From: Opitutaceae bacterium
GTDB taxonomy: Bacteria; Verrucomicrobiota; Verrucomicrobiia; Opitutales; Opitutaceae
Direction: 5' to 3'
DNA length: 64,000 nucleotides
Assembly (NCBI GenBank): GCA_015075305.1
Contig: JABTUS010000001.1
Coordinates: forward strand, 124,001 to 188,000
Shown here: positions 1 to 64,000 of the stretch, one piece after another
Layout: each line of letters begins with the position of its first letter
Numbering within the stretch: the stretch's first letter is position 1
Notes under the pieces: generated by a model
Told to the model about the DNA's origin: nothing
Database searches by the model: none
Seen by the model: the letters and a program-made list of their open reading frames with translations, nothing else
Translations under genes and position numbers: made by a program

Positions 1-619
1 CCGAATCCGAGGCAGCGTGATACAGCTCAAATCCATCCTCCCCCGTGTAACCGGTGCGGCTGATGATGCATTGCACACCCGCCACCGTGCCCTCGACAAA
101 ATGGTAGGTTTTCACGCAATCCAGCCGGGCACCCGTCAGGCCCTGGACAATGAGCGATGCCAGAGGTCCTTGGATTGCAATCAAACCGTAGTCACAAGAG
201 CGATCATTCACTGTCACTGCAAAACGCCCGGCTTCAGCCTCCAGCCAGGCGAGATCGCGCGCGATATTGCCTGCATTTATGCAGAGAAAGTAGTCCTCGG
301 GAGCCCGCTGATAGACGAGGAGGTCATCAACCACTCCCCCGGTCGGATGACACATCGGCGAGTAGAGGACCCGCCCCGGGAAAAGTGATCCGACGTCGTT
401 CGTGATGACGTGGTTCAGGAAATCGGCTGCCCCTGGTCCCTTGACGTCGACCTCGCCCATGTGGGAAACGTCAAAGAGCCCGGCGGCCTTTCGGACAGCC
501 TTGTGTTCCTCAAGAATGCTCCTGTACTGCACGGGCATTTCCCAACCGGCGAAATCCACCATGCGACCGCCATGGGCAACGTGAAATTCATGCAGGCTTG
601 TCCGTTTCAAACTACTCAT
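1..619 (-). CDS. gcvT: Aminomethyltransferase, glycine cleavage system T protein (N-terminal part, cut by window edge)
   Basis: Reading the minus strand from the ATG at 617-619 gives about 206 residues of a T-protein beginning MSSLKRTSLHEFHVAHGGRM, followed by the conserved stretches FAGWEMPVQY, GLFDVSHMGE and, near the window edge, SRTGYTGEDGFELY. T-protein transfers the methylene group of the lipoyl-bound aminomethyl intermediate to tetrahydrofolate and releases ammonia in glycine breakdown. The C-terminal half lies outside the window. An in-frame ATG three codons upstream (626-628) is an alternative start. The usual partners gcvH and gcvP are not in view; they could lie beyond the left edge. 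Identity is secure from the motifs. Confidence 0.93.
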   Translation of the reverse strand, partial: MSSLKRTSLHEFHVAHGGRMVDFAGWEMPVQYRSILEEHKAVRKAAGLFDVSHMGEVDVKGPGAADFLNHVITNDVGSLFPGRVLYSPMCHPTGGVVDDLLVYQRAPEDYFLCINAGNIARDLAWLEAEAGRFAVTVNDRSCDYGLIAIQGPLASLIVQGLTGARLDCVKTYHFVEGTVAGVQCIISRTGYTGEDGFELYHAASDS

Positions 620-962
620 TGCGCGCATCACGCCTGACGCACGTCCCATGCGCAAGCGCGCAGTGAGCAAAGGTACAACTGACAGAAATCGACCTACCCG
701 CCTGCTTGGTCGGGTCCATAGCCATTTTTTCTGCTTGGGTAAATTACTGGCATCCATGGGCTCCGCTTTTCCAACATTCCGAGAGATGCCGATTGCATTC
801 CTACAGCTGACTGCTCTGCAGTCGCCATAACGGGAGTCATCGAAAACGCAAAAGGCACCGACCAGCCCCAGTTTCTGCCAGGCTACGGCCGCGGCCTCTA
901 CGCGGGCCTTTCATATGCCTATTGAAGCCGGCCCTTGACGACTGTGCAATAATGCCACCGAC
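620..962. other. Intergenic region upstream of gcvT, no gene recognised
   Basis: No open frame with protein-like composition is present on either strand. I looked for a glycine riboswitch ahead of gcvT and did not see its conserved core. A short GACCCG/CGGGT pairing near 695-720 could form a hairpin but carries no terminator T-run. The region probably holds the divergent promoters of gcvT and the small gene at 963. Confidence 0.4.
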
Positions 963-1322
963 ATGACGGCTGTGAGAAATCCGGCATTGAGCACACTTGG
1001 TCGAATCCTCTCGACCAGCTGTGCGCTGCTGGTTGTTGCGCTGGCCCTCATGTCGGCGAGCCCGGCGCTTCACGACTGGGCGCACAACATCTCCGGCGAC
1101 CATGCCACGCACGATCACGCAGCCGGGCAAGACAGTTCCGATCACGGCTGCGTGGTGGTTTGGTTTGGAGCCGGGCTCACCGTGGCGAATCCCACGGTCG
1201 CGCCGGATCGGCCTCCGACGTGCAACCTCGCGGAGCCAGTCCACCGAAGCGCACTTGCGCACCCTCGCCGAGTGTCCGGATTCCTGCCACAGGGCCGCGC
1301 GCCGCCCAAGAGTCTGAGTTGA
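963..1322 (+). CDS. Small His-rich exported or membrane-anchored protein
   Basis: A 119-residue protein with one hydrophobic segment at about residues 15-35 (a signal or anchor) followed by a short region rich in His and Asp, DHATHDHAAGQDSSDHGC. The His-rich stretch could bind a metal such as zinc or copper. The gene lies about 95 bp upstream of, and on the same strand as, a TonB-dependent receptor that itself carries a His-rich loop. The pair therefore looks like a metal-uptake unit, with this protein perhaps acting in the periplasm. No family was recognised, and the C-terminal third has low-complexity composition. The arrangement and His content are seen; the metal role is inferred. Confidence 0.6.
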   Translation: MTAVRNPALSTLGRILSTSCALLVVALALMSASPALHDWAHNISGDHATHDHAAGQDSSDHGCVVVWFGAGLTVANPTVAPDRPPTCNLAEPVHRSALAHPRRVSGFLPQGRAPPKSLS

Positions 1323-1416
1323 ATGGTGGTCCGAGACGCCGCAATGGCGTCCCGGTTTGGACATCAATGCCTGCAATGCGCGCACTGAAAGCGCGCGTGC
1401 ATCAACCGGATTCAGC

Positions 1417-3588
1417 ATGAATGTTGTACGATTTTCGTTTTCCGCCTGCATCGCAACCACGACCCTTTCCGCGCAAACCGCACACTCCCGGCAACACTCC
1501 GACGAGGAGCCCCTGCACCTCGACCGATTTGTCATCTCGACCTCGCCCTACGCACGATCCCAGGACGAAATCGCCCAGTCTGTTTCAGTCCTCGATGGCA
1601 ACAGACTGGCGCAGCGCCAGGCCACATCGCTGGGCGAACTGCTGGCGGGTGAAACCGGCGTGGCATCCTCCTATTTCGGCCCGGGAGCGAGCCGGCCGAT
1701 CGTGCGGGGCATTGGAGGCGATCGCCTGAAGGTTCTGGAAAACGGCGTCGGCACGATTGACGCATCCATCACAAGTCCGGACCACGCGGTCTCCCTCGAT
1801 CCGCTCCTGATTGAGAAGGTCGAGGTCGTTCGCGGCCCCGCCGCACTGCTCTATGGGGGCAATGCGATAGCCGGTGTCGTGAACACCATCACGCACCGCA
1901 TCCATGAAACCAGACCGGACAAACCCCTCGAAGGTCGCCTCGAGGTCCGCTCGCAATCCGTCAACGATGAGAAGAGCGCCGGACTGCTGCTTGAAGGCGC
2001 CGCCGGCGCATTCGCCTGGCACATCGATGGATTCCGCAGGTCAACCGCTGATCTGAAGATTCCGGGGTTCGCCGAGAGCGCACGCCTCCGCGCGATCGAA
2101 CAGGACGAAGGCGAAAACGGCAGCGACCCGGAGCGCGAGGCCCACGGCCGTATTCCCAACACCGCCATCCATTCGGATGGAGGCGCGACCGGTTTGTCCT
2201 GGATCGGGCGCGACGCTTTTGTCGGCTTTGCCTGGAGCGGCTACAACACCCTCTATGGCATCCCATCGGGCGCGCACGATCATGAGCAGGAGCAAGGCGA
2301 CGGGCATCAGGCAACCGACGGCCATGGGATGTCTGCCGGCGGCGCCGATGCTGAAGAAGGAGTGAAGATCGACCTCGTTCAAAGGCGCTTCGACGCACAA
2401 GGTGCGCTCACCCGCTCGATTGGAGTTCTCCGCGGCGTCCGTTTCAAGGCGGGCTCTTCAAACTATCGCCATCAGGAAATCGAAGACGGCACAATCGGAA
2501 CGGTATTTCGCAACCGAGGCTACGATGCCCGCGTTGAGATTCTTCACCAGCCCATCTCCGGATTCTCGGGTGAGATGGGCTGGCAGGGCTCCCACAGCGA
2601 CTTTTCCGCATTGGGTGACGAGGCATTTGTTCCTCCATCACGCACCGACGCCCAGGCCATGTTCCTGCTTGAGGAAGTGTCGACTGGAAATGCCACGCTT
2701 CAATTCGGTGCGCGACTGGAGACCCAGGGGATTGCCCTGCGTGACGGCTCAGGTTTCACCCATCGGGAAACGCTGCCCAGCCTTTCGGGTAACTCAGTCT
2801 GGAGACTGCCGGGAAACTGGATCCTCAGCGTTTCGCTTGCCCGCAGCACGCGTTCTCCGAACGCGCAGGAGCGGTACGCCAATGGGCCGCACCCTGGAAC
2901 CAACGCCTATGAAATCGGCAGCCCGGATCTCGACGTCGAAACCTCGTACTCCATCGACACTGCGCTCCGCCACCGGATCGGCAGGATTACCGGAGCAATC
3001 ACGCTCTTCGCCAATCGATTTGACGGCTTTGCCTACGCAAAGCCCACGGGACAATTCGCAGTTTCCCAGGACGACAAGATGGTGCTCCTGGTGGAGGCAT
3101 CCAATCCGGCCTCAGACCAAGGTCTGGCCGTTTATCGATATGCCCAGACGGATGCCACATTCATGGGAGTCGAAGGCGAGATGTTCCTCCACCTGCACGA
3201 AAGGGGAGTCAACACGCTGGATGTTCGCCTCTCAACGGACTATGTTCGCGCCCGGGATGATGACTCCGGAGACCCTCTGCCTCGGATCACTCCCCGGCGG
3301 ACCAAGGTCGGATTGGACTGGGCGCATGGTCCAGCCAGCCTCTCGGCCGAAGCGCAGTTCGTATCCGCCCAGCACCGCGTGGCCAGCCATGAACTTCCGA
3401 CCGACGGCTACACACTCCTGAACGCCGATGCCAGCTACCGCTTCGCCACCGGTCAGGTGGACTACACAATGTTCATTCGTGGATCAAACCTCGGAAACGA
3501 AGAGGCCCGCGCCCACACATCCTTCCTCAAGGAAATTGCTCCGCTTCCCGGCCGCAGTGTGAATCTCGGAGTCAGGATGAGTTTTTGA
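1417..3588 (+). CDS. TonB-dependent outer-membrane receptor, zinc (ZnuD-like) type
   Basis: The start at ATG 1417 gives 723 residues with a signal peptide of about 20-24 residues. The plug domain follows: DRFVISTSPYARSQDEIAQS, PIVRGIGGDRLKVLENG, then VRGPAALLYGGNAIAGVVN. The rest is a beta-barrel ending in an aromatic residue (GVRMSF), as outer-membrane barrels do. A His/Glu/Asp-rich insert at about residues 285-315 (HDHEQEQGDGHQATDGHG) resembles the metal-sensing loop described for zinc receptors of the ZnuD type. Such receptors bring metal across the outer membrane using TonB energy. The frame remains open upstream to 1357, but the hydrophobic leader begins at 1417. No Zur-type operator was recognised upstream. 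Confidence 0.85.
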   Translation: MNVVRFSFSACIATTTLSAQTAHSRQHSDEEPLHLDRFVISTSPYARSQDEIAQSVSVLDGNRLAQRQATSLGELLAGETGVASSYFGPGASRPIVRGIGGDRLKVLENGVGTIDASITSPDHAVSLDPLLIEKVEVVRGPAALLYGGNAIAGVVNTITHRIHETRPDKPLEGRLEVRSQSVNDEKSAGLLLEGAAGAFAWHIDGFRRSTADLKIPGFAESARLRAIEQDEGENGSDPEREAHGRIPNTAIHSDGGATGLSWIGRDAFVGFAWSGYNTLYGIPSGAHDHEQEQGDGHQATDGHGMSAGGADAEEGVKIDLVQRRFDAQGALTRSIGVLRGVRFKAGSSNYRHQEIEDGTIGTVFRNRGYDARVEILHQPISGFSGEMGWQGSHSDFSALGDEAFVPPSRTDAQAMFLLEEVSTGNATLQFGARLETQGIALRDGSGFTHRETLPSLSGNSVWRLPGNWILSVSLARSTRSPNAQERYANGPHPGTNAYEIGSPDLDVETSYSIDTALRHRIGRITGAITLFANRFDGFAYAKPTGQFAVSQDDKMVLLVEASNPASDQGLAVYRYAQTDATFMGVEGEMFLHLHERGVNTLDVRLSTDYVRARDDDSGDPLPRITPRRTKVGLDWAHGPASLSAEAQFVSAQHRVASHELPTDGYTLLNADASYRFATGQVDYTMFIRGSNLGNEEARAHTSFLKEIAPLPGRSVNLGVRMSF

Positions 3589-3851
3589 CGACACTTTCGC
3601 CCGGACGGCACCCTTCGGTCCACCAAAGCACCTGGCATCGTCCATCGTGATCCCACACTCACGTGATCTCGATCGAACGGGTTCTCATCGAGTCGTCCGA
3701 AGGCGTTTCCGTTTTCCATTCGCGCTTGCTCAACGATGTAAACAAAGCCGCTGTGCAAGTTGCTTTGCGGACCGCGACACAATTGCTAGAAAGGGCGGCC
3801 AATCGAAAGGCAACAGGCCCCTTCACGGCATCGCGCGTTTAATTTTACCCA

Positions 3852-6449
3852 ATGGTTTTCCGAAGGCACATCATCCATTTCTGCGGCATCACTCTCCTGT
3901 CGACCTGCCTCTCATGCGTGGCCGCAGGCAGATTCGCGAATCCGCCTCCTTCGATCGACGGACCCAGGCAATGGACGGCTTGTTGGATTGGCTCCGGCGA
4001 AGCGCCCCGCGGAAAAAATCTGATGTTTATTGCGCGCCGGTCCTTCGAACTTCCTGCGGTGCCGGCGAAGGCCGTGCTGTTCATCACCGCGGACACCCGG
4101 TACCAGCTTTTCACCAACGGGCAATTCGTCGCCCGCGGGCCGGCCCGCTCCGCCGCGCACCACCAGTCCTATGACGCTCTCGATCTCACCCCGTTCTTGA
4201 AGGCAGGCCGAAACGTGATGGCCGTGCGCTTCCACCATGCGGGGCTCGCCGTTTCCTACCATTCGGCGCCTCGGCCCGGCCTGCTGGCGCAACTCGAAAC
4301 GTCCGAGGGACTCGTGCTTGGCACGGACACACGCTGGAAACTTGAGCTGGATCCCGCGTGGGATCGTGAGAGCCCGCGCGTCAACCGCTGGCACGACGCC
4401 TTCAACGATCGCGTGGACCTGCGCCGGCAGCCCGCCGATTGGATCGGAATCGATTTCAATGACAGCCGATGGCCCGCAGCGGTTTCCCTTCTTCCAGACG
4501 GCTTCATCACCGCTGACGGCAGTCACCAAGTGCTGCCTGGGATGCAATGGTGGCCCGCCTCTCAACCCGATTCCGTGCCGCGCGCGATCACCCCGCCATG
4601 GGTGAAACTCGTGCCGCGCGACATTCCTCTTCTCGAGCAGGCAACGGTTCCGGCCGTCCGGCTCATCGCCAGCGGACTGCTTGCCACCAGCACCGAGGAC
4701 AAGATTGGGCCATTGTCCCTGGACAAGCTGGAGCCGACACGCGTCGCGCCCAGCGCAACGGACCCGGAGACCATCGTCTATCCTCTCAAGCTTGCGCCCA
4801 CACCCCAGCGGGCATCCTGTCTCGTTTTTGATCTCGGGCGCGTGCACAACGCCTACCCCAGCCTGGAGCTTGAAGGACCTGCAGGCACTGTCGTCGATGT
4901 TCTCACGACACCCTACATGCTCAAGCGCGTCCTCGACCCGACGATCCTCAATTCGCTCGCGGCGGACCGGGTGATTCTCTCCGGGCGACGCGATCGCTGG
5001 GAGTCCTGGGACTTCAAACCTTCCCGCTACCTTGCCATCATCGTCCACAATACGGATTCGCCCGTCACGCTTTTCAAAGCCGGGGTGAATGCCCTGACCT
5101 ATCCCTGGCCCCATCGCGGAAGCCTTTCCTCGCCGCAGGATGCCTGGGTCGAAAGGCTCTGGGACGCGGGTGCGCGCACGATCGAGACGATCACAACCGA
5201 CGCCTACACGGACAACTACCGCGAGCGCCGGCAGTATCCACAAACCTCCTACTACGCGGCGCGCGGCAACTACGCCGCCTTTGGCGACACCTGGCTGCAG
5301 CGCCGCTACCTGCTTCAAAACGCCCAGGAGCAGGAGCCTGACGGCACGCTCGGCGCCTATGCCCCGATGACCGACGGCCAGTACATGCCGTACCTGGACG
5401 TCCAATTCTTCTGGCTCATGAGCTGGCGGGACTACCTGCTTTTCAGCGGCGACACAGCCACCACGCGCCAGCTCCTCCCTGCAGCCCGCAGGGTGATGGC
5501 ACGGCTGGCGGAACTCGCGGACGTCGATGGGTTGCTCGTGGATCCTCCGTATCCCTATTGGATCGATCATGCGAACATCGATCGCCGCGGCGCAAACTTC
5601 TGCGTGAATGCGCTCAACGTGCTGACGCTTGATTCGGTTGCGCAGACACTCGACTGGCTCGGCGAACCGGGTGCCGCGGTTTTGCGGGAAAGAGCAGCGG
5701 CACTCCGCCAAACGCTGCACGACAGGTTTTGGAATGCACAATCCCGGCTCTTCGCCGATGCGCTCGTCGATGGCCGTCTCTCGTCTCGCCTTTCCGAACA
5801 CGCCAACGCGCTCGCTGTCGCCGCGCACATTGCCGACGCCAATCAGACAGCGGCCATACTTCCGCGCCTGCTCGGCCCGGATCCCGCGGTCGTGCCCGCC
5901 ACGCCGCTCTTCCTCTATTGGACTATGGCGGCATTCTGCGAAAAGAGCCGTGTGGATGACGCTCTCGCGATCCTGAAAGCCCGCTTTGCGCATCAGCTCA
6001 CGGCACCCGGGAACAACGGCACGTTCTGGGAGGAATGGCATCTGGATCGGACTTGGCGCCGTGGCATTGAGGAGCGCGCGTCCCGTGCGGATGCCCAGGG
6101 CGAGTGCGGCATCTTTCCGCAGGCTCTCACGCGGTGGCTGGCCGGCCTCGATCCCGTTGCCCCTGGTCAGGCCGAGTTCTCCCTGCGCCGCCCGCCCGGA
6201 GCACTCAAGGACATTTCGGCGGTCTGGCCGACGCCACGCGGCGATCTCCACGTCGATTGGTCGTCAGAGGCGCTGACGGTCAACGTTCCCGCGGGCACAG
6301 CGGTGCTTCTGGATACGGTCAGCCTCAATGCCAGCTCCGGCTCGCTAACGGTGGACGGCACAAGGACAAATGCCGAGGCGGGCGTACTCCAATTGTCCCC
6401 GGGCCTTCACCACCTGCAATATACGTCCGTCACGGGCACCAGTCCGTAA
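3852..6449 (+). CDS. Secreted glycoside hydrolase, alpha-L-rhamnosidase-like (GH78)
   Basis: The 865-residue protein has an N-terminal signal peptide of about 25 residues. Beta-sandwich domains follow (FITADTRYQLFTNGQFVARG matches the carbohydrate-binding N domain of GH78). The catalytic (alpha/alpha)6 barrel spans about residues 430-790, with TDNYRERRQYPQTSYY in the position where GH78 enzymes carry their Arg/Glu-rich loop, then EEWHLDRTWRRGIEER and AQGECGIFPQALTRWLAG near the end. A short C-terminal beta domain closes it. The family hydrolyses terminal alpha-L-rhamnose from polysaccharides or glycosides. The gene faces waaA tail to tail with a 45-bp gap. Substrate is not readable; family placement is good but related GH106-like enzymes cannot be fully excluded. 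Confidence 0.8.
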   Translation: MVFRRHIIHFCGITLLSTCLSCVAAGRFANPPPSIDGPRQWTACWIGSGEAPRGKNLMFIARRSFELPAVPAKAVLFITADTRYQLFTNGQFVARGPARSAAHHQSYDALDLTPFLKAGRNVMAVRFHHAGLAVSYHSAPRPGLLAQLETSEGLVLGTDTRWKLELDPAWDRESPRVNRWHDAFNDRVDLRRQPADWIGIDFNDSRWPAAVSLLPDGFITADGSHQVLPGMQWWPASQPDSVPRAITPPWVKLVPRDIPLLEQATVPAVRLIASGLLATSTEDKIGPLSLDKLEPTRVAPSATDPETIVYPLKLAPTPQRASCLVFDLGRVHNAYPSLELEGPAGTVVDVLTTPYMLKRVLDPTILNSLAADRVILSGRRDRWESWDFKPSRYLAIIVHNTDSPVTLFKAGVNALTYPWPHRGSLSSPQDAWVERLWDAGARTIETITTDAYTDNYRERRQYPQTSYYAARGNYAAFGDTWLQRRYLLQNAQEQEPDGTLGAYAPMTDGQYMPYLDVQFFWLMSWRDYLLFSGDTATTRQLLPAARRVMARLAELADVDGLLVDPPYPYWIDHANIDRRGANFCVNALNVLTLDSVAQTLDWLGEPGAAVLRERAAALRQTLHDRFWNAQSRLFADALVDGRLSSRLSEHANALAVAAHIADANQTAAILPRLLGPDPAVVPATPLFLYWTMAAFCEKSRVDDALAILKARFAHQLTAPGNNGTFWEEWHLDRTWRRGIEERASRADAQGECGIFPQALTRWLAGLDPVAPGQAEFSLRRPPGALKDISAVWPTPRGDLHVDWSSEALTVNVPAGTAVLLDTVSLNASSGSLTVDGTRTNAEAGVLQLSPGLHHLQYTSVTGTSP

Positions 6450-6494
6450 ACACCAGGCGCACCAGCGGATATACGGTCGGCGCCATCCTGCAAT

Positions 6495-7778
6495 TCAGCC
6501 GAGCTGCTTCATCAGCAAGTCCAGGGTTCGATCCAGCGCACCCAGGTTTGCCCGGTGCCAGCGCCTTGCCGCCTCCGCCATTTCCGCCCGCCGGCTGACA
6601 TCGCGGGCGAGTTTCTCAACGACCGTCAGCAGCTCCCGCCCATCCGCGACGACGCAAGCGGCCCCGGCTTCAACCAACTCGCGCGCAATGATCCGAAAAT
6701 TGCTCATGACCGGACCGAAAACCAGCGGCTTTCCCATCGCCGCAGCCTCTATCGGAGTCTGCCCCTCGCCATGCGGTGGAAGGCTCTTTCCCACAAACAC
6801 GAGATCGGCCACCGGGGTCAGGCGCCTGAGCTCCCCCGTTGTATCCGCCAAATGGATATCAACCTCGCCGCTGCAGGCTCCCATGGATCTCACGTGAAAT
6901 GTGAAACCCGAGCGCTCCAGCTCAGGAATGATTTCGCCCCTGCGCTCCGCGTGACGCGGAACAAGCAGCAGCCGGCTCGCCACCCCGTTGTTGCGAAGGT
7001 GCCTCAAAGTTTCAATGAGCGCCTGCTCCTCACCCGGCCAGGTCGATGATCCAAGGAGAACAAAATCGCCATCTAAAAACCCCAGCGAGGAGCGAAGGTG
7101 TTCGAGCTGGTTCGAATCGACCTCGGGCACCGCCATGTCCAGCTTGAGGTTTCCAGTCGTTGTCACCTGGTCCGCCCGGAAACCCACGTCGATGAATCGC
7201 TTCCGGTCCTGATCCGAACTCGCAAGGATCCGGGCGACATCGCCAAAGAGCGCCCGCAACAGACCTTTCAACCGTCGCATCCGGCGGAAACTGCGGTCAC
7301 TCAGTCGCGCATTGATCGAAACGATGGGCACATGCCTGCGCCGGGCCTGGGCAAAGTGCTCCGGCCACCATTCTCCCTCAGCCAGCACCGCAAGATCCGG
7401 ATTCAGATTCCTCCACGCGCGCGCAGAAAACCACCAGGCGTCGATGGGAAAATATCCGATCAGCGCCGCAAACCTGTGATACCTTTCCTCCGCCAGTCGA
7501 AATCCCGTGCTCGTCGTGGTCGTGAGAACCACCTCGACGGATTGCTCGCCAGCCAGCCGTTCCAGGAGCGGCCCGATGGCGAGCAATTCCCCGACACTCA
7601 CCGCCTGGATCCAAATGCGCCTGACGCCGGTCCGCCTAGGGGGACATCGTTCCAGTCTTCCGAATCGATCGCCAAAGTGCCGGCCATACCCGCCCCGCCT
7701 TCGCATGCGCCACAAGTAATATGGGGAGGCCAGCAGCAGCGCAGGCAGAAAGATAAGGCGGTAAAGCCAAAGCGTCAT
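6495..7778 (-). CDS. waaA: 3-deoxy-D-manno-octulosonic acid (Kdo) transferase
   Basis: This 427-residue protein transfers Kdo from CMP-Kdo onto lipid A precursors at the inner face of the inner membrane. It begins with a hydrophobic anchor (residues 1-22), then IQAVSVGELLAIGPL with the conserved Glu near residue 64 that serves as catalytic base in WaaA. The C-terminal half has the GT-B nucleotide-sugar binding part, LPPHGEGQTPIEAAAMGKP and GPVMSNFRIIARELVEAGAA. Length matches WaaA proteins. It is transcribed convergently with the rhamnosidase and divergently from the rhamnose-type cluster that follows. Its presence indicates a lipopolysaccharide-bearing outer membrane. Confidence 0.93.
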   Translation of the reverse strand: MTLWLYRLIFLPALLLASPYYLWRMRRRGGYGRHFGDRFGRLERCPPRRTGVRRIWIQAVSVGELLAIGPLLERLAGEQSVEVVLTTTTSTGFRLAEERYHRFAALIGYFPIDAWWFSARAWRNLNPDLAVLAEGEWWPEHFAQARRRHVPIVSINARLSDRSFRRMRRLKGLLRALFGDVARILASSDQDRKRFIDVGFRADQVTTTGNLKLDMAVPEVDSNQLEHLRSSLGFLDGDFVLLGSSTWPGEEQALIETLRHLRNNGVASRLLLVPRHAERRGEIIPELERSGFTFHVRSMGACSGEVDIHLADTTGELRRLTPVADLVFVGKSLPPHGEGQTPIEAAAMGKPLVFGPVMSNFRIIARELVEAGAACVVADGRELLTVVEKLARDVSRRAEMAEAARRWHRANLGALDRTLDLLMKQLG

Positions 7779-7950
7779 CGATTTTTCCCTGAAATGAGGA
7801 CGCTACCTTTGCGCCCGGCTATCAGCCACGCCAGCCTTATCCCGCCCATCCAAACGTCTGCGCGACCAAGACCTGGTTGCGCACATGGGTTTTTTCCCAC
7901 CGTATTTCGACTTGAGGCAGACCCGGATCAAATCAACCCTAGTCGCGTCT

Positions 7951-8823
7951 ATGATCTACCTGCTCGGCGGCTCGGGATATGTCGGCAATGCCTATCAGCA
8001 ACTGCTTTCGCGCAAGGGCATTCCCTTCCGAAACCTGCGTCGAAAGGACCTCGACTACGCAAACCCCTCCGCGCTGGCAGCCGCGCTGAAGACCGATCGC
8101 CCCGAGTTCGTGATCAATGCGGCAGGCTACACCGGAAAGCCGAATGTGGATGCGTGCGAATTGCACAAGGCCGACTGTCTTCAGGGCAATGCCGTCCTCC
8201 CGGGTGCGATCGCAGCCGCCTGCGCGGCTGCAGGGGTTCCGTGGGGTCACGTTTCCAGCGGATGCATTTACACGGGGTCCCGCGACGACGGCTCTCCTTT
8301 CACGGAAATCGATCCACCCAATTTCACGTTTCGGCAAAACAACTGCTCCTTCTACAGTGGAACCAAAGCCCTTGGTGAAGAAGTGCTCAACGGGCATCCC
8401 AATGTCTATGTATGGCGTCTGCGCATTCCGTTCGACCATATCGACAGCCCGCGCAACTACCTCACAAAACTGATCCGCTACAACCGGCTTCTCGAAGCAA
8501 CCAACTCAATTTCGCAACTCCACGAATTCGTCGCCGCCACGTTCGCCTGTTGGGAAAAGCACGTTCCTTTCGGCACCTACAATGTCACCAATCCCGGCGA
8601 GGTCACCACGCGCGAGGTTGTCGACCTCATCCGCGGCAGCGGTGTCTGCACGAAAGACTTTCAGTTCTTCAAGGACGAGTCCGAGTTCATGCGAACGGCG
8701 GCAAAGACTCCCCGAAGCAACTGCACCATGTCCTCAGCCAAACTCGCCTCTGTCGGCATTCGCCTGACGGACGTTCGCGAGGCGATCTCGCGCGACCTGC
8801 GCAACTGGAAAGCGGCCGCCTGA
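7951..8823 (+). CDS. NAD(P)-dependent dTDP-sugar reductase resembling plant NRS/ER epimerase-reductase
   Basis: The start at ATG 7951 gives 290 residues opening with the Rossmann motif [12 protein letters not shown]; upstream in-frame codons lack family character. The short-chain dehydrogenase YxxxK appears as YSGTK in [14 protein letters not shown]. Several stretches ([51 protein letters not shown]) recall the eukaryotic NRS/ER enzyme, which carries out both the 3,5-epimerase and the 4-reductase steps of rhamnose synthesis, more than classical RmlD. It sits 31 bp upstream of rfbB, followed by rfbA, and no rmlC is present. I infer the last step or steps of dTDP-rhamnose synthesis. Whether it is bifunctional is an open question. 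Confidence 0.8.
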
Positions 8824-8854
8824 ATCGCTGCGATCCATCGACTTCCTTCATCTC

Positions 8855-9922
8855 ATGAACATCCTTGTCACCGGAGGCTGCGGATTCATCGGCAGCAATT
8901 TCATCCGCCAGCGACTGATCGAGAAGGACGCAGGCCTCGCGCGTCTGGTTAATCTCGACGCACTGACCTATGCCGGAAATCCCGCCAACCTCGCCGACCT
9001 CGCCGGCGATCCGCGCTACGTCTTTGTCAAGGGTGACATCGGGGACGAAGCCCTGACCGCCAGGCTTCTCAAGGAGCATGCCATTGACGCGGTGCTGAAC
9101 TTCGCGGCCGAAAGCCATGTCGACCGATCGATCGACTCACCGGAACCGTTCATCCAGACGAACGTGCTCGGAACGCTTCGCCTGTTGAACGCGACGCGCC
9201 GGTACTGGAGCGCACTGCCCGCTGCAAAGAAGCAGGCGTTTCGTTTTCTCCATGTATCCACCGACGAAGTCTACGGCACGCTCAAGGCCGGAGATGCTCC
9301 GTGGAATGAGCAATGTCCCTACGAACCCAACTCACCGTACGCGGCATCCAAGGCGGCCAGCGACCACCTGGTGAGGTCCTTTCAGCACACTTACCAACTG
9401 CCCACGCTCACGACAAACTGCTCGAACAATTACGGCCCCTATCATTTTCCCGAAAAGCTTATCCCCCTCATGATTCTCAACGCACTCGAGGGCAAGCAGC
9501 TCCCCGTGTACGGCGACGGACAGCAGATCCGCGACTGGCTGTATGTTGGGGACCACGCCTCCGCAATCTGGCTTGTTCTCAACAAGGGACGTGTCGGAGA
9601 AACCTACAATGTCGGCGGACTCAACGAGCGACCCAACCTGGAGATCGTGAAACGCATCTGCGCACTGCTCGACAAGCGGAGTCCGCTTCCGGATGGCAGG
9701 TCATATGCCGCGCAGATCGCCTTCGTTGCCGACCGACCGGGCCACGACAGGCGCTACGCCATCGACAGCACGAAAATCCGCACCGAACTGGGCTGGAAGC
9801 CCGCGGAGAATTTCGACACTGGCATCGAAAAAACCGTCGATTGGTACCTCGCGCATCGCGAATGGGCCGCGGACATCACACGCCGAAGCTACCAGCGCCA
9901 GCGTCTCGGCGTCGCTTCCTGA
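8855..9922 (+). CDS. rfbB: dTDP-glucose 4,6-dehydratase
   Basis: A 355-residue extended SDR enzyme that converts dTDP-glucose into dTDP-4-dehydro-6-deoxyglucose with bound NAD. The N terminus [16 protein letters not shown] holds the GxxGxxG dinucleotide motif. [13 protein letters not shown] contains the catalytic Thr-Asp-Glu, and [14 protein letters not shown] contains the YxxxK pair. [18 protein letters not shown] is typical of RmlB. It follows the reductase gene by 31 bp and precedes rfbA by 9 bp, so the three genes are almost surely one transcript for a 6-deoxyhexose donor used in O-antigen or other surface glycans. Confidence 0.96.
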
Positions 9923-9931
9923 AATTTTCCC

Positions 9932-10837
9932 GTGAGCACCTTTTCCCCCTCCCCCTCCACCCGGCGGCGCGGCATCGTTCTCGCCGGCGGCTCCGGCACG
10001 CGGCTTTTTCCGCTGACCATCGCTGTATCCAAGCAGTTGATGCCGGTGTACGACAAGCCGATGGTCTACTATCCGATCTCCGTCCTGATGCTCGCCGGCA
10101 TTCGGGAGATCCTGATCATCTCAACCCCGCAGGATCTTCCCTTGTTCAAGCGCCTTCTCGGGGACGGATCCCAGTTCGGCATCTCGCTCAGCTACGCCGA
10201 GCAGCCGAGTCCCGACGGCCTGGCCCAGGCCTTCATCATCGCGGCGGACGCAGGCTTTCTCGACGAGAAATCGCCCTCGGCTCTGGTGCTTGGTGACAAT
10301 CTTTTCTACGGACACGATTTTCAGCGATCGGTGCAGGCGGCAACCGCGCGGGAGGATGGAGCCACCGTCTTCGGTTACCATGTCTCCAATCCGACGGCTT
10401 ACGGCGTCGTTGAATTCGCTCCGGACGGCCGCGTCCTTTCGCTCGAGGAGAAGCCGGCTCACCCGAAATCCAATTTTGCGGTTCCGGGTCTGTATTTCTA
10501 CGATCGCTCGGTGGTCGGACTCGCACGCTCGCTGAAGCCCTCCGCACGCGGTGAACTGGAGATCACCGACCTCAACCGCCGCTACCTCGAACAAAGCCGC
10601 CTCAAGGTCGAAATCATCGGGCGGGGCACCGCCTGGCTCGACACGGGCACGCATGACTCCCTTCTCGACGCCGCACAGTTTGTGCACGTCATCGAGAATC
10701 GCCAGGGGCTGAAGATTGCCTGTCTGGAGGAGATCGGCTGGCGTCAGGGGTGGCTGGACCGCACGGCCTTCGAGGCGCAGATCAAGCGCCTGGGAAAATC
10801 CAGTTACGGCGAGTACCTCCGCCGCCTGCTGGCCTGA
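9932..10837 (+). CDS. rfbA: Glucose-1-phosphate thymidylyltransferase
   Basis: The 301-residue enzyme makes dTDP-glucose from dTTP and glucose-1-phosphate, the first committed step of dTDP-rhamnose synthesis. The nucleotidyltransferase signature [13 protein letters not shown] lies near residue 18, followed by [19 protein letters not shown] and [13 protein letters not shown] with the metal-binding Asp. The usual tail ([12 protein letters not shown] and YGEYLRRLL) is present. The start is a GTG 9 bp after rfbB; an extra Ser/Pro-rich leader of about 12 residues precedes the core, so a slightly later start is possible. It supplies substrate to the adjacent rfbB product. Confidence 0.96.
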
Positions 10838-10841
10838 CGGC

Positions 10842-11828
10842 ATGGCGCCACAGCCGATGCCCGCGATTCCATCGCAGTCGGCGACCCCGCAGGTTTCGTT
10901 CGTCGTCCCGCTGTACAACTGCCTGGCGTTGACACAGGCGATGCTTGCCAGCCTGCGCGCCACGATGCCTCTCGGACTGGCATGGGAGCTCATCTTCGTC
11001 GATGACAACAGCAGCGATGGCACGCCTCGCTGGCTCGAGTCGCTGCCCGATACGAATATCCGAGCTCTTCGAAAGAGCTGCAACCAGGGTTTCGCCAGTG
11101 CAGTAAACAACGGGGTCGCCATCGCTAGAGGAGCGATCGTCGTCATCCTGAACAATGATCTCGTTCTGACCGGCCATTGGCTCGAGCCGATGCTCGCCGT
11201 GCACAGCCGGCTGGGGCACCGTGCTGGCGTGATCGGCAACTGCCAGACTGCCGCCAGGGATGGCTCGCTGGATCACCTCGGCATTCGATTCAACCACAAG
11301 GGAAAGCCCGAGCACATTCGGGATCGGGCCGATGTTGCCTTGCTTTCCCGGCTGCGCGGATTTCAGCCCGTGCATGCCCTCACCGGCGCATGCTTCCTGT
11401 TGTCACGGGAACTCTGGGATGAACTGGGGGGATTCGACACGCGCTTCGTCAACGGATGCGAGGATGTCGACCTCTGCCTGCGCGCAGGTTCGGCCGGCAG
11501 AATCAACGCGGTCGCGCTCCGGAGCATCGTCAGGCATCACATAAGCAGCTCTCCGGGACGCAAACTCATGGATGAGCGAAACACCTTTCTTCTCACCCTC
11601 AAGTGGCGGGACACCCTGGCGATCCTGGCATCGCGCCACTGGTGCAGAGCCTACCTCTCTCGTGAATGGACACATCCGGGTGAACCGCACCATGCATGCG
11701 AGGCTGCAGCGGCTCTCGCCTATTCCCTGCACCTGATCCCGAACCCGCCCAGCGTCGCGCTGCGCGGAATGCTTCGCGCCATTGAGCTCGAACTGGACCG
11801 ATGGCGCCAGCTGGACCTTCAGGAATAG
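10842..11828 (+). CDS. Glycosyltransferase family 2
   Basis: The start at ATG 10842, 4 bp after the rfbA stop, gives 328 residues. The N-terminal GT-A fold has VSFVVPLYNC, then LIFVDDNSSDGTPRWLES with the first Asp pair, and VVILNNDLVLTGHWLEPM in the position of the DxD metal site. EDVDLCLRAG follows, as in rhamnosyltransferase-like GT2 enzymes. No membrane segment is obvious, so it probably acts on a membrane-bound acceptor from the cytoplasm. Its place at the end of the rfb gene group suggests it uses the dTDP-6-deoxyhexose, but acceptor and linkage cannot be told. The next gene is convergent with only an 8-bp gap. Confidence 0.85.
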   Translation: MAPQPMPAIPSQSATPQVSFVVPLYNCLALTQAMLASLRATMPLGLAWELIFVDDNSSDGTPRWLESLPDTNIRALRKSCNQGFASAVNNGVAIARGAIVVILNNDLVLTGHWLEPMLAVHSRLGHRAGVIGNCQTAARDGSLDHLGIRFNHKGKPEHIRDRADVALLSRLRGFQPVHALTGACFLLSRELWDELGGFDTRFVNGCEDVDLCLRAGSAGRINAVALRSIVRHHISSSPGRKLMDERNTFLLTLKWRDTLAILASRHWCRAYLSREWTHPGEPHHACEAAAALAYSLHLIPNPPSVALRGMLRAIELELDRWRQLDLQE

Positions 11829-11836
11829 ATCGCGCC

Positions 11837-13273
11837 TCAGTGGGAAATCTTTTCGAGGTATTCAGCAACCTCGGTGTTCTTGTACTCGCGCGCAATGTCC
11901 AGCGCCGTCACGCCTGGCTTCGAGCGGATTGATGGATTCGTCCCGTGCTCAAGGAGCAGCTTCACGAGAGCGACACTCCCGCTCGCAGCCGCTTCATGCA
12001 GCGGAGTTCCGCCGAGCTCACTGAGGATGTTGGGATCCGTTGGTGCATCCAGAAGCAGGCGAGCTATCTCGATCTGGTTCTTTGCCGCCGCATGATGCAA
12101 GGGCGTCCATCCGCGCCGGTCGCGCACCGTTGGATCCGCTCCCGCCTTCAAGAGCAGAGAGACTATTCCGGCATCGCCGCGCTCAACCGCCAGATGCAGC
12201 GGGGAACGTCCCGACGAGTCCGGCTTACGCGGATCGGCGCCGGCCGCCAGCAGAATGGCAGCCACATCCGGCTTCCGGCGAAGGATCGCCTGATGAATCG
12301 GATTCAAGCGCGCTCCCGCCGCCCCCAATGCGCGTTTGGGGTCCGCTGCAATGTGACGCCTGACGTCGTCAACATCGCCATGGGCGATGGCCTCGTCGAT
12401 CGTTGAAAAAATCGGCTCACGGGGTGCTGGTGAAGCGACTCCTCCGCCGGGCACCTCAATGCCGCAGCACCAGACGAGCCCGTTCAGCACGAGGCGTCTG
12501 AAATCATCCTTGTACCAGTTTGCATGAAAATGCCCGCCTGTGAAACCGAAGCCCCGGGTGCCCTGCCCGGACAGAAAAGTCCACGCCAGCAGTTGCGGTA
12601 CTTGCCGTTCCAAGTCCAGCCTCACGGCTGCGTTTCCCGAACGCGGACCATCCTGCCCAAGCGAGTCCATCGGCGGCACAGCACTCAGGAGCGCCCGCGG
12701 CCGAGTGGCCCCCTCTCCCAGACGGAGATGGAAATACCATTCGTCCTCGACATTCAATTTTCCCACGCCCCGCGCGGCAGGATGCGTTGCATCCGGAGAC
12801 TCGTGCAGGGTCCAGATAGGATTCACCGACCAGCCGACATCGAAGCGAGCCCCGATGGCATCGAGTAGCAACGCGCGCAAATCCGGATCATCCTCCGAAG
12901 GCTCCAGCGCAAAATGAAGCACGGCGAGCGCCCTGCCCTGCTCCATCCGTGTGCGAAGCCATGCGCCGTGGCCGCTCGCCACGTGCTTCTCCAGTCCGTC
13001 CGAATAGAGGACGATCAGATCCGCCTGCTCGAGCGCGGCCTGGTCAGCGGGCCAGCCCAGTGAAACCGCAGCAGACACAGGAAGGCCGCTCGCGTTCAGC
13101 GCATCGGCGAGCAGCCGGGAGCCTGCGGGAAACTCGTGCGCCCCGGGCGCATGACTCTTCGCGCCTGCGATGAACAAGACATGCTTCGGGGGTTCCGCAG
13201 CCTCCAGAGTTGGCGCGGTCACACAGGCCAGGCCAGCGACGAGCCCAATGGCGAAAAATCCGAATACGCGCAT
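11837..13273 (-). CDS. Exported ThuA-like domain protein with C-terminal ankyrin repeats
   Basis: The 478-residue protein has a signal peptide (residues 1-25) and a ThuA-like, glutamine-amidotransferase-fold domain at about 28-285 (KHVLFIAGAKSHAPGAHEFP, LIVLYSDGLEKHV, ALAVLHFALEP, GFTGGHFHANW). About five ankyrin repeats follow at about 295-475, including SGRSPLHLAVERGDAGIVSL, GWTPLHHAAAKNQIEIARLL and GGTPLHEAAASGSVALVKLL. ThuA domains are frequent in PVC bacteria near sugar metabolism genes; ankyrin repeats bind proteins. The combination suggests a periplasmic or exported protein with a binding scaffold. A Gfo/Idh gene lies 31 bp upstream on the same strand and may share its transcript. Function is unknown. 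Confidence 0.82.
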   Translation of the reverse strand: MRVFGFFAIGLVAGLACVTAPTLEAAEPPKHVLFIAGAKSHAPGAHEFPAGSRLLADALNASGLPVSAAVSLGWPADQAALEQADLIVLYSDGLEKHVASGHGAWLRTRMEQGRALAVLHFALEPSEDDPDLRALLLDAIGARFDVGWSVNPIWTLHESPDATHPAARGVGKLNVEDEWYFHLRLGEGATRPRALLSAVPPMDSLGQDGPRSGNAAVRLDLERQVPQLLAWTFLSGQGTRGFGFTGGHFHANWYKDDFRRLVLNGLVWCCGIEVPGGGVASPAPREPIFSTIDEAIAHGDVDDVRRHIAADPKRALGAAGARLNPIHQAILRRKPDVAAILLAAGADPRKPDSSGRSPLHLAVERGDAGIVSLLLKAGADPTVRDRRGWTPLHHAAAKNQIEIARLLLDAPTDPNILSELGGTPLHEAAASGSVALVKLLLEHGTNPSIRSKPGVTALDIAREYKNTEVAEYLEKISH

Positions 13274-13304
13274 TGGCGGTTGGCCCCAATCTCTGCGTTC
13301 GCGC

Positions 13305-14429
13305 TCAGGACAGCGTGAAGGCTGGCAGTTTCACGATCTTTCCCCCTGCAAGGGCCGACTCGTGGGCGCAGAGTCCCACACAGGTCCAGTTTGCGGACTT
13401 GACGGCGTTGGGATACGGATCCCGGCCTTCGACAAGAGCCGTCAGGAATTCGTGTGCCAGGTGCGGATGCGAACCGCCGTGTCCGGCTCCCTGCGTAAAG
13501 CTCAGATGGGTTTTCTTTCCGAGATCATAGACTCCCTTCGTCGTGAATTTCCGGATGCCTGCAGGCAGACGCTTCGCATAGTCCGGAACCTTGATCTTCT
13601 TCGGTATCTTGTGTTCCGGCCGCTTTGCCGTGTGCAGGACATGCGGCTCGTGCTCAATCAGCGTCCATTCGAAGGACTGCTTTGAACCGTAGACATCGAT
13701 GCTCTCACGATACTGGCGGGCTGTGTCGAAAAGCGAACGGATGATCCGGGCGGTGAGATCGGAATCCTTGAATTTCACGTGAGCCGTCTCGACAGCGAAC
13801 GGGGAGTTGTAGTGCTTGATCAATTCCGGGCGTATCGTGCCAGAACCAAAACACGACACATACTCCGCCTGCGCATCCGTAAGCGCCAGCATCGGTCCGA
13901 CGCAGTGCGTCGCATACCACATCGGCGGCAGCCCAGGCCAGTAGTTGGGCCACCCGTCCATGTCCTGCTGGTGACTCGCCTGCAGGAACTGGATCCTGCC
14001 CAGGTCCCCGCGCTCATACTTTTCCTTGATGAACAGAAATTCCCGGGCGTACACCACCGTCTCCATCATCATGTAGCGCAGTCCGGTCTTCCGGCAAAGA
14101 TCCACGATCTTCCGGCAGTCGGCGATGGAGGTCGCCATGGGCACCGTGCAGGCCACGTGTTTGCCCGCCTTCAGCGCCTTCAGGGTCTGCGCCGCATGGT
14201 CAGGGATCGGGGTGTTGATGTGCACGGCCTCAATCTCCGGATCCTTCAGCATCTCGTCGTAGTCCGAGTACCCCTTGCCGATGCCGAAGGCGGCTTGAAT
14301 CGAGCCGAGCTTGTTCGGGTCGCGCTGGCACACCGCAACGAGGTTTGCATGGGGATGCGCCTGATAAATGGGTATGAACTCGGCTCCAAACCCGAGGCCG
14401 ACAATGGCAATGTTGATTTTCTTGGACAT
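13305..14429 (-). CDS. Gfo/Idh/MocA family oxidoreductase with altered EKP motif
   Basis: The start at ATG 14427-14429 gives 374 residues; a longer upstream frame lacks family features. The N-terminal Rossmann domain shows INIAIVGLGFGAEFIP, EAVHINTPIPDHAAQTLKAL and HVACTVPMATSIADCRKIVD. The C-terminal alpha/beta substrate domain includes LQASHQQDMDGWPNYWPGLP. In most members the Rossmann domain ends with Glu-Lys-Pro, whose Lys helps catalysis; here the same place reads Thr-Val-Pro. The family oxidises or epimerises sugars and cyclitols with NAD(P). The gene lies upstream of the ThuA-ankyrin gene, a pairing common in PVC sugar catabolism. Substrate is unknown. Confidence 0.85.
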   Translation of the reverse strand: MSKKINIAIVGLGFGAEFIPIYQAHPHANLVAVCQRDPNKLGSIQAAFGIGKGYSDYDEMLKDPEIEAVHINTPIPDHAAQTLKALKAGKHVACTVPMATSIADCRKIVDLCRKTGLRYMMMETVVYAREFLFIKEKYERGDLGRIQFLQASHQQDMDGWPNYWPGLPPMWYATHCVGPMLALTDAQAEYVSCFGSGTIRPELIKHYNSPFAVETAHVKFKDSDLTARIIRSLFDTARQYRESIDVYGSKQSFEWTLIEHEPHVLHTAKRPEHKIPKKIKVPDYAKRLPAGIRKFTTKGVYDLGKKTHLSFTQGAGHGGSHPHLAHEFLTALVEGRDPYPNAVKSANWTCVGLCAHESALAGGKIVKLPAFTLS

Positions 14430-14675
14430 GAGGAATTCAGGATGATTGCGCGGGCGTTCTTTCGGCGGACCGATAAACCCGCGATGAGCCCAAAATCGAT
14501 AGTATTTACTGCCCGTTGGCAAGTTGCCCGATCGCGTGAGTCCTGCCTGTGTCGCGCTCCTTGGATTGACGGCCCTGTGAAAATGAACAACCTGCCTGCT
14601 ATCCGCGTCCGAGCCCTGCATTCCCCGGCACCGACCTGCCAGCCCGTCAACGAAATCGAGAATCGGAAAATCACC

Positions 14676-16904
14676 ATGACTACGCTCGCCTCTCCCCTCA
14701 ATCGACGTGAGTTCCTCAAGATTTCGAGCCTGACCGGAGGCGGTCTCTTGCTCGGCACGTATCTGCAGTTCACAGACGAGGCAGCCGGCGACCCCAGCGC
14801 TGCAGTCGTGAAAGGTTCATCCGGAGACGGCGCGGCCCTCAACGCCTTCGTGCGCATCGCAACCGACGGCTCGATCTTCATCGCCGCGCATTCACCGGAG
14901 GGCGGTCAGGGCGTGCGCACCTCCCTTCCCATGCTCGTGGCCGAGGAACTGGAGGCCGATTGGAAGAACATCACGGTCGAGCTTGTTCCCCTGGATCCCA
15001 TCTACGGCACACAGGTTGCGGGAGGAAGCATGGTGACTCCACGCAACTACACGCCGCTCCGGCAGGTCGGCGCGTCCGCACGGATCATGCTGATCCAGGC
15101 AGCGGCCAACCGCTGGTCCGTGCCAGCCAGTGAGTGTCACGCCTCTTCAGCGCGTGTTCACCATGCCTCCACCGGCAGGTCCCTGGGCTACGGCGAACTC
15201 GCGGATGCCGCATCCCGGCTGGCTGTGCCGGACGCAAAGTCCATCCGCCTGAAGGACCCGAAGGATTTCAAGATCATCGGCCAGAGAATCAGTGGCGTCG
15301 ACAATCCCGCCATCGTTACCGGCAAACCTCTTTTCGGCATCGATCAGGTGCTGCCGGGAATGCTGTTCGCCACTTACGAAAAATGTCCGGTGTTTGGCGG
15401 AAAAGTCATCGACGCCAACCTTGCCGAAATCAAGGCGTTGCCGGGCGTCAAGGATGCCTTTGTCATCGAGGGCACCCAGAACCTGAATGGACTTCTCCCG
15501 GGAGTGGCAATCCTCGCCAACTCGACTTGGGCGGCCATGAGCGCACGGCGCCACCTCCGAGTGAAATGGAACGAGGGCCCGCATGCCAACGACAGTTGGG
15601 ATTCGTACCTTGCGACTGCGGAGGGACTCGCGGCAAAGAAGGGTGAAAACCTGCTTCGTGACGACGGGGACGTTTCCGCCGCCCTACGGAAATCCACGCG
15701 GACTGTCGAAGCCCGGTATGTCTATCCCTTTGTCTACCACGCCAACTTCGAACCGCAGAATTGCACCGCTCACTTCAAGGACGGCGTGATGGAACTCTGG
15801 GCACCGACACAGCGCCCGGCCGGAGGGCAGGACTTGATCAGCTCGGTTCTCAATATCCCCAAGGACCGCATCAAGGTGAACATCACCCGCATTGGCGGCG
15901 GATTCGGTCGCCGCCTGAGCAGCGACTTCATGGTCGAGGCGGCTGCCATCGCCCAGCGTGTCGATGCGCCGGTCAAGCTCACGTGGTCGCGTGAGGACGA
16001 CATTCACCATGACCATTTCCGGCCGGGCGGCATGCACTACCTCAAGGGCGGCGTGGATGCCGCAGGCAACATCATCGCATGGCAGGATCACTTTATCACC
16101 TTCGGCAACAGGAAGGGCGGAAATCCGGGTGCAGGCGGCAGCCTGTCTCCCGATGAATTTCCCGCCCGTTTTCTCCCGAACTACAGGACCGAGCAGTCCA
16201 TGATCGTGACCCACATCCCGATGGGCCCCTGGCGCGCACCGGGAAGCTGCGTGTTTTCTTGGGTCATCCAAAGCTTCATCGATGAACTCGCCGCAGCCGC
16301 CGGACGCGACCCCTTGGAGGTTCGTCTCTCCTTGTTGAAGGACCGCGGCATGGTCACCACGCCCGGAGAGCGCCCCAACGGATTCGACGCCGCCCGCATG
16401 CAAGGCGTCGTGAAACTGGCGGCGGAAAAGGCCGGCTGGGGCCGAAAGCTGCCTCGTGGCCAGGGACAGGGCATCGCTTTCCATTTCAGCCACCGCGGCT
16501 ACTTCGCCAACGTTGCCGAGGTGAACGTGTCCCGGGACGGCGTCCTCAAGGTCGAGCGTGTTGTCGTGGCCGGCGATGTCGGATCACAGATTGTCAATCC
16601 CAGCGGTGCCGAGAATCAGGTCGCGGGGGCAATTGTCGACGGCCTGAGCGCGGCCGCACTCCAGGAAATCAACATCGCCCAGGGTCGGGTCGTGAACGGA
16701 AACTTCAATGACTACCACCTGCTGCGCATTGCCGATGCCCCGCACGTCGAAGTCCATTTCAATCTGACTGACAATTCCCCCACGGGCCTCGGAGAACCAG
16801 CGCTTCCTCCCCTCGCACCGGCGGTTGCGAACGCCATCTTTGCCGCGACGGGCAAACGGATTCGCACGCTGCCATTCTCCAAAACCGATCTCAGTTGGAG
16901 CTGA
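14676..16904 (+). CDS. Molybdenum hydroxylase large subunit (isoquinoline 1-oxidoreductase beta subunit, IorB-like)
   Basis: The start at ATG 14676 gives 742 residues. The N terminus [20 protein letters not shown] looks like a Tat export signal, although only RR-x-F-L-K is present. Xanthine dehydrogenase family domains follow: [11 protein letters not shown]-like [20 protein letters not shown], then [20 protein letters not shown]-type molybdopterin contacts, and near the end [19 protein letters not shown], where the Glu is the family's active-site base. These enzymes hydroxylate aldehydes or N-heterocycles, usually with a small 2Fe-2S partner. No small-subunit gene lies next to it; the neighbours are a divergent Gfo/Idh gene and a convergent polymerase. 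The substrate is not readable. Confidence 0.85.
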
Positions 16905-16949
16905 AAAGCCAAGCGGCCTTTCTCGCGCCCTTTCGGAGCCGCTCCCGCG

Positions 16950-19139
16950 TTACTCGAGCGCAAACTCCGTCTGGTCCGTGATTCTCCGCATTCCCAGAAA
17001 CCGTCCGTACCGATCGATCCAATCGTCCAACTTCTCCAGATAGTAGTCGGGGTCGTAGGGGTGTTCATTCGCATCGTACAATGACACCGGACGCGCACGC
17101 TGCCAGTCGCTGCTGATGCCTTTTCGCTTCATCGTGATGTAGTACGTGACGCGGTCGCCGAGCTTCGGGCGGGACGGCAGGAGAAGCGCAGCCTCGGCGC
17201 TCGCCCTCCTTGGCTTGCCACCTCCCGCAACGAATTTTTCATACGCATCGACGCCCATGCCGAGGTTTTCCGTCCTCGCAAGCTGCTCGACCCGCAGGCT
17301 TCGATTCGCAATCTGCAGCCGCAGCCGCCCGATGGTTTCCGCGGGAGTCGGAACATCCAGTCCAAGCACGTTTTGAATCATCTGTTCGGTGAGGGACCTC
17401 AGGTAGGGCTCGATGCCACGCGACCGCAAGGCGCTGCCGCGGAACGTGACATCGCCGCCATCGCGCAAGGCGTAGTTCTTTGCCTTGTAGCAGAACATCG
17501 CGTCATAACGCCCGTCAAACTCCAGTTCGATGCCGTCCGGCAGGATCCTGGCCACAGCTGCGAGCAGATTCTCGGGCGCATCATGGAAACGCTTCGAGGA
17601 AAGATAAATTCCGTCGGTATCCGCCTCGAGTATGACGCAATCGTGCTTTCGAAACTCTTCGATCAATTGTTGAAGCAGTTCGCGTCCGCGCCTCGTCACC
17701 TCGGCCGCGAGCTCCCCGTCGCCAAAACGCGCGCCTGAAAATCCGAGATACCCATAGAACGAATTGATCAGCACCTTGAAGTTCGCCTGCCTGGCGTGCG
17801 CCTCCGCCCGTTCCTCCGACGTCGGTGCGCTCCTGGCCAGTTGCTTGTAGCGCAGCCGATAGGCCCGGAGGCTTGTGAGCAGCGGAATGAACACGCCAAG
17901 CGTGTCGGATTTCGGGTTTCGACCGATGCTCAGAAGCAGGCTCGGATAAAGGGAGGCGACATCGAAATGAAGCACATGGTGAAACACTCCCTCCTGGAAA
18001 CTCCGGGTGAATCCGCCTTCAAACGGCTTTATTTCGGGAGGCGCAGGACAGGATTCGCGCGCCTTGAGATATTCTTCGAGAAACAGCAGGTCGATCTTTG
18101 TCGTCGTTCCCCGCAGCATCGTTTCCTGAAACAAAATTGGAAACGTCCTTGCCTGCTCGAAATAGGTCGGCAGCAGTCGATCGACAATTCCGCGCGTCTC
18201 CCGCAGATCATCCGCCAGGTAGGCCAGGAAACGCTCACGGTCGTTAAGGTAGGCACCTTGAATTGCACCAGCATCGAGATAGGTCCGCTTCCCCGTCGCC
18301 TCTGCGTCCGCAGGCGTTATGCCGAACGCCACGGCCACGTCCTTGAGTCCAAAGGACGTCAGCTCACGCGCGCCAATGTCAAAAAGCTGAACCAGCAGGT
18401 AGGAATCCACCACGGTCCGACCGGGAATGTCGCAGCGCGGAAAATCAATCCAGCGTTCAGCCACTTTCAAGCGACCGCCGCGCCAGCCGGCCTTTTGTCC
18501 AAAGCGTCCCCAGTCGCAGGGCACCTTCAGTTTCCGACATCGAACCCGCAGATAATCGAGGTCGAATCTGAAAATATTGTGTCCCTCGATGGTGTCGGGA
18601 TCCTCCTCCGCCAGGACTCGGTTGAACTGCTCAAGAAGCTCCTTCTCGGCGGCGTTGCTCATCTCGGCGAGCACGAGGGTGCGGTCAACCGAACCGAACT
18701 TCAGGCCGATCGCAAGCACGCGATCCCCGGCCCGCGACGCGTTGCTGAAGGAGCCATCCACGGAACCGGTCTCAATGTCGAGCTGACACCGTCGCAGACG
18801 CGAAAACGGCATCTCCGCAAACAGGCGTTGCTGCGTCTGCAGCAGGTATTGCGACTCCATCGGCCGGATCGCGTCGACCACGAGATTCGACGCATTCGCG
18901 CGCATCATCCATTCCTCGTACGCCCCGGTCGTCTCCGCCTGCACGAGAACAGGAAAGGCGGCGTCACCGCCCAATCGCGTTTGCGCGACCCCTGACGGAA
19001 GATCCCCTGTCACCAGTCCGCTTGCCCAGGCAAATGGCCGGACCCGCTCCACGCGTTCGACACGGCCTCCGACGTCCGTCGCCAGCGAAAGATGCACGGC
19101 GCCGTCGTCCGCGACCCAGAGACCACACAGCGTATCCAT
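16950..19139 (-). CDS. Family B DNA polymerase
   Basis: This 729-residue protein has a complete set of family B motifs. Exonuclease sites are Exo [12 protein letters not shown], Exo [15 protein letters not shown] and Exo III YLADD. Polymerase sites are motif [14 protein letters not shown], motif [14 protein letters not shown] and motif [12 protein letters not shown]. Both activities should therefore work. A family B enzyme in a bacterium normally serves repair or lesion-related synthesis (as Pol II does in enterobacteria). It is shorter than E. coli Pol II (783 residues) and stands alone between an oxidoreductase and a membrane protein gene. No partner repair genes are adjacent. The family call is firm; the role is inferred. 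Confidence 0.93.
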
Positions 19140-19268
19140 GGTTCACACACTGCCGCGACGCCGGCTCGACGCAATCGCTGCGGACATCCGCAACGCCTTG
19201 CACCCCATCCTCATCACATGGCGCCCTTTGAAATCCCCCTCTCCCCCACGATGAGGGGGGAACGCGGA

Positions 19269-19616
19269 TCAGAACGGCTTCGCGTAGACCATGACGATGG
19301 CAATGGTCGCAAGCGCAAGTGCCGCCCACATCAGCCCACCGCACTTTTCCCGCTTGCGAAAGGCGATGCCTGCGATCGCCGCCAATCCGAGCCAGGCGAC
19401 GAGCTTGACGATCACCCATCCACCCGAAAACCCATACATTCCCTGCCACATGCGAACTCCCGTGGCCAGAATCAGCAGGTTGGCAATGCCGGTCCAGATC
19501 ATCACCTTTTTCCGCGAGGAGTCGGGGGCCGCGAACGCAAGAAACGTGAAGGCGATCAGGATGATCGCGCTGAGCACGTGGATGATATGGAGCGCGATGG
19601 ATTCGTTTGGATTCAT
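19269..19616 (-). CDS. Small four-helix integral membrane protein
   Basis: The start at ATG 19614-19616 (MNPNESIALHIIHVLSA) gives 115 residues with four hydrophobic segments at roughly 8-30, 38-56, 63-80 and 90-110. The first two contain His and Trp residues, but no heme or metal motif can be claimed. A 13-codon upstream extension exists and looks less natural. The gene lies downstream of a hairpin-rich leader and upstream of the polymerase gene on the same strand. I do not recognise a named family; it resembles small inner-membrane proteins of unknown function. Confidence 0.75.
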   Translation of the reverse strand: MNPNESIALHIIHVLSAIILIAFTFLAFAAPDSSRKKVMIWTGIANLLILATGVRMWQGMYGFSGGWVIVKLVAWLGLAAIAGIAFRKREKCGGLMWAALALATIAIVMVYAKPF

Positions 19617-19726
19617 GGAAAAGAAAGAGACACCCCGCTTGTGCCGTATGCCCAAAGGCTCAGGACCTTTTTAAGCTAAGGTGGGCGCCTCACGCCGGTT
19701 TATTGCTGTCCGGTTTACGGCCTAGC

Positions 19727-19748
19727 AGCCACCGGCGTTTTGGTGGCT
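19727..19748. other. Perfect 7-bp inverted repeat between clpS operon and membrane protein gene
   Basis: AGCCACC at 19727-19733 pairs perfectly with GGTGGCT at 19742-19748 around an 8-nt loop. Another GC-rich pairing (GGGCGCC region near 19683-19697) lies next to it. There is no T-run, so this is not a classical intrinsic terminator. It sits downstream of the DUF2017 gene and 110 bp upstream of the membrane protein gene (both minus strand), so it could end one transcript, protect an mRNA 3' end, or form part of a structured leader. Confidence 0.4.
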
Positions 19749-19888
19749 CCCGATATGATTCAAAGGCAAAGAGCGTGTATTGAAAGCACCTCGAACACAG
19801 CAGGGTGTCGTCCTTCATGCTGCAGCCGAATTCGCGCTCGTCAAATGCGAAGGCGTGCCAAAGGAATGTTTCGCGCTACATTCACCGC

Positions 19889-20350
19889 TCAACTTTCCAG
19901 TATGGAGGAATCGAGGTGCTGAATGATGAGCTCCTGGATGGTCGCCAGAAAGAGGTAGCACATGAATGCCTTGCGCGAGGGCTCAAGCAGCGCCTCCACC
20001 TCCACATCGCCGCTCTCCAGCAGATCCTCCTCGAGTCCGGTCAGGTGACGCGTGCGAAGCCACAGGCGCACCGCGGCACAGGCCCGGCCGATCGGCTCCG
20101 CATTCTCGCGATCGAAGGCGATCACCCCGCTCGAAAAGAACTCGCTGTCAAAAAGGGCGAGCAGCCGCTCCACCTCGGCATTCTGCGCCGCCAGCAGATC
20201 CCTCCTCCACTCCGCCCTGAAGTCCGGCTCGATGTCCGAAAAGATGTTGGGCGCGGCAAGATGGTCAACGAGCGAGACGCTCGCCGCCTTGATCACATCC
20301 AGCAGGGGTGCCACAACCTCAAGGCTCAGCCTGACCTCAATGCGTTTCAT
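19889..20350 (-). CDS. DUF2017-type protein associated with ClpS
   Basis: This 153-residue, mostly helical, acidic protein starts at ATG 20348-20350 and overlaps the end of clpS by 14 bp, so the two are translationally coupled. DUF2017 proteins are known mainly from Actinobacteria, where they follow clpS in the same operon. The helical pattern and the position here fit that group (VVAPLLDVIKAASVSLVDHL, RACAAVRLWLRTRHLTGLEE). No catalytic motif is visible. A role as a partner or modulator of ClpS or the Clp protease is inferred from gene order only. Confidence 0.7.
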   Translation of the reverse strand: MKRIEVRLSLEVVAPLLDVIKAASVSLVDHLAAPNIFSDIEPDFRAEWRRDLLAAQNAEVERLLALFDSEFFSSGVIAFDRENAEPIGRACAAVRLWLRTRHLTGLEEDLLESGDVEVEALLEPSRKAFMCYLFLATIQELIIQHLDSSILES

Positions 20351-20639
20351 CCGATTCCAGAACAGCCGTAAGATGCCACCCGTGCAAGATGAACGCGTAA
20401 TGCTCGGCGCGTTCGCGTTCGCCGCTCCACACGACCGACCGCCCCTTCTCGTGAACCTCCATCATGTGTTTGCGCGCAGTCGTCTCGTCGAAACCAAACA
20501 CCTTCTTGAACACGAGCACCACGTACGACATGAGGTTTACGGGATCATTCAGCACAACCACATTCCAGCGTCCCTCCAGCTCGGTTTCCACCTGCGGGCG
20601 GGACTCGGTCAGCGTGCGGGTCTTGAAGACAGGCCTCAT
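20337..20639 (-). CDS. clpS: ATP-dependent Clp protease adaptor ClpS
   Basis: The protein is 100 residues from ATG 20637-20639; a TTG nine bases earlier is possible. ClpS delivers proteins with N-terminal destabilising residues to ClpA/ClpC. The core is WNVVVLNDPVNLMSYVVLVF, with the Asn-Asp pair that contacts the N-degron amino group, and HMMEVHEKGRSVVWSG, with the conserved His. The NDPVNLMSYV form resembles ClpS of Actinobacteria rather than the E. coli NDD form, which agrees with the coupled DUF2017 gene downstream. proS lies 30 bp downstream in the opposite reading order on the same strand, so all three may be transcribed together from the proS side. Confidence 0.92.
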   Translation of the reverse strand: MRPVFKTRTLTESRPQVETELEGRWNVVVLNDPVNLMSYVVLVFKKVFGFDETTARKHMMEVHEKGRSVVWSGERERAEHYAFILHGWHLTAVLESDETH

Positions 20640-20669
20640 GCGATACAACGGCGGATCACGGCATGAGAA

Positions 20670-22442
20670 TCATCCGCGTGACCCGGCGGAAAGCTCTCGA
20701 ATCATCGCGGCAAGCCGTTCGGGGGCCTCCGCCAGGGGAACCTTGAGCGATTCCTTGGACGATCGCGGCTTCATTTCAACAACCCCTTCCTTGAGTCCCT
20801 TCCCGCCGATAGTCACGCGAAGCGGAATTCCAATCAGATCCGCGTCCTTGAACTTCACTCCCGGCCGTTCATTGCGATCGTCGATCAACACCTCCGCGCC
20901 ATGGCGCTCCGCCTCCCCGGCAAGCGTGCGGGCGAGGTCCATCGCCTCGGTCACCTGTGGATCCAGCACGCACACAAGCACGTGGAACGGCGCCACCTGC
21001 CAGGGCCAGACTATGCCGTCGGCGTCGTGGCTCTGCTCGATGACCGCCTGAAGCGTGCGGCTGATGCCGATCCCATAGCAGCCCATCACCATGGGGTGAG
21101 TCTGCTTCTGGTCATCCATGTAGGTCGCTCCGTATTTCTCCGAATACTTCGTGCCCAGCTTGAAGATGTGCCCCACCTCGATTCCGCGGCGGCTCTTCAG
21201 CGGCAGTCCGGACTTTGGACAGGGCTCGCCGGCGCTAACCTTTCGGAAATCCCCAAAGCGTCCGATCGCAAGATCGCGCTTCACGTTCACATTGCGAAGA
21301 TGCACGCCGTCCCTGTTGGCTCCGGTCACTCCATTGCCAATCAGCCTGACCGCGTGGTCCGCAAAGACGCCTGCGAGAGCGTCGGGATTGGCAATCGTGC
21401 CGCGCACCGCGCCGAGGCTTCCCGGACTGGCTCCCATCACAGGCAGGATTTCGTCGGGCGTTGCGGGGCGGAACAATCCAAAGCCAAGCTGTCCGAGCTT
21501 GGCTTCCTCCAGTTCATCGTTGCCGCGCAGGATCACGACAAACGGCTTCCCGTCTCCAATGTAGACAAGCGTCTTGAACTGCCGGTCGGCGGAAACTGAA
21601 TACGGTGCTTCGGCAAGAGCCGCGATTGTCACGACCCCGGGGGTGTCGAACGGCTCGATTCCGCCGGCCGGCGGTGCATCCGCAAAGTCGGCGGGAATCA
21701 ACGCGCTTGTCGCCTTCTCCCGGTTCGCCGCATAGCCGCTTTCCTCGCAATAGATGATGTCGTCGTCGCCCACCTCCGCGGGAACCATGAACTCATGGGA
21801 GAAACTTCCGCCCATCACGCCGGTGTCGGCTTCGACCGCAATGGCGAGGATGCCCAGACGCCGGAAGTACGCCTCATAGGCCGCCTTCATTCCGAAATAG
21901 CTCTTCACGGCCGCATCGTCATTCACGTCGAAGGAGTACGCGTCCATCATCACAAACTCACGCGCGCGCATCAATCCATAGCGCGGACGGATCTCGTTTC
22001 GGAACTTCGTCGCAATCTGATAAAAATTCTTCGGCAGGTCCCGATAACTCGTGATCTCGGCCTTCACCAGCGGAGTGATCACCTCCTCATGCGTGGGACC
22101 AAGGACAAACTCCGGCTCGCGCGGGCCGCGCTTCCCGTCGCCCGCGCTGTCCACCCGGAACATGATTTCCCGCGCCGCCGCCCAGCGCGGCCCCTCCTGC
22201 CAGTTCTCCACGGGATGCACGTGAGGCATCCACAGCTCAATCGCCGACGCCGCGTTCATCTCCTCGCGACAGATCTGCGTCAGCTTCTGCATGACGCGGA
22301 GACCCAGGGGCATGAAGGTGTAAAGCCCTCCACTCAGCTTGCGCACCAAACCGGCGCGAACCAGCAGCTTGTGCGACGCGATTTCCGCGTCGGCGGGGCT
22401 TTCCTTGAGCGTGGGAATGAAAAAGCGGGACCAGAATGTCAT
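20670..22442 (-). CDS. proS: Prolyl-tRNA synthetase (bacterial type)
   Basis: The start at ATG 22440-22442 (MTFWSRFFIPTLKESPADAE) gives 590 residues, the length of the long bacterial ProRS with an inserted editing domain. Class II motif 2 is visible as TKFRNEIRPRYGLMRAREFV and motif 3 as GCYGIGISRTLQAVIEQ. The middle part (about 230-400) corresponds to the editing insertion that clears alanyl-tRNA-Pro. A C-terminal anticodon-binding domain ends the protein. It charges tRNA-Pro in the cytoplasm. The start at 22442 was preferred because the additional 13 upstream codons match no family sequence. clpS follows by 30 bp. Confidence 0.95.
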   Translation of the reverse strand: MTFWSRFFIPTLKESPADAEIASHKLLVRAGLVRKLSGGLYTFMPLGLRVMQKLTQICREEMNAASAIELWMPHVHPVENWQEGPRWAAAREIMFRVDSAGDGKRGPREPEFVLGPTHEEVITPLVKAEITSYRDLPKNFYQIATKFRNEIRPRYGLMRAREFVMMDAYSFDVNDDAAVKSYFGMKAAYEAYFRRLGILAIAVEADTGVMGGSFSHEFMVPAEVGDDDIIYCEESGYAANREKATSALIPADFADAPPAGGIEPFDTPGVVTIAALAEAPYSVSADRQFKTLVYIGDGKPFVVILRGNDELEEAKLGQLGFGLFRPATPDEILPVMGASPGSLGAVRGTIANPDALAGVFADHAVRLIGNGVTGANRDGVHLRNVNVKRDLAIGRFGDFRKVSAGEPCPKSGLPLKSRRGIEVGHIFKLGTKYSEKYGATYMDDQKQTHPMVMGCYGIGISRTLQAVIEQSHDADGIVWPWQVAPFHVLVCVLDPQVTEAMDLARTLAGEAERHGAEVLIDDRNERPGVKFKDADLIGIPLRVTIGGKGLKEGVVEMKPRSSKESLKVPLAEAPERLAAMIRELSAGSRG

Positions 22443-22564
22443 GAAACGAAGCAACGAAACGGCTGCCCCTTCCGGGAGCAAATGTTAAGTGGCGCCCCTT
22501 TGCCCGACCCCGCCCGCGCAAAGAGGATTGCGGCATGCCGTCGCAACTGCGTGGATCCTCGCCC

Positions 22565-23182
22565 ATGTCCGCCCGTCCAGCCCCCAAGCCCTGGCCAATG
22601 CGCTGGATCGTCCTCGCGATCCTGCTGACGCTCGTTCCCTACACTTGGATCTCCCTCCACTATCGAAAGCAGGCAAAGCCGTTCGAACCCTACAACGACC
22701 TGAAGCAGCGTGCCAACGTTCATCGACTGCTGGCAGCCGGCTTCAATCGTATTCCTCTCTCCGCCGACCGGCCGGCCGATGCCCCGCTGGCATCCCCTGC
22801 AGCCCAGGCCAGCCCAATGCCCGCTCCAGCGGGAATTCCCACAGTGCTGAAGGATGCACTCGTGGACGTGCCCAATCTTCCCGATGCAATCCTCTCCGCC
22901 AAGGCCGCGGCATCAGCGAGCACTCTCCTGCCCTATGTCATGGAACTGGAGTGCAGCCTTTCCGACCTGAACCTCGGACTCGCCTCATCCTACCTCTATC
23001 TCAAGGGCAACGACCTCTGCATTCTGACCGATTTCGAAACGTTTGCCGGCGACCTCCGTTCGCGTTCGCGAAATCTCGCGCTCCGTCTCACGGCTCCTGC
23101 CGGCTCAATTCCTGTCGGTGACTACCGCGTAATCGCTTCCGGCGCCCGAGAGTCCGTTCAATGGCGTTTGACTGTTAAGTAG
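22565..23182 (+). CDS. Hypothetical membrane-anchored protein
   Basis: The start at ATG 22565 gives 205 residues; an ATG ten codons upstream (22535) is also possible. One hydrophobic segment at about residues 12-30 (MRWIVLAILLTLVPYTWISL) should anchor it in the inner membrane with the bulk in the periplasm. A Pro/Ala-rich linker lies at about residues 75-100, and the C-terminal part ends in a beta-rich stretch (GDYRVIASGARESVQWRLTV). It is divergent from proS. I recognise no family. Confidence 0.65.
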   Translation: MSARPAPKPWPMRWIVLAILLTLVPYTWISLHYRKQAKPFEPYNDLKQRANVHRLLAAGFNRIPLSADRPADAPLASPAAQASPMPAPAGIPTVLKDALVDVPNLPDAILSAKAAASASTLLPYVMELECSLSDLNLGLASSYLYLKGNDLCILTDFETFAGDLRSRSRNLALRLTAPAGSIPVGDYRVIASGARESVQWRLTVK

Positions 23183-23304
23183 CTGCTTCCAAGGGAGAAA
23201 CCGACCTCAATCATTGCGGGAAAAATCCCTGGTGTTTTCAGGCATACTCACCTGCGAGACGTTTTCTTTCAGCCCCGGGCTCGGGTGACGATTTCACCCT
23301 CTGC

Positions 23305-25587
23305 ATGGCGCAGCTATGGGGACTTCCTTTCGACACACGCGATTTATGTGCGCGCAGCGTGTACCAAGGATCGACCCTTCTGATCATCTGGCAAACGGCA
23401 ATGGTTCCGCTGTGTGCAAGCGAGGCTTCCGGCGAACGGATTGAACCGATGCCGCCGGCCGGCCCGGCTTTCTTCCTGTTCCATTTCGACCTGCATTCCC
23501 TCCCGCTTTGGATCGCCCTGCTGGCCGCGATCGCCGCCTGGATCTGGGAGCGCCGGATGGTCGCGCGCCTGCGTCAGAAATCCAGCGAACTGTTCGAAAG
23601 CCGGCAGGACATGACACTCGTGCTCGAGGCAAGCCAGGACGGATTCTGGGACTACACGATCGCCACGGGCCGCATGGAGCGCAGCGAGCGATGGCACGAG
23701 ATGCTCGGCTACTCCGAAGCGGACAACATCACCACCGAGGACGCGTTTCTCGCCCTCGTGCACCCGGACGATCTTGTCCGGATCAGGGAGCGCTTCGATG
23801 CGATGCGCCAGCCGGGGTGCACCATGTATTGGAAATTTGAATACCGCTTGCGCGACAAGCTGGGCATGTGGCGCTGGATGTTGGACCGCGCAAAGATCGT
23901 CAGCCGCGACAGTCAGGGGTTCGCGCTGCGCATCGTGGGAACCGGAAGCGACATCACCGAGAGAAAGCGGACGGAAAGCGACCTGAAGCGGAGCCAGACG
24001 CTCTTTCGGCAAAGCCAGGAAGTGTCCGGAGTCGGCGGGTGGGAGCTCGATGTCATCCACCAGACGCTGTTCTGGACGCATGAAGCCTTCCGCATCCATG
24101 ACCTTGATCCAACCGGACCGTATCCGACGGTCGAGGAGGCCCTGGGCTTCTTCACCACCAAGAGTCAGTCTGCGCTTCGCACCGCGATGGCACGCGCGAT
24201 TGAATCCGGTTCGTCATTTGACCTCGAACTCCAGCTGCAGACGGCAAGGGGACGCACCCGCTGGGTGAGGTCGATCGGCCGAACCGAACCGGATGCCAGT
24301 GGAAGGATCATCCGCGTTTACGGTTCATTTCAGGACATCACCGCGCGCAAGGAGGAGGAACAGTCTCAGTCCGAGTTTCAAGGCAAGCTGCTGGAGACGC
24401 AGAAACTCGAAAGCCTCGGTGTGCTGGCCGGCGGTGTCGCCCATGACTTCAACAACATCCTGACCGCGATACTTGCAAACGCCCAGTTGTGCCGGCACAT
24501 GACGAGCGAGGGCTCCGAAATGGACAAGCATCTGGCGGCGATCGAAAAAGCATCATTTCGCGCGTCCGACCTCTGTCACCAACTGCTGGCATACGCCGGG
24601 CGAAGCCCCGTCACCCGACAGCAGAGCGATCTGGGAAGGCTGGTCCAGGAAACCACTCAGCTGCTCGAACTCTCGATCGGCAAACTCGCGCAGCTTGAAT
24701 TGGACCTCTCTCCGCATCCTTCCATCGTCGAGGTGGATCACACGCAGTTGAGCCAGATCATGATGAATCTCGTGATCAACGCGTCGGAGTCCCTGCCGGC
24801 CCACGGTGGCATCATACGCGTCAGAACCGGCTGCACATGGCTGACCACCGACATGCTTTCCCGCGCATGCATCGGTCAGAACCTGCCCGCCGGTCAGTTC
24901 GCCTTTCTTGAAGTCTCTGACACCGGCTGCGGCATGAGCGAGGAGACGCTCGCAAAGATTTTCGATCCCTTCTTCACGACGAAATTCACAGGCCGGGGAC
25001 TTGGACTCGCAGCCGTCCTTGGAATCGTTCGCTCTCACGGTGGATGCTTCTTTGTGGAAAGCGTGTTGAACGAGGGATCCACGTTCCGGATGTGTCTGCC
25101 CCTGAAGGCATCGACCCAAGGGCCGGACTTCACCAACGCCGTCGCCGCGCCAAGCCTGTCCGCCCCGCGCCGGCAATCACTGCGGATCCTGCTCGTCGAC
25201 GACGAACCCGACGTGCGCTCCGTCACAAGTCAGGTTCTCGAACTCGACGGATTCACCGTTCAAACAGCCTCCGATGGCATCGAGGCCGTCGAGGTGTTTC
25301 ACCGCAACCCGGACGCATTCGACATTGTCATTCTTGATCTCACAATGCCTGGTCTCGATGGTGTCGGCGCCCTGCGACAGATTCGCCGGTTGAGGGCGGA
25401 CATCCGCGTCATTCTGATGAGCGGCTATTCCGACCGCGAATCCAGCCTGGACGATTGCCTGAACGAGACGACCCTCTTCCTGCGCAAGCCATTCGCGCGG
25501 GAACATTTGCTGGAACGAATCAATCTCGTTTTCAGTGCGGGCGTCGATTCCAACTTTCGATTGACGCCAATGCCGGGAGCCACGTAG
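23305..25587 (+). CDS. Hybrid sensor histidine kinase with two PAS domains and a receiver domain
   Basis: Domains in order of the 760-residue protein: a membrane segment near 65-82 (LPLWIALLAAIAAWIWERRM), PAS/PAC one at about 105-220, PAS/PAC two at about 235-350, a HisKA domain with GGVAHDFNNILTAI (His380 is the expected phosphorylation site), an HATPase domain at about 475-590 with VINASES (N box) and DTGCGM (G1), and a C-terminal receiver with VDDEPDV and phospho-acceptor Asp678 in VILDLTMPGLDG. It should sense an unknown cue and pass phosphate to its own receiver and then to another protein. No response regulator with an output domain is adjacent. The first 48 residues look irregular, and a start at ATG 23449 is possible. 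Confidence 0.9.
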   Translation: MAQLWGLPFDTRDLCARSVYQGSTLLIIWQTAMVPLCASEASGERIEPMPPAGPAFFLFHFDLHSLPLWIALLAAIAAWIWERRMVARLRQKSSELFESRQDMTLVLEASQDGFWDYTIATGRMERSERWHEMLGYSEADNITTEDAFLALVHPDDLVRIRERFDAMRQPGCTMYWKFEYRLRDKLGMWRWMLDRAKIVSRDSQGFALRIVGTGSDITERKRTESDLKRSQTLFRQSQEVSGVGGWELDVIHQTLFWTHEAFRIHDLDPTGPYPTVEEALGFFTTKSQSALRTAMARAIESGSSFDLELQLQTARGRTRWVRSIGRTEPDASGRIIRVYGSFQDITARKEEEQSQSEFQGKLLETQKLESLGVLAGGVAHDFNNILTAILANAQLCRHMTSEGSEMDKHLAAIEKASFRASDLCHQLLAYAGRSPVTRQQSDLGRLVQETTQLLELSIGKLAQLELDLSPHPSIVEVDHTQLSQIMMNLVINASESLPAHGGIIRVRTGCTWLTTDMLSRACIGQNLPAGQFAFLEVSDTGCGMSEETLAKIFDPFFTTKFTGRGLGLAAVLGIVRSHGGCFFVESVLNEGSTFRMCLPLKASTQGPDFTNAVAAPSLSAPRRQSLRILLVDDEPDVRSVTSQVLELDGFTVQTASDGIEAVEVFHRNPDAFDIVILDLTMPGLDGVGALRQIRRLRADIRVILMSGYSDRESSLDDCLNETTLFLRKPFAREHLLERINLVFSAGVDSNFRLTPMPGAT

Positions 25588-25741
25588 GTAAGCACCCTTA
25601 GTCCAGTTCCATTTCCTTGAAAGTTCTGTTCTTGCATGAAGCCAGCCCCCGATGGATTCGCCTGTTTTTGCAATCGCGAGTTGCCAACGGACATTTATCT
25701 CACACTGAATGAGGGCTGCAACTGACGCGAGTCAGTCAATA

Positions 25742-25816
25742 GGCGCGGTAGCCAAGTGGTAAGGCCGAGCTCTGCAAAAGCTCTATGCGACGGTTCGATT
25801 CCGTCCCGCGCCTCCA
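25742..25816 (+). tRNA. tRNA-Cys (anticodon GCA)
   Basis: The cloverleaf folds by eye: acceptor arm GGCGCGG pairs with CCGCGCC, the anticodon loop contains GCA in the context TCTGCAAAAG, and the T arm is CGGTTCGATTCCG. The discriminator base is T and the CCA end is encoded (25814-25816). The anticodon reads Cys codons. A toxin-antitoxin module begins 28 bp downstream, so the 3' end of this tRNA gene may be an integration site. Confidence 0.95.
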
Positions 25817-25844
25817 GACTCTCAACGCGAAAGGTCCGCCTGCA

Positions 25845-26187
25845 CTAGGAGTGTGGTGGCAGCAGTTCGTCGAGTTCGGCGCGAGTCATGGACGGCAAGG
25901 CTCCATGACGGACATGCAGGACGTGGACGATGTCGCGCTGAATAGTGAAGATGATCCGGTAACGCCCCCGACGCTTGCCGTAGACCAGTTGGTATAGCTC
26001 GTGGCGGAAACGGCCATTTTCACGCGCAGGAGGGCAGCGACTGGGAAAGTGGGCCAAGGATAAGATCGCTGACTCGATTTGATCGAACCAGTTCTCAGCC
26101 CCCCTCGTGTGAGTGCGAGGCGATCCACCCGGTCGCTTCGTCGATGTCTCGAATGGCGCGCGTCTCGATGACGACGCGGTAGGTCAT
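25845..26187 (-). pseudogene. RelE/ParE-family toxin, frameshifted
   Basis: From ATG 26185-26187 the minus strand reads MTYRVVIETRAIRDIDEATG and continues to a TGA just after a run of six C (plus strand 26099-26104). Skipping one base of that run restores a single ParE-like frame (AENWFDQIESAILSLAHFPS, then HELYQLVYGKRRGRYRIIFT) that ends at 25845. The restored protein of about 113 residues has the usual length and arrangement of ParE toxins. The start overlaps the antitoxin stop as ATGA, the normal coupling for this family. The break could be a true inactivating mutation, a slippage site, or a sequencing error in a homopolymer. Confidence 0.8.
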
Positions 26188-26486
26188 TTGGTCTTGAGGG
26201 CGTGCTTTTGGCGGAGATGTGAAAGCACCTTCTCGGCGGGCTGGCCTTCGCCCCGGTGCATGGAGGCGATGCCTTCGGCGGTTCCGATGCGGGCTTCCAT
26301 GGCATCGAATTCCTCGAGCAGGGCCTGGTATGAGGCGGCGTCCTGGACCACGACCTCAGCCTTGCCGTTCAAGGTGAAAACAGCGGGATGGCGGTTTCGC
26401 TTCAGGCGTTGAATGTGCCGCTTGTGGTTGCGAAGGAAGTCAGTGAGGGGATGGATGTTTTCGGGGAGAAGAGTCCTGGCAGTCAT
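26184..26486 (-). CDS. Phd/YefM-family antitoxin
   Basis: The start at ATG 26484-26486 (MTARTLLPENIHPLTDFLRN) gives 100 residues. The N-terminal half has the Phd/YefM DNA-binding fold, ending with PAVFTLNGKAEVVVQDAASY, a hallmark of the family; the C-terminal half (about 60-100) would wrap the toxin. It precedes and overlaps the ParE-like toxin reading frame (ATGA). Such antitoxins normally neutralise the toxin and repress their own operon. With the toxin frame broken, this antitoxin may be a relic or may still act on related toxins. Confidence 0.85.
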   Translation of the reverse strand: MTARTLLPENIHPLTDFLRNHKRHIQRLKRNRHPAVFTLNGKAEVVVQDAASYQALLEEFDAMEARIGTAEGIASMHRGEGQPAEKVLSHLRQKHALKTK

Positions 26487-26492
26487 CGGATT

Positions 26493-26504
26493 AAAGTATG
26501 CTTT
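26493..26504. promoter_or_regulatory. Possible antitoxin operator (AAAG-CTTT inverted repeat)
   Basis: AAAG and CTTT flank a 4-nt centre just upstream of the antitoxin start, inside an AT-rich stretch that contrasts with its GC-rich surroundings. Phd/YefM antitoxins usually bind palindromes in this position to repress their own promoter. The arms are short, so this is only a candidate. Confidence 0.3.
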
Positions 26505-26516
26505 ATATTGAATCAA

Positions 26517-26807
26517 ACTAGGCCATAGTCAAGGGCCAGCGGGAATTCTTTGAGATTGGCGCCTTTCATGCCGTCAGCTCGCTCACCAGGATCTTGAGTC
26601 CCGTTGAAGTGCGATGGGCTTGGATTGTCATCAGCGGAATCCACGATCCAGGCTTTGCCGCGACTCCCTCGGGATCATGGGTGACCGCACACTTGGCCTT
26701 TGCAAAGACCAAAAACCGGTCGTGAGCTCACGCGCAGGGAACCCTGCATGTCGTGTTTCATCAATGATTGCTTGATCCGCCAGCAGCGTAATGCATGGCC
26801 AGGGTTT
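26517..26807. other. Gene-free region between toxin-antitoxin module and AraC gene
   Basis: No convincing reading frame, RNA gene or repeat was seen. Composition is less GC-rich than the neighbouring genes, and the stretch lies between a tRNA-linked toxin-antitoxin module and core genes. It may contain decayed remnants of inserted DNA. Confidence 0.35.
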
Positions 26808-27740
26808 TCAATGCCCGACTTGAGGAGGCGGATCTGAAGAAATTTGCCCGCAAGGCGAAACGTAAGGGCCTTTCCTAAACCGCATTCGCGGCCCTGCGGA
26901 TGCCGACGCCCTGCCTCTTTCCCGATACTGCGCCGGGCTCATGCCCACGCAGCGGATGAATGCCCGGATGAACACGTCCGCCGTATGGTAGCCGACCTGC
27001 GGTGCAATCGCGTCCAGCTTGTCGTCCGTTTCATGAAGCAGGGACTGGGCACGCTGGATTCGCATGTACGTCACGTGCTCCATCGGCGTCCGACCCAGCT
27101 CGCGTCGGCAGATGCGGCGGAGATGCTCCCCGCTCATGCCGGCCTCTCCCGCCAGCGACGTTAGTTTCCAATCCTCCGCGATTCTGGCGGACACTTTCTC
27201 CCAGAGCGCCGAGGTGCGTGACTCCGCCCGCGCAGGCCGCGCCACACGGCGGTTCAATCCGTGAATCAGGCCGATCCAGTGATGGATCATCGCGGGATCC
27301 CGCTGGCCCTCCCACTCCGCTTTCAACCCCTCGACCGCCCTTCCGATTTCCCATGCCCCCTGCTCCAGCCGGAGCGGCGACCTCGCATTCACGAGCGGCT
27401 GGACGGAAACGGGCTCCTCATACCGCACCCATGCAAATGTCCATCGATGCCGCGTCACCGCATGAAACGCATTGAGCACGCGCGGCGGCGCCAGACAGAG
27501 CTGTCCCGGCCCCACCACCTGCCACCGTCCCTCAAGATGGATCCGCCCTTCCCCCACTAGGCAGGCCAGCAGGAAACTGCCGGACGGTGACAACCGCACG
27601 CGGCTGTACGGAGCGGCAACGGTGTCGAGCCCAAGCCATTCGATGCGATGCGTCGCGAGCTCCCCACACTGCCGGCGATCCAGGCTCCAGCGGCGGGTTC
27701 GCGGGCCGTCCACGGTCGTTTCCTTCCAGTCAGCGGTCAT
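26808..27740 (-). CDS. AraC-family transcriptional regulator
   Basis: The protein is 310 residues. The N-terminal part (about 20-150) is cupin-like and should bind the effector (SFLLACLVGEGRIHLEGRWQ, GPGQLCLAPPRVLNAFHAV). The C-terminal AraC domain at about 190-285 has two helix-turn-helix units: LTSLAGEAGMSGEHLRRICR and VGYHTADVFIRAFIRCVGMS, followed by PAQYRER. The gene is divergent from the TIM-barrel, cupin, PVC protein and Tm-1-like operon, with 165 bp between the starts. It most likely controls that operon in response to a small molecule, perhaps a sugar. The last 30 residues are basic and poorly conserved in style. Confidence 0.9.
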   Translation of the reverse strand: MTADWKETTVDGPRTRRWSLDRRQCGELATHRIEWLGLDTVAAPYSRVRLSPSGSFLLACLVGEGRIHLEGRWQVVGPGQLCLAPPRVLNAFHAVTRHRWTFAWVRYEEPVSVQPLVNARSPLRLEQGAWEIGRAVEGLKAEWEGQRDPAMIHHWIGLIHGLNRRVARPARAESRTSALWEKVSARIAEDWKLTSLAGEAGMSGEHLRRICRRELGRTPMEHVTYMRIQRAQSLLHETDDKLDAIAPQVGYHTADVFIRAFIRCVGMSPAQYRERGRASASAGPRMRFRKGPYVSPCGQISSDPPPQVGH

Positions 27741-27905
27741 TTTTCAAGGTCAGGTGCAAAATCGTCGGTTGAATGTGTGACGCCCGGTCTTTTCCTTTCT
27801 CTCAAGGCGGCGCACCCTCAGGTGCTCATCGCTGCCCCGGCGCGTCAAGTCGACTCGCGACACGGCGGCAATTTCCATCGTCCCATCCCTCCACTCCTCC
27901 CACAC

Positions 27906-28781
27906 ATGCCCAATCCCTGGACCGGCAAAGGCAATCCCTACACGCGCGAAGAGGTTCGCGCCCGTCTCGACGCCGTGCTCGCGCGCAAGGAGGCGATCAT
28001 CGCCGCCGGCGCTGGAACCGGCATCAGCGCCAAGTTCATCGAAAAGGGCGGCGCCGACCTGATCATCATCTACAACAGCGGGCGCTTCCGCATGATGGGG
28101 CACGGCTCCACCTGCGGCCTGATGGCCTACGGCGACGCCAATGCCATCGCCATGGAAATCGGCGAACACGAGGTCCTTCCCGTGGTCGAGGAAGTCCCGG
28201 TCATCTGCGGCGTGCACGCATCGGACCCGCGGCGGCGCATGTGGCACTGGCTGGGGCGGATCAAGGAAATGGGGTTCTCCGGCGTGAACAATTTTCCGAC
28301 GCACACGATCGTCGATGGACACTTCCGCCAGGTGCTCGAGGAAACCGGCATGAGCGTGCGCAAGGAATACGAAATGGTCTCCCTCGCGCGCCGCATGGAC
28401 CTCTTTTCCATCGTCTATGTCGCCACCCCGGAGGAGGCCGTTGAAATGGCGCGCGCAGGTGCGGACGCCATCATCGCGCACGTCGGCACGACCGTCGGCG
28501 GCAGCATCGGGGTCACAAACGCGGTTGCGAGCTGGGAGCACACGATCTCCATCACGCGGGACATCATCCGGGCCGCGCGCCAGGTGCGAAACGACATCTA
28601 TTTCCTCTGCCACGGCGGCCCCATCAACACCCCGGCTGACGCCACCCGCGTGCTGGCGGGAACCGACTGCGTGGGTTTCGTGGGCGCCAGCAGTCTCGAA
28701 CGCATGGGCGTCGAGGCCTCGCTCACCGAGCTGACGCGCACCTTCAAGGCCATCCCCGCCCCGGCGGTCGGGCGGCGCTGA
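27906..28781 (+). CDS. TIM-barrel protein of the phosphoenolpyruvate hydrolase-like family
   Basis: The start at ATG 27906 (MPNPWTGKGNPYTREEVRAR) gives 291 residues. The sequence fits the PEP hydrolase-like TIM-barrel family: AGAGTGISAKFIEKGGADLI, IYNSGRFRMMGHGSTCGLMA, VPVICGVHASDP and FLCHGGPINTPADATRVL. Members are related to the phosphoenolpyruvate mutase and aldolase class of barrels, but their own reaction is not well established. In plants the tomato Tm-1 protein carries this domain fused to a UPF0261 domain; here the UPF0261 gene is at 34327 in the same operon. The role is thus linked to the Tm-1-like partner, probably in the catabolism of an organic acid or sugar derivative. Confidence 0.85.
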   Translation: MPNPWTGKGNPYTREEVRARLDAVLARKEAIIAAGAGTGISAKFIEKGGADLIIIYNSGRFRMMGHGSTCGLMAYGDANAIAMEIGEHEVLPVVEEVPVICGVHASDPRRRMWHWLGRIKEMGFSGVNNFPTHTIVDGHFRQVLEETGMSVRKEYEMVSLARRMDLFSIVYVATPEEAVEMARAGADAIIAHVGTTVGGSIGVTNAVASWEHTISITRDIIRAARQVRNDIYFLCHGGPINTPADATRVLAGTDCVGFVGASSLERMGVEASLTELTRTFKAIPAPAVGRR

Positions 28782-28798
28782 ACCACCCGCTCCGTCAA

Positions 28799-29254
28799 AT
28801 GTCCCCCGCTGATCGCCATTTTATCCAGAAACTGGATACACCCCGTGAACCAAACGCCTGGACGGTGAACGAATGGCTGTGCCGCCCGGATCTGGTCGCC
28901 GCCGAAAAGCTGCTCCTGGTGCGCGCCAACATGGAGGGAATGTACTGCCACCCGTTCCACGTCCATCCCCACCGCGAGGAGATCATCTATGTCGTCAGCG
29001 GAAGGGCCGAGCAGTGGGTTGGACGGGAGCACCGCATCCTCGGTCCGGGTGAAATCGCGCACATTCCCCCGGGCACGGTGCATGCGACCTACAATCCCCA
29101 CGCCGAACCGCTCGTTTTTCTCGCGATCCTGTCACCCGCGCACCTGCCCGACGAGCTGAACACCGCGCCCGACCCTTGCGACGTCTCCTCGGAAGAACCC
29201 TGGCTCTCGCTGCGAAAAGGCCTGGGGCTGCCCGCCTGCAAGCTGCGCACCTGA
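28799..29254 (+). CDS. Single-domain cupin protein
   Basis: This 151-residue protein starts 17 bp after the TIM-barrel gene. The cupin core holds two metal-binding motifs: CHPFHVHPHREEIIYVVSG and GEIAHIPPGTVHATYN, which supply His and Glu ligands for a metal such as Fe, Mn or Zn. The family includes isomerases, dioxygenases and binding proteins, so the function is not fixed by sequence. Its place in the middle of the operon suggests an enzymatic or sensing step on the same substrate as its neighbours. Confidence 0.85.
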   Translation: MSPADRHFIQKLDTPREPNAWTVNEWLCRPDLVAAEKLLLVRANMEGMYCHPFHVHPHREEIIYVVSGRAEQWVGREHRILGPGEIAHIPPGTVHATYNPHAEPLVFLAILSPAHLPDELNTAPDPCDVSSEEPWLSLRKGLGLPACKLRT

Positions 29255-29288
29255 CCATCCTCCATCGATCTCCCGCACTCCCACACCC

Positions 29289-32200
29289 ATGGCCCGTTTC
29301 GTCTCCCTTCTTCTCGCATCCGTCCTCGCCTGCTCCGCCGTCATCGGATCCGCCGCAGAGTCACCCCTTCGCATCTTCATTCGTTCAGGACCCAAGACCC
29401 ACGGGCCTGGCGCGCACGACTACCCGCGCTTCCTCAGGGAGTGGGTGCCGCTTCTGAACGATCGTGGCGCGCGCGCAACGGGCGGCGACGCCTTTCCCAC
29501 CGCCTCGCAGCTTGCGGAAACCGATGTGCTGATCCTTCACGCCCAGGAGGCGGGCACAATAGCCGCCGCCGAGGACCGCGCCAATCTCGATCGATTCCTT
29601 GAACGCGGCGGCGGTCTTGTGGTGATCCATGCCGGCGTCGTCTCCAACGACCCCGACTGGTTCAAGTCCATCGTTGGAGGCTCCTGGCGCAACGGCACCA
29701 CCCGCTGGCTCGAAGGGCCGATGAACCTCTACTTCGTCGACCGCCACGGGCCGATCACGCGCGACGTCTCCAACTGGGAGATGGACGACGAGATCTACTA
29801 CGACCTCGAACTTTCTCCGGATGCGCATGTGCTCGCGACAGCCTACACCCCGAAGCCGGGAGCGAGCGACAACCCGAGGGTTCAACAGCGCGTCAGCGAG
29901 CTCACCGCGGGGGGCAAGAGGGTCAGCATCTACGACATCCAGCCGCAGATGTGGACCTACGAACGCAAACTCGAAGGCGGCGCAAAACCGTATCGGGCGT
30001 TCGTCTCCATTCCCGGACACTACTACGAGAATTTCAACCGCCCCAACTATCGCGCCATCCTCCTGCGCGGGATCGCCTGGGCCGGACAGCGCGCCAACGC
30101 TGACGAACTCTGCCATGCCGACGAACTCGGCGACGCCTTGCGCTACGTTGAAGGCGGTCCCACGCGTCCCGAAAAGGCGGCTTCAAAAATCGAGCTTCAT
30201 CCCGATTTCAACCTGTCCCTGGTGGCCTCCGAACCACTCATCGACAAGGTGATGAATCTCGAATGGGACGAGAAGGGCCGGCTCTGGGTGTGTGAAACGC
30301 CCGAGTACCCCAATGGCCGCCGCACCGTCAACACCGCCGTCTGGAAGGACAGCGGTTCCCTCCATCCCGGAAAAACCCAGCGGGACCCCGAGGACCGCAT
30401 TTCCATCCTCACGGACACCGATGGCGACGGTGTCATGGACAAGCGCCGGGTTTTCGCCGACAAACTGGAGCTCGTCACCAGCTTTGTCCTCCATCGCGAC
30501 GGCGTCATCGCGTCCGCCGCGCCTGACATCTGGTTTCTCGAGGACACCGACTACGATGGCGTGGCCGACCGCCGCACGCGCCTCTACACGGGCCTTGGCA
30601 CCTTCGATGCGCACGCCGTGCTCAACAATCTGCGCTGGGGGCTCGACGGATGGATCTACGCCACGCACGGCTACAGCCGGGGCGAGGTGAAGACCGGCGA
30701 CGGCAGCCGTTCATTCGGCTTTATCGGAAGCGGCGTCGTCAGATTCAAGCCCGATGGCACGGCGTTCGAGCAGGTCAGCAGTCGCAGCGGAAACTGCTGG
30801 GGACTCGCCGCCACCTGGGACGGCCAGATATTCTGGACCCAGCCCACGTCGGGCACGGTCCTCTTCCACACCGTCCTCCCGGAAAGGATCCTCGCCATGG
30901 GACGAGTGCCCGGAACGCAGTCCGCCAAGGGCATGATCATCGGACAGAAAACCTACCCGGCCATGGCCTGGCCCGAGCAGGCCTACGTGCAGATCGATCT
31001 CGTGGGCCAGTTCACCGCCGCCGCCGGGTGCGCGATCTACGAGGGCGGCGCCTGGCCCGACAAGTGGAACTACAGCTACTTCACCACGGAGCCGACGCTC
31101 AACATCGTTCACCACGAGTTCCTCACCCCCGACGGTGTCAGCTACTCCAGCGCCAAGGAGAAGGGTCGCGAGGAGACCGAGTTCATTCGCAGCACGGACC
31201 TCTGGTTCAGGCCGATCGACACGCGCATCGGTCCCGATGGCGCGCTGTACGTGATCGATTTCTACAATCAAGCGGTCATCCACAACGACACGCGCGGCCC
31301 CACCCACGGCCCCACCAACGCCGCCGTCCGCCCCGATCGCGACCACTATTTCTCGCGCATCTGGCGCATCCAGCACAAGCAGGCGCGGACCCTCTCCCGG
31401 CCCGTCCTCGATCGCAATGACGTCGCGGGCCTGATGAGCGTCATCCGGAACCACCCCAATTCACAGGTGAAGAAAACCGCGTGGCGCCTCGCGCAGGAAA
31501 CCCCCGCGGGAAGCTCCGCCATCGCCGCGCTGAACAAGCCCGTCGGCAGCCAGGCCGAAGCCGTTTATTCGAGCGCGCTCTCCGCCAGCACAAGTTCCGC
31601 CCGCAGGGAAATCCTTGCGGATTTTGTCCGCGCTTCGGACGCGTGGACTCAATCCGCGATCATCGCCGCGGCCACGCAGCACGCCGCGCCCTTCATCATC
31701 GATTGCTTCGCCGTCGCCAATCGCACTGGCCTGGACGTGCTGATCGCCGCCGTGGCACCCTCGCTGCGCGCTGATGAGATTGCGTCCGTCCTGAAGGCGG
31801 CCGCCGGCGCGGGCTCCTCCGATGCGCAGCCGCTGAGACTCGCGCTTCTGTCCGCCCTGGGGCAGTCTCCCAAACTCTCTCCCGAATCTAACCCAGCACT
31901 GCTCGCGAGCCTGCGGCATTTTCTCGAGGACGCCACCACCGCCGCCGCCGCGCTCCCGCTCGCCGCGCGTTGGGACACCAGGGGCGCGCTGGCAAAATCG
32001 CGCGACCGGGTGAGCGCCGCCTTGTTGAAGGCGCTCACAAACGCCGGCCAGTCGGACAAACAACGCTCCCAGGCTGCGGCAAGCCTGCTCTCAACGCCGC
32101 AGACCCAGCCCGGCGCGCTCTCGCGAATCCGCACGCTGCTCGAATCGGAGGCCGTTTCCGCACCGCTTCGCACGGGGCTCATTGATGCGTTGGGTTCCGT

Positions 32201-34310
32201 CCCCGGCGACTCCGCAGCCGCAACGCTCGTTGACGTCTATGCGAAGTCCCGTGCTCCCGAGGCCTTCGAGCAAATCCTGAAGCGTCCGGAATTTGCGATG
32301 GCTCTGCTCGCAGCAATGAAGTCGGGATCGGTTGATGCCAGCCTTCTTGGGCCCGGCAGCGTCGCGCGCCTGCGCCGGCATCCGAACTCCGAGGTCTCAA
32401 GGGATGCCACCCGTCTGCTCGCCACGCTGAGCCCTGAAATCAAGGAAAAGAACACCCTCATCGCCCGCCTCATTCCCGAGGTCGAGAAACCCGGTGATGC
32501 CGCCAAAGGTCGAGCGATTTTCACCGCCGCCTGCGCCGTCTGTCATGCTCACGGCGACATCGCCGGACGTTCCGTCGGCCCATCGCTCACCGGCATGGGC
32601 TCGCACGGTCCTGCCGAACTGCTCACCCACATCATAGACCCCAACCGAGAGGTTGATCCCAGTTACGCCCAGTGGGACATCACCACAAAGACGGGTGAGA
32701 CCTACGTCGGCGTGATCGTTTCGGAAAACTCCCGCTCCATCACGCTTCGCAATCAGGCAAGCGACCACGAAATCAACCGGGGCGACATCAGCCATCGCGA
32801 GAACACCCACCGGTCCCTGATGCCCGAGGGATTCGAGGGCATCGGCGCCGAGGGGCTGCGCGATCTCCTCGCCTACATCTGCGGCACCGACCAGGCCTTT
32901 CGCGTGCTCGACTTGCGCGGCGTGTACACCGCCGACACCCGGCGGGGCATGTTCAAGAGCGAGGATCAGGTGGACGACGGCGTCACGCTGTCGCGCTTCG
33001 GCAATGTATCCATCGAAGGCATACCGTTTGCCGTGATCGACCCCGGAAAATCACCCAGCGGACGCAACCTCATAGCGCTCAAGGGTGGCACGAGACGCGA
33101 CGACTTCTCGCAGCAGTATCCCCGTCGCGTGGAAATCCCCGTGGATGTCACGGCAGCGAGTCTCCACTTTCTCGGAGGAGTGGGTGGCAACGCATGGCCC
33201 GCCGGAGGCAGCGCCGCCCTCGGCATGCCGGTGCTGAAGGTCACGGTGAAATTCGCGGACGGCGGCGCGGAGGAGCACGTCCTCAGGAACGGTATCCATT
33301 TTTCGGATGCAGTTTCCAACGTCGACGTTCCCGGCAGCACGGACGCCGGCCCATTCACCCGCAGGGGACGGCTCCGCACCTTCGGCATCGGCCTCTCTAA
33401 ACCGACTCGGCTCAAGGCGATCGTGCTGGAGAGTTATGACAACAACGTCGTCCCCTGCACAGTCGCCATCACCGCCGGCGCAGAACCCATCAAGCCGGCG
33501 CCTCAACAGTCCGCCGCATCGCTCCGACCTGAGCTCGCGGCAGTGGAGGTATTGATTCCCTCCACCGCGACGTGGACCGCTGGTCCCAAGGAAGGATGGA
33601 AAGGGGACGCGCCACTGCCGCCACTGACGCCCGTGAATTGGGAGCCAGGCAAGACACGCGTCCTGCTGATTGGCGGAGGAAGCTCGCATGACTTCACACG
33701 TTTCTTTGACAAGGCCGACGGCGCCACGCTGCGCTCCGCCGGCTTCACCACCCATTACACGGAGGATCGCGATCAGGCTGCGGAAACGCTCGCCAACGCC
33801 GACGTCGCGGTGATCAGCGTCAACCGGCGTTTCTTCGATTCTCCGGCCTACCGGCAGGCGCTCTGGCAGTTTGCCGATGCGGGAAAGGGGATCGTCATGC
33901 TTCACCCCGGAACCTGGTACGGGTATCCGCAATGGCCCGAATTGAATGCACGAATAGTCGGCGGCGGAGCGCGCGGGCACGACAAGATCGCGGCCTTTGC
34001 CGTCAACTCAATCCTGCCTGCGCATCCCGTGCTGGATGCCGTGCCCGCCTCATTTTCAGTGGTGGACGAACTCTACTATTTCAACGCGGAGGCGGACAAG
34101 ATCCCCGCCGACACCGCGGCCATCACCGTCCTGGCGGAAACTTCGCCATCGGTGAAGTATGGACGCCCGCATCCCGCGGTCTGGATCACCACACACGATC
34201 ATGCGCGTATTGTCGGCATCACCCTCGGGCACGATCAGCGCACCCACGACCACCCGGCCTTCAAACAGCTTCTCATCAACGCCGTGCGCTGGGCCTCGCA
34301 GAAGCCCTGA
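29289..34310 (+). CDS. Giant multidomain PVC protein: ThuA, PVC dehydrogenase, HEAT-like repeats, cytochrome c, second ThuA
   Basis: This 1673-residue exported protein has a signal peptide of about 24 residues. A ThuA-like domain lies at about 26-265 (IFIRSGPKTHGPGAHDYPRF). The PVC-type membrane-bound dehydrogenase propeller covers about 300-690 (LHPDFNLSLVASEPLIDKVM, GRLWVCETPEYP). Helical HEAT-like repeats run at about 710-1060. A cytochrome c domain with CAVCH (Cys1082, Cys1085, His1086) continues to about 1195. A beta-sandwich follows (about 1205-1440), then a second ThuA-like domain (about 1455-1670, RVLLIGGGSSHDFTRFF). Such proteins are thought to oxidise sugars or polyols in the periplasm and pass electrons to heme. 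Two ThuA units in one chain are unusual. The downstream gene starts 16 bp later. Confidence 0.88.
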   Translation: MARFVSLLLASVLACSAVIGSAAESPLRIFIRSGPKTHGPGAHDYPRFLREWVPLLNDRGARATGGDAFPTASQLAETDVLILHAQEAGTIAAAEDRANLDRFLERGGGLVVIHAGVVSNDPDWFKSIVGGSWRNGTTRWLEGPMNLYFVDRHGPITRDVSNWEMDDEIYYDLELSPDAHVLATAYTPKPGASDNPRVQQRVSELTAGGKRVSIYDIQPQMWTYERKLEGGAKPYRAFVSIPGHYYENFNRPNYRAILLRGIAWAGQRANADELCHADELGDALRYVEGGPTRPEKAASKIELHPDFNLSLVASEPLIDKVMNLEWDEKGRLWVCETPEYPNGRRTVNTAVWKDSGSLHPGKTQRDPEDRISILTDTDGDGVMDKRRVFADKLELVTSFVLHRDGVIASAAPDIWFLEDTDYDGVADRRTRLYTGLGTFDAHAVLNNLRWGLDGWIYATHGYSRGEVKTGDGSRSFGFIGSGVVRFKPDGTAFEQVSSRSGNCWGLAATWDGQIFWTQPTSGTVLFHTVLPERILAMGRVPGTQSAKGMIIGQKTYPAMAWPEQAYVQIDLVGQFTAAAGCAIYEGGAWPDKWNYSYFTTEPTLNIVHHEFLTPDGVSYSSAKEKGREETEFIRSTDLWFRPIDTRIGPDGALYVIDFYNQAVIHNDTRGPTHGPTNAAVRPDRDHYFSRIWRIQHKQARTLSRPVLDRNDVAGLMSVIRNHPNSQVKKTAWRLAQETPAGSSAIAALNKPVGSQAEAVYSSALSASTSSARREILADFVRASDAWTQSAIIAAATQHAAPFIIDCFAVANRTGLDVLIAAVAPSLRADEIASVLKAAAGAGSSDAQPLRLALLSALGQSPKLSPESNPALLASLRHFLEDATTAAAALPLAARWDTRGALAKSRDRVSAALLKALTNAGQSDKQRSQAAASLLSTPQTQPGALSRIRTLLESEAVSAPLRTGLIDALGSVPGDSAAATLVDVYAKSRAPEAFEQILKRPEFAMALLAAMKSGSVDASLLGPGSVARLRRHPNSEVSRDATRLLATLSPEIKEKNTLIARLIPEVEKPGDAAKGRAIFTAACAVCHAHGDIAGRSVGPSLTGMGSHGPAELLTHIIDPNREVDPSYAQWDITTKTGETYVGVIVSENSRSITLRNQASDHEINRGDISHRENTHRSLMPEGFEGIGAEGLRDLLAYICGTDQAFRVLDLRGVYTADTRRGMFKSEDQVDDGVTLSRFGNVSIEGIPFAVIDPGKSPSGRNLIALKGGTRRDDFSQQYPRRVEIPVDVTAASLHFLGGVGGNAWPAGGSAALGMPVLKVTVKFADGGAEEHVLRNGIHFSDAVSNVDVPGSTDAGPFTRRGRLRTFGIGLSKPTRLKAIVLESYDNNVVPCTVAITAGAEPIKPAPQQSAASLRPELAAVEVLIPSTATWTAGPKEGWKGDAPLPPLTPVNWEPGKTRVLLIGGGSSHDFTRFFDKADGATLRSAGFTTHYTEDRDQAAETLANADVAVISVNRRFFDSPAYRQALWQFADAGKGIVMLHPGTWYGYPQWPELNARIVGGGARGHDKIAAFAVNSILPAHPVLDAVPASFSVVDELYYFNAEADKIPADTAAITVLAETSPSVKYGRPHPAVWITTHDHARIVGITLGHDQRTHDHPAFKQLLINAVRWASQKP

Positions 34311-34326
34311 CCCGTCCTCCTCCCCC

Positions 34327-35583
34327 ATGCCGACCATCGCCGTCCTAGGCACGTTCGACACAAAGGGCGCGGAACTCCGATTCCTTGCCGGCGAGATTCA
34401 GCGCCACGGCCACACGGTCCTGACGATCGACGTGGCGACACTTCAACATGACGGCCCGCCAACGGACTTCGGATGCGAAGCAGTCGCACCGAGATCAGGG
34501 GTCGCGGACTGGCGGACGGTGCTGGCGCGCAAGGATCGCGGCGTCTCCATCGCGCTCATGGCCGAAGGAGCCGCGCGCCTGCTCGCTGAACTCGCCGCCT
34601 CGGGAAGCATTCAGGGAGCCATCTCCATGGGGGGAGGCGGAGGCACCGCGATCGGAAGCGCCGCGATGCGGCCCCTGCCGTTTGGGTTTCCCAGAATCAT
34701 GGTGACCACGCTGGCGAGTGGAAACACCGCTCCCTATGTTGGCACCTCGGATCTCGTGCTCTTTCCGGCGATTGTCGACGTCGCCGGATTGAATCGCATC
34801 TCGCGCCTCACCTTTGAAAACGCCGCGGCAGCCATCTGCGGCATGGTCAGTGCGGCGGAGATCCGCCGCGGGGTGCCGCCCGAAGGGAAACCCCTTGTGG
34901 TCGCCAGCATGTTCGGCAACACCACCGCGTGCATCAACGAGGCGAAGAGCCTGATCGAGGCGGCCGGCTACGAGGTACTTGTCTTTCATGCAACAGGTAC
35001 CGGCGGCAGAAACATGGAGACGCTGATTGCATCGGGACTCGTGTCCGGTGTGCTGGATCTCACCACAACGGAATGGGCGGACGAGCTTGTCGGCGGCATC
35101 CTGTCCGCAGGCCCGACCCGCCTGGATGCCGCGGCGAAACTCGGCGTGCCGACCATCCTCGCCCCCGGCTGCCTCGACATGGTGAACTTCGGCGAACGCC
35201 AGACGGTTCCCCCGCGCTTTGCAGGCCGCCTGTTCTACCAGCACAACCCTCAGGTTACCCTGATGCGCACATCCGTCACCGAATCTGCGGAACTCGGCCG
35301 AATCCTGGCGACCAAGGCGAATGCTCACGGCGGACCGGTCACCCTCTTTTTTCCCAAACGAGGACTCAGCGCCATCGGCGAAGCCGGACAATCCTTCCAC
35401 GCCCCAGAAGCCGACGCCGCCCTTCTCGCAGCCATCCGCGAGCACCTCAACCCCGGCATTCCCCTCATCGAAATCGACGCCCCCATCAATGCCCCCACCT
35501 TCGCCCAAGCCTGCGCCCAATCGCTCCTCGATTCGATGACCAGAACCCAGCCCCACAAGTCTGCCCCCTCAACTTCAAAGTAG
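34327..35583 (+). CDS. Tm-1-like ATP-binding domain protein (UPF0261)
   Basis: The start at ATG 34327 (MPTIAVLGTFDTKGAELRFL) gives 418 residues. Typical UPF0261 features include AISMGGGGGTAIGSAAMRPL, LASGNTAPYVGTSDL, VVASMFGNTTACINEAKSLI and LAPGCLDMVNFGE. In tomato the homologous domain of Tm-1 binds ATP and blocks tobamovirus replication; in bacteria the natural role is unknown. In this operon it is the last gene, and the TIM-barrel half of plant Tm-1 is encoded at 27906. The Ser/Pro-rich tail (last 20 residues) is not part of the fold. The cytoplasmic location is inferred from the lack of a signal peptide. Confidence 0.9.
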   Translation: MPTIAVLGTFDTKGAELRFLAGEIQRHGHTVLTIDVATLQHDGPPTDFGCEAVAPRSGVADWRTVLARKDRGVSIALMAEGAARLLAELAASGSIQGAISMGGGGGTAIGSAAMRPLPFGFPRIMVTTLASGNTAPYVGTSDLVLFPAIVDVAGLNRISRLTFENAAAAICGMVSAAEIRRGVPPEGKPLVVASMFGNTTACINEAKSLIEAAGYEVLVFHATGTGGRNMETLIASGLVSGVLDLTTTEWADELVGGILSAGPTRLDAAAKLGVPTILAPGCLDMVNFGERQTVPPRFAGRLFYQHNPQVTLMRTSVTESAELGRILATKANAHGGPVTLFFPKRGLSAIGEAGQSFHAPEADAALLAAIREHLNPGIPLIEIDAPINAPTFAQACAQSLLDSMTRTQPHKSAPSTSK

Positions 35584-35740
35584 CTCATCCAACCAACCAC
35601 CATCGCCGGAAAAAAAGCCCCAGCCCGGCGCAACTCCCCCCACCGTGGCACCGCCATGGGTTCACGAGTCAACCCACATCCCGAGCCCTGAAAGGAAGTG
35701 CCCCCGCATCTCCCGATCAACCCGCCCGGACTCCCACGTG

Positions 35741-35760
35741 GCACGGGCGTCCCGCCCGCG
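35741..35760. repeat. REP-like palindrome
   Basis: CGGGCG and CGCCCG flank a TCC loop, giving a 6-bp GC stem of the REP type. A degenerate relative (GCACGGGCGTCCC) occurs near 36468. Short palindromes of this kind are typical partners of REP-associated tyrosine transposases, and a remnant of one lies at 36239. The rest of 35584-35860 shows no gene. Confidence 0.5.
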
Positions 35761-35859
35761 ATGTTTTCGACACCATCAAAACTCCCCTACCGCCAAATCA
35801 CACCGATCACGCGTCCATCGGACTCCGCACGCACGCTTGATCTGCTGCTGAAACGCGCT

Positions 35860-36054
35860 GTCGGAGAGGCAGTGCCGCCGACCAATTCTGGCGACGTAGG
35901 AGTAGATCGTGCGCTCAACACGCCCACGAGCCGCGCGTTCACCGACAAATTTGATTCGCAGCAAAGTCACTACCCCGCCAGATTGACCCTGCTGATGCCC
36001 CCGACCTTAGCTCAACTCCCCAGCCCCTCCCGCCGCTCCGCGGCTTCGTTCAAC
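35860..36054 (+). repeat. Dispersed structured repeat, copy 1 (diverged)
   Basis: This copy shares ATTTGATTCGCAGC and the end block CCGCTCCGCGGCTTCGTTCA with copies 2-5 downstream, in the same order and orientation. The left part has diverged, so its left edge is uncertain. The end block contains the hairpin GCCGC-TCC-GCGGC in the other copies; here the left arm begins CGCCGC. It lies about 690 bp left of the large ATPase gene, making it the left border of the accessory island. Confidence 0.7.
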
Positions 36055-36238
36055 GATCGAAGGAAGAGGAATCTCGAACAACATGGTCATCCCATCACGC
36101 CGCAATTGATGCCTCTCGGCGCTGCAGTCTATGCTTTGTTGTTTTGCTTGCTGACTTCATTCTACGCTGGCCGAATTGCTGATAAAGGAGGCAGTCCTTA
36201 CTGATTGTATGAACGAGCAAGAGACGGGAAGAAGGGGG

Positions 36239-36380
36239 ATGGCAAGAAAGACGAGGATGGCGTTAGGGGGGGCGTGTTATCATGTGGTTAGCTGGGTCAA
36301 CTCCCGTGGATGGATATTCAAGGAGGACGAAGCGAAGCAGTCGTTTGATGAGTGTCTGGCGGAGGCGGCGACCAGGTTCC
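36239..36380 (+). pseudogene. Remnant of REP-associated tyrosine transposase (RAYT, IS200-like)
   Basis: From ATG 36239 the frame reads MARKTRMALGGACYHVVSWV, then NSRGWIFKEDEAKQSFDECL and loses family character near 36380. This is the N-terminal start of a RAYT-type Y1 transposase; the HUH motif and catalytic Tyr are missing. Just upstream, at 36190-36207, GGCAGTCCTTACTGATTG matches the left end of the dispersed repeat. The gene is therefore broken and may be the source, or a victim, of the repeat family. Confidence 0.6.
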
Positions 36381-36743
36381 TCTTCTCCCATCGCACGTTG
36401 TGGTTTCCAGTCCCTTTGGTATTGACCTATGGACTGACCCTTTTGCCTTGCCCCCAGGACTCCGACGTTGCACGGGCGTCCCTCCCCGAGTTGAGCTCGG
36501 AGATCGACCGGAGCCAAAGCCCTCTTCACTGCCTATCGGTCCTGCTGCCTTGCGATGCGCAAAATGCACTTCCGACTCTCTTGCGCCGTCCACTGCCTGT
36601 AACCAGTTCCGCGCAGTGGGCCCGCATCCTGGAAGCTTGGTTTGTCGCGCGGACGTCCGCAGCCGCCTGATTACTCATGTTCCGCAATCAGCAAGGACTA
36701 GGATGCGGCGCGGTTCTATTTCGTTCGCAGCGCCCGGTTTAAA
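36381..36743. other. Gene-free region before the large ATPase gene
   Basis: An open frame crosses part of this stretch but continues the transposase remnant without any recognisable domain. It includes a degenerate copy of the short REP-like sequence near 36468. The promoter of the two-gene operon that starts at 36744 must lie here, though no clear -35/-10 pair or ribosome binding site was identified. Confidence 0.4.
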
Positions 36744-39700
36744 ATGCCCTCGATATTCTTTCGCGAAGCCTATGAAGCGGTCTGTAGCGACCCGCGCATC
36801 CTCCGGAAGCTCCGTGATGAACATTTTCAGGAGTTCAAACTTCTAGAAGAAGCCCTGAGTTGGCTGAAACCGGAAGCAAGATGCGATGCAATCCACGCCA
36901 ACTGGCTCCTGGTGCTCGATACTCCGTTAAGCAACATGCTGCTCCAGGCAAGGAACCGGCTCATAAAACAGGGCGGTCTGGCGGCTAATTATCTCGCTGA
37001 GTTTGCGCAAAATGCCGACGACGCATTGGAGCGAACTCAAGGAGGAGAAGTGCGCATCTGGACCCGCTCGGATTGGCTTCTTGTCGCCAACAATGGACGC
37101 CGGTTTACGGGACTCGATCTGTTCGGTCTGTGTAGCTTCTTCTCCAATGGCGCGAAGCAGATCGAACCAGACAGCATCGGGAAATTCGGAGTGGGATTCA
37201 AGTCCTGCTACCGAATCGGTAGTGAGGTTTGGGTCAAAACTTGGGGCGACGGAGAAAGCTTCGGTTTCCGACTGCCTCTGTGTCGAAATGGGCTGCCCGA
37301 GTCCTACTATGATGTCGCCCGTTTTGAAAAACTGATCAGACTCCTCAAGCTGGCGGCACCACGAATGTCGCAGGATGAGCTAGGCTATTGCACGCCAGAG
37401 TTCTCACTGACGCCGCCCCCGGAGATTGCCGACCAGTTCCGTGAAGTAGAGCAGGCGTTTGAATCCAGTGGTTCGATTTTTGCCATCCGGCTGCATGCGG
37501 AGGGTCGGGCTTCATTGGCCGAGCGGCTGAAAGATCAAGCAAGCCAAGTGTATGAATTGTGTCCGCTGTTCCTCCGGAAACTGAGGATCACCAGGCTGGA
37601 GCTAACGTCCCTCAGGCTGATCCAGCATGAGGCCAAAACCACAGACTCGATTGTCGACTTTGTGACGGCTGAGCCGGTGACACTCGAGGCCCAGACTGCC
37701 GATGGTAGGAAATCCAACGCGAGGTTCTGGCGGTTGACTGAGGCCGCCACCAGCAATCCCTGGAAAATCGCGCTGCACGCCGACAGCAACTTTCTCCTGA
37801 GCGTCTCCACGCAGGCAGGGGAATTTCTCTCGCTCCGCGAAGGAGCGGCCTATGCGTTCTTTCCCCTCAGCACTGTAACGGCCAACTGGCCCTTTCGGCT
37901 GCACCTCCATCTCGATTGCCCGACGGACTTGAGTCGTAACAATTGGAGCCCTGAGAACCCGGAGGAAATCAGATCTAGAATCCGGGCAGCAGCGGCCGGT
38001 CTCTGTCAATGGCTGGAAGCAAATCCATCCAAGTGGCATGACGAGTGGGATCTTAGCGCGATCATCAAGGAGATCCCGCCGCGTCCGCTCCCGGGCGCCT
38101 TTGACCAGCAACCGGCTTGGTGGTTTTTCGATGAGCTGCAGTCGCAGGTGCAGAAGAGAGACCTGCTCCGATCATTAACGGGCCACTTTACTTCAGGAGG
38201 AAAAGCACGGGGTGTTCCGCTCTATCAAGACGCGGTTTACCTGGAAGGATGGAGGGAGCTGGGTCAACAGGCCCCGGAGCACTTTGCCTCTCGTCTTTGG
38301 TGCAACGAGAATTGTGTCAAGGTGTGGAACGTCCCTCAAGTGCAGTCGGATGACATCATCGAGCTCATCAAGGAGCTGATGTCTATCCAGGAAGGTGATA
38401 TCCTGACGCGCGATCAAATGGCAATGTCACTCCTTAAGTGCGTTCTCGGGATCAATTTGGGGAGGCGCTCTTCCCTGGAGGAATGGCTCCGGCATATCCG
38501 AATCCCTTCCGCAGACTGCACCGTCATGGAGCTATTCGAACGCCCCGGCGGGGCCACTCTTTCGTCCGAGTGGCATCGTCTTTTCCAAACTCTGCACGCC
38601 GCGCTGAAGGATGCGGAGTCTGGCGAACGCGCCGTAGCAAAAAGTCAGCTAATCGATCGGCTCAAGCGGTTCTCACGGGCAGCGTTTAATCCTCCCTGGT
38701 CGGACGTCCCAACTCTTCTCCGCGACTACCTTTGGCCGGATAAGGGTGACGAATTCTGGGGCGGATCACGGGAAGCCTGTCCGGCCAACTTGGTTCGTCC
38801 TGTCGTGGCAATTTTGGAGGTCCGGAATGCAGCGCAGGACTTCCGACCAATTGCCGAAGTGTGGCTGGCCTCTTCTACGGCCCCAACGGCTTTTGAAGGC
38901 GCAGTTGCTAACGCTCACAGCAAGATGCGGCTAGAATACAAGACCGCCCTGACCAATTGGGGTTTGTTCGAAGAGTATGACCGCGTCCTGCAAGAGAGGC
39001 TTGCCCAAGATCTGCCAGCTGCTCTCGGCGCTTCGCTGAAGCAAGCTGTTGCCCACAACAGAGTGGGGGAGTGGATCGAGAAGCGCCTCGGTGAAAAGCA
39101 GCAAGCGGACAAAGATGGCCTTCAATGGGGGGCCTTGTTCGGTCAGGCGCTTAGCGCGTCTATTGTTGCATCGCTTGTCCCGGCATTGCGCGACCTCGGT
39201 CCGCGCCAAATTCTCAGCCGGAGCATTCCGGATGCCGTTCGTTCGGTGGTATTGATCCTGCGCGACTACGTGGAGGCCCCGACATGGTTGAACGATCGAG
39301 CATTCGAGAGCCTCGTCAAAGCGGACAATGGCGGCATCTTCTCGGGGCTCACCTTTCTGCCAGAGCGTTCGTTCACGACCAAGTTTCCGGATATCACTCG
39401 CCAGTTGCTGGTCACTTTTCACTCTTGGAAGAGTCGTCCGCTGTCGTCAGCTCAGTGCGAGGCCCTTGAGAAAATATTTGCGTCGCCTAGCAGGACAGAT
39501 CGGAAAAATTTTCCTGTCGGTATTGGGCCGAGAACCGCACGACCTCTTAGTGATTTTATTGTCATCGAGGAATCAGAGTCCGACCCAAACAGCTATTGGC
39601 TCAAGGAGGCTCGCACCGTTGAAGCGACCACGTTGCCAGGTGAATTGGCGCGGTTTCCAGCGCTGGTTGAGGTATGCGCTCGGATCAAGGACCTGAAGCT

Positions 39701-42395
39701 GGTCATGGATGGGCTGCCGGAATCAGGACTCTCCTTTCTGGAGCATGAGGTTGCGGATGAAATTCTCGCCCTGCCACCCGTCCAGAAGCTCCTGCGCGAC
39801 GGCGGTGTTACATCGATCCACCAACACGTGCCGCTGAAACTTGAGTGGCGCGACGGCGAACGCCGAGTGGCCTCGGTAGATCGGGCCGATTTCGTTGTTC
39901 GCGGGCAGCAGCTTTTCGTCAGTCGAATCAAGATTAGCACGGAGGATCAGCAGTTTGAGGACATCCTCAGCAATTACTTGAGCCACTCCGCCCAAGATCC
40001 GGAGGTCACCCAAGCCCGCACAGAGGCCAGGGAGAGCCGCACCCCCATTCGTGCGGTGTATGAGCGGTTCCGCCCCCGTATCTTCAAGCAACTCTGCCGC
40101 GCCTTTATCGAGGACGTTGGCTATTCTCCCGAGCATATCTGGCGGGAGCTACTCCAAAATGCCGAGAACGCCTATGCCAGTCTCCCCGATCCGCGACCAA
40201 TAGATCAACCTTTCAGCGTCACAGTCTTGGAGACCACCGACAACCATTGCCTGATGACGGTGACGAACCATGGTCGCCGATTCAACCAAGCGGACCGCGA
40301 CGGCAATCCTCGCGATGATATTGCCCGGATCATCAGTGTCGGCGGCCAGCGAGTGCAGACCCGCATGGAGATCGGGCGCTATAACCTGGGCTTCAAGTCC
40401 GTGTTCTCCATTACCGACACGGTGGAGATAACGAGCGGCACCTTGAACTTCTCAGTGAAGGACCTCCTACTGCGGTATCCAAGCAAACCAATTCAACGCC
40501 CCGAGAAAGCAGCCGAACCAACCTCATTTTCGTGGAAGTGTTCCAAGCGCGACGCAGCCGTCGCCGCCGGCGTGCCCGTCAACGCCACCCAAGGGGCGTC
40601 CCGCTTCCTCAGACCTCATCAGACAGTCTTCACCAGGTTCGTGAACAAGCTGGAGCTGGATTATCGCGGCCTTGCCCGATCAGTGCACATCACTCGAGAC
40701 CCCGTCCCGGGAGGCACCATGGTTCGTTTCCACGATCTGAATCCCGCTCCCGTCCAATTTCTTGTCCTCAGAGATGAAATCGCGATCCGCAACACCTCGG
40801 AGGGGCGCCTAGAATTTGCGGTGGCCGCGCAGGTCGACGACCACGGCCTACCGCTGCCCATTCCGGATGAGCAGTGCTTCTTTCACGTGGTGTTCCCGAC
40901 CGAACACAAATCGTTCGTGCCATTCCTGATCGACGCCGATTTTGAGATGCATGGCCAGAGCCGAGGCCAGATCCAGGATTGCACGCGTAATCTGACGCTG
41001 ATCAACGCGGCTGCCCGGCTTCTATTTGAGCACGCACAGGAAATGTTCGCCCGGGATGTCAGCAAGAGCGCGTGGATTGCCTGGGCACGCATCCTCGCTC
41101 CCGACGAATTGCTGGCGGGAGCGAAGATCTTCTTTTCGGAAGGATTGTCCGCCACGCAGGCCTTGAGGGATGAAATTTGCGAGTTCCTGCTCGCCCACGT
41201 CCCTCACGGAGGGCGATCAGTTTGCCACGAATCCTTGACCATGCCCTCGGCTTTGCTGCGACGCTTCGCGTCTGAGCCGGGCAAGGGATACGACTTCAGC
41301 GACAGGAACTGGATCGAACCGGAGGTTGAGGTGGCGATGCGCAAACTCGGAGTTAACTCGAACTACACTTTGGGCGAATGGGTGAGCCACCTTGATGCCG
41401 ATGATGACACGTTGCGCCAGCTCAGGGACGAGCTGGATTCCTTCCAGCTGAAGAGCATTGAAATTGAAGAGATGCGTCGGGCGCGTGACGTCGTTGCGCG
41501 CAGGGTCCAACAGCCGGTAGCCCCGCCTCCCAGCTGGGGAATCGACTCGGTCGCGACGTGGTGGGAGGAAAACTGCGACGAGACGCCGTTCACCCTCGAT
41601 GGCGATCTCTTCACGTGGGTTGCTCCGGCGACCGCACAGACGCCTGGGGACCGACGTGCAGCATTGGTGGGCTGGCTGAGCGATCCCACTTCCGCGCCTG
41701 GACGAGAGGTTTGGTATCGGATGTTAAGTTACGCCTGTTTCGTTTCGGTCGGCAATCGCCACACCGAGGTCGTCAAATTCGAAACCCTGCTGGCCTCGAA
41801 GGGATTCTTTGCGCGCACGGCCACGGAAGGTTTTTCTTCCGTCGCTGAGGAATTGTTTCTCCAGCTGACCAAAACCCCGTTCACCGGTGGAAACGCGACC
41901 GGGGAGCTGGCTGATTTTTGGCGCCGGCTTTTCTACGACGTGAAGAAAGTGCATCATCTCATCTACGAGAACGATTTCGGGGAAGTTTTGCTCGGCCTTT
42001 GTCGGCGTGAAGACCGGGCGGACGCCATTATCCCTTTTCTGCGAAGCGGGCAGCTGCCCGGACAATCACACTGGCGCGGTGTGCTTGGGCAGAGCGCACT
42101 TTCGCCCCTATTTTTTGTGATCCGCGAACTGCGGCGCCTTGGCCTGATCGAGCATCCCGCCGCGGATGATACGGCCTTCTTTGTTTGTCGACCTGTGCGC
42201 CGCACTGCGCGGCGGCTGGGTTGGATATCGGAAGAAGAAGAACTACGCGGCGACCAGGACAGCCTGCTGGTCGTCGCCGCCAAGATACACGAGCGCTTCA
42301 AATCCAGCCCTCTTGCCAGACAGCATTTACTCCCATATTTCGACATACCCCTGCTCGCTCTCGACCAATCGGGCGAGCTGGAAAAATTCGCATGA
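36744..42395 (+). CDS. Very large protein with two sacsin/Hsp90-like (GHKL) ATPase modules; candidate defence protein
   Basis: The 1883-residue protein carries two similar ATP-binding modules. Module one: AEFAQNADDALE (N90, D92, D93), VANNGRRFTGLDLFGL and SIGKFGVGFKSCYRI, at about residues 70-190. Module two: RELLQNAENAYASL (N1139), VTNHGRRFNQADRDG and EIGRYNLGFKSVFSITD, at about 1120-1260. Both fit the sacsin-type branch of the Hsp90/histidine-kinase-like ATPases. The rest (about 200-1100 and 1270-1883) is helical and shows no named domain. Its stop overlaps the start of a SNF2 helicase gene as ATGA, so the two are co-translated. The gene sits inside a repeat-bordered island with toxin-antitoxin modules. 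I infer a role in anti-phage defence or nucleoprotein remodelling; no experimentally known system with exactly this pair is recalled. Confidence 0.82.
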   Translation: MPSIFFREAYEAVCSDPRILRKLRDEHFQEFKLLEEALSWLKPEARCDAIHANWLLVLDTPLSNMLLQARNRLIKQGGLAANYLAEFAQNADDALERTQGGEVRIWTRSDWLLVANNGRRFTGLDLFGLCSFFSNGAKQIEPDSIGKFGVGFKSCYRIGSEVWVKTWGDGESFGFRLPLCRNGLPESYYDVARFEKLIRLLKLAAPRMSQDELGYCTPEFSLTPPPEIADQFREVEQAFESSGSIFAIRLHAEGRASLAERLKDQASQVYELCPLFLRKLRITRLELTSLRLIQHEAKTTDSIVDFVTAEPVTLEAQTADGRKSNARFWRLTEAATSNPWKIALHADSNFLLSVSTQAGEFLSLREGAAYAFFPLSTVTANWPFRLHLHLDCPTDLSRNNWSPENPEEIRSRIRAAAAGLCQWLEANPSKWHDEWDLSAIIKEIPPRPLPGAFDQQPAWWFFDELQSQVQKRDLLRSLTGHFTSGGKARGVPLYQDAVYLEGWRELGQQAPEHFASRLWCNENCVKVWNVPQVQSDDIIELIKELMSIQEGDILTRDQMAMSLLKCVLGINLGRRSSLEEWLRHIRIPSADCTVMELFERPGGATLSSEWHRLFQTLHAALKDAESGERAVAKSQLIDRLKRFSRAAFNPPWSDVPTLLRDYLWPDKGDEFWGGSREACPANLVRPVVAILEVRNAAQDFRPIAEVWLASSTAPTAFEGAVANAHSKMRLEYKTALTNWGLFEEYDRVLQERLAQDLPAALGASLKQAVAHNRVGEWIEKRLGEKQQADKDGLQWGALFGQALSASIVASLVPALRDLGPRQILSRSIPDAVRSVVLILRDYVEAPTWLNDRAFESLVKADNGGIFSGLTFLPERSFTTKFPDITRQLLVTFHSWKSRPLSSAQCEALEKIFASPSRTDRKNFPVGIGPRTARPLSDFIVIEESESDPNSYWLKEARTVEATTLPGELARFPALVEVCARIKDLKLVMDGLPESGLSFLEHEVADEILALPPVQKLLRDGGVTSIHQHVPLKLEWRDGERRVASVDRADFVVRGQQLFVSRIKISTEDQQFEDILSNYLSHSAQDPEVTQARTEARESRTPIRAVYERFRPRIFKQLCRAFIEDVGYSPEHIWRELLQNAENAYASLPDPRPIDQPFSVTVLETTDNHCLMTVTNHGRRFNQADRDGNPRDDIARIISVGGQRVQTRMEIGRYNLGFKSVFSITDTVEITSGTLNFSVKDLLLRYPSKPIQRPEKAAEPTSFSWKCSKRDAAVAAGVPVNATQGASRFLRPHQTVFTRFVNKLELDYRGLARSVHITRDPVPGGTMVRFHDLNPAPVQFLVLRDEIAIRNTSEGRLEFAVAAQVDDHGLPLPIPDEQCFFHVVFPTEHKSFVPFLIDADFEMHGQSRGQIQDCTRNLTLINAAARLLFEHAQEMFARDVSKSAWIAWARILAPDELLAGAKIFFSEGLSATQALRDEICEFLLAHVPHGGRSVCHESLTMPSALLRRFASEPGKGYDFSDRNWIEPEVEVAMRKLGVNSNYTLGEWVSHLDADDDTLRQLRDELDSFQLKSIEIEEMRRARDVVARRVQQPVAPPPSWGIDSVATWWEENCDETPFTLDGDLFTWVAPATAQTPGDRRAALVGWLSDPTSAPGREVWYRMLSYACFVSVGNRHTEVVKFETLLASKGFFARTATEGFSSVAEELFLQLTKTPFTGGNATGELADFWRRLFYDVKKVHHLIYENDFGEVLLGLCRREDRADAIIPFLRSGQLPGQSHWRGVLGQSALSPLFFVIRELRRLGLIEHPAADDTAFFVCRPVRRTARRLGWISEEEELRGDQDSLLVVAAKIHERFKSSPLARQHLLPYFDIPLLALDQSGELEKFA

Positions 42396-45121
42396 ATGCC
42401 GGGACCCGAGTGCTTCATAAGCAACACCCCGAATACGGCTTCGGGGTGGTCCGCTACGATGAGGACAATGTTTTGGGCGAGCGCCGTCTTCAGGTCAGCT
42501 TTGATCATGTAGACGCGTTGCTTGAGCTGGCTCCCGAGGCGGTGGTCGAGGTCGCCCACCCGGAACAGGCGGCCCAAGCCGGCGAATGGGGCAAAGTCGA
42601 GACGTTGAGGACGCAGTTGTTGGCTGCCCTCGTCATCGCCGAAAACAACGCGACCAGTGCCTTCATCAAGACGACCACCCGTCCGCTGCCGCACCAGGTG
42701 TCCGTTCTCGACAAAATCACGTCAGGTGAACGGTTCGGCCATCTGTGCGCAGACGATGTCGGTCTCGGAAAAACGATCGAGGCGGGATTGCTGATCACAC
42801 ACGCGCTGGCGTCACAGAAATCGAGTAAGGTCCTGATCGTCTGTCCGGCCGGCGTGGCCCTGCAATGGCAGGACGAGATGGAGGAGCATTTCTCCCTCTA
42901 CTTTTCGGTGCTGGGCATCGACTTCAAGGGCACGCTCCCGGCCCAATGGCGAAACCACTTTCTGGTCATCGCGCCCATCGACCGCCTCAAGCAACCGCAC
43001 TATGAGACCGTGTTGAGGGAAGCCGGCCCGTTTGACCTGATCGTTTGCGACGAAGCTCACCGGTTGAACGCATCGCGCAACCGCCTAACGGAGAGTCTTG
43101 AAAAAACGAAGAGCTATCGGCTGTTCGAGCGACTCATCGCAGAGAAGACGGTGAATTTCGTCACCCAAGCGGGCGCCCCTCGCTCGCCGCGGATGCTCTT
43201 TCTCTCCGCCACGCCTCACCAAGGGGACGACGTCCGGTTTCTTTATCTCCTGCACTTGCTGCGGCCAGATCTTTTTCCCATCGAGAACGAGGATCTGGCG
43301 CCACTCAGTTCGGAGCAACTACGGGAGGTGGTCACCCGGACACCCAAAGCGCTGGCGCGAGACTGGGAAGGGGTGCCCATCTTCAAGGGTCATTCCGCCC
43401 ATACGATCGATGTCCCGTGGACCGTTCAGGAAACAGCTATCTCAAGGCTTCTCAGCGCATACATTCGGAAGTCCCTCTCCGCGTCGTCAGCATCCGGCAA
43501 GCCCAACGCGCTGGTAGTGGAGCTGGTCATGCACACGTTCCACAAAATTGCCGCGAGCAGCTGGCGAGCGCTTCAATCCACCCTCCGACACCGACTAGAG
43601 TTGCTGGCGAAGCGTCGAAGCGGTTTTGCCGCCCACTTGGATGCCGACGGCGAGGATACGGGGGATACCGTCAATTTTTCCGACGAGGAGATGGAAGGAG
43701 CATTTTTCGAGGAAGAGATTATTTCCCTTCAGGGAATTCTATCGTCGCTCGATCGCCTGGACACGGACAGCAAGTGGCAGCACTGTCGCGATCTTCTGCT
43801 CGGGTTGGATCAAGAACAGGCGAATTGTAAGGTCCTTTTCTTTACTCAATTCCGAGCCACCCAGGATTACCTGTATAAACAGCTCCTCGCCCTTTTTCCG
43901 GGGTCGGGGGTGGAAATCGTAAACGGTGACGTGCCCTTGCAGGATCGACGGCTGGCCCGGCGCCGCTTCGAGGCGGCATCGCGCTTCATGATATCCACGG
44001 AGGCCGGTGGCGAAGGCGTCAACCTCCAGCGAGCCTGCCATATCATGGTAAACTACGACTTGCCTTGGAATCCCATGCGCGTGCAGCAGCGGATTGGGCG
44101 CCTGGACCGGTACGGCCAGAAAAATCGCGTTTCGGTCTTCAACCTCCGGGTGCCGGACTCATGGGATGCGCGCATCTCCACCCGCATTGAGGAGCGCCTC
44201 GCCGTTATCCAACGTACGATGGGCCACGTCGTGTCCGCGGATGTAGAAAACTATCGGGACATGATTCTTGGGCACGTGGCCGACAAGATCGACCCACGCT
44301 CAGCCTTCAAGGATCACCTTCACGGCGGGGATATTCCGGTCGAGCAGGTGGATCGCTTCCTGAGGGAAGCCATCGACTCCATGGAACGCTGGAAAAAGCG
44401 TTTCGGAGAAGGCCTCACGCCCGACCTCGATTCCACGAAATTCGCGACCACCCTCACTCCGGAGGATTTCAAGCTCGGCTACTCGGCTGCGCTCCAAACC
44501 CTAGGTCTTCCCCTTCAGGAGTCGCGCAACAGCCGGAATCAGTTCATCTCGGACGTCTTTCACTTCACCCTGCCCGTTGAGTTTCGGGACCCCCAGATTC
44601 GGCCGCACCGCGAATTCTACGTCGTGTTCAGGCGTGACGTCTACCAGCGCGTGCGCGATGAGGATCTCGGCACCGTGAAAGGCCAGCCGATACGGGCCAA
44701 CCTTGCAGGGTTCGGCGAAAGTTTCACCGACTGGCTATTCCAACAAGCAACCGCCGCGAGGCCGAACGCCTCGGCTTACCAGGTGCGGGCTCCGGCAAAC
44801 TGGAAACACGGTTCAGGCTGGCTGGCGGTCTATACCCTACGCTTTCTCGGTGCCTCACGATGCCTCTTGGCACCCGACTCCGTCGTGCCGGTGTGGCTTC
44901 CGGACTCTGGCCCCCCTCACGTGCTGCCGACACCTGACGTCTTCGCGCTTTGCCAGGATGCCAGTGAATCCGTCCGTCGCAGCAACGAGGTCCCTCCCTT
45001 GTCCGGAGCCCTCACACTCGCCCGCGAGTGCCTCAAGGCACGCCTCGCAGCGCGGCCGAACCATTCGTCTTCCTCGATATCGCTGACCCTCTGGTCACTC
45101 ACCGCAGTGCATACCCTCTGA
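42392..45121 (+). CDS. SNF2/RapA-like superfamily 2 helicase, partner of the GHKL protein
   Basis: The start at ATG 42392 overlaps the previous stop (ATGA) and gives 909 residues. An N-terminal region of about 90 residues begins RVLHKQHPEYGFGVVRYDED, a small beta domain like those preceding DrmD- or RapA-type helicases. Motifs: I DVGLGKTIEAG (GLGKT from residue 124), II DEAH (220-223), III LFLSATPHQGDD, V STEAGGEGVNLQ and VI RIGRLDRYGQ. The C-terminal 300 residues lack a known domain. SNF2 enzymes move along double-stranded DNA or strip proteins from nucleic acid. DISARM DrmD is the closest known defence analogue, but other DISARM genes are absent. The last residues run into the left edge of repeat copy 2. 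Confidence 0.88.
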   Translation: MNAGTRVLHKQHPEYGFGVVRYDEDNVLGERRLQVSFDHVDALLELAPEAVVEVAHPEQAAQAGEWGKVETLRTQLLAALVIAENNATSAFIKTTTRPLPHQVSVLDKITSGERFGHLCADDVGLGKTIEAGLLITHALASQKSSKVLIVCPAGVALQWQDEMEEHFSLYFSVLGIDFKGTLPAQWRNHFLVIAPIDRLKQPHYETVLREAGPFDLIVCDEAHRLNASRNRLTESLEKTKSYRLFERLIAEKTVNFVTQAGAPRSPRMLFLSATPHQGDDVRFLYLLHLLRPDLFPIENEDLAPLSSEQLREVVTRTPKALARDWEGVPIFKGHSAHTIDVPWTVQETAISRLLSAYIRKSLSASSASGKPNALVVELVMHTFHKIAASSWRALQSTLRHRLELLAKRRSGFAAHLDADGEDTGDTVNFSDEEMEGAFFEEEIISLQGILSSLDRLDTDSKWQHCRDLLLGLDQEQANCKVLFFTQFRATQDYLYKQLLALFPGSGVEIVNGDVPLQDRRLARRRFEAASRFMISTEAGGEGVNLQRACHIMVNYDLPWNPMRVQQRIGRLDRYGQKNRVSVFNLRVPDSWDARISTRIEERLAVIQRTMGHVVSADVENYRDMILGHVADKIDPRSAFKDHLHGGDIPVEQVDRFLREAIDSMERWKKRFGEGLTPDLDSTKFATTLTPEDFKLGYSAALQTLGLPLQESRNSRNQFISDVFHFTLPVEFRDPQIRPHREFYVVFRRDVYQRVRDEDLGTVKGQPIRANLAGFGESFTDWLFQQATAARPNASAYQVRAPANWKHGSGWLAVYTLRFLGASRCLLAPDSVVPVWLPDSGPPHVLPTPDVFALCQDASESVRRSNEVPPLSGALTLARECLKARLAARPNHSSSSISLTLWSLTAVHTL

Positions 45122-45130
45122 CCAGGGTAG

Positions 45131-45391
45131 TCCAAGAGGGTCAGTCCTTACTACTAAACCTAATTGATGCCGCACTCGTTTGCCTGGCGACGCTGGATTG
45201 GATTGCGCACTCCGCACGTCCACGAACGATCAGTTCAGGGATGGATTTGATTCCAGCGGAGTCGTCATCCCGCCAGCTTCACCCCATCGACATCCCGACC
45301 TCAGCCAACTCCCCTGCCGCCGCTCCGCGGCTTCGTTCAACACAGACAGATTGACCGTGTGACCCTCTGTCCATTTTTTCGAGGCAAGCCC
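45131..45391 (+). repeat. Dispersed structured repeat, copy 2 (long form)
   Basis: The copy starts with GGGTCAGTCCTTACT and the internal block GATTTGATTCCAGCGGAGTC, and ends with the hairpin block GCCGCTCCGCGGCTTCGTTC at about 45341. A further tail to 45391 (ACCGTGTGACCCTCTGTCC, then a T-run) is shared only with copy 5. It follows the helicase gene directly. The region 45392-45507 up to the PIN gene shows no additional gene. Confidence 0.8.
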
Positions 45392-45507
45392 AAAAACCAC
45401 CTACCCCGGAATTGGCGCCAGTATCCCCAACGATCCCAAACTCAGATCACGTTCGCGTGATTCCGTTTTCTGACCGCATGAGATTCGTTCGGGAACGAAC
45501 CATAGAA

Positions 45508-46026
45508 CTATTTTTGGAAAAAATCCCGCGCGATTCTTCGCGGAGATACGATGAGGGGACAAGATACGTCATGCGAATCCAACAACAACTTGAGCGGTCC
45601 TGCCGGTACATCGAGCAAGTGATTATCCGACGAAAGAAGCAGCGTACAATTGAGGAGCGAGGCTTCGGCGAGAATTAACGAATCGTTGATTTCCTCGGCC
45701 GGCAGATAGCCTCGTTCCCGAATTTTCTCGGCAATCTGCTCCACGATGCCGTGACCGACCGGCACTAGATCCACCGGCTGAAACTTCCACTTTGTGCGGA
45801 GATTTACCACGGCGATTTCTGCCAGCCGTTGTTCGTCCGCATCACCTGCATGGTCGTGCGCCACGGCCAACTCATCAATGACTGTCGGAGGAACAATAAT
45901 GATCGCTCCGGGCAAACGTCGTCGAATGATCTCAAGCGCCTCCCAAGACGCCGGCGCCTCCTCAGCTAGATCGAGGAGGTAGTTCGTAGCAACGGCGATG
46001 AGCGTGGACTTTGTCCCCACCGCCAT
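45508..46026 (-). CDS. PIN-domain toxin with altered first catalytic Asp
   Basis: This 172-residue PIN protein starts at ATG 46024-46026. PIN toxins are metal-dependent ribonucleases with four acidic residues. Here the first position reads IAVATNYLLDLAEEAP, where most relatives have Asp-Thr-Asn; the Asp is Ala (codon GCT). Later acids are in place: VIDELAVAH, NDSLILAEASL and SSDNHLL. Loss of the first Asp would be expected to weaken or abolish cleavage, but the Asp five residues on could shift role. It overlaps the antitoxin end by 65 bp. The unit sits between repeat copies 2 and 3 on the strand opposite to the other modules. Confidence 0.8.
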   Translation of the reverse strand: MAVGTKSTLIAVATNYLLDLAEEAPASWEALEIIRRRLPGAIIIVPPTVIDELAVAHDHAGDADEQRLAEIAVVNLRTKWKFQPVDLVPVGHGIVEQIAEKIRERGYLPAEEINDSLILAEASLLNCTLLLSSDNHLLDVPAGPLKLLLDSHDVSCPLIVSPRRIARDFFQK

Positions 46027-46171
46027 TGCCGTAGATCAATTGCATGCCGCGTAGACGGGCTGCTTCTCGTTGCGCATCGGTGAGCTTGTTCGCACGGGAA
46101 CGCAGCCGAGCACCGATTTCCGTTCCTTTGGTGGGCGGCTCAGGCTTGGACGTTTTAGGAATAGTGGCCAT
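45962..46171 (-). CDS. Antitoxin-like partner of the PIN protein
   Basis: The start at ATG 46169-46171 (MATIPKTSKPEPPTKGTEIG) gives 69 residues. It contains LTDAQREAARLRGMQLIYG, a form I know from antitoxins next to PIN toxins. A basic, Pro-rich N terminus precedes it. A 23-codon upstream extension is possible. It is upstream of and overlaps the PIN gene, the usual antitoxin-first order. DNA-binding or RNase-neutralising action is inferred from the order only. Confidence 0.65.
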   Translation of the reverse strand: MATIPKTSKPEPPTKGTEIGARLRSRANKLTDAQREAARLRGMQLIYGNGGGDKVHAHRRCYELPPRSS

Positions 46172-46234
46172 GTGACCAGATGTAAATCGAAGGTTGAGAT
46201 CGGTCAACCGTTTCGCGTGCTTCGGTTCGGGGCA

Positions 46235-46445
46235 AGCCAAACGGGTCAGTCCTTACTCAACAACCGGATTGATGCCGCACTTGCTAGCCTGGCGGCGCAG
46301 GATTGGATTGTGCACTCCGCACACCCACGAGCAGTCCGCTAACGGATGGATTTGATTCGCAGCGGAGTCATCACCCCTCCAGCTTAACCTCATCGATGCC
46401 CCTGACGTCAGCCCCCCTTGCCGCCGCTCTGCGGCTTCGTTCAAC
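46235..46445 (+). repeat. Dispersed structured repeat, copy 3
   Basis: It starts near ACGGGTCAGTCCTTACTCAA, has the internal block GGATTTGATTCGCAGCGGAG and ends with the CCGCCGCTCTGCGGCTTCG block followed by TTCAAC. One base of the terminal hairpin differs from the other copies. It lies between the start of the PIN antitoxin gene and the DUF4160 gene. The remaining 110 bp to the DUF4160 start hold no clear gene. Confidence 0.8.
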
Positions 46446-46555
46446 CAGCCACCCGGGCCGGCTCCGCTGACGCGTCATGGCTCACCTCGAACCTTCGGCA
46501 GACGGAAAAGAGGGCGTGCTTGAGCATGACTGTCGCCTATGCGACACTTCGGGAG

Positions 46556-47042
<487 letters not shown>

Positions 47043-47073
47043 TCAGGGTTTGAAGAAGGAAGTGTCCAGGCTA

Positions 47074-47293
47074 TCCAATCGGGCCAGTCCATACTCCGAG
47101 ATGTGATTGCAGGCGCAGTCGCTGGCATAGTGAGGCAGGATTAGATCGTGCGCCTGGCAGTGCCACGAACGATCAGTTCGCCGATGAATTTGATTCGCAG
47201 CGGAGTCATAACTCCGCCAGCTTGACCCCACCGAAGCTCCCGACGTCAGCTCAGCTCCCCTGCTCCTGCCGCCGCTCCGCGGCTTCGTTCAAC
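47074..47293 (+). repeat. Dispersed structured repeat, copy 4 with clear internal hairpins
   Basis: The left end reads GGGCCAGTCCATACT. An internal palindrome GCGGAGT-CATA-ACTCCGC spans 47200-47217, and a second hairpin GCCGC-TCC-GCGGC spans 47271-47283, followed by TTCGTTCAAC. A third short pairing GAAC-GATCA-GTTC is at about 47168-47180. This copy best shows that the element can fold as a series of hairpins. It lies between the DUF2442 gene and the second PIN module. Confidence 0.82.
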
Positions 47294-47360
47294 CAGCCGC
47301 CCGTGCCGCATTCTTATTTTCGGTTGCGTCGGCGGGTTTGACCGCCACGTTGCTGCCAAC

Positions 47361-47537
47361 ATGACTTCGACTCTCGCGGGATCGAAGCTGCGCCCCACCA
47401 AAGTTCGTGGACCGCAGCGACATGAAAAGTTTTGGGTAAGAAAGGCAAATCCGGAATTGGACCGTGCCGGCAAATGGCTTTTGGAGAATCTGGCTACGGT
47501 CCGCGCACAAGCCACATCCCGTGCCCATTCTCCTTGA
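47361..47537 (+). CDS. Small antitoxin-like protein upstream of PIN toxin
   Basis: From ATG 47361 the frame codes for 58 residues (MTSTLAGSKLRPTKVRGPQR and onward to RAHSP). It ends at TGA 47535-47537, overlapping the start of the PIN toxin by 17 bp. Its size, basic N terminus and overlap fit an antitoxin-first toxin-antitoxin pair. No family is recognised. The call rests on position and coupling. Confidence 0.6.
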   Translation: MTSTLAGSKLRPTKVRGPQRHEKFWVRKANPELDRAGKWLLENLATVRAQATSRAHSP

Positions 47538-47910
47538 TACTGGTGCCGTTGAGTTGCTGCGGCGGCGCGATCGAAAGGCTGAGTCTCTCGTTCTGCGACA
47601 TTATCCACCGGTCATCTGCACCCCTGTTGTGGGTGAGTTTCTTTTCGGACAAGCCCATGCCAAAGTTTCGGCTACGGCGTTTCAGGAGGCTCGTGAATTT
47701 CTCGATTCATTTGAGGTTCTCCTCCCCGATGCGAATATTGCAGCGATTTACGGTCGGCTCAGGGCGCAGCACTTGGCGTCCGGAGTACAGTTGCCGGATC
47801 CCGACTATTGGATCGCTGCGCACGCCTTGGAGAGTCGACTGCCACTTGTTTCGACCGATCGAGATTTCAGGCATATTGCGGAGCTTGTCGTCCACTGTGT
47901 CGCAAAGTGA
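47521..47910 (+). CDS. PIN-domain toxin (VapC-like)
   Basis: The start at GTG 47521 (VPILLDTGAVELLRRRD) gives 129 residues. All four acidic positions are present: LLDTGAVE, TPVVGEFLFG, LPDPDYWIAAHAL and VSTDRDF. VapC toxins are ribonucleases that cut structured RNA such as tRNA. A longer frame begins at 47464, but the GTG fits the PIN N terminus and overlaps the upstream antitoxin. Repeat copy 5 starts 33 bp downstream. Confidence 0.85.
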   Translation: MPILLDTGAVELLRRRDRKAESLVLRHYPPVICTPVVGEFLFGQAHAKVSATAFQEAREFLDSFEVLLPDANIAAIYGRLRAQHLASGVQLPDPDYWIAAHALESRLPLVSTDRDFRHIAELVVHCVAK

Positions 47911-47942
47911 CGAGCCTACCGTTGACCAAGGCCTTGGGCGCA

Positions 47943-48209
47943 ATCCAACGGGTTCGTCCTGACTAAAAAACCTGATCGAAGCCGCACTTGCTAAGTTGGC
48001 GATGCAGGAATGGCGTGCACTCGGCACGGCCACGACTGCTCAGTTCTCGGATGAATTTGATTCCCAGCGGAGTCATACCCCCGCCAGCTTCGCCCGATCG
48101 ATACTCCCGACGTCAGTTCAACTCTCCAGCCCCTGCCGCCGCTCCGCGGCGTCGTTCAAAACTGACAGATTAACCGTGTGAGCAACTGTCCATTTTTTCG
48201 AGGCAAGCC
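47943..48209 (+). repeat. Dispersed structured repeat, copy 5 (long form)
   Basis: The left end is GGGTTCGTCCTGACTAAAAA, and its CTGATCGAAGCCGC is the inverted form of the element's right end (GCGGC-G/T-TCGTTCA), suggesting a long closing stem over the whole unit. The right end block is at 48147-48159, and the tail to 48209 (ACCGTGTGAGCAACTGTCC and T-run) matches that of copy 2. It marks the right border of the island, 240 bp before mreB. Confidence 0.8.
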
Positions 48210-48451
48210 CAGACTGACAGGATACTGGGAATCGCTTGTTTGTCACATCTCTGCGACTCCACTATTGCCAGCCTGTCTCAGGTGTCGACGGCAGCTCAAC
48301 CCCCTGCATTTCGGTCGCTCGCCGTGCCGGTTCGTGATTCATCGCCACAACGCGAATACTTTACGACCCGCGTGCGTTCGCTCGTTGACACCCCTAGGGA
48401 CCGCCTCTTGCCTCACAGTGGCCCCGCGGCCGCCGCTCCACGCATCGCCAC
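48210..48451. promoter_or_regulatory. Leader region of the mre operon
   Basis: No gene is visible. TTGACA at about 48386 could be a -35 element, but the sequence 17 bp later (TTGCCT) is a poor -10. Another AT-rich candidate, TACTTT near 48356, is equally weak. The promoter of mreB must be within or beyond this stretch; because the island abuts it, the natural upstream control may have been altered by insertion. Confidence 0.3.
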
Positions 48452-49465
48452 ATGTCCAACCTGCTCGGCTATTTTTCCAACGACATCGGAATCGATCTCG
48501 GAACCGCCAACACCCTCGTTTATGTCAAGGATAAGGGGATCATCCTGAGGGAGCCATCCGTTGTCGCCATCGACACGGTCACCCGCAAGGTCCGCGCGGT
48601 CGGCGACGAAGCCAAACGCATGCTGGGCAGGACACCCGGCAACATCACCGCCATCAGACCCATGAAGGACGGCGTCATAGCCGACTTCGACGTCACCGAG
48701 GCGATGCTCCGCTACTTCATACGCAAGGTCCACAGCACCGCTTTCCGTGTAGCCCCGCGCGTCGTGATCGCCATCCCGTCGGGCATCACCGAGGTCGAGA
48801 AGCGGGCGGTGAAGGACTCCGCCACCCGGGCCGGCGCGCGCGACGTGATCACCATCCCCGAACCGATGGCCGCCGCCATCGGCGTGGGTCTGCCCATCGA
48901 CGAACCCGCCGCAAACATGATCGTTGATATCGGAGGCGGCACCACCGAAATTGCAATCATTTCCCTTTCCGGCATTGTCTTTTCCAAGTCCATCCGCGTT
49001 GCCGGCGATGAACTGGACAGCGCGATCATCAACTACATGAAGCGCGCCTACAATCTGCTGATCGGCGAACGCACGGCGGAGGAGATCAAGGTGCGGGTCG
49101 GATCCGCCTATCCTCTCGACGAGGAGCTCACCATGGAGGTCAAGGGCCGCGACTCCGTGGCCGGGCTTCCAAAAACCATTCACATCACGTCTCAGGAAAT
49201 CCGCGAAGCCCTGAGTGACACGATCGCCGCCATCGTCGACGCGGTCCGCACCACGCTCGAGCGCTGTCCGCCGGAACTGTCGGCTGACCTTGTCGATCGT
49301 GGATTTGTCATGGCTGGCGGCGGCTCGCTCATACGAGGCATCGACCGCCTCCTGAGTGAAAAGACGGGACTTCCCATCACGGTGGCGGAGGATCCGCTGT
49401 CGGCTGTCGCGAATGGAACGGGCGCAGTGCTCAACGATCTCAATTGGGTCATATCCAACGTCTGA
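48452..49465 (+). CDS. mreB: Rod shape-determining protein MreB
   Basis: The protein is 337 residues with actin-like ATPase signatures: [20 protein letters not shown] (phosphate 1), [36 protein letters not shown] (phosphate 2) and [20 protein letters not shown] (adenosine). MreB polymerises at the inner membrane and guides lateral wall synthesis. The length and all nucleotide motifs are normal. mreC, mreD and mrdA follow on the same strand, which gives the classical elongasome order. Confidence 0.97.
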
Positions 49466-49568
49466 CCGTGCTCCCCAACCGGCTTGCGCGGCGTCGTCAT
49501 GGCGAAACCCGCCCTGCTTCGGCTGGCCGCCATCCGGTTCGATTCCGATCTGACGAGCCGCTTCTGAC

Positions 49569-50405
49569 GTGTTTCCTCACCGCATCCTCCAACGCCGGCC
49601 CTTTCTGAGCCTCGCCGTCGCCTTTGCTGTCTGGCTGCTCCTGCCGGTTGTTGTGAAGCGCGCCATGCGCATCAGCTTCTTCGAGCTTCAGGCCCCGATC
49701 GATCTGACCGTGTCCTATGTGCGCGACCTTCAGGATTACTGGGCGCTGCGGACGCGCTCGACCAACGAACTCATCGCGGCCGGACGGGATCTTGCCCGTC
49801 TGAATGCGAGCTACGAAACGGCGCTGCAACAGAACGCCACCCTGCGCCGCGAAGTCGAACGCCTGGAATCGCTGCTCAAGCTTCCCGCGTTTCCGGAACA
49901 CCGCAGCGAAGTGGCTCGAGTCGCCAGGCGCGATTTCACCGGCTGGTGGCAGCGTCTCACATTGAGAAAAGGACGCAATTTCGGCATCGCGGAAGGCGCG
50001 CCGGTCATCTTCACGGGTGGAGTCGTGGGACGTGTCACAAGGGTCGGTCTGTACACCTGCGAGGTGGAGATGGTGAGCAGCCCCGGTTTCCGGCTTGCCG
50101 CCACCATTGAGGGAGATGCGCGCCCGATAAGCTACCAAGGTGGCGAAAATCCGACCCTCGGCCCGGCCAGGGGTGTCGCGGAGTATGTTCCGCTCGACAT
50201 CCTTGCATCCCCGACAGCTCCAAAACGCGTGGTCACCTCGGGCCTGGGCGGAGTGTTTCCCCCGGGGCTGGCCATCGGGGAATTGATCCGGCTCGAAGGC
50301 AGTGGCGACGGTTTGTTCAAGACCGGCGAGGTCAGGCTCGACTCGAGGCTGTCCGAGATAAGCGAGGCGACAATTCTTGTTCCCATGAAACCAGCCGGCT
50401 ACTGA
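49569..50405 (+). CDS. mreC: Rod shape-determining protein MreC
   Basis: This 278-residue protein has an N-terminal membrane segment at about 8-30 (FLSLAVAFAVWLLLPVVVKR), then a coiled coil at about 65-105 (RLNASYETALQQNATLRREV) and a beta-rich C-terminal domain containing GAPVIFTGGVVGRVTRVGLY and GLGGVFPPGLAIGELIRLEG. MreC links MreB to the periplasmic wall enzymes such as PBP2. It lies 104 bp after mreB and 15 bp before mreD. Confidence 0.93.
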   Translation: MFPHRILQRRPFLSLAVAFAVWLLLPVVVKRAMRISFFELQAPIDLTVSYVRDLQDYWALRTRSTNELIAAGRDLARLNASYETALQQNATLRREVERLESLLKLPAFPEHRSEVARVARRDFTGWWQRLTLRKGRNFGIAEGAPVIFTGGVVGRVTRVGLYTCEVEMVSSPGFRLAATIEGDARPISYQGGENPTLGPARGVAEYVPLDILASPTAPKRVVTSGLGGVFPPGLAIGELIRLEGSGDGLFKTGEVRLDSRLSEISEATILVPMKPAGY

Positions 50406-50419
50406 AGGCCCGCAATCCG

Positions 50420-50938
50420 ATGCGCCGGTCGCTGAGTCTCTTCGCCACGCTGTTTCTGCTCTGGGTTGTTACCGGGCAGATCAACCACATCCTGTCTCCC
50501 TGGCGGATCTCGCTTTTTCTTGGCGGACTTCATGTGGTGTTTGCGGCGCTGAGATTGCGGCGCAACGAGGCGCTGCTCACCACCTTCGCCGCCGGCCTGC
50601 TGTTCGACGCCAATGCGCCCGTCTGGTTTGGCTGCCACGCCATGATTTTTTCAACCGCCTGCATGGTCGTTTTCCGCTTCCGCAGCCGCGTCCCGCGCGA
50701 TGACGCGTTGTTTCCCGTCGTCATCGGCCTTCTCGCGAACCTTGGCATCCATCTTGGAGTCTCTTTCGCTGCCATCCAGCACATGCCTTCAGGAATCAAC
50801 CCCTGGCCCCGCCTGTTGACCGATCTCCTCATTTCGCAGGTGGCGCTCGTCCTCGTCGCCCCGTGGTTCCTTCGCCTCCAGGAACGCGCGCTGGAAATCA
50901 TCGGCGCGGATTTGCGCCCGGATCAACCCGGCGTCTGA
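50420..50938 (+). CDS. mreD: Rod shape-determining protein MreD
   Basis: This 172-residue integral membrane protein has about five hydrophobic segments (SLFATLFLLWVVTGQINHIL, ISLFLGGLHVVFAAL, FAAGLLFDANAPVWFG and more). MreD sequences are weakly conserved, so the assignment depends mainly on size, hydrophobicity and its place between mreC and mrdA. The stop TGA at 50936-50938 shares one base with the ATG of mrdA, so translation is coupled. Confidence 0.85.
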   Translation: MRRSLSLFATLFLLWVVTGQINHILSPWRISLFLGGLHVVFAALRLRRNEALLTTFAAGLLFDANAPVWFGCHAMIFSTACMVVFRFRSRVPRDDALFPVVIGLLANLGIHLGVSFAAIQHMPSGINPWPRLLTDLLISQVALVLVAPWFLRLQERALEIIGADLRPDQPGV

Positions 50939-52917
50939 TGGTCGATGCACGCATGAAGGATCGAGATTCAGAACGCTCGGGAAGCCTGGTCGAATCCCAC
51001 AAGGGCTACGACCCGCGGCTCATCCTGTTCTATTTCGGCATCACCGCAATGCTCCTCATCCTCGGTGGAGGCCTCGCCTATCAGCAGCTCTTCAGGACCG
51101 ACGACTACCACGACCGGGAGCGGATCCAGAACCAGCGCAGGGTGCTCATGCCAGGCTCGCGCGGAAACATCTACGACCGCGAGGGCAGGCTTCTGGTCGG
51201 CAATCTTCCCAGGTTCGCCGTCACCCTCAACCTGGTGGAGCTGCGCGGCGAATTCCTCAAGGAATACCGCAGGATACGACGCGCCTACCGCGACAGCGAT
51301 GATCGCGATCTGGTTTCCGCAAGCCAGATGGAGCAGATCGCACGCTACACCGTGGTCGAGCGCTACCTGAGGCAGGTGAATCGCACCCTGGGCACCGGCG
51401 CGACACTCGACGGCCGGGAACTCCAGCGTCATTTCAACCAGCGGCTGCTGCTGCCCTTTGTCCTCGTCGATGATCTCGCACCCGAAGACTACGCGAAACT
51501 CATCGAGCAACTGCCGGTTGCCTCCCCGCTCCAGATCTACACCTCGACCAAGCGCTACTATCCCCACGGATCCGCCGCCGCCCACAGCATCGGCTACGTC
51601 AGTTCGGTCGAAGTGGGCGATGTCGCGCTGGAAAACTTTCCGGGTGACGAACTGAAGACGTTTCCCATGAAGGAGAGCGTCGGCCGGACAGGCCTCGAGC
51701 GCCGCTTCGACGACAAGCTTCAGGGTCAGGCGGGCGGCGTCATCTATCGCGTCGATCCCGCCGGCTACCGCGTGAATCCGCCGCTGCGCAAGCTTCTCCC
51801 GCTCCAGGGATCAAATCTGGTCACAAGCCTCGACATCGACCTCCAGCTGGCCTCCGAGGAACAGCTGGCGATCAATGAACTCGCGGGCGCCGCGGTCGCA
51901 ATCGACATCGGCACCGGCGAGGTGCTCGCGCTGGCGAGCAAGCCGGATTTCAATCTGACCGACACTTCACCGCGGATCAGCTCTGACAACTACAAGCGGA
52001 TCGAGGAGGCCGGGGGCTGGCTCAATCGCGCGGTGCAAGGCGTCTACCCGCCCGGATCCACATTCAAGCTGATCACAGCACTGGCGGGCCTGCGCAGCGG
52101 AGCCATCACGCTGGACACCACCGTCGACTGCCAGGGCGCCCTGATGGTCGGTCGCCGGCCGTTCCCCTGTCACGACGGCCACCAGCACGGTCCGCTGCAA
52201 CTCGTCGGTGCCATCGAAAAGTCCTGCAATGTCTTCTTCTTCGACCGCGGCATCGCCATGGGCGCCCAGGCGATCGCCGACGAGGCGCGGCGGTTCAACC
52301 TGGATTCGCCGACCGGCATAGAGCTGCCGTTCGAAACGACCGGCATGCTTGTGCCCGACCCCGCCTGGAAACTGCGCACCCGCGATGAAAAGTGGTTCGA
52401 CGGCGACACCGCCAACTTCGCCATCGGACAGGGGTTTCTCGGAGTCACGCCCCTGCAGATGGCCTGTTTCGTCGCATCCCTGGCTCGGGGTGAAACCGAA
52501 ACCAAACCCACGCTGATCCACCAGCCGGGACGCCCGCGCATCCACTCCACGCCCATCAATCTTCCGAGTGCGCAGTATCAGGCCGTCATTCGCGGCATGG
52601 AGCAATGCGTGAAGACAGGGACCGCAAAAATCCTCAGCGGGCTTCTCAAGATCGATGGCCTCGCCATCGCCGGCAAGACCGGCACCGCCCAGGTGAGCGC
52701 CCGCAAGGGGAAACTGAATCTCGCCTGGTTCGTCTGTTTCGCCCCGATCGAAAAGCCGGAAATCGCCATCGCGGTCGTTGTTGAAGGCGACACACCCAAC
52801 GAGGAGTTCGCCGGCAGCCGCTATGCCGTGCCGGTGGCGCACGCTGTGCTCAAAGGCTGGTTTGCCAAGAAGAACCGCCGCGCCTCCTCCACGCTGGCTT
52901 CGATTTCGCCAAACTGA
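50938..52917 (+). CDS. mrdA: Penicillin-binding protein 2, elongation-specific transpeptidase
   Basis: The start at ATG 50938 overlaps the mreD stop and gives 659 residues; ATG 50953 is an alternative. One membrane anchor (LILFYFGITAMLLILGGGLA) is followed by the dimerisation/pedestal domain starting RVLMPGSRGNIYDREGRLLV. The transpeptidase motifs are YPPGSTFKLITA (Ser374 as the acylated Ser), EKSCNVFFFDRG and IAGKTGTAQVSA. PBP2 cross-links peptidoglycan during side-wall growth and needs a RodA glycosyltransferase, which is not in this window. No signal other than the anchor is needed. Confidence 0.95.
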   Translation: MVDARMKDRDSERSGSLVESHKGYDPRLILFYFGITAMLLILGGGLAYQQLFRTDDYHDRERIQNQRRVLMPGSRGNIYDREGRLLVGNLPRFAVTLNLVELRGEFLKEYRRIRRAYRDSDDRDLVSASQMEQIARYTVVERYLRQVNRTLGTGATLDGRELQRHFNQRLLLPFVLVDDLAPEDYAKLIEQLPVASPLQIYTSTKRYYPHGSAAAHSIGYVSSVEVGDVALENFPGDELKTFPMKESVGRTGLERRFDDKLQGQAGGVIYRVDPAGYRVNPPLRKLLPLQGSNLVTSLDIDLQLASEEQLAINELAGAAVAIDIGTGEVLALASKPDFNLTDTSPRISSDNYKRIEEAGGWLNRAVQGVYPPGSTFKLITALAGLRSGAITLDTTVDCQGALMVGRRPFPCHDGHQHGPLQLVGAIEKSCNVFFFDRGIAMGAQAIADEARRFNLDSPTGIELPFETTGMLVPDPAWKLRTRDEKWFDGDTANFAIGQGFLGVTPLQMACFVASLARGETETKPTLIHQPGRPRIHSTPINLPSAQYQAVIRGMEQCVKTGTAKILSGLLKIDGLAIAGKTGTAQVSARKGKLNLAWFVCFAPIEKPEIAIAVVVEGDTPNEEFAGSRYAVPVAHAVLKGWFAKKNRRASSTLASISPN

Positions 52918-52970
52918 CCTCACGCTCGATCAACGCCGCGTGATTGAGGGCCATCCTTTGCGCCATCCGA

Positions 52971-54749
52971 TCACCTCCGAGCGCGGATTCGGTCAAAATG
53001 CGCGGTGACCTCGGCGAGGGAGCGCGTGTTGAGAATGCTCTCCCGCGTCAACCAGCCTTTTCGCGCCGTCAGTATCCCCGCGCGCACGTGCACGAGCGTG
53101 CCGGTCTCATGCGCGTCGGGATTGATCGCACAGAGCAGTCCCTTCTCCGACGCCCGCCTCCAATGGCGCCAGTCCATGTCCAGCCTGCTGGGATGCGCAT
53201 TGATTTCGATGATGACGCCGTTGGCGATCGCGGCATCAATGACCTTCGGAACGTTCACACGATAGCCGTCCCGCTGGAGCAGCAGGCGTCCTGTCACATG
53301 CCCCACCATGGTCGTCGACGGATGCTCGATCGCACGCACGATGCGCGCGGTCATAGCCTCCTCGCTCTGTGCAAATGCGTTGTGCACGGAAACAACGACG
53401 TAGTCCAGCGCCGCAAGCAGATCGTCCGGGTAGTCGAGCCGCCCATCCGGCAGGATGTCCACTTCCGATCCGGCAAAAACATGCGTTCGAAAGCGGCCGG
53501 ACGCATTGAGCGCGTGGATCTCCTTCACCTGATTGCCAAGCCGCTCCTCGCTCAGGCCATTCGCCTGAAAACTGCTCTTTGAATGATCGGCTATTCCGAG
53601 ATATTCCCATCCAAGCGCCTGCGCCGCCGCCACCATCTCGGTGAGCGTGTTTCGCCCGTCGGAGGCTGTCGTATGGTTGTGGAACGCGCCCTTCAAATCC
53701 CGCTCCTCCACGAGCCTCGGGAGGTCCCTCGATTCGGCATGTTCAATCTCTCCCAGGCCCTCGCGCAGTTCGGGCGGGATGTATCGAAGGCCCAAAGCCG
53801 CGAACAGCTTCCATTCCGAGTCAATCACTCCGTACGCGGCCAGCGTCGCGCCATGCGCAGCCTTCACCTTGGCCGTCCCCTCGCCCTCAGCAGGAACCAG
53901 CCCCCACTCGCTGAGGCTCAGGCCTTGGGCAAGGGCGCGCTGACGCATCTGGACATTGTGATCCTTCGAACCCGTGAAATGATGCAGTGCAAAAGTGAAC
54001 TGCCCCCCAGGCACGAGCCTCAGGTCAGCCTGCAGGCCCGTGGAAAATCGCACGCTCGCCTTCGTCTCGCCGCGGGCAGTCACCTCCTTGACATCCGGCA
54101 TCGAGCAAAACCAGTCGACCACCGGCTTTGAACTCTTTGCAGCAACAAGAAAGTCAAGATCACCCACCGTTTCCAAGCCACGGCGCAGACTGCCGGCAGC
54201 CTCCGCGGAGATGACATCAGGAAGCGACCGAAGCTCCTGCAAAATCGGCTCGGCCACCGCATGTGCATCCCACCACAGGTGCCGGCGACCGTAGGCCTCG
54301 CGATTTGCGATGCCTTCAAGGATGTTCTGCTGCGTCTTTTCGCCAAATCCCTTCAGCTCCGCGACCTTTCCGCTGCGACAGGCGTCCGCCAGTGAGGCAA
54401 TGCTGTTGACGCCCAGCTGGGCGTGAAGCGCCTTGATCTTCTTTGGGCCCAGCCCGGGAATCTGGAGCAGCTCAACCAGGCCGGGCTCAACCGAGGCCTT
54501 CAATCGATCAAAAAACTCCAGCGCTCCGGTGGTGTGCAGCTCCGTGATTTTCTGGACCAGCGCATCGCCGATTCCCTTGACCGTGCCAAGTTTTCCATCG
54601 GCGATCAGTTGACCGAGCTCCGACTCCTCGATCCCCTCCACAGCCCGCGCTCCGGCCTGGTACGCGCGCACCTTGAAGGGATTCTCATCCTTCAGCTCGA
54701 GCAGAATGGCAATTTCGTCGAGAACATCCGCGATCTCCTTCTTCGTCAT
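52971..54749 (-). CDS. polX: DNA polymerase/3'-5' exonuclease PolX
   Basis: The start at ATG 54747-54749 ([20 protein letters not shown]) gives 592 residues, normal for bacterial PolX; the upstream frame overlaps the thioesterase gene region and lacks homology. Order: helix-hairpin-helix repeats at about 45-170 ([27 protein letters not shown]), a polymerase palm with [20 protein letters not shown], and a C-terminal PHP domain at about 345-590 ([37 protein letters not shown]). It fills gaps in base excision repair and has a metal-dependent 3'-5' exonuclease. It is convergent with mrdA (53 bp). Confidence 0.93.
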
Positions 54750-54825
54750 GCCGCCAGCTAAACCATCCCGGGCGGCAATGTCACGGCGCGCTTGCCAAGG
54801 AACCGCCGGCTGGCCTGATGGAAAT

Positions 54826-55236
54826 ATGCCGTTCACCTACGCCCGGACGATTCGCCTGGCAGACACCGATGCCGCCGGTGTGGTCTTTTTCCCGCGCTAT
54901 CTGGAGATCTGCCACGAAGCCTATGAAGCGGCGCTTCTCGCCGCAGGCATCGATCTGAAGTCCTATTTTGCCGCCGCGGACGGCCTTACAGTTCCGATTG
55001 TCCGGAGCGAGGCGGAATACCTGCGCCCATTGTACTCCGGAGACAGGATCGAAGTTGTCGTGACACCAATCCCGGCCAATGAGCACGAGTTTGCGCTAGC
55101 ATTCGAACTCAGCAGAATAGGCCCCCCGCGCAAGACCGTGGCCCGCGTGCGCACCGAGCACGTCTGCATCTCGGCAAAGACCCGGGAGCGCAGCCCGCTT
55201 TCAGCCGCTCTCACCCGTTGGGTGGGTGGCGGATAG
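54826..55236 (+). CDS. Hotdog-fold acyl-CoA thioesterase, DHNA-CoA hydrolase type
   Basis: The start at ATG 54826 ([20 protein letters not shown]) gives 136 residues. The 4-hydroxybenzoyl-CoA thioesterase family signature is [20 protein letters not shown], with the catalytic acid in the ADTDAAG part, and [19 protein letters not shown] follows. The menaquinone pathway needs hydrolysis of 1,4-dihydroxy-2-naphthoyl-CoA by such an enzyme, and menE and menC lie within 4 kb. Both size and context therefore support this role, though a general thioesterase is possible. It is divergent from polX. Confidence 0.8.
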
Positions 55237-55396
55237 ACCCGGGGAGCGCGGGTTTCCAGCCTTCATCGACTGAGCGATTGCCCGAGTCGGAAGCGGGCTG
55301 GAAGCCTGTGCTACTCTTTGACGCGGAGATCGGAGAACGGAAATCAGCGATCCGATTTCAACTTGCCTGAGAACAAGACATGGCTAACATAGCCAC

Positions 55397-55699
55397 GTGA
55401 AAGTAGCCAATATTGCCAAGACTCGGAACCAACTTAGCCAGTTGCTCCGACGGGTCAAGCGCGGCGAAACCGTGATCATCACCGATCGCGATCGTCCGGT
55501 AGCTCGGCTGACGCCCATCGATATGGCAGCGGCACCCAGCGCCTCGGAGCTGGACACCCTGTTTGCGTCCGGAGCTCTTTTGCCATTTGTTGGAAGCCCG
55601 CTCGATGTCGATGCCTTTCTCGCCGCACCGCGCGCAGTGATGCGCGCCGATGCTTCGCTGACCGCCGCAGTGTTGTCCGAGCGTCAGGAAGGGCGATGA
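55397..55699 (+). CDS. Phd/YefM-family antitoxin (VapB-like)
   Basis: The protein is 100 residues with MKVANIAKTRNQLSQLLRRV and RGETVIITDRDRPVARLTPI, the DNA-binding half of Phd/YefM antitoxins. The C-terminal half (ASELDTLFASGALLP and on) should hold the toxin. It starts with GTG-free ATG-like context at 55397 and its stop overlaps the PIN toxin start as ATGA. It would repress its own promoter and silence the adjacent toxin. Confidence 0.87.
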   Translation: MKVANIAKTRNQLSQLLRRVKRGETVIITDRDRPVARLTPIDMAAAPSASELDTLFASGALLPFVGSPLDVDAFLAAPRAVMRADASLTAAVLSERQEGR

Positions 55700-56118
55700 G
55701 ATTCTGGGACAGTTCCGCGCTGGGCGCCCTTCTTGTCGATGAGGCCGACTCCCATCGCCGTGCGGAGCAATTGCGCAAGGATCCCGTCATCGCGGTGTGG
55801 TGGGCCACCCCCGTCGAATGTGAATCGGCCATCCAACGACACCAGCGGGACGGCACCCTCTTTGCGGCCGGAGCTCGTCAGGCCCGCGAACGCCTCGCTG
55901 AGCTGGCCTCCGCATGGCACGAGGCGCCGCCGCAACCCGGCCTGCGCACGCTCGCCGTGCGGCTCCTTCGCACCCATCCCCTGCGCGCGGCTGACGCACT
56001 GCAACTTGCGGCCGCGCTCACATTGTGCACAGCCTTGGGCCGACAGATTGAATTTGTCTGTGCCGATGATCGGCTCGCATCCGCCGCTGAAATTGAAAAC
56101 CTACCCGTCGTGCGGTAG
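55696..56118 (+). CDS. vapC: PIN-domain toxin VapC
   Basis: This 140-residue PIN protein has MRFWDSSALGALLVDE, TPVECESAIQRH, LRAADALQLAAAL and FVCADDRLASAA, which together provide all the acidic active-site residues. It is translated with the upstream antitoxin (ATGA overlap). VapC enzymes cut tRNA or rRNA loops when free of antitoxin. The module sits in a block between the thioesterase gene and menE, so it interrupts a loose menaquinone neighbourhood. Confidence 0.88.
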   Translation: MRFWDSSALGALLVDEADSHRRAEQLRKDPVIAVWWATPVECESAIQRHQRDGTLFAAGARQARERLAELASAWHEAPPQPGLRTLAVRLLRTHPLRAADALQLAAALTLCTALGRQIEFVCADDRLASAAEIENLPVVR

Positions 56119-56223
56119 CGGGATACGGCATTGTTCCCGCCACAAGCCACTTTGCACGAGTGTTCGCAAGAACCTGAAACCAAGGCTTGCAAGCAAACAG
56201 AGTCTTTCTACGGTCCGCACATC

Positions 56224-56445
56224 GTGAATCACCCTATTGCCATTCGACTGCGCGAACTCATTCACGCTGCTCCTTTCATGCCCTTCAGCGTCAAGATGGT
56301 CGATGGCACCATTTACCACATCCCACACGAAGACTTCCTGGTGATCACGCGCAGTGGACGCGTTTTCTTCGATGACGGCGAAAAGGTTTCCAAGTCACTA
56401 AACGTCACGCTCATTGCTGAAATCGACGAACACGCTCACGCCTAA
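56224..56445 (+). CDS. Small hypothetical protein
   Basis: The likely start is GTG 56224, giving 73 residues (VNHPIAIRLRELIHAAPFMP and on). It includes FSVKMVDGTIYHIPHEDFLV and SGRVFFDDGEKVS, a compact beta-rich pattern found in many small bacterial proteins of unknown role. The frame is open upstream to 56131 without family character. It follows the vapBC pair by 105 bp and may be part of the same mobile module. It faces menE tail to tail. Confidence 0.55.
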   Translation: MNHPIAIRLRELIHAAPFMPFSVKMVDGTIYHIPHEDFLVITRSGRVFFDDGEKVSKSLNVTLIAEIDEHAHA

Positions 56446-56498
56446 ATAGGTCAGCGGTTTTGCTAAACCCACTGCCAGGCTCACCCATTGCTGCATCT

Positions 56499-57725
56499 TC
56501 AACCTGGCCCCAGCGCCTGCCTCAGGATTGCACGGTTCACTTTTCCCTGCTCGTTGCGGGGCCAGGGCTTGATGGGGAGATAGCGTTTGGGTCGGCCATA
56601 GGGGGCAAGCGCGCGCTCAATATCAGCCTGCACGCGGGTCCAATCAGGAGCTGTCCCAGTGTCCTCATAGCAAACCACCACGACCTGCCCCCAAGTCGAG
56701 TCGCTCTGCCCCAGGACCACCACATCGCTGAATTGCCCACTGGTTCGCAGGACGGCTTCAACCGCAAACGGATCCACCTTTTCCCCGCCGGTAATGATGA
56801 CCTGATCCCGGCGGCCCACAATCCGAAGCCGCCCCTCGTCATCGATACTTCCGAAATCACCAGTCTCGAATCGGCCGTGAATTGACGCCGGCAAACCCGC
56901 GTATCCGCGAAACACCGAATCCCCGAGCAGCACCACCACACTCTCCGCATTGATTTCAATTCTGACATGCGGGAGCGCCCGACCGCAACTGCGGTCACCG
57001 GACAGAAACTCCCCCGGCAGTTGCGCCGCCACCATGGCGGCTGTCTCGGTCATGCCGTAACTGAGCGCAACAGGAATGCCTGCAGCCGCGGCCTTGTCCA
57101 GCAAGGCGTTCCATGAAGGACCGCCGCCCAGAAAGACCGCGCGAAAGGTCTTCAGCCAGTGGACTGCCGATTCACTCTCCAGCAGTCTTTGCAACTGCGT
57201 CGGCACCAGCGAAAGGCAACCCCGCGTACCACGCTCCTTCGGCAGCTCTCCGGCTTGCAGCGATGACCAGTCACCCGCCGTGTAAACGCCGCCCGTCAAC
57301 GCACAGCGCAGCCAGGCCATCAGCCCGCTGACGTGATGCAGCGGCAGAACTCCAAACGCATCCACGACCTTCTCGCCGAAGTGCCGCTGGAAACCCCGCA
57401 CGGCCGCCACGAGCGTGCCCTCATCATGACGCGCGAGCTTGAGACTCCCGCCGGTTCCTCCAGTCGGAATGTGGAGCCAGCCCAATCGGGTGGGATTTTC
57501 GGCAGCCCGCGCCGTCTGCACAGCCACATCGCAAAGCTGCTCAAATCTGGCTGTCTCCGGCACCGTCCATCTCGGATCCGCAAGAAACACGAGCCCGCCG
57601 GCAGCCACACCTTCAGCAAACTTTCGCTGAAACTGGCGCGGATCGGCTTCGCGGACGATGGTTCGGCTCCGCGACAAGCCGGCAAACCGCACTCCCAAAC
57701 AATCAGCTAGTTCAGCGCGTTCCAT
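56499..57725 (-). CDS. menE: O-succinylbenzoate-CoA ligase-like AMP-binding enzyme
   Basis: The start at ATG 57723-57725 (MERAELADCLGVRFAGLSRS) gives 408 residues and overlaps the end of menC by 19 bp. Adenylate-forming motifs: WLHIPTGGTGGSLK (phosphate loop), ALSYGMTETAAMV, ETGDFGSIDDEG, RRDQVIITGGEKVDP and NEQGKVNRAIL with the catalytic Lys near the C terminus. It activates o-succinylbenzoate and joins it to CoA in menaquinone synthesis. The N-terminal part is shorter than in many acyl-CoA ligases, as in other MenE proteins. Coupling to menC makes the assignment strong. Confidence 0.9.
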   Translation of the reverse strand: MERAELADCLGVRFAGLSRSRTIVREADPRQFQRKFAEGVAAGGLVFLADPRWTVPETARFEQLCDVAVQTARAAENPTRLGWLHIPTGGTGGSLKLARHDEGTLVAAVRGFQRHFGEKVVDAFGVLPLHHVSGLMAWLRCALTGGVYTAGDWSSLQAGELPKERGTRGCLSLVPTQLQRLLESESAVHWLKTFRAVFLGGGPSWNALLDKAAAAGIPVALSYGMTETAAMVAAQLPGEFLSGDRSCGRALPHVRIEINAESVVVLLGDSVFRGYAGLPASIHGRFETGDFGSIDDEGRLRIVGRRDQVIITGGEKVDPFAVEAVLRTSGQFSDVVVLGQSDSTWGQVVVVCYEDTGTAPDWTRVQADIERALAPYGRPKRYLPIKPWPRNEQGKVNRAILRQALGPG

Positions 57726-58744
57726 GCCCGACAAGAATCGATGTGGGCCACGTCCGCCCATTGAATGAAGGGTGCCAGATAGGGGCCATTCAGACATGGC
57801 TCCGCAAAAAGCGGCCACACGCCAAACCCAAGCGCACGCCGCTCGCCCCTCCAGGAAAAAGCGAGCGTGAGCGCGTTGCGCGCGCCCACCGCGGTTTCCA
57901 GCGCCGACGAAAAAACCACCTTCGATTTCGCAAGCGCGAGGCGTTCGAGCATCAACGTCGGTTCCGCGAGCAGCGAGGGTTTCACGACAAAAACGCCCGG
58001 CCAGCCATTGCCCAGCCAGGTCGCGATGTCGCTCCCGCGCACAAGCGACTCATCCAATGCGACCGGCGTCGGATAATCACCCGCCAGACCCAGCAGCAGA
58101 TCCTCCGCACCGCGGGCGTTCCAGGCGATGGGCTGCTCAACATGTTCAATCGGCCGCTCCGCACAGCAATCGAGCCAGCGCTCAGACTGTCTGCGATCCC
58201 ACGCACCGTTCGCATCCAGTCGGAGCCTGGCGCCATCGGGCATTCTTGCAAGCAGGTCGTCCAGGAGCGCCAGCTCCTCACCGATCGGCTCGACGCCGAC
58301 CTTCCATTTGAAAACACGAAAGCCGATTTCAGTTCGCGCATCGATCTCCTTCAGTGCCGCACGGCCCGCCGGAAGCAGGCAGGCCACCGGCCAGGCGGCG
58401 GGCGACGGTTGCTCATCAGCCCTCCCCTCCGCGGCGGCGGAATCGATCTCCATCATGCGTCGTGCCGCGTCAATTGCGGCATGCAGGCATTCCAAATCCG
58501 GGGAAATGCGAGTGATGTCCTCGCACGCGGGACGATCCCCAAGCGCCCTCAACGCAGCGTCTGCATCACTCCAGGTTTCCCGGTTGAACCCTGGCAGCGG
58601 ACAAACCTCTCCAAGCCCAACCCTGCCGGCTTCGTCCGTCAGCCGCACAATGCCTCCTTCCCGTGATGTGTGCACGCCATGGGCCGTCCGCAGCGGACGC
58701 AGCAACGGAAGCGAATAGGAACGAAACTCCAGTTCCAGCGACAC
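57707..58744 (-). CDS. menC: o-Succinylbenzoate synthase
   Basis: This 345-residue enolase-superfamily enzyme starts at GTG 58742-58744. The lid domain has SLPLLRPLRTAHGVHTSREG; the barrel has FKWKVGVEP (the Lys-x-Lys pair), RLRLDANGAW, IEHVEQPIAW, VALDESLV and VVKPSLL, giving the Lys, Asp, Glu, Asp and Lys positions of the active site. It dehydrates SHCHC to o-succinylbenzoate in menaquinone synthesis. The downstream menE gene overlaps by 19 bp. The protein is a little shorter than some OSBS enzymes of other phyla. Confidence 0.92.
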   Translation of the reverse strand: MSLELEFRSYSLPLLRPLRTAHGVHTSREGGIVRLTDEAGRVGLGEVCPLPGFNRETWSDADAALRALGDRPACEDITRISPDLECLHAAIDAARRMMEIDSAAAEGRADEQPSPAAWPVACLLPAGRAALKEIDARTEIGFRVFKWKVGVEPIGEELALLDDLLARMPDGARLRLDANGAWDRRQSERWLDCCAERPIEHVEQPIAWNARGAEDLLLGLAGDYPTPVALDESLVRGSDIATWLGNGWPGVFVVKPSLLAEPTLMLERLALAKSKVVFSSALETAVGARNALTLAFSWRGERRALGFGVWPLFAEPCLNGPYLAPFIQWADVAHIDSCRAWNALN

Positions 58745-58775
58745 GGGCGATTCGGCTCCGGCGACGGGGCCCGCG

Positions 58776-60737
58776 TCAGCTCCCGGCCCGGGCCTTCGCG
58801 TCGGATTCTATGAGCGCACGAATGCGGTCGAGTTCGGCGCGAACGGCAGCCTTCACCTTCGGAAGATCGCCGGCTCCCTTGACGTCGGCCCGGCCAAAAA
58901 CGTAGAACTTCATCTTCGGCTCGGTCCCGGATCCGCGCGCAGCGAAAGTGTAGCCATTCGCGAGCGTGACGAAATAGAGATCCTGCTTGGGAATCTCCTC
59001 GCCATCGGCATCAATGATCGTCTGGCGGCCGAAGTCCTCGAACTTGGCGACTGCGACATCGCCGAACGCCTTGGGCGGTGAATTCCGGTAGGTTTCGAGG
59101 ATGCGCTTGATCTTCGCCGCGCCGGAGGCGCCTTCGTAGTAGAGGTTGACCACGCCCTCGAGAAAGAATCCATTTTTCAAATACAGCTCGTCGAGCTGCT
59201 CGGGGATGGTCAGCCCGCGCTCCTTCACCGCAGCCGCAAGCTCGCAGAACATCAGGCACGCGGCATTGGCGTCCTTGTCGCGCACGAGATCATTCGGAAG
59301 ATAACCGTAGCTTTCCTCCGTTCCAAGCAGCATGAAGGTTGAATGCTCCAGAAGCAGCCGCGCACGCTGCTCGAAGGGCGTCGCGTCGTAGTCGATGGCG
59401 ACGCCCTTGCGCGCGAGGAGCTCCCGCTTGAGCCGCTCCTCGTACGCGCGCATCCTGGCCGCGATCCACTTGAAGCCCGTCAGCGTGTTGATGACCTTGA
59501 TTCCATGATTCCGGGCGATCGCGTCCTGCAGCGGCGTGGTCACGAAAGTCTTGATCAGCGCGGCGCGCTGGCTTCCGCCAGCAGGCAGCCAGCCCAGCTC
59601 CTTCAGCTTCGAAATGCGGTAATCCGCCAGCAGCGCCCCAATCTGGTTGCCGGTGAGCAGTTCAAGATCCCCGCGACGGTTGCGCACCGCCACGCCCATG
59701 CGGTCGCAGTCCGGATCGGTCGCCAGCACCACATCGATCTTCCGTTCGTTCGCCAGGGCAACGGCAAGGGTGAGCGCCTCGGCGTTCTCGGGATTGGGTG
59801 ACTTCACCGTCGGGAACCGGGCGTCGAACTTCGCCTGTTGCGGAACCTCAACCACCTCGATGCCGGCGCCCCGCAGGAGAGGGGGTGAGGATACTCCGCC
59901 GACACCGTGAATGTTTGTGAAGACGACCTTGAGCGGTGTGCGCTTGAACGCACCGGGATCGATTGCAGCGTGCGCCGCCACCGCGAGGTAGGCCTGGTCG
60001 GCGCTCGCATCGAGCACGACCACGCCCTGCCTTTGAATGTCAAGAAACTCGCCCACCGCCGAGAGCGGCACGGCATTCACCTGGTCGACAATGGCCTTGT
60101 CGTGCGGCGGCACAACCTGCGCACCGTCCTCAAAGTACGCCTTGAATCCGTTGTCGTGCGGTGGATTGTGGCTCGCCGTGATCACGATGCCCGCGTGCGC
60201 CTTGAGGTGCCGCACGGTGAAGCTCAACTGGGGCGTCGATCGTGGCCCGTCAAAGATGAACGCGTTTCCCCCGAGGCGCGTCCAGGCGCTGGCCGCGAGT
60301 TCGCAGAAATGACGCGAGAAGTGGCGGACGTCATGCGCGATCACCAGTTTCGGCCGATCGAACCGGTGCGTGCTCGCGAGATGTCTGGCGACATGGCGGA
60401 AAAGCCCGATCGTGGCCCTCAGGAGCGTGAAGTCATTGAGCACATTGCTTCCCACCGCCGCGTGAGCCGGTGAGCCGGTCTCCGCATCCGGACCACGCTC
60501 GTCCGCGGTGCTGACAACGCCCATTGTCCGCCCGCGCATGCCGCCCGTGCCGAATTCCAGGTAGCGAAAAAAACGGTCATTCAGCTCCGCCCACGCCTGT
60601 CTTTCGATCAGCTCATCCATGCTGCGTCGCGCCCATTCAGGCAGGCTGACTGACTGCCAGGCACGGATATTTTCCGCTGCGGCGGGAAGCAGGTGACCGG
60701 ACTTGACGGCATTTGTGAGGGATTCGGCAGTGCTCAT
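58776..60737 (-). CDS. Phosphoglucomutase/phosphomannomutase
   Basis: The protein is 653 residues, longer than the 450-550 typical for bacterial enzymes because of an extended N terminus and inserts, in line with PgcA/yeast PGM2-like forms. Motifs: VITASHNPPHDNGFKAYFED with the phosphoserine, LATDPDCDRMGVAVRN for metal, FMLLGTEESYGYLPNDLVRD for sugar and GSGTEPKMKFYVFGRAD for phosphate. It interconverts glucose-6-P and glucose-1-P (or the mannose or ribose analogues). Glucose-1-P feeds rfbA and the pyrophosphorylase encoded next. It starts 92 bp before the end of the UDP-sugar pyrophosphorylase gene on the same strand. Confidence 0.92.
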   Translation of the reverse strand: MSTAESLTNAVKSGHLLPAAAENIRAWQSVSLPEWARRSMDELIERQAWAELNDRFFRYLEFGTGGMRGRTMGVVSTADERGPDAETGSPAHAAVGSNVLNDFTLLRATIGLFRHVARHLASTHRFDRPKLVIAHDVRHFSRHFCELAASAWTRLGGNAFIFDGPRSTPQLSFTVRHLKAHAGIVITASHNPPHDNGFKAYFEDGAQVVPPHDKAIVDQVNAVPLSAVGEFLDIQRQGVVVLDASADQAYLAVAAHAAIDPGAFKRTPLKVVFTNIHGVGGVSSPPLLRGAGIEVVEVPQQAKFDARFPTVKSPNPENAEALTLAVALANERKIDVVLATDPDCDRMGVAVRNRRGDLELLTGNQIGALLADYRISKLKELGWLPAGGSQRAALIKTFVTTPLQDAIARNHGIKVINTLTGFKWIAARMRAYEERLKRELLARKGVAIDYDATPFEQRARLLLEHSTFMLLGTEESYGYLPNDLVRDKDANAACLMFCELAAAVKERGLTIPEQLDELYLKNGFFLEGVVNLYYEGASGAAKIKRILETYRNSPPKAFGDVAVAKFEDFGRQTIIDADGEEIPKQDLYFVTLANGYTFAARGSGTEPKMKFYVFGRADVKGAGDLPKVKAAVRAELDRIRALIESDAKARAGS

Positions 60738-60828
60738 GATTGGGCGATGAAGTCAGAAAAACCGGGGCGCGCTGGAAAGGCAACCGTCACGACGCGCGAC
60801 GCAATCCAGTGATTGGCGCCAGGTGCGG

Positions 60829-62250
60829 TCATTCGAGGTAAAGACCGTCATGAAGGACGGGCTTTCGGGCAAGGCGAGCCCAGGACTCCGCGAACGAATC
60901 CTCGTCGTATCCAAACAACGGCGACACCTCCAAGGCCATCGCAGGCAGTCCCGTGCCGTCCGTTTCCACCGTCACGCCATTCGCCCGCAGCCAGCGCACA
61001 GCCTGCCGGATCTGATCGTCACGCGATGTCTTCGGGGAATCCACTCCCTCGGCATTCTTCACCGGGGAGAAGTCGTCGGCACGGCGGGTCTCAATGACAA
61101 GCGGTCGATGCGCGAAGGGAAGCGCGTCGAAGACGAACATCTCGAACTTGACGCCGTTCGCCTTCTCCGGCTTCAGCGGATTTCCGGAGCCATCCACAGT
61201 CGGAATCTTCTTGTCCGCACGATGGAAAGGCATCACCGCTCCGCCCTCCCCCCGCGCCATGCGCCGGATAAAATCGCGGTTCATGACGTGAATCGCAATC
61301 GAACCGGCGGCATAACGCAGCTCACCGGAAACCGGATCACGCTGCTCCTGGAGAGAGGCCGGCAGATCCGAATACTCGACAACGACCGTCTTGCCGCGCA
61401 GCACGCAGAAGTGGCCGAGCTTTTCACCGGGGTAGGCCTTGGGGATCATCTTGCTGCTCATTTCCGAACCCGAAAGCAGATGCCAGCCGATGAAAGCAGG
61501 GTCGATGCACCGCACCAGCGGATTGTCCACCTGGAAGTAACTCAGGACATCGATCCCCTCCTTCTCCATGAGGTCGAGTGCGCCGCTGCGATGCAGCGCC
61601 CTCAGCGCCCCCCCGTGTCCGTCAGGTGAAAGTGCAATCGAACCCGGGGTTTCCAGCATGATCTTTCCGTCAAACGATACCGCGGGCATTCGCCCCTGGC
61701 GGAAAAAGTGAACCCTCTCGCAATTCAATCCGAAGAAATTCGACCGAACGAAAAAACCCCTCGTTGCCTCATGATTCTGATGGCTGGTCATGATGAACCA
61801 ATGCAGCGGCCGGCCGTACCGAATCTCCGCTGCGCGAAGTTTTTCGGCAAAAACCTGGAACAGCGTCTTCCTCCGCACCGGCGTCACCGGGAACGTGCCC
61901 TTGGGTCCATCATACCCCAGTCGGGTTCCCTGTCCGCCAGCCACGGTGAATGCCGCGATTCGTCCCGCGCGAAGCGCCCGCCCGCCCTCCTCCTTGGCGC
62001 GCGACCACACCTCGCAAGCGCCACCCTTCTCCGGCAGCTTCTCGTAGGGGGCCGGTGAAAGCCCTGAGAGATCCAGGGACGCTGACGCAGCCTGAACGAC
62101 CAGCGTTCGGTTCAGGCGCTCAACTTCCCCCAGATCAATCTCCGCCGCCTCCGCCAGGAGCCTCTCCCGCTCGGACGCAGACAACTGATCGTAAAACGCA
62201 AAAACCTGGCCCTGACCGGCACGATGAAAGGAATCAACAAGAGGATGCAT
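60829..62250 (-). CDS. UDP-N-acetylglucosamine/UDP-sugar pyrophosphorylase (UDPGP family)
   Basis: The start at ATG 62248-62250 (MHPLVDSFHRAGQGQVFAFY) gives 473 residues; a TTG at 62301 overlaps the ftsB stop and is an alternative. The nucleotide-binding loop is TVAGGQGTRLGYDGPKGTFP, as in the eukaryotic-type UAP1/UDPGP fold, with FFRQGRMPAV and SYFQVDNPLVRCIDPAF downstream. It makes UDP-GlcNAc or a related UDP-sugar from UTP and sugar-1-phosphate. This eukaryote-like form is frequent in PVC bacteria. Neighbouring phosphoglucomutase can supply a sugar-1-phosphate. The exact sugar is uncertain. Confidence 0.85.
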   Translation of the reverse strand: MHPLVDSFHRAGQGQVFAFYDQLSASERERLLAEAAEIDLGEVERLNRTLVVQAASASLDLSGLSPAPYEKLPEKGGACEVWSRAKEEGGRALRAGRIAAFTVAGGQGTRLGYDGPKGTFPVTPVRRKTLFQVFAEKLRAAEIRYGRPLHWFIMTSHQNHEATRGFFVRSNFFGLNCERVHFFRQGRMPAVSFDGKIMLETPGSIALSPDGHGGALRALHRSGALDLMEKEGIDVLSYFQVDNPLVRCIDPAFIGWHLLSGSEMSSKMIPKAYPGEKLGHFCVLRGKTVVVEYSDLPASLQEQRDPVSGELRYAAGSIAIHVMNRDFIRRMARGEGGAVMPFHRADKKIPTVDGSGNPLKPEKANGVKFEMFVFDALPFAHRPLVIETRRADDFSPVKNAEGVDSPKTSRDDQIRQAVRWLRANGVTVETDGTGLPAMALEVSPLFGYDEDSFAESWARLARKPVLHDGLYLE

Positions 62251-62297
62251 GAAGGAAAGCGGCAGTAGTCGCTTGCCGACAGAAAATCCCAAGGCGC

Positions 62298-62585
62298 TCA
62301 ATCCTCAAAGCGAAAAACCATTTCGTCCGGCTTCGCGTAGAGAAGACGTCGCCGGATGACACGCTCCACGTAGGACGGGTCCTCGCGCAGGCGTTGAAGG
62401 ACTTTCTCCTGCTCAGACAGGCGCACCTGCAGTTCAGCCAGGCGGTTGCGCGCGGCTGTCTCCTGAATGCGCAACTGCCCAAGCTCGCGCCGCGTCTGCC
62501 AGAAAAAACCAGCGGACATCACGCCCACCACGACGAACAGCGAGAGGTAGACGACGATGATCAGTTTTCGAACGTTTACGGCCAC
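62298..62585 (-). CDS. Septum formation initiator, FtsB/DivIC family
   Basis: This 95-residue protein has one N-terminal membrane segment (residues 6-28, LIIVVYLSLFVVVGVMSAGF) followed by a coiled coil at about 32-70 (ETAARNRLAELQVRLSEQEK) and a short tail, RVIRRRLLYAKPDEMVFRF. This matches FtsB/DivIC, which bridges FtsL and FtsQ in the divisome. It is upstream of, and nearly overlaps, the pyrophosphorylase gene. Sequence conservation in this family is low, so size, topology and the tail motif carry the call. Confidence 0.85.
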   Translation of the reverse strand: MAVNVRKLIIVVYLSLFVVVGVMSAGFFWQTRRELGQLRIQETAARNRLAELQVRLSEQEKVLQRLREDPSYVERVIRRRLLYAKPDEMVFRFED

Positions 62586-62694
62586 GGCAGGATTGGAGGG
62601 GATTTACACAAAACTGTAAATTCTGTCCTCAACGTTTTTTTCACGGGAGATTTGTAAGCAAGTTGCCGATGTTCAAACCGCAACCACACACGCC

Positions 62695-63510
62695 ATGTAC
62701 CAGAGTTTTTATGGGTTCACGGAGATGCCGTTCAACATCACCCCTGACCCCAAATTCCTCTATCTGAGCCCGACCCATCTTGACGCGCTGCAACATCTGA
62801 AGTTCGGCGTTGAACAGAAGAAGGGATTCATCGTGCTCGTCGGGGAGGTCGGCTGCGGGAAAACCACCCTCTGCCGCCGATTCCTGAACGAACTCGATTC
62901 CAAGCACTGGGACTCCGCCCTGATCTTGAATCCGCGGGTCAACGAAACCCAGATGCTGAAAGCGATCCTCACTGAACTCGGCGAAACCAAACTCGCCCGC
63001 AATCAACATGACCTTGTCGCCCAGATAAATCGCGTCCTCATGAGCCGTATCGAGGCTGGGCGCGACATCGTGTTGATCATCGACGAAGCGCAAAATCTGT
63101 CGTTCGAGGTTCTGGAACAGGTCCGCCTCCTGTCGAATCTTGAGACTGACAAGCAGAAGCTGCTGCAAATCGTCCTTATGGGGCAGCCAGAGTTGAAAAC
63201 CATGCTCGCCCGGGAGGAACTCCGCCAGCTCCGGCAGCGCATCCTGATTCACTACGAACTCTTTCCCCTGAATATCGGTGATCTCACGCACTATGTTCAT
63301 CACCGGCTTACCCTGGCTGGCGGACAGGGCCGCCCCCATTTTACCAACTGGGCGATTCGTGCGGTGCAGCGGGCATCGCGCGGAGTGCCAAGGATTGCAA
63401 ATAATCTCTGCGATAAGGCCCTTCTGGCCGCATTCTTGCGCGAGTCCGATGAAGTTACTTGGAAGGACGTCCGGCGTGCCGTTAAGGACGTTGCAACCCT
63501 TACCAACTAA
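62695..63510 (+). CDS. ExeA/GspA-type AAA ATPase
   Basis: This 271-residue protein begins MYQSFYGFTEMPFNITPDPK, the ExeA family opening. Walker A is GEVGCGKTTLCRR, Walker B VLIIDEAQNLS, and the sensor region LRQRILIHYELFPL. In type II secretion, ExeA/GspA works with ExeB/GspB to place the secretin through the peptidoglycan. A GspB-like gene follows 69 bp downstream, which supports this role. It lacks the C-terminal peptidoglycan-binding domain seen in longer ExeA proteins. It could instead serve polysaccharide export, where shorter homologues occur. Confidence 0.88.
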   Translation: MYQSFYGFTEMPFNITPDPKFLYLSPTHLDALQHLKFGVEQKKGFIVLVGEVGCGKTTLCRRFLNELDSKHWDSALILNPRVNETQMLKAILTELGETKLARNQHDLVAQINRVLMSRIEAGRDIVLIIDEAQNLSFEVLEQVRLLSNLETDKQKLLQIVLMGQPELKTMLAREELRQLRQRILIHYELFPLNIGDLTHYVHHRLTLAGGQGRPHFTNWAIRAVQRASRGVPRIANNLCDKALLAAFLRESDEVTWKDVRRAVKDVATLTN

Positions 63511-63579
63511 GCGCTCCGGCATGGCCCATCCGACGTTAACTGCCAACTCCCGATTCTTGACAGCCAACCATACCCGCGC

Positions 63580-64000
63580 ATGAGCCTGATCAACGAAGCC
63601 CTCAAGAAAGCGCAGAAGCAACGCGCGCATGAACCCCTGAGCTCAATCCCGGTGTCCGCTAATGCGCAAGCATCACCACGGGTGATCAAGCGTAAAGAGC
63701 CGATGCCCGCGAAGACGCTTGTCGTTGTCGGCGCGCTTTGCGTCATCCTGGTCGTCGCCCTCGGTGCCGGGGGATGGTACGTCTTCAAGGAGAGTTCGAC
63801 TCAGATCGCCGCCAGCAGCACCAATCAGGCTGCATCGTCGCACAGCACCGATACGCATCCGGCAAAAGCCGGCAATCCCTCGCCCGCCGATCCAGCCATC
63901 GCGACCGTTTCGCTGCAGCAAACGGCAGCTCCCGGGACAAGCGCGGCGACCCCAGCCGGGGTGACCACTGTGGCCAATGCTGCCACAACCACCACATTGG
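63580..64000 (+). CDS. GspB-like general secretion protein (N-terminal part, cut by window edge)
   Basis: From ATG 63580 about 140 residues are visible up to the window end. It begins MSLINEALKKAQKQRAHEPL, a typical GspB/ExeB N terminus, and has one membrane segment (TLVVVGALCVILVVALGAGG) at about 48-68 followed by a Ser/Thr/Ala-rich periplasmic linker. The C-terminal part is outside the window. With the ExeA-type ATPase it would form the pair that helps assemble an outer-membrane secretin. Confidence 0.8.
   Translation, partial: MSLINEALKKAQKQRAHEPLSSIPVSANAQASPRVIKRKEPMPAKTLVVVGALCVILVVALGAGGWYVFKESSTQIAASSTNQAASSHSTDTHPAKAGNPSPADPAIATVSLQQTAAPGTSAATPAGVTTVANAATTTTL

Follow-up and report, generated by a model that had tools for sequence, protein, structure and literature searches.

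DISARM, which has drmA, drmB and drmC as its core, and BREX, which is recognised by PglZ, BrxC and PglX, are operons that include SNF2 helicases, DrmD and BrxHII respectively. In the available part of the source describing them, BrxHII and related helicases combine a Tudor domain, an SNF2 core, an inactive nuclease fold and an alpha+beta domain (PMC12839542). Operons in which a GHKL ATPase accompanies an SF2 helicase were predicted in 2008 to be MORC/paraMORC restriction systems, some of them, according to the accessible text, with SWI2/SNF2 helicases and nucleases (Iyer, PMC2292703). Demonstrated anti-phage activity is reported, in the portion of the paper at hand, for the Shedu protein VcSduA, whose N-terminal domain is of the GHKL type (PMC12137116).

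We analysed a stretch of 64,000 nucleotides from an Opitutaceae bacterium (hereafter the window; contig JABTUS010000001.1 of assembly GCA_015075305.1), in which a sacsin-type GHKL ATPase gene and an SNF2 helicase gene overlap. A preliminary description, made from the window alone, had proposed them as a candidate new defence system. The features of the locus are as follows:

36744..42395, + strand: giant tandem sacsin-type GHKL ATPase gene, 1883 aa, ATG start (ORF list, Pfam, NCBIfam, family HMM)
36999..37205, + strand: GHKL1 nucleotide-site motifs EFAQNADDA, VANNGR and IGKFGVGFKS (motif patterns)
40005..40952, + strand: GHKL2 and the region following it, aa 1088-1403 (family HMM segment 2, model, fold search)
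41367..42380, + strand: C-terminal domain in common with the family, aa 1542-1879, modelled as largely helical (family HMM segment 3, model)
42392..42395, + strand: ATGA stop-start overlap of the giant and helicase genes
42392..45121, + strand: RapA/DrmD-like SNF2 helicase gene, 909 aa (Pfam, PADLOC, NCBIfam, structure comparisons)
42416..42553, + strand: N-terminal beta-rich region, putatively Tudor-like by analogy with BrxHII (model)
42722..44119, + strand: SNF2 ATPase core, motifs I to VI (Pfam, own motif patterns)
44309..45118, + strand: helicase C-terminal region (family alignment, motif inspection)

The junction of the two genes reads GCATGAATG, in which the stop codon of the giant gene and the start codon of the helicase gene share ATGA, as the preliminary description stated. 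In the mechanical ORF list the helicase frame runs upstream to a TTG and measures 978 aa; the start used here, the ATG at 42392 (909 aa), gives a 4-nt overlap, present also in 22 of 79 same-strand related loci. The 1883-residue protein with GHKL/Hsp90-like ATP-binding motifs was confirmed as the ORF at 36744-42395 with Pfam and NCBIfam sacsin matches, and the 909-residue SNF2 helicase was indeed intact, with motifs I, Ia, II, III, IV, V and VI all found by our own patterns.

The giant matches NCBIfam P_loop_sacsin over two stretches (94.6 bits, cut-off 50) and Pfam SACS likewise over two (53 bits, cut-off 32.8). Its designation as a double sacsin-like ATPase therefore holds as regards the two GHKL domains (Pfam, NCBIfam) and needs qualifying as regards the second ATP site, which is partly degraded: the GHKL2 motifs read ELLQNAENA, VTNHGR and IGRYNLGFKS, with EN in place of the family's DD in the N-box and GRYNLGFKS, not GKFGLGFKS, in the G2 box. 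The residues missing here are retained by 44 relatives, and across the family giants both ATP sites keep conserved motifs at the sequence level. A moderate model of the protein after its first 1052 residues (pLDDT 69.1, pTM 0.54) was used for fold search, in which GHKL2 resembled Hsp90, sacsin SR1 and GyrB. The 50 Foldseek matches shown for this model were Hsp90, gyrase/topoisomerase IV, sacsin and SMCHD1 ATPase structures, and none of them indicated a fold for the C-terminal domain, in which LGxGxxFVxRELxR, RVRxL and FDIPL are conserved. Viewed by eye, the modelled part shows no (D/E)xK-type motif in its best-conserved polar columns; a nuclease could sit within aa 1-1052, outside that part. 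The window giant is ~600 aa shorter than the family giants.

RapA is the closest solved structure to the window helicase, both by sequence and by the fold of its model (pLDDT 76.1, pTM 0.73). Among PADLOC models the helicase is matched best by BrxHI and DrmD ones, and against the NCBIfam DrmD equivalog it scores 299.7 bits, under the cut-off of 610; the helicase of a Trichormus family member is covered at full length by the PADLOC model PDLC02634 'DrmD' (2173.7 bits). We took the domain layout of the window helicase from the BrxHII-type plan, which likely applies by analogy, and the N-terminal beta-rich region would then be Tudor-like. In the C-terminal region, inspection by eye of polar columns at least 90% conserved among 44 family rows revealed no (D/E)xK-type motif.

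The locus had been placed in an accessory island with toxin-antitoxin modules, and lower GC, two PIN genes, a DUF4160/DUF2442 pair and a sporadic distribution bear this out. The pair has a GC content of 0.584 and the DNA on its right one of 0.572, as against 0.618 and 0.617 in the outer flanks. A Pfam scan of ten genes between 26808 and 49465 identified a UPF0261 gene and a large DUF7133/ThuA gene on the left and, on the right, a PIN gene, the DUF4160/DUF2442 pair (presumably a toxin-antitoxin pair), the second PIN gene and then mreB. The neighbours of the pair are thus toxin-antitoxin-like, none of the ten genes scanned being a named phage-defence gene and none of them drmA/B/C, PglZ, BrxC or a methylase gene. 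When 34200-49500 was compared by blastn with mreB regions from eight relatives, which included between none and about 19 kb of sequence left of mreB, nothing to the left of 48355 matched, and the UPF0261 protein likewise had no tblastn match. The giant gene is present in one of ten same-genus genomes. The window pair is an accessory locus.

A ~220-nt repeat (12 genome-wide matches, some short) occurs at 35893-36054, 45126-45354, 46231-46455, 47069-47303 and 47940-48160, flanking the pair and the toxin-antitoxin-like genes in a cassette-array-like manner. Attribution of these repeats to an integron was unsupported: four folds of three stretches gave z values of -3.07, -0.76, -0.59 and -1.42, the single Rfam match on the flanking repeats fell under that family's gathering score, and no integron integrase reached its cut-off, sub-cut-off matches being found in 14 of 14 control genomes as well. 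By eye, end remnants of an integron-integrase-like tyrosine recombinase lie beside repeats at about 35810-35845 (- strand) in the window and at about 2200-2520 in locus L227; the latter matches TIGR02249 below cut-off (7.6e-7) and the former does not score. Such remnants beside repeat copies could point to a decayed integron. The start of the ORF at 36176-36670, which has no Pfam match, presumably resembles a RAYT transposase, judged by eye, before diverging. Elsewhere in the same genome, on another contig and unlinked to the pair, we observed a DISARM-like cluster (class II by gene sizes, by eye) at 8131-16043 of L228 (G000:C7:122000-141000), with members of 1310 aa (MZB match in the cluster) and 653 aa, a cytosine methylase-like member and a Vsr-like one; MZB (PF09369) matches in this genome are confined to contigs C6 and C7.

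As a single-sequence query, the window giant found no close relatives in plasmids, phages or viral contigs, and weak matches only in 3 of 386 other genomes of its phylum. Relatives were reached by tblastn, first using the helicase as the query and later the giant protein of a Deinococcus. Among plasmids, the helicase search led to two Deinococcus plasmids, on which a double-sacsin protein of 2456 or 2466 aa overlaps a same-family helicase, and the search with the Deinococcus giant led to seven records (Deinococcus 2, Trichormus 2, Sphingomonas 1, Haematobacter 1, Synechocystis 1). A helicase lies directly downstream in the Sphingomonas record and in the Trichormus record examined, and not in the Haematobacter and Synechocystis records. 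The A2 profile, comprising the second GHKL and C-terminal region, was searched against 84,980 genomes and returned 552 pattern stretches and 318 relatives, the best 80 of which were kept. A related SNF2 gene lies downstream on the same strand in 74 of these 80 best relatives (within 80 bp in 72), a pairing rate that may drop among the more distant of the 318. The same profile gave two matches in viral contigs. One IMG/VR contig, L091, bears the full pair. Cultured bacteria with an intact pair include Marinobacterium lutimaris (L101), Amphritea atlantica (L096) and Rhodoblastus acidophilus (L142).

For the count of gene arrangements we used 85 loci: 80 from genomes (the best of 318), one viral and four plasmid-borne. 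The viral L092 and the plasmid relatives L088 and L089, none of which has an adjacent helicase, were left out, and many of the contigs counted end near the pair. The helicase is downstream on the same strand in 79 of the 85 loci, within 80 bp in 77 and after gaps of 817 and 819 bp in the other two. The genes overlap in 48 of the 79, by exactly 4 nt in 22, the long overlaps being partly overcalled because ORFs in this count begin at the first possible start codon. One further locus has the helicase on the opposite strand and five, all cyanobacterial, have none. Each of these five (L158, L159, L165, L166 and L169) has an overlapping gene downstream; the five genes are related and encode 221-229 aa, and the one tested matches DarG. 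Any third gene family (ORFs of at least 120 aa) recurs in 8 of the 85 loci at most, and the family unit is two genes.

Named phyla are available for 69 of the 75 genome loci with a helicase and number 15; the two Deinococcus plasmids add one more. Co-occurrence across phyla, a check proposed in the preliminary description, was found, and its refuting case of homologues that never travel together did not arise. Protein distances of the giant C-half and the helicase are strongly correlated over 58 loci (Mantel r 0.874; maximum of 1000 permutations, 0.119), with mean identities of 29% for the giant C-half vs 49% for the helicase. Within the window's phylum, 32 of 387 genomes match the family profile at E ≤0.001, and only the window's own genome scores high (514.6 bits; next, 53.4). 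The distribution is sporadic, not vertical; with a single strong match among these 387 genomes and one carrier among ten of the same genus, the vertical distribution in core regions that would have spoken against a mobile defence module was not seen.

Pairing with SNF2 genes is not a general property of sacsin-domain giants. Of eight sacsin-domain giant loci taken from the window's phylum, an SNF2 gene is adjacent in two, where it lies upstream and there is one GHKL domain, and one other has GmrSD partners. The arrangements observed in that phylum include HEPN-SNF2 then sacsin (L057, 4388-11364), SNF2 then sacsin with a 4-nt overlap (L058, 6148-12611), and sacsin-GmrSD with a second GmrSD gene (L059, 2292-8659).

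Whether this family-wide evidence extends to the window depends on its pair being a member. A family HMM, built from 45 of 55 full-length family giants with the window protein excluded, matches the window giant collinearly in three segments (GHKL1; GHKL2 and the following region; C-terminal domain) at 109.7 bits, 38.7 of them in the C-terminal segment; the E-value of 3.3e-36 refers to a one-sequence target. SACS matches in frames of 600-700 aa, which we take to be about the length of HtpG, were set aside. The window locus has both sacsin-type GHKL domains, the shared C-terminal domain and an SNF2 gene directly downstream on the same strand. Its helicase, a long branch, tells a less uniform story. 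The pair's helicases, 29 and 17 rows in the two trees, form one group (SH-aLRT 100), and the window helicase is nearer by BLAST to Nitrosococcus/Deinococcus helicases with a non-sacsin-like upstream partner (38.9% identity, vs about 29-33% to family helicases), with which it groups in the larger tree (SH-aLRT 92). This would fit a convergent origin, in which a sacsin-like giant was joined to a helicase of a different branch, and the family-wide evidence would then not transfer. Against this, the smaller tree puts the window helicase beside the pair's helicases, with support of only 51, although holding it with the other-partner group is not rejected and fits slightly better (log-likelihood 3.6 higher, p-AU 0.608). 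The window pair and the family also have their gene order, the overlap, the C-terminal domain and the two GHKL domains in common. Convergence is in our view doubtful, and, whichever branch its helicase comes from, we regard the window pair as a probable divergent but collinear member of this two-gene class.

Nitrosococcus and Deinococcus actinosclerus have helicase pairs that we set aside as members, their upstream proteins being without a sacsin match; that of D. aquaticus was set aside too, as there the upstream protein is 55% identical to the D. actinosclerus one. Another SNF2 pairing (L017, 6867-11427; L018, 4742-11409; L022, 4197-10909) combines a close helicase relative with upstream proteins bearing a C-terminal RLTRRQRAE-type region; the two upstream proteins scanned gave no sacsin match.

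The widespread, mobile two-gene unit to which we assign the pair is, in the explanation we prefer, reasonably likely to protect its hosts from phages or other invading DNA. Complete flanking ORFs of 150-1100 aa were compared with PADLOC (115 of 131 ORFs, 20 loci), alongside controls from distant places on the same contigs (114 of 134 ORFs drawn from 164; 17 of 20 control regions). At 1e-20, 106 models matched in the flanks vs 16 in the control, a contrast overstated by overlap between models, as one DrmD protein alone matches 23 of them. At 1e-80, about 9-10 of 115 flank ORFs matched vs 2 of 114 control ORFs (Fisher p 0.06 with 9, 0.03 with 10). Flank matches at this threshold, among the first 25 of 29 families, included DrmD, BrxL, PglZ, pAgo, CBASS cyclase, SspA/DndA, SspD, DRT reverse transcriptase and AbiLi, and the SspA/DndA matches may be one cysteine desulfurase. 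The control has PADLOC matches as well, four proteins matching mad3 among them. Eight of ten neighbours, picked as recurrent or adjacent and not at random, match PADLOC (DrmD, PDC-S68, a type IIG enzyme, a DruE-like helicase, a GajB-like helicase, DarG, PglZ and a type I restriction subunit). Sampled flanks across the family contain DISARM, BREX, CBASS, pAgo, DRT and restriction genes. The direction of the enrichment is clear and the strict statistic is modest (p 0.06 or 0.03); other defence genes, which the preliminary description had suggested looking for, lie in some of the sampled flanks.

The same surroundings bear on two further readings. A module for competition between, or maintenance of, plasmids or islands, rather than for phage defence, would agree with the members on Deinococcus, Trichormus and Sphingomonas plasmids and with the toxin-antitoxin-like neighbours in the window, but 80 of the loci were taken from genome assemblies, which may include plasmid contigs, and phage-defence genes lie in the flanks sampled from 20 of these 80; we judge it unlikely. 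Lower still we place an island-borne stress or proteostasis module without defensive function, in which a sacsin/Hsp90-like chaperone would accompany a RapA-like recycler of RNA polymerase. The nearest solved structures are sacsin and Hsp90 for the giant and RapA for the helicase, and sacsin acts as a chaperone in the available part of the literature (PMC3710099); however, the pair is sporadic, partly plasmid-borne and spread over 15 named phyla, its giant evolves fast, defence genes occur in the sampled flanks, and the relatives of its SNF2 protein found in PADLOC are helicases of defence systems, as expected from that library. It is improbable that the pair is a detached or variant part of DISARM (DrmD) or BREX (BrxHII) that works only with the remainder, even though BrxHI and DrmD are PADLOC's best helicase matches, PDLC02634 covers the Trichormus helicase, a cytosine methylase and a helicase-related gene lie near the Trichormus pair and a DISARM-like cluster exists on a different contig of the window genome, for the window helicase falls short of the NCBIfam DrmD cut-off, the ten genes scanned include no drmA/B/C, PglZ, BrxC or methylase, no third gene exceeds 8 of 85 loci, and the DrmD gene at L101 branches apart from the pair's helicases.

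How a two-gene defence module of this kind would act can be proposed tentatively. A non-cutting mode, blocking or remodelling rather than cutting, is favoured by the lack of a recurrent nuclease or methylase gene with the pair, and blocking over cutting in particular by the (D/E)xK-type motif not being seen by eye. The pair may possibly be a two-component immune machine, present in at least 15 named phyla, that works without a nuclease or self-marking methylase and joins an Hsp90-type clamp and sensor to a RapA-like motor. Both genes would be translated together and their products would form one complex. The giant, which changes faster than the helicase (29% vs 49% mean identity), would be an ATP-gated Hsp90/MORC-like clamp and a fast-evolving sensor of the invader, and would recruit or gate the RapA-like SNF2 motor; this motor would travel on the invader's double-stranded DNA and strip or block replication or transcription complexes there.

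HMM searches of defence databases and genomes, as the preliminary description had advised, gave 318 relatives in 84,980 genomes and no such pair named in PADLOC 2023 or NCBIfam. Searches of open-licence PMC papers showed no such pair either, and the available text of PMC3710099, PMC8195603, PMC12458937, PMC11077055 and PMC12137116 does not describe it. The claim of a new system stands for the exact pair and not for its general plan, since GHKL and SF2 helicase operons were predicted in 2008 (PMC2292703, as far as its accessible text goes) and PADLOC already files the Trichormus family helicase under DrmD; 'undescribed' here is limited to open-licence PMC papers, PADLOC 2023, NCBIfam and Pfam. 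Taken together, our analysis identifies a real, widespread and sporadic two-gene module, a new combination of known parts as far as searched, with a probable role in defence.

Among known systems, Tiamat, to which we take TmtA to belong, resembles the giant in its GHKL regions: the TmtA matches that PADLOC gives there are local (best 6.9e-24), the best stretches covering about 75-250 aa of models that are 1063-1655 aa long and none the full length, and the window locus differs in its two GHKL domains and coupled helicase. The MORC/paraMORC operons share with the pair a GHKL gene beside an SF2 helicase (SWI2/SNF2 in one group), mobility and a predicted defence role, but often carry nucleases and methylases, whereas the pair has a giant double sacsin-type protein and no recurrent nuclease or methylase gene across the 85 loci, and the window operon contains neither; the word 'sacsin' is absent from the accessible text of that paper (PMC2292703), and a Pfam scan of the window proteins up to E 1 found no MORC family. 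VcSduA is alike in its GHKL ATPase but, in the text available, is a single protein with a PD-(D/E)xK nuclease and no helicase (PMC12137116). Animal sacsin, the best PDB-sequence match of the GHKL2 profile, has no helicase and, in the part of the source at hand, carries DnaJ and HEPN domains (PMC3710099). If the pair is defensive, it would be a compact, easily tested addition to the systems sharing SNF2 helicases, and sacsin-type ATPases, familiar to many through a human ataxia protein, would acquire a defined partner and a role in bacteria. The window helicase belongs to one family with DISARM DrmD, BREX BrxHII and RapA, likely with the same domain plan, although it lies below the DrmD equivalog cut-off and the ten window genes scanned include no DISARM partner and no PglZ, BrxC or PglX; with a single partner here, as against the longer DISARM and BREX operons, the pair bears on the function of DrmD/BrxHII-type helicases.
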